Source of the DNA: Burkholderiales bacterium
Lineage (GTDB): Bacteria > Pseudomonadota > Gammaproteobacteria > Burkholderiales > Burkholderiaceae_C
DNA length: 42,636 nucleotides
Assembly (NCBI GenBank): GCA_947453625.1
Contig: CANGHK010000045.1
Coordinates: 1-42,636, forward strand
Reading direction: 5' to 3'
In this document: piece after piece, positions 1 to 42,636 of the stretch
How the letters are laid out: the number at the start of each line of letters is the position of its first letter
How positions within the stretch are numbered: position 1 is the stretch's first letter
Made by a program: the position numbers and the translations under genes
The notes under the pieces: generated by a model
Told to the model about the DNA's origin: nothing
What the model saw: only the letters and a program-made list of their open reading frames with translations
The model's database searches: none

Positions 1-28
1 AGTTGGCTCGCTTGACGAAGCCAAGCCC

Positions 29-301
29 TTAAATCGCATAGCCCTGGGCTTTGGACCAGAGGTCCTTGATGCTGACCAAGCCTTTCGCTTTCAACCACGC
101 GTTGGACAATGCCTGCTGCAGTGCGGGGGTTCTTGCCATATGCCAATAGTTCTTGCTGCTACAGCCATGCTGGATCGCCGTCTCCAGGCTCACGCCCAAA
201 GCAAGCAAATTGCGGATCTTTGTGCGCACCCAGCGCCATTGTTTCTAGTAGCACATACGGATGCGCCGTCTGAGCCAGTTGTCCAGATCCGGGATCGGTC
301 G
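29..301 (-). pseudogene. Group II intron reverse transcriptase/maturase, C-terminal relic
   Basis: The minus-strand translation reads LDNWLRRRIRMCY, a stop, then KQWRWVRTKIRNLLALG and further on GCSSKNYWHMARTPALQQAL and GLVSIKDLW. This is the conserved maturase (X/GIIM) tail of LtrA-like group II intron proteins, which help the intron RNA splice and mobilise. The family expects Trp at the stop (MC-x-WKQW), so TGG has become TAG (247-249). Homology fades beyond about position 310, so the reverse-transcriptase domain is absent on this side. The reading frame ends normally at 29. Intron domains V/VI would lie beyond the left edge of the window and cannot be judged. The remaining fragment is non-functional as a protein. 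Confidence 0.85.
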
Positions 302-412
302 GCAAGAAGTGGTTATTGGTCACTCAAAGGTAGGTGGCACGCACTTGATTAAAGATGGTAATTAATGGTAGTATTAAAATAACCAATCATTACAAATAAA
401 ATAAGGAACTGT

Positions 413-685
413 ATGAAAAGATTCGCCGCTCTAATTTTTGTATTGCAAATATTTGGTTGTGCAAGCTCTGGTATTGTTCAAACTGGCCCAAATTCGTACA
501 TGCTCGCAAAGTCAGAGTGGGGGTTTACTTCAGGCGCTGTTCATACAGCAAGGCTAATGCAAGAGGCTTCTGAATTCTGTAGCCTTAAAGGTAAACAGAT
601 CAATGTCATAAGTAGACGAAGCAACGATGTGGAGCTTGGTAAAACACCTGCAGCCGAAGTGAATTTTCAATGTATCAATAAATGA
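413..685 (+). CDS. Small lipoprotein, unknown function
   Basis: A 90-residue protein with a short basic N-terminus, a hydrophobic stretch and a lipobox ending at Cys16 (IFGC), so it should be exported and lipidated by the Lsp/Lnt pathway. The mature part is small and polar with two more cysteines (Cys56 and Cys87), which could form a disulfide. An AAGGA-type ribosome binding site lies about 6 nt before the ATG. The gene and its flanks (about 350-730) are clearly AT-richer than the rest of the window, and codons favour A/T at third positions, which marks recent acquisition. I recognise no domain, and no neighbour suggests a role beyond membership of the genomic island. Confidence 0.75.
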   Translation: MKRFAALIFVLQIFGCASSGIVQTGPNSYMLAKSEWGFTSGAVHTARLMQEASEFCSLKGKQINVISRRSNDVELGKTPAAEVNFQCINK

Positions 686-933
686 TTAAATTAAAAATTC
701 TCAGATCAGATTTGCAGAATACTCTAGTTGCATGACTAAAGCCGGCCCGCGTGCTAGGCCGTCCTTGCCTCAACGATCCGCCACGATTTTTCAGTGTGGG
801 TCGTTTGTTGCTGAAGACACGACCAGCCAGCAACGGCAAGTCAGGGTGGATCTGCCACCTGTCCCCCTGCTGGCTGCGGTCACCCCGGCTCAAAACCCTT
901 ACCCTGCGCGCCACCCGATGCAACACCCGTTTT

Positions 934-970
934 GGGTGGCTCAATACAGTTGACTATTATTGAGCCACCC
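934..970. repeat. 13-bp perfect inverted repeat in the recombinase promoter
   Basis: The left arm GGGTGGCTCAATA (934-946) is repeated in inverse at 958-970, with an 11-bp spacer. A weaker partial copy (TTTGAGCC followed by GGGTGCC) lies at about 992-1010. The right arm falls between the -35 and -10 boxes of the promoter for the serine recombinase, so a bound dimer would block transcription. It could be the binding site of the recombinase itself or of another repressor. The rest of the 327-bp gap between 686 and 1012 shows no gene I can support. Confidence 0.7.
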
Positions 971-978
971 CCTACAAT
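950..978 (+). promoter_or_regulatory. Sigma70-type promoter for the serine recombinase
   Basis: TTGACT (950-955) and TACAAT (973-978) are separated by exactly 17 bp, each one mismatch from consensus. Transcription would start near 985, about 28 nt before the recombinase ATG. Confidence 0.7.
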
Positions 979-1012
979 CTGAGCTACACAATTTGAGCCA
1001 GATGGGTGCCCA

Positions 1013-1579
1013 ATGTCAGCTGTGATTGCCTACCTCCGTGTCTCCACCGACGATCAGACGTGCGAAAACCAGCACCGCCAAGTTGAGCACCGCTTTAAAG
1101 TGGACAAGTGGTTCACGGAGGAGGGCGTGTCGGGTTCGGTTGCTGCCCGAACGCGGCCCGCCATGTCTGCACTGCTTGCCTATGCCCGAGAAGGTGACAC
1201 GGTAGTGGTGGTTGCCATTGATCGGCTGGGCAGAAACACCATAGACGTTTTGAGCACCGTGGAAGCACTTCAGTCCAAGGGCGTCTCAGTTATCAGCCTG
1301 CGAGAGGGCTTTGATCTGTCCACGGCCTGCGGCAAGTTGATGCTGACAATGATGGCCGCGTTCGCGCAGATGGAGCGCGAGAACATGAAATCGCGGCAAC
1401 TTGCCGGCCTTGAGCGGGCAAGGGCCGAGGGCAAGGCTCTGGGCCGTGCAAAGACGATTGACGATGCCGAGGTTGCCCAGTGGCGGTCGGCAAACAGCGC
1501 CAGCATCAAGCAGACTGCCGGGCAGTTCGGGATCTCTGTCGCTTCGGTCAAGCGCGCATGCTCTGCGGCAATCGCCTGA
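1013..1579 (+). CDS. Serine recombinase (resolvase/invertase family)
   Basis: A 188-residue site-specific recombinase of the small serine type (Tn3 resolvase/DNA invertase). The N-terminal catalytic domain has AYLRVSTDDQ, with Arg9 and nucleophile Ser11, and the conserved IDRLGRN segment with its Asp-Arg pair near residue 67. A long helix follows (MMAAFAQMERE). The last 40 residues form a helix-turn-helix (IKQTAGQFGISVASVKR) that would bind the crossover site. Length and domain order are normal, so the protein looks intact. It lies alone: there is no Tn3 transposase, invertible segment or obvious partner gene. It probably resolved or inverted part of the island, or belonged to a lost transposon. 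The short leader carries a promoter overlapped by an inverted repeat, which suggests self-repression. Confidence 0.9.
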   Translation: MSAVIAYLRVSTDDQTCENQHRQVEHRFKVDKWFTEEGVSGSVAARTRPAMSALLAYAREGDTVVVVAIDRLGRNTIDVLSTVEALQSKGVSVISLREGFDLSTACGKLMLTMMAAFAQMERENMKSRQLAGLERARAEGKALGRAKTIDDAEVAQWRSANSASIKQTAGQFGISVASVKRACSAAIA

Positions 1580-1641
1580 GGTTGAGGCCCAGCTAATTGG
1601 TGATCTGTGCACTTTTCTAACTCTGAAAGTGAGCGTATCAG

Positions 1642-3054
1642 CTACGCAGTTCGCTTCAAGGGCACTACGTTGGATGCTTGGTCGCCCGTCGTGATGTCCT
1701 TCAGCTTGGCGCCGAGGGCGGTGAAGGCTTGCGCCTGTTCTTGCACGCGGCGGTCGCGAATGTAGATCCGAGTCATTCGGTCTTGGGTGATGTGGTTCAG
1801 GCACTCGTTGATGACATCACCACCAAAGCCCAGTTGCGCCATCAAAGTCGCGGCTGTTCGACGAAGGTCGTGTGCGGTCCATTTCCCTCCTGAAAGCTGC
1901 AAGGACTTCGCTTCTTTGGATCGTCCCTTCAGTTGAGCTTCAGGTTCTTTCTGGCGGTCGGCCAGTTGCTTCCCGAAGCTCTTCACGTCAACGGGACCTG
2001 TCCCCTTGCTGTTTGGGCAGACCCATCGGTATGGCTTGCCTTCGCTGTCTGTTTCATGGATTTCTTTCAGCGCTTGAAGGTGCTCTGCGGCGAAGTCTGA
2101 CAAGTGGATGGTGTGGTCCCGCTGATTCTTCGTGTCTGGCAGGTACCAGGTGCGTGCCGCCAGGTTGACATTGATCCACTCGGCGTTCATCAGTTCGCCA
2201 ACGCGGCAGCCGGTTGACAGAATCAGCCAGACAGCATGCTCACTGCGTACCTGCATCCTCGCATTGGGCAACTGCATCGCTAGTGCTTTGATCTCTTCAA
2301 CACTAAGGGCTCTGTCTCGCTCAACATCAGCGCCGCCAGCGTCGCGCTTGGTCAATAGTTGAATCGGGTTGACGGCGATGATCTCGCGGGACAGGGCGAA
2401 CCGCATCATTTGCTTCAAGTCGGCAAGGAGCACATTGCAGGTTCGCAGACTTCCTTTGGTTCGATGCTGATCAATGATGGCCAGTACGTCTGCCTTTCGC
2501 ACATCATCTGTCGCCATGTCGCCGAGCGTAGGGAAGACATGCCTTTCAAACTGGGCGCGCGTGTATGCGCCGTCATCTTTCCTCCCGACTCGCTTGCCGT
2601 CAGCCCGGACATGCGATGCCAGTTCAACGGAGGACCAACGCTCAAAAAGTTGGCGAACAGTCAACCGCCGCTGTCGCTCAAGTTCGTCCCGTTCTTCCTT
2701 TTCAACGGCTTCACGCCGGCTCTTGTCGGCCTCATGCTGCTTGTCCTGTCGTTGTTGGTCAAGGTGGGCTTGAACATCCTTGATCCCACTGCGGTACAAC
2801 TCCGACAACTCGCTTGCCCTTTGATAGGCCTGGGCGACGGTGAGTCCCCCGTTGTTGCCCTTCGGGTGGTAGGAGCCGATGGGCATGAACAGCCGGTTTC
2901 CCTTGGAGTTGGTGTAGCGGAAGTAGAAGTGTCGTTCTCCTTTGGGCGTGATTCGGCCAAGGAAGACACCGCCACCACGGTTGTAGGGCTGCGAAATCCA
3001 CTGATCCTGCGTTGTCGCCTTGCCCTGCATCCCTCTGTCCGTGATCATCACCAT
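1642..3054 (-). CDS. Tyrosine-type site-specific integrase (P4 family)
   Basis: A 470-residue integrase that would insert and excise the island at a tRNA gene. The N-terminal part (about 20-90, FLGRITPKGERHFYFRYTN) is the arm-binding domain of P4-like integrases. A charged linker (95-130) follows, then a SAM-like core-binding domain (about 132-225) and the catalytic domain. The catalytic set is complete: Arg284 in STGCRVGEL, His395 and Arg398 in AHDLRRT, His421 in LNHI and nucleophile Tyr431 in TRIYIRDR, so it is probably active. The gene starts about 200 bp from the tRNA-Pro fragment and reads away from it. Three repeats and an AT-rich hairpin lie in that gap and are candidate arm or excisionase sites. 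Confidence 0.93.
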   Translation of the reverse strand: MVMITDRGMQGKATTQDQWISQPYNRGGGVFLGRITPKGERHFYFRYTNSKGNRLFMPIGSYHPKGNNGGLTVAQAYQRASELSELYRSGIKDVQAHLDQQRQDKQHEADKSRREAVEKEERDELERQRRLTVRQLFERWSSVELASHVRADGKRVGRKDDGAYTRAQFERHVFPTLGDMATDDVRKADVLAIIDQHRTKGSLRTCNVLLADLKQMMRFALSREIIAVNPIQLLTKRDAGGADVERDRALSVEEIKALAMQLPNARMQVRSEHAVWLILSTGCRVGELMNAEWINVNLAARTWYLPDTKNQRDHTIHLSDFAAEHLQALKEIHETDSEGKPYRWVCPNSKGTGPVDVKSFGKQLADRQKEPEAQLKGRSKEAKSLQLSGGKWTAHDLRRTAATLMAQLGFGGDVINECLNHITQDRMTRIYIRDRRVQEQAQAFTALGAKLKDITTGDQASNVVPLKRTA

Positions 3055-3083
3055 CGCTTAGCTCCTTTGCTGGCGTGCACCCT

Positions 3084-3122
3084 GGTCACCGTTGTGATTC
3101 TGGTCACCGTTCAGTCACCGTT
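3084..3122. repeat. Three TCACCGTT direct repeats upstream of the integrase
   Basis: TCACCGTT occurs at 3086-3093, 3104-3111 and 3115-3122; the first two copies share GGTCACCGTT. They sit 32-68 bp upstream of the integrase ATG, between the gene and the attachment site, where arm-type integrase or excisionase sites are normally found. The binding protein is inferred. Confidence 0.55.
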
Positions 3123-3178
3123 TGCTGCTGGATTCCAGTGTACCGAAGAGGGCTTTTTTGGACTAATTATTTTTGTAA

Positions 3179-3197
3179 GTCGTTGATTTTTAACGAC
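3179..3197. other. Hairpin in the AT-rich integrase leader
   Basis: GTCGTT and AACGAC form a 6-bp stem around a 7-nt loop, followed on the plus strand by A6T5. The surroundings (about 3150-3215) are AT-rich. It could be a terminator for a transcript, an IHF-bendable site of the attachment complex, or part of the integrase promoter. Confidence 0.4.
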
Positions 3198-3256
3198 AAA
3201 AAATTTTTCTACGGACTATGCAGGTGATCCTAAGCCCATCCTAGACTGATATTTTG

Positions 3257-3305
3257 TTGCATGGGGTGCAAGGGGTCGCGAGTTCGAATCCCGCCGTCCC
3301 GACCA
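3257..3305 (+). other. Attachment site: 3' 49 nt of tRNA-Pro(GGG)
   Basis: The segment starts in the anticodon stem (TTGC), continues through loop ATGGGGT with anticodon GGG, the variable region, the T arm (GCGAG-TTCGAAT-CCCGC) and the acceptor strand, and ends in CCA. The 5' half of a tRNA-Pro (D arm and acceptor) is not present upstream, where unrelated AT-rich DNA begins. It is therefore a duplicated tRNA 3' end, the usual product of integration by tyrosine recombinases into a tRNA gene. The intact tRNA-Pro(GGG) should lie at the other island end, left of this window. Confidence 0.85.
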
Positions 3306-3322
3306 TTTATATCGTTTGAAAT

Positions 3323-3362
3323 CAACAGCTTAGCGGCTTCGGCAGCTAGGCTGTTGTTCTTT
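3323..3362 (+). terminator. Intrinsic terminator of the original tRNA-Pro unit
   Basis: CAACAGC pairs with GCTGTTG, then a T-G wobble, then TAGC with GCTA, around a ten-base loop. TTCTTT follows. It sits 18 nt after the CCA end, as expected for the chromosomal tRNA terminator left on the core side of the attachment site. From here to 3572 I see no gene. Confidence 0.7.
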
Positions 3363-3572
3363 GTGGGTCACGCCTTGGTGGTCGAACGCCGATTTCTGGC
3401 AACTTCCTGGCGACTCTGGCGCGCCGACGATCGTCATCGCTGTGTAGGGCATCGACTTGTTGCGCCAAGCCGGTGACAGGCGCGGTCAGCGTTTCTTTGT
3501 CAGCGCCGCGCAGTCGGTGATTCGAGAGGGCTTGAAGGCGTTGCGGGACGGGAAGGAAACTTCACGCCACCC

Positions 3573-4520
3573 TCAAGCCGGGTCCAACGCCTTCTCGCCG
3601 CGCGTCGTCAGCAGGCGCAAGGCACCGAAAGCGATCAGCAGGCCCGACACCACGGCCACGATGCCCAGCACCTGCAGCACCGAGGGTACCTCGCCCAGCA
3701 CCGGTATCGCCAGCAGCGACGCAGCACCCGGCACCAGGGCACCGAAAAAGGCGGCGCGCCCCGAGCCCAGCAGCGCCGCCGCGCGGCTGAACGCAAGCAC
3801 CGCGACCAGCCCGGCACCCAGGCCTTGCGCCAGCACCTGCACCAGCAACATGGCTGCGCCGGCGTTGGCCAATCGATCCAGGTCGGCCAGCATCAGGAAG
3901 CCCGGTGCGAACAGCAGGAAGGACAGCACCACGACGACTGCGGTCACGCGCAGCGGGTCGACTTGCCAGCGCCGCGACAGCGCGCCGAACAGTCCCCAGC
4001 AGCAGCCGGCCGCCGCGAACATCAGGTCGCCCAGCAGCGTCAGGCCACCCTCGCGGTGCACCAGGCTGTCGCCGCCCATGAAGGCCAGGCCCAGCACCAC
4101 GAAGCCCGCGCCAAAGGCGGTCTCGCGCGTCAGGCGCTGCTGCGCCAGCCAGGCCGACAGGCCCAGTCCGGCCAGCATCTGGCAGGCCGGCGCGATCACC
4201 GCGCCGTGGGCCAGCGGCGCGCAGGTGAAGCCGGTCATGAACAGCAGGCTGAATCCGGGGCCGGCCAGCAGGGCCAGCAGCAGGCCGCGTCGCCAACCTA
4301 TGCCGGCCAGGTCGCGCCATCCCCAGCGCCACAGCAGCGGCGCCATCAGCAAGGCGCCCGGCGCAAAGCGCAGCAATGTCAGGTCGCCCGGGCTCAGCCC
4401 GGCCTTGACGGCCAGGCGCGCCAGCACCGAGTAGCTGGCCCAGATGGCCGCAGCCAGCAAGCCCCAGCACAGGCCTGCCGCCGGCGACTGCGCCCCGGTC
4501 AGGGGCGGCGGGCGATGCAT
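3573..4520 (-). CDS. DMT-superfamily transporter (EamA type)
   Basis: About 315 residues with roughly ten hydrophobic segments in two similar halves, the arrangement of EamA/RhaT-type drug/metabolite exporters in the inner membrane. The first segment is GLCWGLLAAAIWASYSVLAR, followed by the LRFAPGALLMAPLL segment. The second repeat begins near LLGDLMFAAAGCCWGLFGAL. I chose the ATG that leaves about 15 residues before the first membrane segment; an in-frame ATG 54 nt upstream is also possible. The gene follows the GST gene by about 70 bp on the same strand, so the two may be co-transcribed. The substrate cannot be predicted; family members export amino acids, metabolites or drugs. Confidence 0.85.
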   Translation of the reverse strand: MHRPPPLTGAQSPAAGLCWGLLAAAIWASYSVLARLAVKAGLSPGDLTLLRFAPGALLMAPLLWRWGWRDLAGIGWRRGLLLALLAGPGFSLLFMTGFTCAPLAHGAVIAPACQMLAGLGLSAWLAQQRLTRETAFGAGFVVLGLAFMGGDSLVHREGGLTLLGDLMFAAAGCCWGLFGALSRRWQVDPLRVTAVVVVLSFLLFAPGFLMLADLDRLANAGAAMLLVQVLAQGLGAGLVAVLAFSRAAALLGSGRAAFFGALVPGAASLLAIPVLGEVPSVLQVLGIVAVVSGLLIAFGALRLLTTRGEKALDPA

Positions 4521-4590
4521 GTGATCAGCCGGTCCGAGAGCTGACCGACGCGCTGCGGCCCATGCCGAGGCCAAGCCCGGGCCTCAGCCG

Positions 4591-5322
4591 TCATGCCAGG
4601 TCGAACTCGGGATAGCGGCGAAAGATGCCCTGCTCGTTGAACGGAATGCGCCGCGCGCTGCCCAGGTAGGCCGCCACTTTGGGCAGCGCGGCGACGCGAT
4701 CGTGCAACTGCACGATGGCGGGGGTTTGGGCCAGCGCTTTTTCGGCGACCAGCGGGAAGGCGTAACGCAGGCCTTCGATCAACTGGAACAGCGACAGGTC
4801 GGCGTAGCTCAGCTTGCCGGCGACCAAGTGGCGGGGGCCGGCCGGGTTGCGCAGCACGATGGTCTCGAACCACTGCAGGTACTTGGGCAGGCGCGCGCCG
4901 CAGAACTCGGCCGCGCGGCGCAGCGCCTCGGGCTGCTGGTCCTCGTAATACAGGCTGGCGGCGATCGGATGGTGGGTGTCGTGGGCCTCGGTCACCATGT
5001 CGGCGATGGTCAGCTGGATCTGCTGGGTCCAGACGCGGGCCCGCTCGCTGCGCGCCACCAGCTTGAGCTCAGGCGCCAGGTAATGCAGGATCGCGGCCGT
5101 CTGGCCGATCATCATCTCGCCGTCCTTCAGGAAGGGCGGTGCGAAGGGCGGCTGCGTTTCATGGGGGTCGTTCATCCGGCGCAGCATCGCGGGCACGCCT
5201 TGCCCCGCGTCCTGCGCGCCGCGCGCCACATCGACATAGGGTGCGCCGGCGGCCTCGAGTGCCAGCCTGACGAATTCGCCGCGGCCCTGAATGGTCGGCC
5301 AGTAGTGGAGTTCATATGCCAT
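4591..5322 (-). CDS. Glutathione S-transferase family protein
   Basis: A 243-residue soluble protein. The N-terminal thioredoxin-like domain begins MAYELHYWPTIQGRGEFVRL, similar to sigma/alpha-like GSTs in which the Tyr near residue 7 activates glutathione. The GQTAAILHYLAP segment matches the conserved glutathione-contacting turn (usually ES/QS-xAI-x-YL), with Gln-Thr here. The all-helical C-terminal domain holds KLSYADLSLFQLIEGL, the GST N-capping region. The ATG was chosen because the thioredoxin fold begins immediately after it. It probably conjugates or reduces an electrophile with glutathione. The DMT exporter gene just downstream may share its transcript. Confidence 0.85.
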   Translation of the reverse strand: MAYELHYWPTIQGRGEFVRLALEAAGAPYVDVARGAQDAGQGVPAMLRRMNDPHETQPPFAPPFLKDGEMMIGQTAAILHYLAPELKLVARSERARVWTQQIQLTIADMVTEAHDTHHPIAASLYYEDQQPEALRRAAEFCGARLPKYLQWFETIVLRNPAGPRHLVAGKLSYADLSLFQLIEGLRYAFPLVAEKALAQTPAIVQLHDRVAALPKVAAYLGSARRIPFNEQGIFRRYPEFDLA

Positions 5323-5481
5323 GGCCCGGACTGTAGCCTGCTGTCCTCTCCCCGCGCCAACCCAGCCACCCGCGCGATCCCGCAAGCCCGTGGCCGGCGG
5401 ACCGAGGGCTGTCCCGGGGACGTGGCGCCAGCCGGCTGGCCTATGCTCGTCGCCACCCCTTGGCTTCAGCGCAACCGCCTC

Positions 5482-6600
5482 ATGACCTCACCCATCGCCG
5501 ACCTGCTCGACTACCAGATCGCCGCCCGCTACTGCCCCGGTGCGCTGGTGCATGTCGAAGCGGCCGGCCGCACCCTGGCCCGCCATGCCGCCGGACGCAT
5601 TCGACCCGACAGCGATGCGCCCCTGCATGCCGGCGTGCGCTTTCGCGTCGCGTCGCTGACCAAGCCGGTGGTGACGCTGGCCGCGCTGATGCTGGTCGAC
5701 GAGGGCCGGCTGGACCTGGACGCCGCGGTGGGCGACTACCTGCCGGTGCTGCGTGACCTGCGGCTCAAGGCCGGGCAAGCCCCGCGCGTCGCACCCACCG
5801 TGCGCGACCTGATGCGCCACACCTCGGGCCTGGCCTACCCGCACGAGATCGCTGACGCCGGCTTGCGCGCGGAATGGATGCGGGCCGGCATCACGACCGG
5901 GATGACCGGGCTCGATTCGGCCGCCTTCCTGGCCGTGCTGGCCGGCTTGCCGCTGGTGGCCGAGCCCGGCACCGCTTTCCGCTATGGCTATTCGACCGAT
6001 GTGCTGGGCTGCATCATCGAGCAGCTCGACGGCTTGCCGCTGGCCGAAGCGCTGCGCCGGCGCATCTTTGCGCCGCTCGGCATGCGTCAGACCGGCTTCG
6101 GGATCGCTGCCGACGAGCACGCCGACTTGGCCAGCGCCCATGCCGACGACCTGGCCTGGCACGCGACGGTGCCGGCGATCGGCCAGCGCCAGGCCGGCCA
6201 ACCCTGGATGGACAGCGGCGGCGGCGGGCTGGTCAGCACGCTGGACGACTACGTTGCCTTCGGCCGGCTGCTGGCCAATGGCGGGGTGTTCGAGGGCCGG
6301 CGCCTGGTGTCGACCGCGCTGTTTGCCGAGCTGTCGCGCAACCAGTTGCCCGAGGGCGTGGACGGTCCGGCCGGCTATTGCGGCCCGGGCTTCGGCTTCG
6401 GACTCGGGCTGGCGGTGCGCAATGACTGGGGGCCTTCGGCGATGCCCTGCAGTGCCGGTGAGTTGACCTGGTCGGGCATCAGCGGCACGGCGCTGTTCGT
6501 CCAGCCGCGAGCGCAGTGGTTTGCGGTCTTGTTCAGCGCCAACATGGCCGCGCGCATGATGGCGCGGATGGCGTTTCGCCGCGCCGCCGGCCCGTGCTGA
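5482..6600 (+). CDS. Serine hydrolase, beta-lactamase/class C penicillin-binding fold
   Basis: About 372 residues of the beta-lactamase-related family that includes esterases, EstB and D-aminopeptidases. Ser58-Leu-Thr-Lys61 in RVASLTKPV is the catalytic SxxK motif. Tyr170-Ser-Thr in YGYSTDVLG replaces the usual Tyr-x-Asn, so the third position is Thr. The segments DLMRHTSGL and GLVSTLDDYVAFGRLL are typical of the family. No signal peptide is evident from the chosen ATG, so it is probably cytoplasmic and more likely an esterase or amidase than a cell-wall enzyme. It is divergent from the GST gene, with about 160 bp between the starts. The substrate is unknown. Confidence 0.88.
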   Translation: MTSPIADLLDYQIAARYCPGALVHVEAAGRTLARHAAGRIRPDSDAPLHAGVRFRVASLTKPVVTLAALMLVDEGRLDLDAAVGDYLPVLRDLRLKAGQAPRVAPTVRDLMRHTSGLAYPHEIADAGLRAEWMRAGITTGMTGLDSAAFLAVLAGLPLVAEPGTAFRYGYSTDVLGCIIEQLDGLPLAEALRRRIFAPLGMRQTGFGIAADEHADLASAHADDLAWHATVPAIGQRQAGQPWMDSGGGGLVSTLDDYVAFGRLLANGGVFEGRRLVSTALFAELSRNQLPEGVDGPAGYCGPGFGFGLGLAVRNDWGPSAMPCSAGELTWSGISGTALFVQPRAQWFAVLFSANMAARMMARMAFRRAAGPC

Positions 6601-6787
6601 GGCTGGGTTTTCAGGTCCAAGGGCAGGGCGCGCGCTTGATGGTTTGACTGTTCGGCGGTTCGACTGCTGCGCCGGCGGGGCGATGGGCCGGCTGTGGCGC
6701 TCTGCCGCGCCGGATCGGCCCCTGGCCAGGTGCTGCTGGGCTCCGCGGGGAACAGCCCGATAGCCTGGTCACCAAGGGCTTGCCATA

Positions 6788-6816
6788 TTGACAGTGACGT
6801 CAGTGTCACTTACCGT
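6788..6816 (+). promoter_or_regulatory. Promoter and palindromic operator of the acyl-CoA operon
   Basis: TTGACA (6788-6793) is a consensus -35. The sequence 17 bp on, TACCGT, is only a weak -10. AGTGAC (6793-6798) and its inverse GTCACT (6805-6810) flank six bases and fill the spacer, so a dimeric repressor bound here would occlude RNA polymerase. The regulator is probably the TetR protein encoded about 180 nt downstream. Confidence 0.55.
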
Positions 6817-6887
6817 TGATGCGAGCGGCAAGACCTGCGGCAGTCTGGGTGAGACGGGCCGGCAAGCAGACCGCACAGGAGCAGCCC

Positions 6888-6992
6888 ATGGCCCCCTCAA
6901 GCGGCCGCAAGATCACCCGCAGCAGCTTCAACCGCCGCACCGCCTGCAAGCGGCTACCGGCACGCTGCCCGCACCGGACCTCGTCTTGGTGA
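6888..6992 (+). other. Possible 34-codon upstream ORF before the TetR gene
   Basis: An AGGAG box lies 7 nt before ATG 6888, the best ribosome binding site in the leader. The frame it opens (MAPSSGRKITRSSFNRR...) runs 34 codons to a TGA that overlaps a GTG in the TetR frame. It could be a coupled leader peptide, or the true TetR start followed by a frameshift. I cannot tell which. Confidence 0.3.
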
Positions 6993-7750
6993 CGGTGCCA
7001 AAGCCGCACCCGGCGCGCCACGGCCTGGTGCGCCGCCCGGACCCGGCCGTCGGCGCGGTGCGGCGCGCGCGCGGGTCGGCCGAAGAGACCGCGCAGGTGC
7101 TGCTGGCCTCGGCGCAGCAGGTGTTCGGACAAAAGGGCTATGTGCGCACGACGGTGCAGGACATCATCGAAGGCACGGGCTTGAGCCGCGGCGCTTTCTA
7201 CCGTTACTTCGGCAGCACCGACGAGATCTTCGTCGCGATGGTCACCCGCGTGGTCGACGAACTGATCGTCTCGTCGCGCGAGCACTCGGGCCGCACGCTG
7301 CGTGAGCGGGTGTTCGGCGGCAACCTGCGCTACCTGCAGATCTTCGCCCGCCACCGTGGCGTGATGCGGGCGCTGTTCGAGGCCGCCTATGTCAACCCGC
7401 AGATCGCCGCGATCCAGGCCCGCATGCGCAGCGCCTACCTGCGCCGGCTGCGCGACCACCTGGTGCGCCAGCTGGCGCTGGGCCGTTGCCAGCCGCTGGA
7501 CCCCGACGCCGCCACGCTGGCGCTGGGGATGATGGTCGAAGGCGCGGCCCAGGCCTGGGTGGTGATGGGTCTGGAGCCCTTCGAGCAGGCGCTGGACCTG
7601 GAGCGGCTGTGCACCCAGGTCACCGAGATCTGGTGCCGTTCGGTCTATTTGGCGCCCGACCGCCCGATACCCGAGCCCGCGGCCCCGGCCGCGTCAGACC
7701 GCCAGCGCCTGCTGGCCGGCGAAGTCGCCCCCCAGGAGGACGGACCATGA
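6989..7750 (+). CDS. TetR-family transcriptional regulator
   Basis: The DNA-binding domain is clear: AQQVFGQKGYVRTTVQDI, then the turn and recognition helix TGLSRGAFYRYFGSTDEIF. A helical ligand-binding domain follows (about 150 residues), then a Pro/Ala-rich tail. The start is uncertain: the only long upstream extension begins inside the promoter, so the GTG used here, or a later GTG, is more likely. This gives about 253 residues, longer than the usual 190-220. The stop overlaps the next ATG (ATGA), so it is the first gene of an acyl-CoA operon. It probably represses the operon through the palindrome at 6793-6810 until an acyl-CoA-type ligand binds; the ligand is inferred from context. Confidence 0.85.
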   Translation: MTVPKPHPARHGLVRRPDPAVGAVRRARGSAEETAQVLLASAQQVFGQKGYVRTTVQDIIEGTGLSRGAFYRYFGSTDEIFVAMVTRVVDELIVSSREHSGRTLRERVFGGNLRYLQIFARHRGVMRALFEAAYVNPQIAAIQARMRSAYLRRLRDHLVRQLALGRCQPLDPDAATLALGMMVEGAAQAWVVMGLEPFEQALDLERLCTQVTEIWCRSVYLAPDRPIPEPAAPAASDRQRLLAGEVAPQEDGP

Positions 7751-8691
7751 GCAGCCCGCAGATCGAGACGAGCTTGGACGGCGGGGTGCTGACCCTGACG
7801 CTGAACCGGCCCGACAAACTCAACGCCTACACCGCGCAGATGGGCCGCGAACTTGCCGAGGCCTTCCAGCGCGCCGATACCGATGACGCCGTGCGCGTGG
7901 TGATCGTCACCGGCGCCGGCAAGGGTTTTTGCGCCGGCGCCGACCTCTCGGGAGGCGCCGACAGTTTTGGCGGCGCCGGTGCGGAGCAGGTCTTCGGCAA
8001 GGGTGGTCCGGTGCGCCAGGGGGGCAGCTTCGTCGAGGCGATCTTCAATTGCCGCAAGCCGTCGATCGCCGCGATCAACGGCGCGGCGGTGGGCGTGGGC
8101 TTGACGCTGACGCTGCCGATGGACATCCGTCTGGCGGCCGAGGGCGCGCGTTTCGGCTTTGTCTTCGCCCGCCGCGGCCTGGTGCCCGAGGCCGGCAGCG
8201 CCTGGTTTCTGCCGCGCATCGTCGGCCTGCCGCAGGCGCTGCGCTGGTGTTATTCGGGACGGGTGTTCGACGCCGCCGAGGCCTTGCGCGGCGGCCTGGT
8301 CGAGGCGGTTGTGCCGGCCGAGGACCTGCTGGCGCGGGCGCGCGAGATCGCCCGCGAGATCGTCGACAACACCGCCCCGGTTGCGATCGCGCTGACGCGC
8401 CAGATGCTGTGGCGCTGCAGCGCCGAGCCCTCGCCGCTGGGCCTGCTGGCCATCGACGGGGCGATGGCCTTGCACCTGGGCGCCGGACCCGATGTGGGCG
8501 AGGGGGTGGCGGCCTTTCTGGAGCGCCGCCCGCCGCATTTTGCCGGTCGGGTGTCGACCGACCTGCCGCCCCAGTACCCCTGGTGGCCAAGGGCTGACAG
8601 TCCTGCCGTGACACCCGCCAACCTGCCCGCTCACCCGCCGGCTGAACAGTCTGCTGACCTGCCTGCCAACCGAGCCTCCGATGAGCACTGA
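7747..8691 (+). CDS. Crotonase-family enzyme, likely enoyl-CoA isomerase
   Basis: A 314-residue crotonase-fold protein. It has the CoA/oxyanion-hole segments GFCAGADLS (near 60-68) and AAINGAAVGVG (109-119). Enoyl-CoA hydratases use two glutamates, in GGGCE and G-x-PE. Here these positions are Thr120 (GVGLT) and Phe140 (FGFVF). Glu148 in GLVPEAG sits where Delta3,Delta2-enoyl-CoA isomerases keep their single catalytic Glu (compare GLITEGG in yeast Eci1). By this comparison it is more likely an isomerase than a hydratase. The last 40 residues are a Pro/Ala-rich tail. It overlaps the TetR gene by 4 nt and the kinase gene by 11 nt, so all three are translationally coupled. Confidence 0.82.
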   Translation: MSSPQIETSLDGGVLTLTLNRPDKLNAYTAQMGRELAEAFQRADTDDAVRVVIVTGAGKGFCAGADLSGGADSFGGAGAEQVFGKGGPVRQGGSFVEAIFNCRKPSIAAINGAAVGVGLTLTLPMDIRLAAEGARFGFVFARRGLVPEAGSAWFLPRIVGLPQALRWCYSGRVFDAAEALRGGLVEAVVPAEDLLARAREIAREIVDNTAPVAIALTRQMLWRCSAEPSPLGLLAIDGAMALHLGAGPDVGEGVAAFLERRPPHFAGRVSTDLPPQYPWWPRADSPAVTPANLPAHPPAEQSADLPANRASDEH

Positions 8692-9709
8692 ACTCGACGA
8701 TTTCGCCGCCGGCCTGCAGTCCCTGGTCAGGCGTCTGCTTCCCGATGCCCAGGGCATCGCCGGGCTGCAGCGGCTGTCGGCCGGCGCCACGCTGCAGACC
8801 TGGTCGTTCGACGCGGTCGGCCCGGGGCTGTGCCATCCGCTGATCCTGCGCCGTTCGCCCGGCGGACTGCGCGGCGCCGAATCGCTGCCGCTGCCGCTGG
8901 AGGCAGCGCTGATCAGCGCAGTGGCCCGCGGCAACCCCGACCTGGCCGCCTGCTTGCCCGAGGTCGTGCACAGCTTGACGCCTGACGACGCACTGGGCGA
9001 CGGCTTTCTGATGACGCGCATCGCCGGCGAGACCATCCCGCGCAAGATCCTGCGCGACGCGGCCTTCGCCTCGGTGCGGCCGCGGTTGGTGGCCCAGTTC
9101 GGCCGGGTGCTGGGCGCGATCCACCGGGTCGACACACAAACCCTGCCCGACCTGCCGCTGCGCTCCACCGCGGCGCTGCTGGCGACGATGCAGCGCCGCA
9201 ATGCCGCACTGGCGCGGCCCAGCGCGGTGTTCGACTTCAGCCTGCGCTGGCTGCAAGACTATCTGCCCGCCGACCCGGCCGTGCCGCGCCTGGTGCACGG
9301 CGACTTCCGCATCGGCAACCTGATCGTCGAGGCGACCGGCGGCCAGGGCCTGCGCGCGGTGCTGGACTGGGAGATCGCCCACCTGGGCGACCCGGCCGAG
9401 GACCTGGCCTGGGTCTGCCTGCCACCCTGGCGCTTTGGCCAGATCGACCGGCCGGTGGCCGGGCTGGGCTCACGCGAGGCCTTGTTCAGCGCCTGGCAAG
9501 ACGCCACCGGCGAGGCGGTGGACCCGGCGCGTGTGCGCTGGTGGCAGGCCATGGGCAGCGTGCGCTGGGGCCTGGGCTGCGCCGGCATGTGCGACTGGTT
9601 CGACAGCGGGCGCGACCGCACGGTCGAACGCGCCATGATCGCCCGACGCGTCTCCGAAAACGAACTCGACCTGCTGCGCCTGCTGGCGTCGGAGCACGCC
9701 CATGCTTGA
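8681..9709 (+). CDS. APH-like phosphotransferase (ACAD10/11 kinase-domain type)
   Basis: A 342-residue member of the aminoglycoside-phosphotransferase/choline-kinase superfamily. It shows the Brenner motif LVHGDFRIGNL (His206-Gly-Asp208, Asn213) and the metal-binding LDWE (Asp229-Glu231). The N-lobe has RLSAGATLQTWSF in place of a classic P-loop, as in this branch. Homologues are the kinase half of animal ACAD10/ACAD11 and LvaA of Pseudomonas levulinate catabolism, which phosphorylate the 4-hydroxyl of 4-hydroxyacyl-CoAs. Its position beside an acyl-CoA dehydrogenase and a DUF6285 protein supports that role here over antibiotic resistance. The exact substrate is not shown by the sequence. Confidence 0.85.
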   Translation: MSTELDDFAAGLQSLVRRLLPDAQGIAGLQRLSAGATLQTWSFDAVGPGLCHPLILRRSPGGLRGAESLPLPLEAALISAVARGNPDLAACLPEVVHSLTPDDALGDGFLMTRIAGETIPRKILRDAAFASVRPRLVAQFGRVLGAIHRVDTQTLPDLPLRSTAALLATMQRRNAALARPSAVFDFSLRWLQDYLPADPAVPRLVHGDFRIGNLIVEATGGQGLRAVLDWEIAHLGDPAEDLAWVCLPPWRFGQIDRPVAGLGSREALFSAWQDATGEAVDPARVRWWQAMGSVRWGLGCAGMCDWFDSGRDRTVERAMIARRVSENELDLLRLLASEHAHA

Positions 9710-10133
9710 CCATCCGACAGCCCCCGACATGCTTGAGGCGGTGGCCCGTCTGCTGCGCGACACGCTGATCCCGCAACTGCCACCGGCGGTGGTGTTCCAG
9801 GCCAGGGTGGCCGCCAATGCGGTCGATCTGGTGGCGCGCGAGATGCGGCTGGGCGCGCAGGCGCAGGACCAGGCCCATGGCCGGCTGCAGACCCTGCTGG
9901 GCCAAGAGGGATCGCTCGCGACGCTGGAGTCCGCGCTCTGCACCGGCCTGCGCCTGGGCGAGATCGCCGCCGATGCACCGGGCCTGCAGGAGCATCTGTG
10001 GGCCACCACGCTGGCCAAGCTGGCGATCGACCAGCCGACTTACGCCCCCTACCGACATGCGCTGGAGCAGCGCGCCACCGATTCAGTCACCGATTTGCCC
10101 GCCACCACCACCACCACCCACCCCAAGGAGTGA
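9702..10133 (+). CDS. DUF6285-type small protein, probable kinase partner
   Basis: A 143-residue, mostly helical protein, rich in Ala and Leu, without signal or membrane segments. The motif-like stretches LLRDTLIPQLPPAVVFQARVAA and LRLGEI match my memory of the DUF6285 family, which is almost always encoded next to an APH-like kinase and an acyl-CoA dehydrogenase. In the levulinate pathway a small protein (LvaB) forms a complex with the kinase LvaA; by position this protein could do the same. It overlaps the kinase gene by 8 nt and ends 6 nt before the dehydrogenase gene. The C-terminal tail has a run of threonines (TTTTTHPKE), and the end of the gene doubles as ribosome binding site for the next one. 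Confidence 0.75.
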   Translation: MLDHPTAPDMLEAVARLLRDTLIPQLPPAVVFQARVAANAVDLVAREMRLGAQAQDQAHGRLQTLLGQEGSLATLESALCTGLRLGEIAADAPGLQEHLWATTLAKLAIDQPTYAPYRHALEQRATDSVTDLPATTTTTHPKE

Positions 10134-10139
10134 GACCCG

Positions 10140-11417
10140 ATGGACTTCAACCTACCCCAAGAACTGACCGAGTTCCTGAAGAACCTCGATCGGTTCATCG
10201 ACCAGGAGATCCGGCCGCTGCAGGCCAGGGATGACAACGAGCGCTTCTTCGACCACCGCCGTGAATGGGCGCGCACCGACTTCGAGGCCGGCGGCCTGCC
10301 GCGCCACGAATGGGAGGCCTTGCTGATCGAGTGCAAGCGGATCGCCGACAAGGCCGGCTTCTACCGGCTGTCGCTGCCCAAGGAGTACGGCGGCCAGGAG
10401 GTTGGCAACCTGTGGATGGCGGTGATCCGCGACCATCTCGCGTCCAAGGGACTGGGCTTGTTCAACGACCTGCAGAACGAGCATTCGGTGGTCGGCAACT
10501 TCCCCATCATCGTGATGCTGCGCGACTTCGGCACGCCGGCGCAGAAAGAGAAGTTCATCAACGGCCAACTGAACTTCCAGACCCGCATCACCTTCGGCCT
10601 GACCGAGCCCAACCACGGCTCGGACGCCACCCACATGGAGACCAAGGCGGTGCCCGAGACCCGCGACGGTGTGGAGGGTTGGCTGATCAACGGCGAAAAG
10701 ATGTGGACCACCGGCATGCACACGGCCACGCATTGCGCGCTGTTTGCGCGCACTTCGGGCAAGGCCGGCGACGGCATAGGCATCACCTGTTTTCTCGTGC
10801 CCGCCGACAACCCCGGCGTGAAGATCGAGGAGTACCTGTGGACCTTCAACATGCCCACCGACCACCCGCGCGTGAGCTTCACCAACGTCTGGGTGCCGGC
10901 GGACGCCATGTTCGGCGAGACAGGCCGCGGCCTGCCACTGGCGCAGTCCTTCGTCCACGAGAACCGCATCCGCCAGGCCGCCAGCTCGCTGGGCGCGGCG
11001 CAGTTCTGCGTCAACGAGAGCGTCAAGTACGCGCGTGAGCGCAAGCCTTTCGGCCAGGAGCTGGCGCGCAACCAGGGCATACAGTTTCCCTTGGTCGAGC
11101 TCGCCACGCAGTGCGAGATGCTGCGCCTGCTGATCCTCAAGACCGCGTGGCAGATGGACCAGATGCCCCACCCCGAGGTCGAGAAGCAGCTCTCCGACAA
11201 AGTCTCGATGTGCAACTACTGGGCCAATCGCCTGGTGTGCGAGTCGGCAGACCGCGCGATGCAGGTGCACGGCGGCATTGGCTATTCGCGCCACAAGCCC
11301 TTCGAGCATATCTACCGCCACCACCGGCGCTACCGCATCACCGAGGGATCCGAAGAGATCCAGATGCGCAAGGTCGCCGGTTTCCTGTTCGGCTACATGG
11401 GACCGAACAAGTTCTGA
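10140..11417 (+). CDS. Acyl-CoA dehydrogenase family protein
   Basis: A 425-residue flavoenzyme with the full acyl-CoA dehydrogenase layout. The N-terminal helical domain runs to about 140. A beta domain holds the FAD/substrate segment ITFGLTEPNHGSDAT and the FAD-contacting EKMWTTG. The C-terminal helical domain has ERKPFGQ and QVHGGIGYSRHKP. The canonical catalytic base is present as Glu402 in RITEGSEEIQ. It is somewhat longer than short-chain dehydrogenases (about 380) and resembles the CaiA/ACAD10-11-like branch. Together with the kinase and DUF6285 genes it would form a 4-hydroxyacyl-CoA phosphorylation/elimination module (inference). An AAGGAG box (10126-10131) precedes the ATG at good distance. 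Confidence 0.92.
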   Translation: MDFNLPQELTEFLKNLDRFIDQEIRPLQARDDNERFFDHRREWARTDFEAGGLPRHEWEALLIECKRIADKAGFYRLSLPKEYGGQEVGNLWMAVIRDHLASKGLGLFNDLQNEHSVVGNFPIIVMLRDFGTPAQKEKFINGQLNFQTRITFGLTEPNHGSDATHMETKAVPETRDGVEGWLINGEKMWTTGMHTATHCALFARTSGKAGDGIGITCFLVPADNPGVKIEEYLWTFNMPTDHPRVSFTNVWVPADAMFGETGRGLPLAQSFVHENRIRQAASSLGAAQFCVNESVKYARERKPFGQELARNQGIQFPLVELATQCEMLRLLILKTAWQMDQMPHPEVEKQLSDKVSMCNYWANRLVCESADRAMQVHGGIGYSRHKPFEHIYRHHRRYRITEGSEEIQMRKVAGFLFGYMGPNKF

Positions 11418-11451
11418 CCCCGTTTTGCATCCTCAACCAATGGAGACAAGC

Positions 11452-12660
11452 ATGAACAAGACACAAGGCATGAAGCGCCGTTCCGTCGTCCTGGCACCGC
11501 TGGCTGCGGCCGCCGCATCGGTGCTGTCCGGTGCCGCCTGGGCGCAGAAGAAGTACGGCCCGGGTGTCACCGACACCGAGATCAAGATCGGCCAGTCGAT
11601 TGCCTACAGCGGTCCGGCATCGGCCTATGGCCAACTCGGCCGGGCCGAGGCCGCGTACTTCAAGTTCCTGAACGACAAGGGCGGCATCAACGGCCGCAAG
11701 ATCAATTTCATCTCGCTGGACGACGGATTCTCACCGCCCAAGGCGGTGGAGATGACGCGCCGGCTGGTCGAGCAGGACGAGGTGGCGCTGATGTTCGGCA
11801 TGCTGGGAACGCCGCTCAACACCGCCACCCGCCCCTACCTGAATCAGAAGAAGGTGCCGCAGTTGTTCATCGCGGCGGGCTCGGAAACCTTTGCGCAACC
11901 GGAGAAGTTTCCGTGGACCATGGGCTGGCAGCCCACGCTGCGCGGCGAGGCCATCTTCTACGCCAAGAGCATTCTCGCCACCCATCCGAATGCCAAGATC
12001 GGCGTGCTCTACCAGGACGACGACTTCGGCAAGGAGTTGGTGGCCGGCCTGAAGGAAGGCCTGGGGGACAAGGCCGGCCAGGTGGTCAGCGCTGAAAGCT
12101 TCCAGGCCACCGACCCGACGGTCGACTCGCAGCTGATCACCATCAAGGGTGCGGGCTGCGACACGCTGATGCTGTTCGCCTACGCCAAGCAGGCGGCGCA
12201 GGCGATCCGCAAGGTCTCCGACATGGGCTGGAAGCCCGACACCTACCTGCACCTGGGATCGGCATCGGTCGGCGCCACGCTGATCCCGGCCGGGCTGGAC
12301 AAGTCGGTGGGCATCAAGACCGCCGGCTTCCTGAAGGACGTGACCGATCCGCAGTGGGCCCAGGACGCGGAACTGGCGCCCTTCTTCGACTGGATGAAGA
12401 AGTACATGCCCGACGCCAAGCTGGAGGATTCGCTGAACCTGGCCGGCTGGGCTTATGCGCAGACCATCGAGCAGGTGCTGCGCCAGTGCGGCGACGATCT
12501 GACGCGCGAGAACATCATCCGCCAGGCCGCCAACCTGAAGAACTACCGCAACCCGGCGCTGCTGCCTGGCAGCCTGATCAACACGTCCCCCAACGACTAC
12601 CGGGTCGTGAAGTACATGAAGCTGCAGCGCTTCAACGGCAAAATCTGGGAGCCGGCTTGA
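11452..12660 (+). CDS. Liv-type ABC transporter substrate-binding protein
   Basis: A 402-residue periplasmic binding protein (LivK/Peripla_BP_6 fold). The N-terminus has a basic stretch (MKRRSVVLAPLAAAAASVLS) and a cleavage site near AWA-QKKYGPG, so it is exported. IKIGQSIAYSGPASAYGQLG and the NDKGGINGRKINFISLDD segment are hallmarks of the family. No permease or ATPase gene adjoins it, so it must use components encoded elsewhere, perhaps the importer at 35443-38807. As last gene of the operon it probably captures the compound, such as an aromatic or fatty acid, that the operon degrades. GGAGA lies 7 nt before the ATG. The spacing after the dehydrogenase gene (34 nt) suggests the same transcript. 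Confidence 0.9.
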   Translation: MNKTQGMKRRSVVLAPLAAAAASVLSGAAWAQKKYGPGVTDTEIKIGQSIAYSGPASAYGQLGRAEAAYFKFLNDKGGINGRKINFISLDDGFSPPKAVEMTRRLVEQDEVALMFGMLGTPLNTATRPYLNQKKVPQLFIAAGSETFAQPEKFPWTMGWQPTLRGEAIFYAKSILATHPNAKIGVLYQDDDFGKELVAGLKEGLGDKAGQVVSAESFQATDPTVDSQLITIKGAGCDTLMLFAYAKQAAQAIRKVSDMGWKPDTYLHLGSASVGATLIPAGLDKSVGIKTAGFLKDVTDPQWAQDAELAPFFDWMKKYMPDAKLEDSLNLAGWAYAQTIEQVLRQCGDDLTRENIIRQAANLKNYRNPALLPGSLINTSPNDYRVVKYMKLQRFNGKIWEPA

Positions 12661-12687
12661 CGCTGGGATGAGGGCTGAAACAGGCGT

Positions 12688-12711
12688 GCCTGCAGTGGCG
12701 GCGCTGCAGGC
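12688..12711. terminator. Hairpin between convergent genes
   Basis: GCCTGCAG and CTGCAGGC form an 8-bp perfect stem with an 8-nt loop between two convergent stop codons. There is no T run on either side, so it may act as a rho-dependent or mRNA-protecting structure rather than a strict intrinsic terminator. Confidence 0.4.
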
Positions 12712-12714
12712 GCC

Positions 12715-13749
12715 TCAGCCCGGCGCGGCCGGGAACAAGGCCTCGCAGCCGGTGCCGGCCAGCGCGGCATCGACGGTGGCGCGGGCGCCGGCGTCCAGCG
12801 CCTGGTGGTCGCGTGCCAGCCAGGCCAGGCATTTGGCCTGGTAGGCGAAGGCCTGCTGGACCCAGGGCTGGCCGTCGACGCTGGCCTGCACCTCGGCCGC
12901 GCCGGCCTCGATCGCGCGGGCATTGGCCAGCAGCAGCGGCGCATAGAGCCTGCCCACCTCCTGCAGCAGGCGCAGCAGGCTGTCGGGCAGGTGGCTGGCG
13001 TCCAGCCAGTCGCCCTCGGTGGGGTCGAGCCCCGACAGGTCTTCGACCATCAACACCCAGGCGCAGACCCGCGGTGCGATCTCGGTGGCCAGCGCCATCG
13101 GCGTGGGGTCGAACTGGGTGAGCTGGGTGAGCTGGCCGTAGACGGCGAAATCCGACGCCCCCGGCCGCCCGCCCATCAGGAAGCGGTGGGTGCGCAAGTG
13201 GTCTTCCATCGCATCGAGCACGCGCCGGTAGCCGGCCTCGATGACCGGGCCGGTGGTCGGGTTGGAGCCCACGTAACGCAGCCGCGGCACCTGCCGGCTG
13301 CTGACCTGCGCGGCCGTGGCGGCCAGCGTGGGGTCGTCCTGCGGCTCGCCGCGCCAGCAGGCCAGGATGCGTTCGGCTTTGCGCACGTCGGCGGCGTAAG
13401 TCCAGCGGTAGTGGAACATCGCCTTGGTCAGCCACTCGTCGCCGAAATCCTCCAGCAGCGCATCGATGAAGGCCAGCGCCGGATCGGCCGGGATCGCCGC
13501 TCGGCCATTGAAATCGCGCTCGAAGCGGCGTATCAGCGGGGTGGAGTCGGTCACCGCCGCGATCGCCCCATCGGCGCCGGGCAGGTAGAAGGTGGGCAGC
13601 AGGTGCGGCCGCGACACCGGCAGGCCTGGGATGCCGGCGGCCGAATGCACCAGCCGGTAAGCGATGTGCCGGTAGCGCAGCAGCGCCAGCATCTTGCGCG
13701 TGTAGGGCGATCCGGCAACGCCGTTGAGCCGCAGAGGGGTGGGAGTCAT
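12715..13749 (-). CDS. Glutathione S-transferase-like protein
   Basis: A 344-residue protein. The N-terminal thioredoxin-like domain has GVAGSPYTRKMLALLRYR, the Ser-Pro-Tyr motif replacing the usual active-site Cys/Ser of omega-like GSTs, and DSTPLIRRFE as the glutathione-binding turn. The C-terminal part (from about 100) is helical and longer than a normal GST (about 220), with GRPGASDFAVYGQL as the N-capping region near residue 195. The family is common in proteobacteria and animals, and its substrate is unknown. I chose the ATG directly before the thioredoxin fold; longer upstream reading gives a low-complexity extension. It follows the SGNH gene by about 150 bp on the same strand. Confidence 0.8.
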   Translation of the reverse strand: MTPTPLRLNGVAGSPYTRKMLALLRYRHIAYRLVHSAAGIPGLPVSRPHLLPTFYLPGADGAIAAVTDSTPLIRRFERDFNGRAAIPADPALAFIDALLEDFGDEWLTKAMFHYRWTYAADVRKAERILACWRGEPQDDPTLAATAAQVSSRQVPRLRYVGSNPTTGPVIEAGYRRVLDAMEDHLRTHRFLMGGRPGASDFAVYGQLTQLTQFDPTPMALATEIAPRVCAWVLMVEDLSGLDPTEGDWLDASHLPDSLLRLLQEVGRLYAPLLLANARAIEAGAAEVQASVDGQPWVQQAFAYQAKCLAWLARDHQALDAGARATVDAALAGTGCEALFPAAPG

Positions 13750-13902
13750 GGAGTCCTGGGGCAGGAAGATGGTGTGGTCGGTGCGCCGAGGTGGCGGGCC
13801 GGGCTGCGGGTTGGGCAGCGGCTGGGCCGCCCGTCGCAACGCCGATCGTAGCGGCTCGGGAGGGACATGTTGCAACCTTGCCGCAGCCCCGCCACCGCTC
13901 GC

Positions 13903-14799
13903 TCAGGCCAGCAGGGGGTCCAGTACCTGCTGCCAGGCGGTGGCACATTTCTGGTAGCCTTCACGCGTCAGGTGGATCTCGTTGACCCAGTCGCCAGACA
14001 AGTCTGTGCTGCCGGGCTCGGCTAGCACGATGCCGGTCCCCGCCGTGTTGGCGACGTACACACCGCATTGCGGATCGCGGGTCCGCCGGGCGTCGGTCAG
14101 GCTGTAGATCAGGCGCCCCAGGCGCGACATCAACTCGTCCGAGACGGCCAGGCGGTCGGCCGCCGGCACGCCGAACATGTCGAGCGCGGGCAGCAGCCAG
14201 GGGCCGAAACCCAGCCCGGCAGGCGCCGGCCTGGGCATCACGCGGGCGTAGTTGTGCCAGATCAGCGGTGTCCCGCGGTTGATGCCGCTGTCGCGCAGGT
14301 CGATCAGTTGGTTGAACAAGGCACCGACATGCTCGGCAAACGTGGTCCAGCCGGTTTCGCTGAGGTAGTCGGCTGGCGCCAACGGCCCGCGGCCGCGCTC
14401 GGCGGCGGTTCTGAGCAGGCGCAGTGAGAGTGCCGCGGTGGGCGGTGCCGCGACGGCCTCGATAAGGTCGTTGCCGCCACCCGAAAACAGCACCGCGTGC
14501 CACTTGATCGCCAGCCGGCCGGCGAGCAGGCGGCGAAAGTGGGGCGATTTCGTCGTGTCGACCATGCGGTGCAGCACCGCGCCGGGGTAGGCGCAGTTGA
14601 CGATCACGGTCGACTGCAGCAGCTTCAGTTCGGCCAGGAGGCGCGTCGTCCGGGTCGGCGGCAGCGCGCCGATGGAAAACCAGGAGTCACCCTGGGCCAG
14701 GCACTGGCGATGGTAGAGGTCGAAGGGGTAGGCCCCCAGTTCGCCGCTGCCGATGGCGGCGTAGGGGTCGATGATCTGCGGGCGTTGTCGGTCGGTCAT
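13903..14799 (-). CDS. SGNH/GDSL-type hydrolase
   Basis: A 298-residue esterase/lipase-like protein. Block I is GDSWFS (nucleophile Ser39), block III is SGGGND (Asn110, oxyanion hole) and block V contains His276 in NEIHLTREGYQK. The acid three residues before the His is normally Asp; here it is Asn273, so Asp270 or another residue must complete the triad if the enzyme is active. There is no signal peptide, which suggests a cytoplasmic enzyme. It lies between ribD and the GST-like gene on the same strand, with gaps over 120 bp, so operon membership is uncertain. The substrate is unknown. Confidence 0.75.
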   Translation of the reverse strand: MTDRQRPQIIDPYAAIGSGELGAYPFDLYHRQCLAQGDSWFSIGALPPTRTTRLLAELKLLQSTVIVNCAYPGAVLHRMVDTTKSPHFRRLLAGRLAIKWHAVLFSGGGNDLIEAVAAPPTAALSLRLLRTAAERGRGPLAPADYLSETGWTTFAEHVGALFNQLIDLRDSGINRGTPLIWHNYARVMPRPAPAGLGFGPWLLPALDMFGVPAADRLAVSDELMSRLGRLIYSLTDARRTRDPQCGVYVANTAGTGIVLAEPGSTDLSGDWVNEIHLTREGYQKCATAWQQVLDPLLA

Positions 14800-14925
14800 G
14801 GGATTCCTCTGACGGATGGATCCGCGCCGGGTTTGGCGGCAGCGATTTGACGTTGATCACGCCAAAACACCATCCCATGAATCGGCGTCCCGGCCCGCTG
14901 GCGCGGCCGCCGCGTGCCGCGCGGG

Positions 14926-16056
14926 TCAGACCAGAAACGAGTCGGACCCGCCGCAGCGCAGCCTAAGGCACAAATCGTCGCCAACCCGGTAGACGTCCTC
15001 GAAGCGCATCACCCTGGCCTGCGACAACTGCTGCAGCGCGGGCAGGGCTGCCAGGTCCCGGCCCGGTCCGAGCAGTTTGGGCGCCAGGTAGAGCAGCAGT
15101 TCATCGACCAGGCCGGTCTGCAGCAGCGCGGCGTTCAGCGTGGCGCCGGCCTCCACATGCAACTCGTTGACGCCGTCGCGCGCGAGCTTGTCGATCAGCG
15201 CGGGCAGATCGACCTGGCCTTGTGGGCCGGGCAGCAGCAAGACCTCGGCTCCGGCGTCGCGCAAGGCGGCCATGCGGCAGGGATGGGCGCGCGCGCCGAC
15301 GACCAGGGCCTGCCCCGGGGCCGCCAGCAGGCGGGCCGAGGGCGGGGTGGCGAAGTCCGAGTCCAGCACCACGCGCAGCGGTTGGTGGACGGTCGGCGCC
15401 AGCCTGACGTCCAGCCTGGGGTTGTCGTCGCGCACCGTGCCTATACCGGTCAGCACCGCGCCGGCACGCCGCCGCCAGGCCTGGCCATCGGCGCGCGCCG
15501 CCTCGCCGGTGATCCACTGACTGCTGCCGTCGGCCAGCGCAGTGCGGCCGTCCAGCGACGCGGCTATCTTCATCCGCATCCAGGGGCGGCCGCGCAGCAC
15601 GCGTGAGAAAAATCCGATGTTGAGCTCATGCGCTGCGCGGGTGATGGCGCCGGCTTCGGCCAAGTCCACGGTGATGCCTGCCTCGCGCAGGCGGGCGATG
15701 CCCTGGCCGGCGACCTGCACGAACGGATCGGTAGTGGCCACGACTACCCGGGCCAGACCGGCGTCTACCAAAGCATCGGCGCAGGGCGGCGTGCGGCCGT
15801 GGTGGGCGCAGGGCTCCAGGCTGACCCAGGCGGTGCCGCCGGTCAGCTCGATCCCGGCGGCGGCGGCCTGGCGCAGCGCCATCACCTCGGCGTGCGGTCC
15901 ACCGGCCTGCTGGGTGAAGCCTTCGCCGGCCAACTGACCCGAGGCATCGTGAATCACGCAGCCGACGCGGGGGTTGGGGTCGGACAGACCTATCGACGAT
16001 AGGGCCAGGGTAATGGCGCGTTGCAGTTGGGCGTGGTCGGTGGGGGAGAAGGGCAT
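14926..16056 (-). CDS. ribD: Riboflavin biosynthesis protein RibD (deaminase/reductase)
   Basis: A 376-residue bifunctional enzyme for the second and third steps of riboflavin synthesis: deamination of the pyrimidine from GTP cyclohydrolase II, then NADPH-dependent reduction of the ribosyl side chain. The N-terminal zinc deaminase has PHAE (His55, Glu57) and EPCAHHGRTPPC (Cys83, Cys92). The RibD_C reductase starts near residue 150 (RPWMRMKIAASLDGRTAL). Length is normal. The start codon lies 1 nt after the pilV stop, so translation is coupled to the pilin operon, an odd place for a vitamin gene, although nrdR-pilin-ribD order recurs in Burkholderiales as I recall. No other rib genes are in the window. 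Confidence 0.95.
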   Translation of the reverse strand: MPFSPTDHAQLQRAITLALSSIGLSDPNPRVGCVIHDASGQLAGEGFTQQAGGPHAEVMALRQAAAAGIELTGGTAWVSLEPCAHHGRTPPCADALVDAGLARVVVATTDPFVQVAGQGIARLREAGITVDLAEAGAITRAAHELNIGFFSRVLRGRPWMRMKIAASLDGRTALADGSSQWITGEAARADGQAWRRRAGAVLTGIGTVRDDNPRLDVRLAPTVHQPLRVVLDSDFATPPSARLLAAPGQALVVGARAHPCRMAALRDAGAEVLLLPGPQGQVDLPALIDKLARDGVNELHVEAGATLNAALLQTGLVDELLLYLAPKLLGPGRDLAALPALQQLSQARVMRFEDVYRVGDDLCLRLRCGGSDSFLV

Positions 16057-16057
16057 G

Positions 16058-17362
16058 TCAGGGTTGGTGGGGGCGGGTGTTTCCGTTCACCAGCGGCGTC
16101 GTGGGGTCGTCGACCGGGCAACTGGACACCCGGGCATCGATGACCAGGAAATCCTGTTGCGTCAGATTGACCGTCACCTTGCTGCCGGTGCAGGGAGCTA
16201 CTGCAGTGGGCGTGCCTGCAATCTCCATGCAGTAGCTCTTGGGATGCTTGGGGTTGACAATGAAGTCGCCGCCAGGGTCGCCGACGTTGGGTAGATCCTC
16301 GGTGTAGCGGCACACTTGGTAGTTGTTGGGCAGGTTGTTGTTGGGCAATGGATCTCCATTGCTGTACTGGGTGGCCAGCTTTACCTCCAACTTTCCACCC
16401 CAGCCGCTATTGTCTTTCAGGAAGATAAGGCATCGGTAGTTGACTTGTGTCCGAAAATTGCCTGCAGCAGCGGTTACCGGTGAGTCGGCAATACATTCAG
16501 GCGCCCGACCTTGGTTGACCGGTGAAATGCCTGCGACGCTCAGGAATTCAAGAGGATTACTGACGTTAAGTGGCAAGGCTGACCCCAGCGGGTTCTCGGC
16601 TGCGTAGCGAGGTGGGCTGGGCAGCGGGAAGCTTAGGTCGAACTTTACTTGGCCGGAAACCAACCTGCCATTGGTCGATGCGCACGTCGTCAGGTCTGCG
16701 ACGGCAATGGCCGCTTGTGCCGTCGTCACACCGGTGCATCGGCTGGTGATCACGCCGGTGATGTCGTTGAACACCCACACCACCATTCCACTGTCGAATG
16801 GTTTGAACGCGCTACTGCCGCTGCGGTCGCCGCCAAGTTCGACCGCCTCGGGCGGAATTGTCGGGTCTCGGTCCCCCGGACTGTTGAAGGTCGTCTTCAT
16901 CACGGGCACGGCCAGCAGGCCCGACAGTGCCGGTGCAGCAGCCACCAGCACCGTATCGACCGTGACCGACTGCGCGCCACCGGTTCGGTCGATCCAGGAC
17001 ACGGTCACCGTCACCACTTTCTGCGTGGCGGTCGCCAAACTGACTTGGCGTTCGACCCGGTAGGTGGTGTTGCCGATGTTGTCGGGTGGCACATAGGCTG
17101 CCAGCGTGCTGTCGGCAATCTCATCCCACGACTGTTGGCCGTTGGCTGCCGGCACCGAGGTGAACAGGCGAAGGCCTTCGAGATCCTCGGTGGCGATACG
17201 GGTGGCTTCGGTGCGCTGTTTGGCCAGGTCGCTGTTGAGTCGCATCGTCGCCTGAACGCCCGCCAGTGAGAGCATGCCGAAAGCCATCACGGCCAGCGCG
17301 ACGAGCGCCTCGATCAGCGAGACGCCATACTGATGCTTGGGGTGAAAGTGGGGTCTGGCCAT
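16058..17362 (-). CDS. pilV: Type IV pilus minor pilin PilV-like, enlarged
   Basis: A 434-residue type IV pilin-like protein. The prepilin site is HQYG followed by VSLIEALVALAVMAFGML, with Glu at mature position 5, so PilD would cleave and methylate it. The hydrophobic helix anchors it in the inner membrane before incorporation at the pilus tip. PilV proteins are usually about 170-200 residues; here a large C-terminal region with several cysteines (for example GRAPECIADS, NYRCLIF, QVCRY, SYCMEI, SSCPVD) more than doubles the length and suggests a disulfide-stabilised extra domain. It follows pilX by 4 nt and precedes ribD by 1 nt. It probably primes pilus assembly together with PilW, PilX and the FimT/GspH-like proteins. 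Confidence 0.85.
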   Translation of the reverse strand: MARPHFHPKHQYGVSLIEALVALAVMAFGMLSLAGVQATMRLNSDLAKQRTEATRIATEDLEGLRLFTSVPAANGQQSWDEIADSTLAAYVPPDNIGNTTYRVERQVSLATATQKVVTVTVSWIDRTGGAQSVTVDTVLVAAAPALSGLLAVPVMKTTFNSPGDRDPTIPPEAVELGGDRSGSSAFKPFDSGMVVWVFNDITGVITSRCTGVTTAQAAIAVADLTTCASTNGRLVSGQVKFDLSFPLPSPPRYAAENPLGSALPLNVSNPLEFLSVAGISPVNQGRAPECIADSPVTAAAGNFRTQVNYRCLIFLKDNSGWGGKLEVKLATQYSNGDPLPNNNLPNNYQVCRYTEDLPNVGDPGGDFIVNPKHPKSYCMEIAGTPTAVAPCTGSKVTVNLTQQDFLVIDARVSSCPVDDPTTPLVNGNTRPHQP

Positions 17363-17366
17363 GGCA

Positions 17367-18758
17367 TCAACGGTCGGTCAGGTTCCAGCCGCCGGGCACC
17401 TTGACGAACGAGCCGTAGCGCAGGCTGATGAAATTGAGCACATTGGCGTCGTACTGCAGTGTTGCCGGCAGGGCGGCAGTCGTAGCCGCCGAAAATTGGG
17501 TTTCTGAGACCATGGCGCCCATCAGCAGCGGCGGTGACGGGGGAGTAGTCGGTGCGCTGCCCGCAGCGGCAGTCAGGACGATGCTGGTGGCGTAGACGAA
17601 GCCGACGATAGGCGCGTTGGCTGAGACCGTGAGCAGGCCGTTGACGATCAGCAGCAGCGGATCCTGCGCCGGAGGCACGCCACCCAGCGGGGGGATGGTG
17701 GAGGCATCGATGGTCAAGTTGCCGTTGACCCAGATCGGGTTGCGCGGGAAGCCGGCCAGCGTGGAGTTCAGATCCGTTGACGTGCAACCGGTTCTGCAGT
17801 CCAACACGATCGTGGCCGGTTGACGCTGGTAGCTTGCCTTTTCCATGCCGAACAAGGTCTTGAACCAGACATCGTTGGCGGCTGTGGACAGTTTGAGCAG
17901 CGTTGTATCGGCAGGGCTCGCCGCAGGTGTCGCTACAACGCCGGTGATCGCCCCGCCGGAACGTACGGCGGGACCGGGTGCATTCTCGGCAATGACCCCA
18001 GCGGGGTTGGCCGTGACGGTCCCTCCGGCGATCAGTGCGGCTGTCACCGCCGCGGTCGTCTGCTGCGGCCAGGGCAACGCCCGCATCAACCCCACCGTGG
18101 CAATCACGCCCGCCGCCGCATCGACGCTGGGCGGGGTGTTGGTGTTTTGGGCAAAGCAGGCCGAATTGCCACTGCCCGGGCTGGCGCATCCCCTTGTGAC
18201 GAAGACCAGCGTGCCGGGCCGAATGCCATAAGCCGTATTGCCCGGCGGTTGGAACCAGACCCTGAAACCGCTGGCGATGCCGTCGGCCGGCAAGGGCATT
18301 GCCGGAACGGGCGCTTGCGCATCAGGGCAGATGCAGGTCAGCGGCTGCGGCGCCGGGCTGAGCAGTCCGGTGGGATGGAGGCAGGCCGGAAACAGTCCAG
18401 CCACCGGGGTGTACCCGCCGTCACCGTTGACCGGGTCGTTGGTATCTATGAGGTAGCGCCGGCGGAAATCCTTGTCGGCCAGGTTGGTGCTGGCTTGGCA
18501 GCGGTTGTCTATGCGCCCCCCGTTGAGCAGGGCCAGCGTCCAGTCGACTGCGGCATCGGCGGCATTGAGGGCACGTTCGGCGCGGTAGCTGTTGGCCGAG
18601 ATGCGCTGTTCGAAGATCAGGTTGCGGTTGGTGTAGGCCGCCACCAGGGCCATCACGAAGAACAGTACCATGACGACGGTCAACGCGGCGACGCCTTGGC
18701 CCGGCCGCTGACCGGGCTTCAGGGTTCCAGTGCCCAGCATCGCGGTGCTCAAAGACAT
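17367..18758 (-). CDS. pilX: Type IV pilus assembly PilX-like, enlarged
   Basis: A 463-residue protein with a PilX-type N-terminus. GQRPGQG is followed by VAALTVVMVLFFVMALVAAY, then NRNLIFEQRISANSYRAERALNAADAAVDW, the conserved PilX/PilW-type helix. Position 5 after the cleavage Gly is Thr rather than Glu. Typical PilX is about 150-200 residues; this one has an extra 280, rich in Pro, Ala and Thr, with cysteine pairs (CICPD, CRTGC). The start codon overlaps the pilW stop by 10 nt (GAATGTCTTTGA), so the start is firm. In Neisseria and Pseudomonas PilX helps adhesion and counters retraction. Here the large tail might take over part of the job of PilY1, which is missing (inference). Confidence 0.82.
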   Translation of the reverse strand: MSLSTAMLGTGTLKPGQRPGQGVAALTVVMVLFFVMALVAAYTNRNLIFEQRISANSYRAERALNAADAAVDWTLALLNGGRIDNRCQASTNLADKDFRRRYLIDTNDPVNGDGGYTPVAGLFPACLHPTGLLSPAPQPLTCICPDAQAPVPAMPLPADGIASGFRVWFQPPGNTAYGIRPGTLVFVTRGCASPGSGNSACFAQNTNTPPSVDAAAGVIATVGLMRALPWPQQTTAAVTAALIAGGTVTANPAGVIAENAPGPAVRSGGAITGVVATPAASPADTTLLKLSTAANDVWFKTLFGMEKASYQRQPATIVLDCRTGCTSTDLNSTLAGFPRNPIWVNGNLTIDASTIPPLGGVPPAQDPLLLIVNGLLTVSANAPIVGFVYATSIVLTAAAGSAPTTPPSPPLLMGAMVSETQFSAATTAALPATLQYDANVLNFISLRYGSFVKVPGGWNLTDR

Positions 18759-19498
18759 TCCTCGATCGCCATGTCGTTGCGCAAGCGGATGTGCTGCGTC
18801 AGGCTGCGCTTGACGGCGGCATCGCCCACCGCCTGTGCGACGACGGTCAGCGTGACGTCTCGCACACCCAGCACCAACGGGCATCCGCCCGGTCCCGGGC
18901 ATTGCGCGCCGCAAGGCAGTTGAAGATTGTGCTGGGCGACGTCCATCGTGAAGGCGGTGACGTTGAGCACTGCCGAATCGGTCAAGGCCTGCCAATTGGC
19001 CTGACCCAACTGGACTTCAATCGTGCCTATGCCGTTCGCCGTGGTCCGGCGGAACCCGGAATAGGCATTGGTCGCCGGCTGCGCCGTGTCGGTGCCGATC
19101 AGATTGCCTTCCTCACCCGTGGAACGGAAGTACGCCAGGCTGTCGGTCGTCGTGACGACAGCGGAGGCGGCGGCGCTCGGGGTCCAGGCGGGCACGGCAT
19201 CCTGGTAGGGGTTGACCGGTGCGCCAGCAGACGCTGACGGCCAGATCTGGCGGTAGGACTGGGCCCAGTAGCCCGCGCGCCGAAGATCGCGGGAGATCAG
19301 ATCGACGGCCGCGCGCATGTCTTGCTGGACCTGGGCTTCGAGCAGCAGGCTGCGGTTGTCGCCCAACTGTGTCGTCAGCACCATCGTGGCGCCGGCCAGG
19401 ATGAACAAGCCTATCGTGATGCCGACCATCAACTCGACGATGGACATGCCGACGCTGCGGTTGACGCCGTGGCGGCGCTGTGCTTGCCGTCGGCTCAT
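18749..19498 (-). CDS. pilW: Type IV pilus minor pilin PilW
   Basis: A 249-residue minor pilin. The prepilin site is NRSVG followed by MSIVELMVGITIGLFILAGA, with Glu at mature position 5. The next segment, QVQQDMRAAVDLISRDLRRAGYW, is a strong PilW signature (RDLR-x-AGY). The globular part is average in length and carries a cysteine group near QLPCGAQCPGPGGC. It follows the FimT gene by 2 nt and overlaps pilX. It acts with PilV, PilX and FimT in the initiation complex of the type IV pilus. I chose the ATG 2 nt after the previous stop, since the upstream extension in this frame is a shadow of the neighbouring gene. Confidence 0.9.
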   Translation of the reverse strand: MSRRQAQRRHGVNRSVGMSIVELMVGITIGLFILAGATMVLTTQLGDNRSLLLEAQVQQDMRAAVDLISRDLRRAGYWAQSYRQIWPSASAGAPVNPYQDAVPAWTPSAAASAVVTTTDSLAYFRSTGEEGNLIGTDTAQPATNAYSGFRRTTANGIGTIEVQLGQANWQALTDSAVLNVTAFTMDVAQHNLQLPCGAQCPGPGGCPLVLGVRDVTLTVVAQAVGDAAVKRSLTQHIRLRNDMAIEECL

Positions 19499-19500
19499 GG

Positions 19501-20151
19501 CTACGCCTGGCAAGGGGCTGGCAAGCTCGGGCAGGCGGGCATCGTGCCCTCGTGACCCGATACCGAGCAGAGGGTGGGACGGGCTGCGCCATTGGCGGCG
19601 ACGCAGACCTTGCCTCCCCTGGGGCTCTGGACCGACACCAGCAAGATGGCCCCGGCCGCTGAAGCGATCGGATTGTTCACGCTGGGGTACTGGGGCAGGC
19701 CGGCACTGCTGAGTGCCATCAGCGCCGAACTGGCCGTCAGCGTGATGCCCGTGCTGCCGGGCAGCATGACGGTCTTGAGTTCCTTCAGCGTCATGCCGAA
19801 GGCATCGGCGCAAATGGGCGGGGCCGCCAGCGCGCAGTTGCACTGCGTGCTGGTGAGTATGGAGCCCAGGGTGACGACGGCGTAACAGGTGGAGGGCTGC
19901 GCAGCGATGCCGAAGTTGACCTGAAGCGATCCCGCGTGGCGCTGGATCGCCTCTGACCTGAGGTAACGAAGGTCGCTCGCCAACTCATTGGCAACCCCTT
20001 CGACGCGCTTGCGGGCAATGAGCTCCCGCATCGACGGCACTGAGATGGCCAACAGGACCGCTGCAACGACCAGCGTCACCATCAGCTCGGTCAAGGTCAA
20101 CCCCTGTCGCCGTGACCTGGTCCGGGTGCTGAACATGGCGGGTCGGTTCAT
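19501..20151 (-). CDS. fimT: GspH/FimT-family pseudopilin
   Basis: A 216-residue minor pilin. RSRRQG is followed by LTLTELMVTLVVAAVLLAIS, with Glu at mature position 5, then VPSMRELIARKRVEGVANEL and ASDLRYLRSEAIQR, the characteristic GspH/FimT helix. The C-terminal domain has several cysteines (TQCNCALAAPPIC). The start overlaps the pilE stop (ATGA), so translation is coupled. FimT-like proteins contribute to pilus priming and, in competent species, to DNA binding at the pilus tip. Whether this copy binds DNA cannot be told; the operon has a second GspH/FimT gene at its head. Confidence 0.88.
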   Translation of the reverse strand: MNRPAMFSTRTRSRRQGLTLTELMVTLVVAAVLLAISVPSMRELIARKRVEGVANELASDLRYLRSEAIQRHAGSLQVNFGIAAQPSTCYAVVTLGSILTSTQCNCALAAPPICADAFGMTLKELKTVMLPGSTGITLTASSALMALSSAGLPQYPSVNNPIASAAGAILLVSVQSPRGGKVCVAANGAARPTLCSVSGHEGTMPACPSLPAPCQA

Positions 20152-20600
20152 TGAACCCAGCACCGCTCGGGTGCGTTGGCGGCCGCGCCAGCACTGGCCA
20201 GCGAGGCGTAGCCGATGTTCCCGCCGTTCATCGTCAAGCGCATGACCTGGCACGGGCTGTCCGCGCTCTGCGGCGAGGTGTTGCGCGCGCTGGCTTGCAC
20301 GGTGTAGGTCGATGCGGTCACGTTCGACAGGCTCAGATCGTAGTGGCCCCCTGCCGACACTGAATTCGCGGCACCGACGAGATTGGTCAGGGTGTCCTGG
20401 TAGACGGGATTGTTGGCCCGCCAGCGCTCCTGGGCCTGGGCGATCCGCGACAGCGAAGTCATTGCGTCGGTACGTCGGCTTTTGTGGATCGCCCCCGTGA
20501 ACGCTGGCCACGCGATGGCAGCCAGTATGGAAATGGTTGCCACGACGACCATCAATTCGACCAACGTGAACCCGGGATAGCGTGCAGTCGGCGGCTTCAT
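20148..20600 (-). CDS. pilE: Type IV pilin PilE-like
   Basis: A 150-residue type IV pilin. The leader MKPPTARYPG is followed by FTLVELMVVVATISILAAIA, the near-perfect class IVa N-terminus with Glu at mature position 5. WPAFTGAIHKSRRTDAMTSLSRIAQAQERW matches the PilE/ComP pattern. A C-terminal cysteine pair (DSPC and RCWVQ) would close the D-region loop. In Burkholderiales, PilE of this type is a minor pilin in the pilV-pilW-pilX cluster rather than the main subunit PilA. It usually lies after pilY1 at the end of that cluster; here it lies near the head and pilY1 is absent. It is followed by fimT with a 4-nt overlap. Confidence 0.88.
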   Translation of the reverse strand: MKPPTARYPGFTLVELMVVVATISILAAIAWPAFTGAIHKSRRTDAMTSLSRIAQAQERWRANNPVYQDTLTNLVGAANSVSAGGHYDLSLSNVTASTYTVQASARNTSPQSADSPCQVMRLTMNGGNIGYASLASAGAAANAPERCWVQ

Positions 20601-20723
20601 GGTTCAATTATCGGGAGGCTCGCAGACCTGCGCACGCCCTGTGTTGACCGTTGGTCGGCCTCTTGACGCCGCTGGTCGCCTGATCCGTTCCAGCGCGGAA
20701 GATTCGGGTCGCGGCCGTCTGTT

Positions 20724-21296
20724 TCAACACGGCTTCAGTCCGGCAAAGCCTTGGGTCGGCGTGCACGAGCGCACCCGGCCCATGATGTTGACGATCTGGT
20801 GGATCGCCTGACCGTCGCGGTCGACGACACGCAAGGTGGCGGTCGGTGTCACCGTGCCCTTGCCTGCGTCAAACAGGATAGAGCGCTGCAGCGGTGCCAA
20901 GGTGATGCCGGTGGGCCCACCCAGTTCGACCAGGCGCAGCACGCTGGCGCCGGCGTCGCACTGGGTCTGGCCCGCGCCTTGGCAACGGCAGGCATGGGCT
21001 GCACCGGTGTGGATGACATAGCAGCTGGTGCCGGCCGGCGTGGCCTGTACCGACAAGCGCACCGGCCGGCGGCCTGTCGTGGCTTCCGATTTGGCGAACT
21101 GGATGTCGGTTTCCAGCAGCGCTGCACTGGCCTGCAATACCTGGCGGGTGTGCAAGACGTGCATCATCGGCAAGGCGCCGCCGAGCAGCACGGCTACGAT
21201 GGCCAGCACGCACATCGTCTCGATCAGCGTCAGGCCGCGGTACTGGCCGCGGTTCAGGGCGGGTGCCTGGGTGGGTTGTTCGCTGTGGCAGTTCAT
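20724..21296 (-). CDS. GspH/FimT-family pseudopilin, second copy
   Basis: A 190-residue minor pilin-like protein. NRGQYRG is followed by LTLIETMCVLAIVAVLLGGA, with Glu at mature position 5, then ALPMMHVLHTRQVLQASAAL, ending in the GspH helix motif ETDIQFAKSEATTGRR. The C-terminal domain has cysteines in AHACRCQGAGQTQC and near the end (VRSCTPT, LKPC). The ATG chosen leaves a 23-residue leader, longer than usual. The gene starts about 150 bp after nrdR and ends about 120 bp before pilE, so it is less tightly packed than the rest. Together with fimT the operon has two such proteins, possibly paralogues with different partners. Confidence 0.82.
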   Translation of the reverse strand: MNCHSEQPTQAPALNRGQYRGLTLIETMCVLAIVAVLLGGALPMMHVLHTRQVLQASAALLETDIQFAKSEATTGRRPVRLSVQATPAGTSCYVIHTGAAHACRCQGAGQTQCDAGASVLRLVELGGPTGITLAPLQRSILFDAGKGTVTPTATLRVVDRDGQAIHQIVNIMGRVRSCTPTQGFAGLKPC

Positions 21297-21393
21297 GCTG
21301 TGCTCCGAACGTTGCGAAGGTGAGCACACTGTAGAAACTGGCCGCGCCGAGCGCGTCGCCCCGTTGGGGGGATGAGGACCGTTTTGCGGAGGG

Positions 21394-21431
21394 CCCCCGA
21401 TGGAGGGGGGCGCCGCCCCCTCCATCGGGGG
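21394..21431. repeat. 16-bp perfect GC-rich palindrome after nrdR
   Basis: CCCCCGATGGAGGGGG (21394-21409) is repeated in inverse (21416-21431) around a 6-nt loop. It lies 15 nt after the nrdR stop with no T run following, so it is not a classical intrinsic terminator. It is probably a dispersed palindromic element of the genome or an mRNA-stabilising stem. No second copy was seen in the window. Confidence 0.6.
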
Positions 21432-21445
21432 GCAGGCCAAGCCGG

Positions 21446-21889
21446 TCAGATGTCGCGTATCAATTGCCGGAATTCGTCCACGTCCTCGAAACTGCGGTAG
21501 ACCGAGGCGAAGCGCACATAGGCCACCTTGTCGATGCGCTTGAGTTCGCGCATCACCAGTTCGCCCAAGTGGGCGCTGGGCAGTTCACGGGCCCCGGAAG
21601 TCAGCAGACTTTCCTGGATGCGGTCGATCGCTGCGTCGATCTGCTCGACGCTGACCGGCCGCTTTCTCAGCGCCAGCAGCATCGAGGCGCGCAACTTGGC
21701 GGGGTCGAATTCGACTCTTGCGCCGTCTTTCTTGACCACCGCCGGCAGCGCGATCTCGGTCCGCTCATACGTGGTGAAGCGCTTGTCGCACTTCAGACAA
21801 CGGCGGCGGCGCCGGATCGCGTCCCCCTCTTCGGACTCACGGGTCTCGACGACCTGGGTTTCAGCGTGGCTGCAGTAAGGGCAGCGCAT
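21446..21889 (-). CDS. nrdR: Transcriptional repressor NrdR
   Basis: A 147-residue repressor of ribonucleotide reductase genes. The zinc ribbon is MRCPYC (Cys3, Cys6) and RCLKC (Cys31, Cys34), followed by DKRFTTYER. The ATP-cone starts near residue 46 ([19 protein letters not shown]) and senses ATP/dATP. Length and motifs are normal. It represses nrd operons by binding NrdR boxes; no such box was noticed in this window. It lies 39 bp after glyA on the same strand, a conserved pairing in proteobacteria, and ahead of the pilin genes, from which a strong palindrome separates it. Confidence 0.97.
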
Positions 21890-21928
21890 CGTGGCGGGTT
21901 TGTCTGATGCGCTGCCGCAGGCGGCCGC

Positions 21929-23176
21929 TCAGCGGTAGACCGGGAAGTCGCGCGTCAGCGCCGACACCTTGGCGCGCACGGTGTCGATATTGGCGGCGTC
22001 GTGCGGGTTGTCTAGCACGTCGGCGATCAACTCGGCGGTCTGGCGTGCCTGGGTTTCGAGGAAGCCGCGGGTGGTCATCGCCGGCGAGCCCAGCCGAATG
22101 CCGCTGGTGACCATCGGCTTCTGCGGATCGTTGGGGATGCCGTTCTTGTTGCAGGTGATGTGGGCGCGGCCCAGCAGGGTTTCGGCCTCCTTGCCGGTCA
22201 ATCCCTTGGGGCGCAGGTCGACCAGCATCACATGGCTCTCGGTGCGGCCAGAGACGATGCGCAGGCCGCGCTGTGCCAGGGTCTCGGCCATCGAGGCGGC
22301 ATTCTTGACCACCTGCTGCTGGTAGACCTTGAACTCGGGCGCCAGCGCCTCCTTGAACGCCACCGCCTTGGCGCCTATCACATGCATCAGCGGGCCGCCC
22401 TGGATGCCGGGGAAGATGGCGCTGTTGATCTGCTTGGCGATCGCGTCCTTCATCAGTATCAGGCCGCCGCGCGGACCGCGCAGGGTCTTGTGCGTGGTAC
22501 TGGTCACGACGTCGGCAAACGGCACCGGGTTGGGGTAGACGCCGGCGGCGATCAGGCCTGCGTAATGCGCCATGTCGACCATGAAGTAGGCGCCGACTGC
22601 CTTGGCGACCTTGGCGAAACGCTCGAAATCGATGCGCAGCGAGTAGGCCGAAGCCCCGGCGATGATCAGCTTGGGCTTGTGCTCATGGGCCAGTCGCTCC
22701 ATCGCGTCATAGTCTATGGCTTCATTGGCGTCCAGCCCGTAGCTCACGACCTTGAACCACTTGCCCGACATGTTGAGCGGCATGCCGTGGGTCAGGTGGC
22801 CACCTTCGGCCAGGCTCATGCCCATGATGGTGTCGCCGGGCTGGAGCAGGCCGAAGAACACCGCCTGGTTGGCTTGCGATCCCGAATTGGGCTGGACGTT
22901 GGCGTTCTCGGCACCGAACAAGGTTTTGAGCCGGTCTATTGCCAGTTGTTCGACGATGTCGACGTACTCGCAGCCGCCGTAGTACCGCTTGCCGGGGTAG
23001 CCCTCTGCATACTTGTTGGTCAGCTGGCTACCTTGGGCCTGCATCACCGCTGGCGAGGCGTAGTTCTCGCTTGCGATCAGTTCGATGTGCTCTTCCTGGC
23101 GGGTGTTTTCGAGTGCGATCGTGGCCCAGAGTTCGGGATCGACGTTGGCGAGGGTGGATTGGGTACGGTCGAACAT
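21929..23176 (-). CDS. glyA: Serine hydroxymethyltransferase
   Basis: A 415-residue PLP enzyme that interconverts serine and glycine and loads one-carbon units on tetrahydrofolate. The N-terminus [17 protein letters not shown] and the segment [14 protein letters not shown] are typical. PLP binds Lys230 in [14 protein letters not shown]. The end, LTRDFPVYR, matches bacterial GlyA, and length is exactly as expected, which fixes the start. It heads a probable glyA-nrdR transcript. The 220-bp leader carries a stable hairpin but nothing I can match to a glycine, SAH or THF riboswitch. Confidence 0.98.
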
Positions 23177-23274
23177 GGGGCAGTCCTGTGTAAGGTGGGC
23201 CCGCTGGCAAACACGCATGGCAACCAGGCTGCGACGCGGCACCAAGGGCTGCCCAGGCGAACGGCTGAATCGGC

Positions 23275-23309
23275 GGCGGCCCGAGGAGACCGCCCTTTGC
23301 AGGGCCGCC
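23275..23309 (-). other. GC-rich hairpin in the glyA leader
   Basis: GGCGGCCC and GGGCCGCC form an 8-bp stem. The enclosed part can form a competing stem (GCCCT with AGGGC), so two mutually exclusive folds exist. It lies about 100-130 nt upstream of glyA on the transcribed strand. It could be a regulatory leader, but it matches no riboswitch I know. Confidence 0.35.
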
Positions 23310-23397
23310 TTGCGCTCCACGGTGTTGTCCACCTCGGGCCGGCAGGCCCTATCGCCAGTCGCGCAAGGCCCATGAGTGTAGCGGAGCGGGGCGCCGC

Positions 23398-24285
23398 TCA
23401 GCGCAGCAGCGCCACCCGTTGGCCGTCCGCCTGGGCGCTCGGGTGGGTCGTGGTGGTGGGCGGCGCCGGCGCCAGTGCCGGCAACGCCGCGGCCGCAGGC
23501 GCGCTGGCGCTGGGTGTGTTGATCGCCACATTGCGCCCCTCGGCCACCTGGCGCAGATGGCCTTGCTCGGCGAGCACCTTGATGACATAGCCGCCGTCCT
23601 CGCCGTCGCCGGCCACGCCGAGGTAGGAGCGCAGGCCGGCTTCCAGACTGCCCGTGCGGCTTATGCACTCCTTGAGCACCTGCACACCCACGCGCAGGTT
23701 GGCCACCGGGTCGAAGGCCGCGCGCACGCCGCCGAAGGCCTCGTACTTGTCGTCGTGCATCCGGGTCATTACCTGCATCAGGCCCTGGGCGCCCACCGCG
23801 CTCTGGGCGAAGGGGTTGAAGCTCGATTCGATGGCCATCACCGCCAGGATCAGCGTCGGGTCCAGCCCCAGGTGGTGGCCCACAGCCCAGGCCTCGAGCA
23901 CCAGGCGGCTCACCGGCTCGGGCGCCACCCGGTAGCGGCGCGACAACCATTGCGCCACCGCCGCCTGCTGGCGCGGCAAGGTCTTGGGGTCGGCCGCCGT
24001 GGCGCGGGTCACGGCGTCGGGTTCGGCTTCGGGTACGGTGTCGCTGTGGACGGGCTCGCGTGCTTCCTGGCGTGCCAGCAGCCAATCCAGCGCATGGCGT
24101 TCGGCCAACGTGCGGATCTCCTCGCGTCCACCGGCGAAAAGCACCACGCCAACCACACACAGACCCAGCAGGGCCAAGGAATTGTGGCTGACCTCCAGCA
24201 AGCCTGCGCCCACGTCGCGCAGGAACACCCGCGTCGAGTCGATGCAAGTCTTGCCGGCAGCGCGCAAATTGGCAATTGCCGTCAT
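23398..24285 (-). CDS. Membrane-anchored lytic transglycosylase (SLT domain)
   Basis: A 295-residue peptidoglycan-cleaving enzyme. One membrane segment (about residues 35-51, [19 protein letters not shown]) anchors it in the inner membrane. The catalytic domain begins near 115. Glu153 in [19 protein letters not shown] is the acid/base of family 1 lytic transglycosylases, and GLMQVM is the next conserved motif; RVGVQVLKE and LRSYLGV follow. The C-terminal tail is Ala/Pro/Thr-rich. I chose the ATG that gives a normal N-terminus; another in-frame ATG lies 63 nt upstream. It lies upstream of glyA, with a 221-bp gap, and is divergent from ubiD. It may remodel the wall for pilus or envelope assembly. 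Confidence 0.88.
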
Positions 24286-24313
24286 GTCGGACCTTTCAGG
24301 AACCCGGTGGCCA

Positions 24314-24340
24314 GGTGTTGCCGCTAACGCCAGCAACACC
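24314..24340. other. Hairpin in the divergent intergenic region
   Basis: GGTGTTGC and GCAACACC form an 8-bp stem with an 11-nt loop, in the leader of the transglycosylase gene. It is a possible operator or mRNA structure. The remainder of the gap up to ubiD shows a short AT-rich patch (about 24475-24543) ending in T7 and no clear ribosome binding site. Confidence 0.3.
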
Positions 24341-24543
24341 CACACCACGGGGCTGATAATGGACCGCTGCCTGACCGGATCGCGTTGAACAGCGTCGGCA
24401 GGTGCGGATCGGACCGGTAGCGCCCAGTCCTTCCCAAGAGGCCGTGCGCGGGTTAACCCTTGGACTTCAGGGTGAAATGAATTCTAGGAAGCCTGGTAAT
24501 AACCGGTCAAGTATATCGAACGCTTTTTTTATGCAAATTTTTA

Positions 24544-26097
24544 ATGAAATACCGCGACCTGCGTGACTTTGCCGCTCAACTCGAGCGCATGGGTGAGTTG
24601 CGCCGCGTGGCCGAGCCGGTGTCGCCCAAGTTGGAGATGACGGCGCTGGCCGACCGGGTGCTGCGGGCTGGCGGGCCGGCGCTTTGGTTCGAGCGGCCCG
24701 CCGGCCACAGCGTGCCGGTGCTGGCCAACCTGTTTGGCACACCGCGCCGGGTGGCCTTGGGCATGGGGGCGACCGAGGTGTCTCAGTTGCGCGAGATCGG
24801 CAGCCTGCTGGCGCGCCTGAAGGAGCCCGAGCCGCCGCAGGGCTTGAAGGACGCCGGCCGCCTGGTGCAAATGGTCAAGGCGGTGTGGGACATGAAACCG
24901 GTGCGTCGGCGCGACGGGCCTTGTCGCGAGCTGCAGTTCGAGGGTGACGAGGTCGATCTGGCGCGATTCCCTATCCAGACCTGCTGGCCGGGCGACGCCG
25001 GCCCGCTGATCACCTGGGGGCTGGTGGTCACGCGCGGGCCGCAGGCGATAGAGCGGCCGCGGCTGCGCCAGAATGTCGGCATCTACCGCCAGCAGGTGAT
25101 CGGCCCGCGCGAGGTGATCATGCGCTGGCTGGCCCACCGAGGCGGCGCGCTCGACTTCCGCGACTTTGCGCGCGCCAACCCGGGCCAGCCGTTTCCGATG
25201 GCGGTAGCGCTGGGCGCCGACCCCGCCACCACGCTGGGCGCGGTCACGCCAGTGCCCGATACCTTGTCCGAATTCCAGTTCGCCGGATTGTTGCGAGGCA
25301 GCGCCACCGAGGTGGTGGACTGCGCGGTGGGCGAAGCCGGTCGCTGGCTGCAGGTGCCCGCCACGGCCGAGATCGTGCTCGAGGGTCACATTCCGGCCGC
25401 CGAGCCGGGTTTCGAGGGCCGCAGCGCGCACGGTGTGCCGGTCAAGGAGGTCGGCGGCTACCTGCATGCGCTGGAAGGGCCGTATGGCGATCACACCGGC
25501 TACTACAACGAGCAGGACTGGTTCCCAGTGTTCCGGATCAACCGCTTGACGCACCGCCGCGACCCGGTCTACCACTCGACCTACACCGGCAAGCCGCCCG
25601 ACGAGCCGGCGATACTTGGCGTGGCGCTCAACGAAGTCTTCGTGCCCATCCTGCAGAAGCAGTTTCCGGAGATCGTCGATTTCTACCTGCCGCCCGAAGG
25701 CTGCAGCTACCGGATGGCGATCATCTCGATCAAGAAGGCCTACCCCGGCCACGCCAAGCGGCTCATGTTCGGACTCTGGAGCTTCCTGCGCCAGTTCATG
25801 TACACCAAGTTCATTGTCGTCACCGACGACGATGTCAACGTCCGAGACTGGCAGGACGTGATCTGGGCCATCACCACCCGGATGGACCCTGCACGCGACA
25901 CCACCCTGGTGGCGCAGACGCCGATCGACTACCTCGATTTCGCCTCGCCGGTCAGCGGGCTGGGCGGCAAGATGGGGCTGGACGCCACCAACAAGTGGCC
26001 GGGCGAAACCGCGCGCGAATGGGGACGGACTATTGCGATGCCGGCCGACATCACTCGGCGGGTGGAGGGCTTGTTCGAGGCGGTGATGCGGTCCTGA
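24544..26097 (+). CDS. ubiD: 4-hydroxy-3-polyprenylbenzoate decarboxylase
   Basis: A 517-residue prenyl-FMN-dependent decarboxylase of ubiquinone synthesis. The N-terminus ([20 protein letters not shown]) and the C-terminal half ([63 protein letters not shown]) are very close to E. coli UbiD. The glutamates of AEIVLEG (Glu276, Glu280) belong to the active-site region. Compared with the E. coli enzyme (about 497 residues) there is an insertion of roughly 20 residues at about 289-310, just before [10 protein letters not shown], which explains the extra length. No Shine-Dalgarno is visible; an out-of-frame ATG lies 13 nt upstream. The cofactor-making partner UbiX is not in the window. Confidence 0.97.
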
Positions 26098-26098
26098 A

Positions 26099-26118
26099 AC
26101 GCTCGGGCGATCGAGCGT
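26099..26118 (+). terminator. Hairpin directly after ubiD
   Basis: ACGCTCG and CGAGCGT form a 7-bp stem with a 6-nt loop that starts 1 nt after the ubiD stop. ATTTTT follows 16 nt later (26135-26140), too far for a classical terminator. It probably shapes or protects the ubiD mRNA end. Confidence 0.45.
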
Positions 26119-26143
26119 GCGGCCTGGCCCCGCCATTTTTCGC

Positions 26144-26172
26144 TTGCCTGCGCCAGCGCGTTGCGGTATCTT
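26144..26172 (+). promoter_or_regulatory. Candidate promoter of the structured RNA
   Basis: TTGCCT (26144-26149) and TATCTT (26167-26172), 17 bp apart, each match the sigma70 consensus at four of six positions. Transcription would start near 26179, exactly at the first base of the first hairpin of the RNA candidate. A second TTGACA lies at 26171-26176, without a convincing -10. Confidence 0.4.
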
Positions 26173-26178
26173 GACAGC

Positions 26179-26316
26179 GCCTTCGATGAAGGCACAAAGC
26201 TTCGTGCAGTCTCTGCACGAAACGGGGCACCGGACCTGATTTCTCCGGTTCCCCGCATGGCAGCCAGGGGTTGCCCGCCCCTTCGAGCCGCAAGGTTCGA
26301 AGGGGTTTCGCATTTT
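26179..26316 (+). ncRNA. Candidate structured RNA: four tandem hairpins before msrA
   Basis: Four perfect or nearly perfect hairpins follow each other: (1) GCCTTC-GAT-GAAGGC, 26179-26193; (2) a 9-bp stem TTCGTGCAG with triloop TCT, 26201-26221; (3) a nested stem, CGGGG/CCCCG enclosing CCGGA/TCCGG with a CA/TT internal loop, 26223-26255; (4) a 9-bp stem CCCCTTCGA/TCGAAGGGG with a ten-base loop, 26278-26305. TTTCGCATTTT follows the last stem, like a terminator tail. No protein-coding pattern is evident. It may be an independent small RNA or the 5' leader of msrA, whose ATG lies about 215 nt downstream. I match it to no known family. The rest of the gap (26317-26530) shows no gene. Confidence 0.45.
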
Positions 26317-26530
26317 GGGTCGCCTCGTCCAAGCCTGCGCGGGGAGAAGCGCTTGAGCCCCTCCCCCAGCCGCCCGACAACGGCGAAGACCTCGTTCACA
26401 GTGGATGACGCTGCATGGTCAGCGGGCGGCAATGGCCGGCAACTCAGCCGTACCGCTGCGCTTGGCCCTGCTGGCCCGGGGCGATCGGTGTCACGGCGAC
26501 AATCCGAGTTTCAGCCAATGGAGTGATTGC

Positions 26531-27061
26531 ATGACCGAACAGACCATCACCTTGGGCGGCGGTTGCTTCTGGTGCGTCGAAGCCGTGTTCGAGCAGGTCG
26601 ACGGCGTGCTGTCAGTCGAGTCGGGCTACTGCAACGGACAGACGCCCAAGCCCAGCTACGAGCAGGTCTGCGAGGGGCGTACCGGGCACGCAGAGGTGGT
26701 GCGGGTGCGCTTCGACCCTGATCGCATCGGCCTGCGCGAGCTGCTGGAGATCTTCTTCGTCGTGCATGACCCGACCACGCTGAACCGGCAGGGCAACGAT
26801 ATCGGAACCCAGTACCGCTCGGCCATCTACTGGCGCGACCCCGCGCAGGCCGACCTGGTGCGCGAGGTGGTGGCCGAGCTCGATGCCGAACTGGGCGGCA
26901 AGGTGGTGACCGAACTTGGTGCCGAGGCCAATTACTGGCCCGCCGAGGCCTACCACCAGCACTACTTTGCCAACCACCCCGGCCAGGGCTACTGTGCTTA
27001 TGTGGTGGCGCCCAAGGTGCAGAAGTTCAGGCAGACTTTCGCCGCCCGGGTTCGGCGCTGA
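26531..27061 (+). CDS. msrA: Peptide methionine sulfoxide reductase MsrA
   Basis: A 176-residue enzyme that reduces the S-form of methionine sulfoxide in proteins. The active site is GGGCFWCVEAVF, with nucleophile Cys12 in GCFW. SGYCNG, GHAEVV, FFVVHDPTT, DIGTQYRS and YWPAEAYHQHYF are family motifs. A further cysteine in GYCAYV near the C-terminus may be the resolving cysteine that thioredoxin recycles. The ATG follows an AATGGAGTG box at 26517-26525. It is monocistronic: the next gene is convergent. The upstream 430 bp contain the structured RNA candidate, so expression could be controlled in the leader. Confidence 0.97.
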   Translation: MTEQTITLGGGCFWCVEAVFEQVDGVLSVESGYCNGQTPKPSYEQVCEGRTGHAEVVRVRFDPDRIGLRELLEIFFVVHDPTTLNRQGNDIGTQYRSAIYWRDPAQADLVREVVAELDAELGGKVVTELGAEANYWPAEAYHQHYFANHPGQGYCAYVVAPKVQKFRQTFAARVRR

Positions 27062-27095
27062 CGCGCAGGCGGGCCGGCCTGGTCCGGCAATGGCT

Positions 27096-27734
27096 TCAAG
27101 GTGCCAGGCGTTCGCGCAGCCATTGGCCGTCGTGCAGGCGGTAGCGCATCCGGTCATGCAGGCGGCTCTTGCGTCCTTGCCAGAACTCCCAGCAGTCGGG
27201 CACCAGGCGGAAGCCGCCCCAATGTGGCGGCCGGGGCGGCGACAGCACGAACTGCGCCGCGTAGCGCGCGGCTTGCGCCACCAGCAGGCCGCGGTTCGAG
27301 ATCACCTGGCTTTGCGGCGAGGCCCAGGCGCCAATGCGCGAATCGAGCGGACGCGAGGCGAAATAGGCATCCGCCTCGGCATCGCTGACCCGTTCGACGC
27401 GGCCTTCGATGCGCACCACGCGCTCGAGTTCGACCCAGTGGAACTGCAGCGCCGCCATCGGGTTGGCGGCCAGTTCCTGGCCCTTGCGGCTGTTGAAGTT
27501 GGTGTACCAGGTCAGGCCGCGCGCATCGACGCCCTTGATCAGCACGATGCGGGTGGATGGCCGGCCATCGGCGCCCACGGTGGCCAGGGTCATGGCGTTG
27601 GGTTCGGGCAACTCGGCGGCGATGGCCTGCTGGAGCCAGGCCTCGAACTGCGCCATCGGCAACTTGGCCGCGGCGGTCTCGTCGAGTTCTGCGCGTTCGT
27701 AGCTCTTGCGTAAGTCGGCAATGGGGTGGTTCAT
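27096..27734 (-). CDS. pdxH: Pyridoxamine 5'-phosphate oxidase
   Basis: A 212-residue FMN enzyme that makes pyridoxal 5'-phosphate from PNP or PMP. The hallmarks are [76 protein letters not shown] and the C-terminal [18 protein letters not shown] (PNPOx C-terminal domain, with the RLxP end). Length is as in E. coli (218). The ATG chosen is the usual N-terminus; reading further upstream gives a low-complexity extension. It is convergent with msrA and divergent from the MobA-like gene, with a 230-bp gap between the starts. Confidence 0.96.
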
Positions 27735-27964
27735 CGAAGCAGTATGCCGTTGCCGCGCCAGCACGGTCCAGCCGCCCGCGTTGCAGCCGCGCCTGACAGC
27801 CGAACTGTGTTGATCCACCGCAATCCCTGGCCTGTTGCGCGCCGGGGTTGCACCCTAAGTGAAACGCCTTAAGTGATCGTCCGACTGTCTTTGCCCGGCT
27901 GCTGCCCCCATGCTTGCTAGCCATAAGCGTCCGGGAGGTATTCCGAAGGCGCCGGAGCCCCGTT

Positions 27965-28627
27965 ATGAAATTTCAACCCGTCGTGATCGTGCTGGCTGCC
28001 GGCCTGGGCAGCCGTTTCGAGGGGCCGCTGCACAAACTGGTCCAGCCGATCGGTACGGCCACCGTGCTGGGCCAGACCATCCTGCACGCCATCGAGAGCC
28101 GCTTGCCGGTGGTCGTGGTCACCACCGAGCCCTTGGCGGCCGAAGCCGCGCGCTGGGTGGCCAGCCGCGATGTGGTGGTGGTGCCTGAGGTGGGGCGTCC
28201 GTCTGCCGCCTCGCTCGGCATGGGGTATTCGATCGCTGCCGGGGTGTCGGCGCGGCCGCATGCCCGTGGCTGGCTGGTGTTGCCGGGCGACATGCCATTG
28301 GTCAAGCCGGCGACGCTCGTTGCTGTGGCCAAGGGCCTGGCCGACCACGCCGTGGTGTATGCCCAATACCTTGGGCGCCGTGGCCATCCGGTAGCTTTCT
28401 CGGCCGAACTGTTTTCCGAGTTGGTGCAACTTCGGGGTGACGATGGTGCACGCCGTGTCGCGGCGCGCTATCCGTCGATCGGCCTGGAACTGGCTGACCC
28501 CGGCGTGCTGTTCGACATCGACACGCAGGCCGACCTGGCTGAACTTCACGCTGCCACCGGGCCTCCCGTTCCGCCTTTCGGGCGCGCCGCCGAGGCCAAG
28601 CCAGCGCCCGCGCCTGGCCAGCATTAG
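27965..28627 (+). CDS. MobA-like nucleotidyltransferase
   Basis: A 220-residue NTP-transferase-fold protein. LAAGLGSRFEGPLHKLVQPIG is the nucleotide-binding G-rich loop (LAAG-x-G-x-RF) with the conserved Lys; LPGDMP carries the metal-binding Asp. FDIDTQADL near the end is the usual family close (DIDT-x-DL). It resembles MocA-type molybdenum cofactor cytidylyltransferases, which make molybdopterin cytosine dinucleotide, more than MobA, but no molybdoenzyme or XdhC gene is near, so the product is not certain. The tail after residue 200 is Pro/Ala-rich. The stop overlaps that of the convergent ChaC-like gene by 2 nt. Confidence 0.82.
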   Translation: MKFQPVVIVLAAGLGSRFEGPLHKLVQPIGTATVLGQTILHAIESRLPVVVVTTEPLAAEAARWVASRDVVVVPEVGRPSAASLGMGYSIAAGVSARPHARGWLVLPGDMPLVKPATLVAVAKGLADHAVVYAQYLGRRGHPVAFSAELFSELVQLRGDDGARRVAARYPSIGLELADPGVLFDIDTQADLAELHAATGPPVPPFGRAAEAKPAPAPGQH

Positions 28628-29262
28628 TCGCCTGCCAGGCCGATCAGCGCCTGGGCAACCGCGTTTGCCGGCGCCAGTCCCTGGCGCCGAACTAGCGCCA
28701 GCAGGCGTGCGCTCTCGCGGTCGCACATCCGGTGCTGGTGCAAGGCCTCGGCCGTGCTCACCAGGTAGTCCAGCGTGCTGCCGTAGCGGCCGTTGGCATG
28801 ACGCAGGATGTGCAGCATCTCGAGGTCCCCGAGCCGACCGGTGAAATTGGGGCTCTTCCGGCTGAGCGTGAAGCCCAGCGCGCTGACCTCGCCGTCCGCG
28901 GTCTGGCAGCGCAACCAGCGCGGGTCGTACACCCCGTTGGGCATCTCGCGCTGCCACAGCCGGGGCAGTTCATCGGCCACCTGCTGGCGGGCGATGCGAA
29001 ACACCATGCCGCGGCACATGCCGCCCGAGACCAGCGCATACACCAGCCCGGGTTGTTCGGGCGATCCGCGGTTGATTCGCGACCGCATCTGGAAGGCCCG
29101 GTGCCAGCCCCGTACGGTGGCGGGGCGGTGCTCGACAGCCTCGAACTCGGGCCGCCAGATCAGCGAGGCATAGCCGAACACCCACAGGTCGCGCTGGCCG
29201 CCCCACTGCTGGCGCACCGCTTGCAGCATTGCGGCGCTGTCTCGGATCGGCTTCATCGTCAT
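28624..29262 (-). CDS. Gamma-glutamylcyclotransferase (ChaC family)
   Basis: About 212 residues. DLWVFGYASLIWRPEFE is the glutamyl-binding loop (GYGSL-x-W in the family, Ala replacing Gly here). RAFQMRSRINRGSPEQPGLV and CRGMVFRIA are further ChaC signatures. Enzymes of this family split glutathione into 5-oxoproline and Cys-Gly in the cytosol. Three closely spaced ATGs are possible; I used the middle one (MTMKPIRD). The promoter would overlap that of edd, which is divergent, with about 100 bp between the starts. Confidence 0.88.
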   Translation of the reverse strand: MTMKPIRDSAAMLQAVRQQWGGQRDLWVFGYASLIWRPEFEAVEHRPATVRGWHRAFQMRSRINRGSPEQPGLVYALVSGGMCRGMVFRIARQQVADELPRLWQREMPNGVYDPRWLRCQTADGEVSALGFTLSRKSPNFTGRLGDLEMLHILRHANGRYGSTLDYLVSTAEALHQHRMCDRESARLLALVRRQGLAPANAVAQALIGLAGD

Positions 29263-29308
29263 GCGCCCGAGCATGCCAGAGCGCACGCCATGGCGGGCCT
29301 GCCCAGGA

Positions 29309-29337
29309 TTGACGATGTAACCAGGTTACCTAATAAT
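29309..29337 (+). promoter_or_regulatory. edd promoter with a HexR-like palindromic operator
   Basis: TTGACG (29309-29314) and AATAAT (29332-29337) are separated by 17 bp. Between them lies TGTAACCAGGTTACC (29316-29330), whose core GTAACCAGGTTAC is a perfect palindrome. HexR, the KDPG-sensing repressor of Entner-Doudoroff genes, prefers TGTAATnnnATTACA-like sites, so this is a fair match. Another dimeric repressor is possible. Confidence 0.6.
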
Positions 29338-29363
29338 GCAATCATGAGTTACTTGGCCACGCC

Positions 29364-31193
<1,830 letters not shown>

Positions 31194-31257
31194 ACCGCCG
31201 CGCCCGGCCGACCGGGCGCGCACTTCGTTTTCAAGCACATCACTGTCAAGGACAACC

Positions 31258-31884
31258 ATGATCGAACCCCTCAGCCTGGCCAGCCACGGCCCCGTGATCC
31301 CGGTGATCGTGCTGCAACGGGTGGAAGACGCCGTGCCCCTGGCCGAGGCCTTGCTGGCCGGCGGCGTCAAGGTACTCGAAGTCACGATGCGCACGCCGGT
31401 GGCGCTGCGTTGCATAGCGGCCATCGCCAAGGCCTTGCCTGAGGCGCTGGTGGGGGCGGGCACGGTGCGCTCGGCGGCCGACGCGCAATCCGCGCTCGAC
31501 GCCGGGAGCCGCTTTGCCGTCAGCCCGGGCTACACCGCCGAGCTGGGCGAGGCCTGCCGCCGCATCGGCCTGCCGCTGCTGCCTGGCGTGGCCACCGCTA
31601 GCGAGGTGATGGCGGCCAGTGCCGACGGGCTGGGATTCCTGAAGTTCTTTCCGGCGGTCCAGGCCGGCGGCCTGGCGATGCTCAAGGCCCTGGGCGGGCC
31701 GTTTCCCGACATCGTCTTCTGCCCCACGGGCGGCATCAGCGCCGAGACCGCGCCGCAGTTCCTGGCGCTGCCCAACGTCAAGGTCTGCGGCGGCTCCTGG
31801 CTGACGCCGGCCGACGCGGTGGCTGCGGGCGACTGGGCACGCATCACCCGCCTGGCGCGCGAGGCAGTTGCGCTGCGACCTTAG
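31258..31884 (+). CDS. eda: KDPG aldolase (2-keto-3-deoxy-6-phosphogluconate aldolase)
   Basis: A 208-residue enzyme that splits KDPG into pyruvate and glyceraldehyde 3-phosphate. Glu41 in VLEVTMRTP is the proton-transfer residue, and Lys129 in GFLKFFPA forms the Schiff base. GAGTV and [10 protein letters not shown] are the phosphate-binding loops. AAGGACAACC lies before the ATG. It is the second gene of the edd-eda operon and completes the pathway branch. No glucose-6-phosphate dehydrogenase, phosphogluconolactonase or hexR gene is in the window. Confidence 0.97.
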
Positions 31885-32374
31885 GCTTTGCGCCGCTCTA
31901 TCCATTCGAGCTCGTCGCTGCGATATCCGCCCGGTCAACAACCGGCGCATCCTCGAGACACTGCGCCATGGCGTCGGCGCGGATGAAGAAGCCATTGCGC
32001 GCTGGTGTTCAACATGGATCGTCGCCAGCCTCGATGCCATCTAGACCTTGCTAGCCGCCGATCGTCTGCGCGTTGACTTCTGCTTTGAGGGCACCGGTCG
32101 TCCGCCCGGCAAGCCCTGGTCGGCAGCTTCGGGCAGCTGGCGACACTCATCCCGCAAGCTCGAGCAGCGGCTGACAGTCTCCTGCTGTCGACCGCTGCGC
32201 GGCGGCTTCGCGCTCGCCGCGCAAGCCCTGGCCGCCGACGCCGGCGTATACCGCCAGCTGCGTAACGCCGATGGCGCCGATGCGCCCGTCCAGGTTCAGG
32301 CTGCCGCCCGGTACCCTCAGGGCAGTACCCGGCGGCGGCTACTCCAGCCTCATGGGCACGCCTACTGCCCAGGT
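31885..32374. other. 490-bp stretch without a supported gene
   Basis: No ORF here shows family features. A short plus-strand reading (about 31922-32044, with RRILETLRHGVGADEEAIARW) ends in TAG and might be a gene relic. The string CCAGGTTCAGGCTG occurs twice (about 32290 and 32369), suggesting a small duplication. I see no promoter, terminator or RNA that I can support. Confidence 0.4.
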
Positions 32375-33748
32375 TCAGGCTGGCGCCGGCCGCAGCGGCG
32401 GCTCCCAGGGCGTGTAGCGCACCAGCAGGATTGACGCTGCGCCGTAGGCCGCCATGCCCACCGCCACCAACGCGAAGATGGCCCAGGCCGGCGCCTGCGC
32501 GGACACCAGTGCCGCGCCGCCGGCTGCCACCAGCAACAGCCTGAGCGTGCCGGCCAGCACCTGGCCACCCACCCGGTTGGCCGCGATGGCCGACGAATAC
32601 AGGCTGAGCCCGGCGCCGTAAAGCATGTAGAAAGGCCCGGCCCAGTGGAAGTAGGTGTCGGCCGCAGCCAGCACGGCCGGGTCCTTGGTGAAGAGGTCGG
32701 TCCAGAGGTCGGGCACCACGGCCAGCACCAGGCCGGCGCTGCCCAGCAACAGGCCGGCCATCGCCGCAGCCGTCCAGCCCACGCGGCGGGCCCGGGCCAC
32801 CTGGCCCGCACCGATGGCCATGCCGATCAGTGGCACCGAGGCGGCGCCAAAGCTGAAGGCCAGCGGGACAAGCAAGAATTCCAGCCGCGTGCCGATGCCG
32901 TAGCCGGCCAGCGCCTGCGGGCCGCTGCGCGCCACCAGCCAGGTCAGGATCATCATCGTGCCGATGGTCTGCAGCGGCGAGGCGCAGGCCTTCAGGCCCA
33001 GCTGCAGCAGGTCGCGCGCCAGCGCAGGCTGCCAGGTGGCGCCACGCAGGCGCAGGCGGATGCGCGCCTTGCCGCTGTACAGGTACCCGACCAGCACCAC
33101 CGTGCCACCGGCATAGGCCAGCACCTGGCCCAGGGCGATGCCCTGCATGCCCAGCCGCGGGATCGGACCGGCGCCCAGGCCGAACACGCCGGCCAGTGCC
33201 ACCTGAGCCAGGCCCACGGCGATGAGGATGACAGACGGCACCAGCATGTTGCCGGTGGCCCTGAGCACCGCCGACAAGGTGTTGAGCAGCCACACGCCGG
33301 CGGAGCCGAGAAAGGCCACGTGGGCATAGGCCACCGCCTGAGCCAGCGGCAAGTCGCGGCCGCCGAGCAGGCCGAACACGGCGTCCGACAGGGTCAGCAT
33401 CAGCACCGTGGTGGCCAGCCCCGCCACCACCGCGAGGCCCAGGGCATGCACCACCAGGGCCTCGGCCCGCGCCGTCTGGCCGGCGCCCAGGGCCCGCGAC
33501 ACCAGCGACGCGATGGCGCCGCCCATCGCGCCGCCCGAGAACATCTGCTGCAGCATCAGCAGCGGGAACACCAGCGCCATGCCGGCCAGCGCCGCCACGC
33601 CGAGCTGGCCCACATACGCGGTCTCGGCGATCGCGGCCACCGCGCCGCCCACCATGGCCACCATGTTGGGCATCGCCAGGCGCCACAGTGTGGGCAGCAC
33701 CGGGGCTGTGAGCAGGAGGCTGGGGGAGGGAGCGTGTGCTGTGGCCAT
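32375..33748 (-). CDS. MATE-family efflux transporter
   Basis: A 457-residue inner-membrane protein with about twelve hydrophobic segments in two pseudo-symmetrical halves. LWRLAMPNMVAMVGGAVAAI begins the first MATE domain; YVGQLGVAALAGMALVFP and SRALGAGQ are typical N-half motifs, and the second half begins near LQLGLKACASPLQTIGTM and holds AFSFGAASVPLIGMAIGAGQ. Such proteins export cationic drugs or metabolites driven by H+ or Na+. I chose the ATG that gives a 22-residue N-tail before the first membrane segment. It is not in an operon with anything visible. The substrate is unknown. Confidence 0.9.
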   Translation of the reverse strand: MATAHAPSPSLLLTAPVLPTLWRLAMPNMVAMVGGAVAAIAETAYVGQLGVAALAGMALVFPLLMLQQMFSGGAMGGAIASLVSRALGAGQTARAEALVVHALGLAVVAGLATTVLMLTLSDAVFGLLGGRDLPLAQAVAYAHVAFLGSAGVWLLNTLSAVLRATGNMLVPSVILIAVGLAQVALAGVFGLGAGPIPRLGMQGIALGQVLAYAGGTVVLVGYLYSGKARIRLRLRGATWQPALARDLLQLGLKACASPLQTIGTMMILTWLVARSGPQALAGYGIGTRLEFLLVPLAFSFGAASVPLIGMAIGAGQVARARRVGWTAAAMAGLLLGSAGLVLAVVPDLWTDLFTKDPAVLAAADTYFHWAGPFYMLYGAGLSLYSSAIAANRVGGQVLAGTLRLLLVAAGGAALVSAQAPAWAIFALVAVGMAAYGAASILLVRYTPWEPPLRPAPA

Positions 33749-33891
33749 GGGCCAGTATGGCCGGCGCGGGCGCGCGGGCTGTCGCCGATGCGGCAGGCAG
33801 GGACTGCCCGTCGCGGACTTGGATTCAAGGCAGTCCGAAGGCCGGCATGGGAAGCACCTCGCCGCAAACACCTAGACCTGCTTCTCGTCGT

Positions 33892-34074
33892 TTAACGCTT
33901 TGCAGCGCGACCGGCCGGTCGAACCGGACCGGCGAATTCACGGGTTCGGTCCCTACCGGTCACCCGGCTGCCACGCGGGTGGTGATGGAACAGCGGCACT
34001 TCGAGCAGGCGCTCGGTGTAGGCCAGCGACTGCGTCACCGGGGACAACCCGAATTGAATAGAAAGCGCTTCCAG
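33892..34074 (-). pseudogene. LysR-type regulator, N-terminal HTH relic
   Basis: The minus-strand translation LEALSIQFGLSPVTQSLAY, followed by TERLLEVPLFHHHPRGSRVT (33958-34074), matches the LysR winged helix-turn-helix (GLS-x-x-x-x-Q-S-x-x-x-x-E-x-x-LGVPLF-x-R-x-x-RG-x-x-x-T). Sequence after this is unrelated and stops at 33892; there is no effector domain. It lies divergently next to the Liv-type importer operon, where a LysR regulator is often found, so it may be the remains of that operon's regulator. The remainder of 33749-33891 shows nothing. Confidence 0.55.
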
Positions 34075-34169
34075 TAACACTGGTTCCCGTGCCCTACGCT
34101 GGGTTGGGTGTTTCGATCCGACGGGTCTGAAGCGCTTCATCGCGACGGCAAATACACAGGAGACAAGCC

Positions 34170-35378
34170 ATGTCCAACGCTCTGCGCCGCATCTCGGCGG
34201 CAATCGGTATCGCCTTCGCGCTGGCCAGCGCGCCTTCGCACGCGCAGGAACTGAAGTTGGGCGCGCTGTTTCCGTTCAGTGGCGGACTCGCCTTGCTTGG
34301 CGACGAAAGTTTTCGCGGCGTGCAACTGGCAGTGGACGAGCGCAACGCCGCCGGCGGCATCAACGGGCGGCAGATCGCGCTGGCCAAGGCCGACGCGGTC
34401 GACGCCAGCCAGGCGGTCGGCGAAGCGCGTCGCTTGACGTCGGTCGAAAACGTCGTTGCGGTGTTCGGCAGTTATGCGTCGGGCATCTCCTCGGCGGCCA
34501 CCCAAGTGACCGAACTGGCCGGGGTGCCGTACTTCGAATTGGGTGCCACGGCCGACACGATCACGACGCGCGGCTTCAAGTACTTGTTTCGCGTCAACCC
34601 GACCGCCAAGAACATCGGTGACCGAACGCTCGAGGCCGTCGTCAAGGTGGTCGCGCCTGCCCTCAAGGTCGACCCGAAGACGCTGAAGCTCGCCATCATC
34701 CACGAGGACGGCCCTTACGGTTCGCTGGTGGCCGCGGCGCAGAAAGAAGAGGCCAAGCGGCTCGGTCTGAACGTCGTCGAAGCGCAGGCCTATTCACCCA
34801 AGACGGTCGACCTGTCCTCGGTGATCCTGCGTCTCAAGGGCGCCGGTGCCGACCTGGTCTTGCACACGGCCTATCAGAACGATGCGGTGCTGTTCTTCCG
34901 GCAAGCGGCTGCCGCGGGCTACAAACCGCGTGCCGTGATCGGCGGCGGTGGCGGTTATTCGCTGACCGACACGGCCCAGGCCGTGGGCGCACCGATGGAA
35001 GGCGTGTACGACGTCGACTTCCCGCAGATCACCATGAACGCGGCGGGCGCGCCGGGCCTGAACGATTTCGTCGCGGCCTACCAGAAGAAGTTCTCGTCGG
35101 CGCCGCGCTCCGGCCACAGCCTGGCCAACTACGTCGGCGCCAAGGCGATGCTGGAGGCGCTGGCGCGCGCCAAGTCGACCGACAAGGACAAGATCCGCGA
35201 AGCGGTGCTGGCCTACCGCGTGCCGGTCGGCAGCACGGCCACGGGCTGGGGCATCCAGTTCAATGAGGCCGGGCAGAACTCGCTGGGTTCGCTCAACCTG
35301 ATGCAGTGGCAGCAAGGCAAGCTGGCCACCGTGTTCCCGGCCTCGGTGGCCAACGCCAAGGCCATCGCCTCCAACTGA
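34170..35378 (+). CDS. Liv-type ABC transporter substrate-binding protein
   Basis: A 402-residue periplasmic binding protein. The signal peptide is MSNALRRISAAIGIAFALAS with cleavage after SHA (SHA-QELKLG). LKLGALFPFSGGLALLGDES and NAAGGINGRQIALAKADAVD are typical of the LivK/amide-binding branch. It delivers its ligand to the LivH-LivM-LivG-LivF complex encoded directly downstream. The ligand may be a branched-chain amino acid, an amide or an aromatic acid; the sequence alone does not decide. AGGAGA precedes the ATG. The 64-bp gap to livH contains a 9-bp perfect hairpin that may raise expression of this gene relative to the membrane components. Confidence 0.92.
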   Translation: MSNALRRISAAIGIAFALASAPSHAQELKLGALFPFSGGLALLGDESFRGVQLAVDERNAAGGINGRQIALAKADAVDASQAVGEARRLTSVENVVAVFGSYASGISSAATQVTELAGVPYFELGATADTITTRGFKYLFRVNPTAKNIGDRTLEAVVKVVAPALKVDPKTLKLAIIHEDGPYGSLVAAAQKEEAKRLGLNVVEAQAYSPKTVDLSSVILRLKGAGADLVLHTAYQNDAVLFFRQAAAAGYKPRAVIGGGGGYSLTDTAQAVGAPMEGVYDVDFPQITMNAAGAPGLNDFVAAYQKKFSSAPRSGHSLANYVGAKAMLEALARAKSTDKDKIREAVLAYRVPVGSTATGWGIQFNEAGQNSLGSLNLMQWQQGKLATVFPASVANAKAIASN

Positions 35379-35410
35379 GCCGCGGCTTCCCCAAGCCTTC
35401 TTCGCCAACA

Positions 35411-35432
35411 GCGTGCGGGTGTGCCCGCACGC
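35411..35432 (+). other. Intercistronic hairpin between binding protein and livH
   Basis: GCGTGCGGG and CCCGCACGC form a 9-bp perfect stem with loop TGTG. It lies 32 nt after the binding-protein stop and 10 nt before the livH ATG, next to AGGAAA. Such stems after binding-protein genes typically protect the upstream mRNA, giving more binding protein than permease. There is no T run, so complete termination is not expected. Confidence 0.6.
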
Positions 35433-35442
35433 AGGAAATCTC

Positions 35443-36315
35443 ATGTCATTGCTGCTTCAGCTGGTGGCCAACGGCCTGCTGCTCGGCGGCGCCTACGCGA
35501 TCATCAGCATCGGATTGACGCTGATCTTCGGCGTCGTGCGCGTGGTGAACTTCGCGCACGGCGAGTTCCTGATGGTGGGCATGTACGTGGCGTGGCTGTG
35601 CGCCCGCCACCTCGGCCTGCATCCCTACCTCGCGGTGCCCATCGTGGTGGTCTTCCTGTTCGTCGTCGGCGCGGCGATGCAGCGCTATGTGATACAGCCC
35701 TTGCTCTCGGCCGAGCCGCACATCCAGGTTTTCGCGACCGTCGGCGTCTCCACGGCCTTGCTCAACCTGGCCTTGCTGGTGTTCGGGGCCGACATCCGCA
35801 AGGTCGAATTCGCCTTCGGCAACCAGAACCTGAGCCTCGGCTCCTTGACCTTCGTCAGCGGGCAGGTCTTCACCTTCGTGGCCGCCATCGCGGTGGCCGT
35901 GGCGATGCACCTCTACCTGACGCTGACCTACACCGGCCGGGCCTTCCGCGCGCTGGCGCAGGACCGCACGGCGGCCGCGCTGATGGGTGTCGATGTCAAC
36001 AAGACCTATGTGCTGGCGTTCGGCATCGGCGCCGCGCTGGTGGGCATCGCGTCCTGCCTGCTCTCGTTGCAGTACCCGGTGTTCCCGACGGTCGGCACCT
36101 ACTTCGTGTTGACGGCGTTCGTGATCGTCGTGCTGGGCGGCATGGGCAGCCTGCCCGGCGCCGTCATCGGCTCGATGTTCATCGGGCTGATCGACAGCCT
36201 GGCCGGCTTTTACGTCGGCCCCGATCTCAAGGAGGTCGTGTACTTCGTGATCTTCCTGGTCATCCTGATCGTGCGACCCACGGGCCTGTTCGGCCTGGGC
36301 AGGGGTTCTGAATGA
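35443..36315 (+). CDS. livH: Liv-type ABC transporter permease LivH
   Basis: A 290-residue inner-membrane permease of the LivH branch. LLLQLVANGLLLGGAYAIIS and IGLTLIFGVVRVVNFAHGEF are its best signatures. RAFRALAQDRTAAALMGVDVNKTYVLAFGI is the cytoplasmic EAA-like loop that contacts the ATPases. GGMGSLPGAVIGSMFIGLI and the C-terminal RPTGLFG are also typical. About eight membrane segments are visible. It follows the binding protein gene and is followed by the fused LivM-LivG gene 13 nt downstream. Confidence 0.95.
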   Translation: MSLLLQLVANGLLLGGAYAIISIGLTLIFGVVRVVNFAHGEFLMVGMYVAWLCARHLGLHPYLAVPIVVVFLFVVGAAMQRYVIQPLLSAEPHIQVFATVGVSTALLNLALLVFGADIRKVEFAFGNQNLSLGSLTFVSGQVFTFVAAIAVAVAMHLYLTLTYTGRAFRALAQDRTAAALMGVDVNKTYVLAFGIGAALVGIASCLLSLQYPVFPTVGTYFVLTAFVIVVLGGMGSLPGAVIGSMFIGLIDSLAGFYVGPDLKEVVYFVIFLVILIVRPTGLFGLGRGSE

Positions 36316-36328
36316 GGTGGCGCGCAGC

Positions 36329-38119
36329 ATGATTCCCAACCCCTTGCATCCGCGCGGCTACATCGCCTACCTTGCACTCGCGCTTCTGCTGACGCTGCCG
36401 CTGGCCACGCAGTCGCCGTTCGTCATCCACCTCGCGATCCAGGTCTGCGTGTTCGCGGGTCTCGCCTCGGCGTGGAACATCGTCGGCGGCTTCGCCGGCC
36501 AGTTGTCGCTCGGCCATGCGGTGTTCTACGGCATCGGCAGCTATGCCGCCGGCCTGCTGGTGGTGCAGTTCGGCATCTCGCCCTGGCTGGGCATGTTCGT
36601 GGGCGTCGGTGTCTCCGCGCTGGCGGCGCTCGTCATCGCGTACCCGACGCTGCGCCTGCGCGGACCTTTCTTCTCGCTCGCCTCGATCGCCTTTCTCGAA
36701 GTCGCGCGGCTGCTGGTCAACCACGAAGAGGCCTGGACCCACGGCGCGGCCGGGCTGAACGTGCCGCTGCAGATCGGCTTGCGCTGGATGATCTTCCGCG
36801 AGAAGTGGGCCTACCTGCTGGTCGCTTTCGGCTTCCTGCTGGGGGTGCTGTGGATTTGCCGCGCGATCCGCCATTCGCGCTTCGGCTACTACCTGATCGC
36901 TGTGCGCGAGCGGGAAGACGCCGCGCGTGCGATCGGCATCAACCCGGCGCGCATCAAGATCGCTGCCGCCGTGATCTCCGCCTGCCTGACCAGCCTGATC
37001 GGCAGCTTCCACGGCATGTACCTGACCTTCATCGAGCCGTCGTCCGCGTTCTCGCTCGAGATGTCGATCCAGATCGCGATGTTCGCACTGATAGGCGGGC
37101 TGGGCACCGTGGCCGGCCCGGTGATCGGCACGGTCGTCGTGTTGCCGATCGCCGAACTGGCGCGAGGCTGGCTGAGCGCTTTCGGCAACGGCACCCATGG
37201 CTTCGTCTACGGCCTTGTGCTGGTGGCCGTGGTGCTGTTCTTTCCGCGCGGCCTGGTGGGCCAGCTCGGTGCCCGCGTGCTGCCGCTGATCGACCGCTTG
37301 CCCGATTTCAGCCGGCCTCGCCGCGTCGCCGTGGCACCGCTGCCCAAGGCCACCGGCGTTGGGTCGACCCTCGGCCAGCCTATCCTGAAGGCCGACAACA
37401 TCGAGAAGCGCTTCGGCGGTTTGAAGGCCACCGACAAGGTCTCCCTGACGCTGCACGAGGGCGAGATCCTCGGCGTGATCGGCCCGAACGGTGCCGGCAA
37501 GACGACGGTGTTCAACCAGCTCTCGGGCTTTCTGCGGCCCGACAGCGGGACGGTGACGATCCGCGACGCAGCAGGCCATTGGCTCGCTCCGCGCAGCCCC
37601 GAGGGCTTCGCACGCGCCGGCGTCGGGCGCACCTTCCAGATCGTCCAGCCCTTTGCGGGGCTGAGCGTGCTCGAGAATCTCTTGCTGGGCGCCTTCCTGC
37701 ATACCCAGGGGCGCGACGAGGCCGAGGCGGTGGCGCGGTCGGTGGCCGAGCTCACCGAACTGACGCCGCTGCTAGCCACTGAAGCACGCAGCCTGACCGC
37801 CGGCGGCATGAAGCGGCTGGAGATCGCCCGCGCGCTGGCCACCGCACCGCGCGTCTTGCTGCTCGACGAAGTGCTCGCCGGGCTGAACCCGTCGGATGTG
37901 GCCCGAGCCATCGTGATGATCCGGCGCATCCGCGACTCGGGCGTGTCGGTGCTGATGATCGAACATTTGATGCAGGCGACGATGGCGCTGTCCGACCGGA
38001 TCGTGGTCATCCATCTCGGTCAGGTCCTGAAGGAAGGCCTGCCGGCGGAAGTCGCCAACGATGTCGAGGTCATCCAGGCCTATCTCGGAAAGGGCTACAG
38101 CCATGCTGCAAGTGCGTGA
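36329..38119 (+). CDS. Fused Liv-type permease/ATPase (LivM-LivG)
   Basis: A 596-residue protein joining two usually separate subunits. Residues about 1-310 are LivM-like (WNIVGGFAGQLSLGHAVFYG, REREDAARAIGINPARIKI, ALIGGLGTVAGPVIG, FFPRGLVG). After a short linker the LivG-like ATPase starts near 350: Walker A GPNGAGKT, Q-loop in VGRTFQIVQPF, signature SLTAGGMKRLEIARAL (LTAGG instead of LSGGQ), Walker B RVLLLDEVLAGL, His in MIEHLM. There is no stop or frameshift between the parts, so the fusion is real. I chose the ATG preceded by GAGG; a GTG 12 nt upstream is possible. It overlaps livF by 17 nt. Fusion fixes the permease-to-ATPase ratio. Confidence 0.93.
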   Translation: MIPNPLHPRGYIAYLALALLLTLPLATQSPFVIHLAIQVCVFAGLASAWNIVGGFAGQLSLGHAVFYGIGSYAAGLLVVQFGISPWLGMFVGVGVSALAALVIAYPTLRLRGPFFSLASIAFLEVARLLVNHEEAWTHGAAGLNVPLQIGLRWMIFREKWAYLLVAFGFLLGVLWICRAIRHSRFGYYLIAVREREDAARAIGINPARIKIAAAVISACLTSLIGSFHGMYLTFIEPSSAFSLEMSIQIAMFALIGGLGTVAGPVIGTVVVLPIAELARGWLSAFGNGTHGFVYGLVLVAVVLFFPRGLVGQLGARVLPLIDRLPDFSRPRRVAVAPLPKATGVGSTLGQPILKADNIEKRFGGLKATDKVSLTLHEGEILGVIGPNGAGKTTVFNQLSGFLRPDSGTVTIRDAAGHWLAPRSPEGFARAGVGRTFQIVQPFAGLSVLENLLLGAFLHTQGRDEAEAVARSVAELTELTPLLATEARSLTAGGMKRLEIARALATAPRVLLLDEVLAGLNPSDVARAIVMIRRIRDSGVSVLMIEHLMQATMALSDRIVVIHLGQVLKEGLPAEVANDVEVIQAYLGKGYSHAASA

Positions 38120-38807
38120 CCTGCACGCCGGCTACGGCAAGAGCGAAGTCCTGCGTGGCATCTCTTTCGACGTGCAGCAGGGCGAGATCGTCACCATCGT
38201 CGGTGCCAACGGTGCCGGTAAGACGACCACGCTGCGAACGCTCTGCGGCATCGTGCGCGCCACCGCCGGCAGCATCATGCTCGACGGCGTGCCGCTCACC
38301 GTGCGGCCGCCGCACGAAATTGTCGAGTTGGGCATCACCATGATCCCTGAAGGCAGGCAGTTGTTTCCCTTCCTGACGGTGCAGGAAAACCTGCGCATGG
38401 GATCGTTCAAGAAGTCGGCGCGAGACGCCCACGCCCAGCGGCTGGAGGAATTGCTGCTGCTGTTCCCCAAGCTCAAGGAGCGGCTCAAGCAACTGGCGGG
38501 GTCGCTGTCCGGCGGCGAACAGCAAATGGTCGCCATTGCGCGCGGCATGATGGCCGCACCGCGCCTGCTGATCTTCGACGAGCCTTCGCTGGGCCTCTCG
38601 CCCTTGCTCGTGGAGCAGATGTTCGAGATCGTCCGCAAGGTGGCAGAGCAGGGCACCACGGTGTTGCTGGTGGAGCAAAACGTCTTTCACACGCTGCAAC
38701 TTGCCGACCGCGGTTACGTGCTCGAGAACGGCGCGGTGGTGCTGTCCGGCACCGGCCAGGAACTGCTGGGCAACCCGCATATTCGCAAGGCCTATCTCGG
38801 TCACTGA
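38103..38807 (+). CDS. livF: Liv-type ABC transporter ATP-binding protein LivF
   Basis: A 234-residue ATPase. Walker A is GANGAGKT, the Q-loop region is IPEGRQLFPFLTV, the signature LSGGEQQ, Walker B RLLIFDEPSLGLSPL and the switch His replaced in LLVEQN, as in LivF generally. The length and the tail NPHIRKAYLGH match LivF. It pairs with the ATPase half of the fused LivM-LivG protein to power import. Its start codon lies inside the end of that gene, so translation is coupled. It is the last gene of the operon and is followed by an intrinsic terminator about 80 nt on. Confidence 0.95.
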   Translation: MLQVRDLHAGYGKSEVLRGISFDVQQGEIVTIVGANGAGKTTTLRTLCGIVRATAGSIMLDGVPLTVRPPHEIVELGITMIPEGRQLFPFLTVQENLRMGSFKKSARDAHAQRLEELLLLFPKLKERLKQLAGSLSGGEQQMVAIARGMMAAPRLLIFDEPSLGLSPLLVEQMFEIVRKVAEQGTTVLLVEQNVFHTLQLADRGYVLENGAVVLSGTGQELLGNPHIRKAYLGH

Positions 38808-38884
38808 CCTTCAGTTTTCTACTCTCGTACGACGGCATCCGATCGCCACCGGCAGGCGGGCATGCTTTCGAGGCCGTTGGAAAT

Positions 38885-38912
38885 AGCCGGCACTCCCGCT
38901 GCCGGTTTTCTT
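38885..38912 (+). terminator. Intrinsic terminator of the liv operon
   Basis: CCGGCA and TGCCGG, extended by flanking A-T and G-T pairs, enclose a 7-nt loop and are followed directly by TTTTCTTT. It lies about 78 nt after the livF stop. The remaining gap up to 39032 shows no gene. Confidence 0.8.
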
Positions 38913-39032
38913 TCGATCTCTGACTGCTTATCCTCCGAGTGGCCCTTCTTGCCCTTTCAACTTGCCACCAAGTCGCCCGCTCTCTTTTACGGTAGTCCAG
39001 ACAAGAGATACGGAATCCAGGGGTCAGATCAC

Positions 39033-40049
39033 TCAGCCCATCGGGTAGAGGATCTCTTTCGAGACGGCGTTGATCTTCTTCATCACCTCGTCGCTGAGTA
39101 CCAGGTCCGAGGCCGCGAAGATTTCAGCCAGCTGGTCTCCGCGTGTTGCACCGACGATGGTCGAGGCCACGAAGTCGTGCTGCATGCTCCAGGCGGTGGC
39201 CATGGTCACCAGCGACATCCCTGCCTCTTGGGCGATGGCGCCGAAGCGCTCGGTGGCCAGCAGGGACCTGTCGTTGACAAAGCGCTTGGCCATGGTGGCT
39301 TGACGCCCACCGATTCTGAGATAGTTGGAGAAGCGTGCGCCGTCTGGCTGCGCGCCGCCGTTGTACTTTCCTGACAGAACGCCGCCCGCGAGGGGTGAGT
39401 AGGGTATCAGGCTGACGCCCTCTTGGCGGCAGACCTGGGCCAGTTCGTCTTCGAAGCGGCGGTTGTTCAGGCTGAAATTGTTCTGGATTGTTTCATAGCG
39501 TGCCAGACCTTCGCGTTCGGACACTGACAAACTCTTCATCAAGCCCCAACTGGTCTCGTTGCTGCAGCCGATGATCCGGACCTTGCCGCCTTCCACCAGA
39601 TCGTCCATTGCGCGCAGCGCGTCTTCATAGCGTGCGCCGTGGTCAGGCCAGTGGGTCTGGTAGAGGTCGATGTAGTCTGTGCCCAGGCGTCGCAGACTGG
39701 CCTCGACGGCACTGACGATGTTGTGACGGTCGAGCGCTGTCATGCCCGCCCGCTGCGAGCCTTTCAGCCAGCCATGGCTCGGACCGCAGACCTTGGTCGC
39801 GATCAGCAACTCGTCTCGCCGCTTGGTCTTCATCCAGCGCCCGACGATCTCTTCGGTGGTGCCGGCCCACGCTTCCTTGGGAGGCACGGGATAGTTTTCA
39901 GCGGTGTCGAAGAAGTTGATGCCGGCATCTAGCGACATGTCGAGGATGCGGTGGGACATCTTTTCATCGGCCTGCGCACCAAACGTCATGGTGCCCATGC
40001 AGATTTTCGAGACGACGATGGGGCTCTTGCCCAGGCGGTGGGTTTGCAT
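39033..40049 (-). CDS. Aldo/keto reductase, Tas-like
   Basis: A 338-residue NADPH-dependent oxidoreductase. The catalytic tetrad is visible: Asp in NFFDTAENY, the Tyr of the same segment, Lys in LIATKVCG and His in LYQTHWPDH. MQTHRLG, GTMTFG, AENYPVPP and SKV/TKV-GPS features follow E. coli Tas closely. NADP-binding motifs such as RIIGCSNETSWGL and IPYSPLAGGVLSGKY are present. I chose the ATG that matches Tas; reading upstream gives an unlikely extension. It is a stand-alone gene, and the physiological substrate is unknown. Confidence 0.93.
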   Translation of the reverse strand: MQTHRLGKSPIVVSKICMGTMTFGAQADEKMSHRILDMSLDAGINFFDTAENYPVPPKEAWAGTTEEIVGRWMKTKRRDELLIATKVCGPSHGWLKGSQRAGMTALDRHNIVSAVEASLRRLGTDYIDLYQTHWPDHGARYEDALRAMDDLVEGGKVRIIGCSNETSWGLMKSLSVSEREGLARYETIQNNFSLNNRRFEDELAQVCRQEGVSLIPYSPLAGGVLSGKYNGGAQPDGARFSNYLRIGGRQATMAKRFVNDRSLLATERFGAIAQEAGMSLVTMATAWSMQHDFVASTIVGATRGDQLAEIFAASDLVLSDEVMKKINAVSKEILYPMG

Positions 40050-40645
40050 TGGTGTGTCCTGAATGTCTTTTAAGCTGGGCAGTGCGGCCAGCAGCCTCAG
40101 CGGCGCGCGTGTAAACGCGCTCATGTTGCCACGGACGTTGAAGGTGCGGATCCGCAGATCGTTCGGCGCAGTGTTTGCCACCATGCGCCCGACGATCGGC
40201 CTGTCCGATCTGTGGCCGGGCCGTCGTCGGTCATGGCCATCGGGCCAAAATGCCAGTTCGCCCGATCAGGTACTCGGCAATTCGGATTGCGCAGCCACCG
40301 ACCGTGCGAAAGCATTGGCAAACAAGGGCTGGGCGCCGTCGGATCGGCCGGGCAGGCGGTGAACGGATCTTGGACCGCCGCTGAAGGGGCTGGCCAACAG
40401 GCCTTCGATGGGCATGACAACAACTGACCGGCAGGTGGCTGCAAGTACGAAGGCACAGGACTGCGGTTGCGTTCGCCAGGTTCAGGAACGGCCAAGTGCA
40501 AGCTTGTGCCCAATGAATTGAGCCAAGGAGTTTGCACCGCTGCCATGAGCTCTTCGCCGAGAACTGCTTCGACAGCGGGAGGCCTGCCGGTGAAAGTGGG
40601 GCTGGCCAAGCTCGGACCCGCCCCGCTGCGGTGCCCGGCATCCGC
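40050..40645. other. About 600 bp without a supported gene
   Basis: This stretch lies between the aldo/keto reductase start and the conjugative-element relics. Reading frames on both strands are low-complexity and show no family motif. The reductase promoter should be in its left part. No repeat, tRNA end or attachment-like sequence was recognised, so the exact border of the right-hand mobile element is not defined. Confidence 0.4.
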
Positions 40646-40828
40646 TCAGGCTGCCACGGCTGCGCGGCTGAAGAAGCCCTGCAGCGCGGCCGCCATCTCG
40701 GCACGCACTGGTTCGCCCGACACCACCACGTCGATCATCGTCAGCGAGGTGTGGGTGTGGCCGCGCGACGCGATGTGCTGCACCCGGTCGCCGGCTGCGG
40801 CCGGCTGGCGCGAGGCATTGCAGGCCAT
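40646..40828 (-). pseudogene. Unrecognised gene fragment on the minus strand
   Basis: Sixty residues starting MACNASRQPAAAGDRVQHIA and ending in GFFSRAAVAA, with strong G/C bias at third codon positions, which suggests a real coding relic. It includes RGHTHTSLTMIDVVVSGE, which I do not recognise. Its ATG overlaps the ATG of the truncated traD frame on the other strand (palindrome CCATGG), so it is probably the tail of a gene cut by the same rearrangement that truncated traD. Confidence 0.35.
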
Positions 40829-41858
40829 GGCGATCGACAAGAAGAGCCTGGACAAGGGCCTGCAGTCGCGCGGTGCGCGCGCGGTCAGCCTGGTCGAGTA
40901 CGCCCGCCGCCGCAAGCTCTACGACCCGATCGCCCACGCGCTGGCCTCGACGCTGAACTACGAGAAGAGCCATTTCGACAAGCTGGTGGCCTCTCTGTTG
41001 CCGTTGATGGAAAAGCTGACCACCGGCCGCACGGCGGCGCTGCTATCACCGGCGCTGGATGACCTGACCGACTGGCGGCCGGTGTTCGACTGGACCTCGG
41101 TGATCAACCTGGGCGGTATCGTCTATGTCGGGCTCGATGCGCTGTCCGACTACGAGGTGGCGGGCGCGGTGGGGAACTCCATGTTCGCCGACCTCACCAG
41201 CGTGGCCGGCAGCCTCTACAAATTCGGCCCCGGGCGCGGACTGCCGGGCGAGATCGCCCCGCGGCGCATCGCCATCCACGCCGACGAGTTCAACGAGTTG
41301 ATCGGTGACGAATTCATCCCGCTGCTGAACAAGGCCGGCGGGGCGGGTTTTCAGGTGACGGCGTACACGCAGACCTGGTCGGACGTGGAAGCGCGGATCG
41401 GCTCGCCCGCCAAGGCCGGCCAGATCGCTGGCAACTTCAACACGCTGATCATGTTGCGGGTCAAGGAGGTGGCCACGGCCGAGTTGCTGACCGACCAGTT
41501 GCCCGAGGTACAGGTGGTGTCGACTGTTCCGTCGTCGTCGGCCTCGGACACCAACGACCCGGGCGAGTTCACCGACTTCGCCAGCCGCAACGAGGACCGC
41601 ATCGCCCCGGAGAGCGTGCGCATGCTGGAGCCGACCGACCTGGTGCAACTGCCCAAGGGCCAGGCCTTTGCACTGATCCATGGTGGCCAGTTGCACAAGA
41701 TCCGGATGCCGCTGCCCAGTGCCGAACACGACCCTTTGATGCCCGAGGGCCTGACGGCGATAGGGCAGGCGCTGCGCAGCCGGCTGGACGGCCCATGGCA
41801 TCGGCCGCAGGAAGACCCCGATCAGGCTGCGGAAGTGGAGGCCCGCCGTGGCGAGTGA
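40827..41858 (+). pseudogene. traD: TraD-type conjugative coupling protein, 5'-truncated
   Basis: 343 residues match the C-terminal half of the ICE coupling ATPase TraD (SXT/TOL/PFGI type, TIGR03743 as I recall). Clear segments are YEKSHFDKLVASLLPLMEKL, TTGRTAALLSP, GGIVYVGLDALSDYEVAGAV, the Walker B-like IAIHADEFNELI, LLNKAGGAGFQVTAYTQTW and AGNFNTLIMLRVKE. The N-terminal membrane anchor and Walker A domain are missing, so it cannot pump DNA as it stands. Upstream of the ATG used, the reading frame lacks any similarity and is antisense to another fragment. It overlaps the DUF4400 gene by 11 nt, the normal coupling in such elements. Confidence 0.85.
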
Positions 41859-42561
41859 GAACACGTCCTTCCACGAGGGTCCATGGGCTGCGGTGCTGCT
41901 GAGCCCGCTGAAGCTGGCGTTCTCGCTGGGGCTGGGATTGGTGGTGATCCTGCTGGTGGCCTTGAGCATCGACTGGGTGGTGGTGTCGCGGGTCTGGCCG
42001 GATGGTGTTGACCGCTTGCGCGGTCTGCTGGCCGCCGACCTCGGGCATGGCATCGCGCTGGCGGCACGGCAGGGCCGGGCGGCTGGCGAGATCACCGGGC
42101 CGGCGAATCTACTGTATGGGGTGGTGTTCGAGGTCACCGGCATCCACGACATGGGGCTGCGCTTCGCCGAACCATCGGCCTTGTCGATCCCGGACACGGT
42201 GGTTCGTCGTGCCTATTTGGCCCATCGCGAGGCCATCGAGACCGCGATGGTCGGCACGCAGTTGCTGGGCGTGCGCTTCGCAACGTTTGTGCGCTTCGTG
42301 CCGCTGCTGCTGCTTCTGTATGCGGTGGGCACAGCCGACGGACTGACCGAGCGCGCGATTCGAAGGTCCTGCGGAGGACGCGAATCAGCCAGCCTGTACC
42401 ACCGGGCGAAGTACCTGCAGGTGGTGGCGCTGGGGCTGGGCGGGGTGGCGCTGCTGGTCTGGCCGGGGCCGGTGGCTTGGGAGCTTTGCGCTGGGGTGAT
42501 CGTCGTCGTGACGGGCGGGCTGGCGCGGATGCAGTGGGCGTTCTACAAGAAGCATTTGTAG
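41848..42561 (+). CDS. ICE membrane protein, DUF4400 (TIGR03747-like)
   Basis: A 237-residue protein with three to four membrane segments: AFSLGLGLVVILLVALSIDWVVV near the N-terminus, FVRFVPLLLLLYAVGTADG in the middle and YLQVVALGLGGVALLVWPGP towards the end. TADGLTERAIRRSCGGRESA and SLYHRAKY are the DUF4400 signature. In SXT/PFGI/clc-type elements this gene always follows traD; its role in conjugation is not established. It starts with GTG, preceded by GGAG. The gene itself looks intact, although its partner is truncated. The next 75 nt to the window edge show no start I can support. Confidence 0.88.
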   Translation: MASENTSFHEGPWAAVLLSPLKLAFSLGLGLVVILLVALSIDWVVVSRVWPDGVDRLRGLLAADLGHGIALAARQGRAAGEITGPANLLYGVVFEVTGIHDMGLRFAEPSALSIPDTVVRRAYLAHREAIETAMVGTQLLGVRFATFVRFVPLLLLLYAVGTADGLTERAIRRSCGGRESASLYHRAKYLQVVALGLGGVALLVWPGPVAWELCAGVIVVVTGGLARMQWAFYKKHL

Positions 42562-42636
42562 GTCGGGTGGCGGTGGTGAGGACGGGGTCAAGCCAGGAAA
42601 GTGGCGCTCGATTCGTGGGCTCGGCAGCCAAGGCCG

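Follow-up and report, generated by a model that had tools for sequence, protein, structure and literature searches.

Organization of the locus

The window, a stretch of 42,636 nucleotides from a Burkholderiales bacterium, carries six genes that lie on the + strand and are contiguous by overlap or short gap, just as the original prediction had arranged them, with a putative regulatory element in front:

6788..6816, + strand: predicted promoter and TetR operator before the TetR gene, TTGACA-N17-TACCGT, the 17-base spacer of which contains the inverted repeat AGTGAC-GTCAGT-GTCACT
6989..7750, + strand: TetR-family regulator that opens the operon, with an assumed GTG start (PF00440, E 3.5e-14)
7747..8691, + strand: crotonase-fold protein, isomerase-like by its residues (PF00378, E 5.3e-52)
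8681..9709, + strand: APH-family kinase, an LvaA homologue outside the LvaA cluster (PF01636, E 7.8e-29)
9702..10133, + strand: DUF6285 protein, an LvaB homologue and presumed kinase subunit (PF19802, E 2.6e-30)
10140..11417, + strand: acyl-CoA dehydrogenase of a separate clade, here called ACAD-B (PF00441, E 5.8e-42)
11452..12660, + strand: Liv-type periplasmic binding protein (PF13458, E 2.9e-50)

End-to-start overlaps join the first four genes, and the remaining gaps are 6 bases between the DUF6285 and dehydrogenase genes and 34 bases between the latter and the gene for the Liv-type protein. A similar palindrome between -35/-10-like boxes is found upstream of the TetR gene at two congeneric loci (L084 and L102). 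The six genes form one operon with a predicted palindromic TetR-type operator in front.

The kinase and the DUF6285 protein

Removal of a hydroxyl group from acyl-CoAs by phosphorylation and subsequent elimination has been described for LvaABC, and lately for ACAD10/11. The kinase and the DUF6285 protein had been predicted to be an Lva-type pair, and this was borne out when the Lva pathway of Pseudomonas putida was compared via an annotated lva operon (L107): the lvaB of that operon, so named by NCBI, matches the DUF6285 profile PF19802 (E 4.8e-24), the window kinase is 31% identical to LvaA over 235 aa, and the window DUF6285 protein is 38% identical to LvaB over 120 aa. Judged by homology, the two proteins are LvaA and LvaB homologues. 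The catalytic residues of the kinase active site are intact in the window enzyme, and the catalytic Asp and Asn and the metal-binding Asp are retained in all 115 DUF6285-paired kinases whose active-site columns were compared.

In a kinase tree, the sequences of which did not include aminoglycoside or choline kinases, the window kinase falls outside the LvaA cluster (support 92/88). Two features of the kinase trees count against reading the kinase pair and ACAD-B as a single module: the ACAD-B-paired kinases and those with no ACAD were not recovered demonstrably as one clade, and the kinase of one pair that adjoins an ACAD-B (L099) nonetheless groups with kinases that have no DUF6285 partner. 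We had also considered whether R86 and R176 of ACAD11 could serve to recognise CoA binding by the kinase, and dropped both as non-discriminating, R176 because its region fails to align and R86 because the Arg before the alpha-C Glu is also missing from the 12 LvaA-type kinases.

Of the 80 named ACAD-B loci, 30 encode kinase and DUF6285 protein in a single open reading frame, and one such natural fusion (L172) is predicted to fold as a compact unit (pLDDT 92.9, pTM 0.91). The model of the window DUF6285 protein is all helical (pLDDT 92.9, pTM 0.71). DUF6285 gave no match to PDB sequences at E values up to 10, and a Foldseek search of the model against the PDB returned 60 matches at E <= 10, none of them at E <= 0.001, a result that does not by itself prove a new fold.

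The crotonase

The window crotonase has Thr and Phe at the two positions of the hydratase glutamates, which we take to be residues 144 and 164 of enoyl-CoA hydratase, and an acid at the isomerase position (VPEAGS). Its description as isomerase-like therefore stands as far as these residues go; against it, the protein scores above the threshold of NCBIfam PRK08260, which bears the name enoyl-CoA hydratase. Of the 68 crotonases encoded close to the core genes, 45 have a residue other than Glu at the second hydratase position and retain the acid at the isomerase position, so that by sequence most of them look like isomerases.

The dehydrogenase belongs to a separate clade

The original prediction placed the dehydrogenase with the ACAD10/11 (Lva) type. 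The marks of that type are R626, HCMR and a catalytic Asp (PMC12440821 and PMC11342911), and all three are missing from the window enzyme. In our alignment, on which the residue comparison of ACAD-B was built, it has F271, Q279 and S282 where the clamp of mouse ACAD11 has R626, H634 and R637, and Glu402 where LvaC and ACAD10/11 have the Asp; together with N275 and R278 these residues mark ACAD-B. The window enzyme is 28% identical to LvaC of the lva operon and 55-92% identical to ten other ACAD-B proteins, whereas LvaC and ACAD10/11 share 56-62% identity with one another (PMC11342911). The helix motif NRIRQA occurs in all 108 sequences scoring above 550 bits, and the window dehydrogenase has both this motif and the catalytic Glu.

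The ACAD tree agrees with the residues. The window dehydrogenase falls in its own clade (support 100/100), which is sister to the LvaC/ACAD11 clade (support 98/95), and topology tests gave p-AU values of 0.011 and 0.003 for two alternatives to the sister placement. ACAD-B shares H242 and Q269 with the LvaC class (26 of 27 for either residue); both are uncommon (5%) among 20 other ACADs. In plain scores, the window enzyme matches the MCAD-like 1ukw (145 bits) better than ACAD11 (108 bits), which counts against a module with the kinase. Residues and tree position together led us to reject LvaC identity, so that the predicted likeness to LvaA, LvaB and LvaC holds for the first two proteins and fails for the dehydrogenase, which lies outside the LvaC/ACAD10/11 clade. 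ACAD-B is apparently a dehydrogenase clade undescribed so far.

Replacing the clamp residues by Ala or Leu was the change most disruptive to the step in ACAD10/11 (PMC12440821, section 7); with both clamp and Asp missing, ACAD-B may therefore catalyse an ordinary alpha,beta-dehydrogenation. The same genome encodes seven other ACADs that have the clamp motif and are placed in the LvaC/ACAD11 clade, and classical 4-hydroxy-acid chemistry therefore need not use the window operon. These observations bear on the original prediction that the operon is of the ordinary Lva/ACAD10-11 type and serves a different 4-hydroxy acid; in such a pathway the kinase would make a 4-phosphoacyl-CoA and ACAD-B would dephosphorylate it redox-neutrally by means of other binding residues. 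The LvaA and LvaB homologies, the sister position of ACAD-B and the shared H242 and Q269 speak for such a pathway; the substitution of the catalytic Asp and of all three clamp positions, the seven LvaC/ACAD11-clade enzymes already present, and the isomerase-like crotonase, which hints at a misplaced double bond in the product, speak against it, and we regard it as rather unlikely.

Gene neighborhoods and genome-wide co-occurrence

Of 52 regions surrounding DUF6285 genes, 51 have a kinase that neighbors DUF6285 or is fused with it, the exception (L105) beginning at a contig end. An ACAD-B-type dehydrogenase accompanies 82 of 115 kinase-DUF6285 pairs; 18 of the 115 have no adjacent ACAD, a point against the module. 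Two genome samples, drawn evenly from their phyla and scored for DUF6285 rather than for the kinase, gave a consistent result, each count taking in the seed genome that had been picked for having ACAD-B: all 19 ACAD-B carriers among 299 Pseudomonadota genomes also have DUF6285, which occurs in 26 genomes (Fisher 1.3e-24, uncorrected for kinship), as do all 13 carriers among 296 Actinomycetota genomes, where DUF6285 likewise occurs in 26, 25 of them above the cut-off (Fisher 6.3e-16, uncorrected for kinship). A haloarchaeon also has an ACAD-B with an adjacent kinase.

At the level of loci, kinase and DUF6285 lie inside 58 of the 80 named ACAD-B loci, and for 21 of the other 22 DUF6285 is found elsewhere in the genome, giving 79 of 80 in total. 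Seven Pseudomonadota genomes have DUF6285 and no ACAD-B; in six of them an LvaC-type ACAD adjoins the pair, and the seventh has an LvaA-cluster kinase. Six pairs in the Pseudomonadota sample have no adjacent ACAD and a kinase outside the LvaA cluster (L059, L060, L062, L066, L069 and L070), and all six genomes encode an ACAD-B elsewhere. The neighborhood and co-occurrence counts led us to reject an orphan or chance arrangement. In Variovorax (L108), the gene after the pair encodes a conventional MCAD-like ACAD, which counts against the module.

These counts also bear on whether the kinase might target a small molecule unrelated to acyl-CoA, such as an antibiotic, choline or homoserine, its position in the operon being incidental. 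With a partner of the LvaB type, and that partner tied genome-wide to a CoA-dependent dehydrogenase, we consider this very improbable.

A further alternative is that the genes serve one catabolic route and act on different intermediates, the kinase activating a hydroxylated acid elsewhere and ACAD-B being a normal ETF-linked dehydrogenase of an unphosphorylated polar acyl-CoA. The catalytic Glu of ACAD-B would suit such a role, and DUF6285 lies apart from ACAD-B in several genomes; moreover, contig C6 of the same genome carries a second kinase-DUF6285 pair, together with a thiolase, an isomerase-like crotonase and a benzoate-CoA-ligase-family gene, with no adjacent ACAD. The near-obligate co-occurrence in two phyla and the kinship of ACAD-B with dehydrogenases of phospho-acyl-CoAs argue the other way, and we think this division of labor rather improbable.

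Around ACAD-B, crotonases occur in 24 and CoA ligases in 14 of 107 loci, a total in which some places are counted twice, and beyond these and the trio itself no cluster recurs in more than 12 of those loci. The CoA ligases tested belong to a broad long-chain-type or the benzoate-CoA-ligase family.

Proposed function

What was computed directly is the gene content, the homologies, the replaced residues, the structure of the clades, the fusions and the co-occurrence across genomes. The reading we prefer, at a probability of roughly 0.56, is that the operon encodes a two-step module that removes a hydroxyl group from an acyl-CoA, parallel to but distinct from LvaA-LvaB/LvaC. By analogy with LvaAB and ACAD10/11, the kinase and the DUF6285 protein would constitute one enzyme that uses ATP to phosphorylate the hydroxyl of a CoA-bound acid. 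ACAD-B would then accept the phospho-acyl-CoA, with Glu402 removing the alpha proton and FAD being used, and the phosphate would leave directly or in the following step, N275, R278 and Q279 possibly standing in for the ACAD11 clamp. The isomerase-like crotonase could shift the double bond of the enoyl-CoA product so that beta-oxidation proceeds, the TetR protein would keep the operon repressed in the absence of the acid or its CoA ester, and the Liv-type protein may capture the acid outside the cell.

More tentatively, and at odds somewhat short of even, ACAD-B would be a new flavin dehydrogenase for phosphorylated acyl-CoAs, with a phosphate-binding constellation different from that of LvaC/ACAD10/11, whose target hydroxyl lies at a different position (e.g. 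C5) or whose product is a beta,gamma-enoyl- or dienoyl-CoA to be corrected by the co-transcribed isomerase-like crotonase.

The occurrence of the kinase pair with a different dehydrogenase points to a second way to strip hydroxyls from fatty-acid-like molecules. A second clade of partner dehydrogenases, with clamp and Asp replaced and the same kinase family, would, if real, broaden the substrate range of phosphorylation-elimination chemistry and assign a role to many genes annotated merely as phosphotransferase family, DUF6285 or acyl-CoA dehydrogenase. Were ACAD-B a new enzyme type, it would represent a second widespread prokaryotic route of hydroxy-acid deoxygenation, in Pseudomonadota and Actinomycetota and in a haloarchaeon. 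Which phospho-acyl-CoA ACAD-B would accept, and how a Glu-type enzyme copes with the phosphate, become directly testable questions.

Comparison with known systems

A literature search for bacterial kinase/ACAD operons of this kind gave work on ACAD10/11, on P. citronellolis and on expression in Mycobacterium; none of the papers searched mentions DUF6285. The 25-hydroxy steroid kinase of Sterolibacterium denitrificans (PDB 9fsg, 9ft5) differs in its substrate, the tertiary alcohol of a sterol; in the available excerpts of its description (PMC8449060) the lyase partner is unknown, and no DUF6285 or ACAD partner is named.

Animal ACAD10 and ACAD11 likewise combine a kinase and an acyl-CoA dehydrogenase for hydroxyacyl-CoA, and their dehydrogenases and ACAD-B form sister clades. 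However, their clamp residues differ from those of ACAD-B, and in the animal enzymes kinase and dehydrogenase domains are part of one protein, whereas the fusions found here join the kinase to DUF6285 instead.

The Lva system of P. putida also has a homologous kinase adjoining a DUF6285/LvaB subunit (LvaB is about 12 kDa) and an ACAD in the operon. Its LvaC carries R-x7-HCMR and the catalytic Asp, in contrast to F271, Q279, S282 and Glu402 of the window enzyme; its regulator is PrpR-like rather than TetR; it includes LvaD (an SDR) and LvaE (a CoA synthetase), both absent from the six genes of the window, which in turn add the isomerase-like crotonase and the Liv-type binding protein.

Operon organization

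The operon comprises six genes on the + strand, with a widest intergenic gap of 34 bases, in a window of 66.6% GC.

Features of the operon
6788-6816, upstream site: TTGACA, 17 bases holding the inverted repeat AGTGAC-GTCAGT-GTCACT, TACCGT
6989-7750, +, TetR regulator
7747-8691, +, crotonase
8681-9709, +, APH-family kinase
9702-10133, +, DUF6285 protein
10140-11417, +, acyl-CoA dehydrogenase (ACAD)
11452-12660, +, Liv-type binding protein

The upstream site is read as a predicted promoter and operator for an operon led by TetR, and a similar site with a longer palindrome lies ahead of the TetR gene in two loci of the same genus (L084 and L102). The operon's own Liv-type binding protein has no adjoining permease; about 22 kb further downstream (34131-38804) lie genes for another Liv-type binding protein, for two permeases and for an ATPase. 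A phage-type integrase (1645-3054, -) close to the left end and a protein with a TraG/TraD C-terminal domain (40467-41855, +) close to the right end are possible borders of a mobile element.

The kinase and DUF6285 protein resemble LvaA and LvaB

When plasmid records were queried by tblastn with the window DUF6285 protein, 26 matched, among them two Pseudomonas aeruginosa plasmids with a gene named "lvaB: 4-hydroxypentanoyl-CoA kinase subunit LvaB". On one of these (L107) a PrpR-like regulator precedes a kinase, lvaB, an acyl-CoA dehydrogenase, a "glucose 1-dehydrogenase" and an acyl-CoA synthetase, which is the lva order, with the "glucose 1-dehydrogenase" gene occupying the slot of the SDR LvaD. 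This LvaB matches Pfam DUF6285 (E 4.8e-24) and shows 38% identity over 120 aa to its window counterpart; for LvaA and the window kinase the figure is 31% over 235 aa. The original prediction, which had assigned the kinase and DUF6285 protein to the Lva type, therefore holds for these two proteins. PMC6692424, citing Rand et al., states that P. putida LvaB binds LvaA in a pulldown and is required for growth on levulinate.

A second kinase-DUF6285 pair in the same genome (L003, G000:C6:38000-56000, 400-11230) has the order thiolase, kinase, DUF6285, PaaG-like crotonase and no adjoining dehydrogenase; it is convergent with genes for a member of the benzoate-CoA-ligase family and for an alpha/beta hydrolase-like protein, and with a complete Liv transporter gene set. 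In LvaC-type loci on plasmids of Thermus oshimai, Stutzerimonas and Azospirillum (L109, L112, L113), a histidine phosphatase gene immediately follows the DUF6285 gene.

The dehydrogenase belongs to a separate clade

In mouse ACAD11, according to PMC12440821, R626, H634 and R637 bind the 4-phospho group, their replacement by Ala or Leu is most disruptive (R637K is only partially so), and Asp753 is the catalytic residue; our HMMER-derived chain numbering runs one below that of the paper, judged by D220. LvaC is 56-62% identical to ACAD10/11 according to PMC11342911. The dehydrogenases near DUF6285-kinase pairs (32 rows, of which L096 is too short to judge at the clamp and catalytic sites) formed two sets. 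Set A (L071-L076, L100, L101) has an HCMR clamp and the catalytic Asp; set B (ACAD-B), which includes the window enzyme, has FVHENRIRQAASS or a similar motif and a catalytic Glu.

In a comparison of 108 sequences of set B, 27 of set A and 20 others, H634 was replaced by Q279 in 108/108 B sequences (His in 27/27 A) and R637 by S282 in 104/108 (Arg in 27/27 A), and every sequence scoring >550 bits had NRIRQA. In the alignment of the 32 rows F271 takes the place of R626. Residues R97, H159, N275, R278, H394, H395, R397, Y398 and T401 were invariant in B (108/108) and present in at most 5% of the 20 others, as was N359, a position held by Lys in every one of the 27 A sequences and the 20 others. 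With clamp and Asp replaced, and only 28% identity to the LvaC of L107, the predicted ACAD10/11 (Lva) type was not borne out for the dehydrogenase. ACAD-B does share H242 (ACAD11 H597) and Q269 with set A, and it might carry out exactly LvaC's reaction using other residues, which we consider rather unlikely.

Two trees were built, a quick one of 80 sequences and a careful one of 59, the latter leaving out eight near-identical class-A rows and 13 others, mostly long-branched or redundant, including the ACAD immediately adjoining the kinase-DUF6285 pair of a Variovorax plasmid. In the 59-sequence tree B formed a single clade (100/100), A and mouse ACAD11 another (100/98), and the two were united at 98/95; the closest row outside was the Variovorax locus's other ACAD (98/93). 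Constraining B with MCAD-like rows gave p-AU 0.011, and constraining A likewise 0.003, for groups chosen post hoc with the tree already seen. A plain score puts B nearer the MCAD-like enzymes, and so the placement of ACAD-B as sister of the A clade (LvaC/ACAD11) rests on the trees; that ACAD-B is a plain dehydrogenase within the same route seems to us likewise rather unlikely. The window's own genome also has seven clamp-motif ACADs, which fall in the A clade; the short loci surrounding them (L254, L256-L261) contained no kinase match.

ACAD-B occurs in genomes with DUF6285

Among 299 Pseudomonadota genomes DUF6285 was found in 26 and ACAD-B in 19, all within the 26; among 296 Actinomycetota genomes all 13 with ACAD-B were within the 26 having DUF6285 (25 above the cut-off). 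Each sample contains a centre genome picked for having ACAD-B, and excluding these the counts are 18/18 and 12/12; the Fisher values (1.3e-24 and 6.3e-16, respectively) include the centres and are uncorrected for kinship. The query in these searches was DUF6285 rather than the kinase, which lay beside or was fused to DUF6285 in 51/52 regions around it. The pair stood apart from any ACAD in 6/19 of the Pseudomonadota ACAD-B genomes (L059, L060, L062, L066, L069, L070).

An A-type dehydrogenase adjoins the pair in six of the seven Pseudomonadota genomes with DUF6285 and without ACAD-B, and the kinase of the seventh (G280) belongs to the LvaA cluster. Stretches from all 13 corresponding Actinomycetota genomes were examined: four (L319, L320, L324, L325) contained an ACAD carrying Asp at the catalytic site, three of them with the clamp motif, and no ACAD with the catalytic Asp was found in the other nine, some of which are short. 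In 40 relatives ACAD-B was present in 14, all within the 16 having DUF6285; the other two are G302, whose dehydrogenase (L096) is truncated by a contig end, and G331, whose dehydrogenase is A-type.

Named genomes were also scanned with ACAD-B as the sole query. Of the best 80 of 551 confirmed loci, 58 contained kinase and DUF6285 within the locus, and 21 of the remaining 22 genomes had DUF6285 elsewhere; in the exception (L148) ACAD-B lies 276 bases from a contig end. A Sulfitobacter pontiacus plasmid has the order ligase, kinase, DUF6285, ACAD-B, two crotonases, thiolase, TRAP transporter. The ACAD-B of the haloarchaeon Halomarina (59% identity) neighbours a kinase, a 159-aa protein, Liv-type permeases and a ligase. 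The 159-aa protein had no match to the DUF6285 family; the small gene beside the haloarchaeal kinase and ACAD-B (L110, 7406-7882, -), at the expected place of DUF6285 and lacking a match to that family, is perhaps a diverged form of it. On the Variovorax plasmid a conventional ACAD comes after the pair, which argues against a universal rule for DUF6285.

Crotonase and proposed route

The hydratase glutamates, at positions 144 and 164 of the rat enzyme, are replaced in the window crotonase by Thr and Phe, and an acid occupies the position used by isomerases and PaaG. Core genes have 68 crotonases no more than 1.5 kb away: 45 combine Phe in place of the second hydratase glutamate with the isomerase acid, 16 are hydratase-like (EEL or EEM), all on the strand opposite the kinase, and seven have other patterns. 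The window crotonase scores above the cut-off of NCBIfam PRK08260, named enoyl-CoA hydratase, a label that counts against the isomerase reading.

We favor, with a probability of about 0.56, a parallel hydroxyl-removing module in which the kinase with DUF6285 would convert a hydroxyacyl-CoA and ATP to a phosphoacyl-CoA, ACAD-B would form an alpha,beta or extended double bond, with phosphate lost either in that step or in the following one, and the isomerase-like crotonase would correct the double bond, after which beta-oxidation could proceed. Our confidence is lowered by this hydratase label and by the kinase of L099, which lies beside ACAD-B and groups with kinases lacking DUF6285. In the literature searched we found no description of the dehydrogenase clade or of its tie to the kinase pair. 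The kinase pair itself is already known in kind, and the window dehydrogenase is not LvaC.
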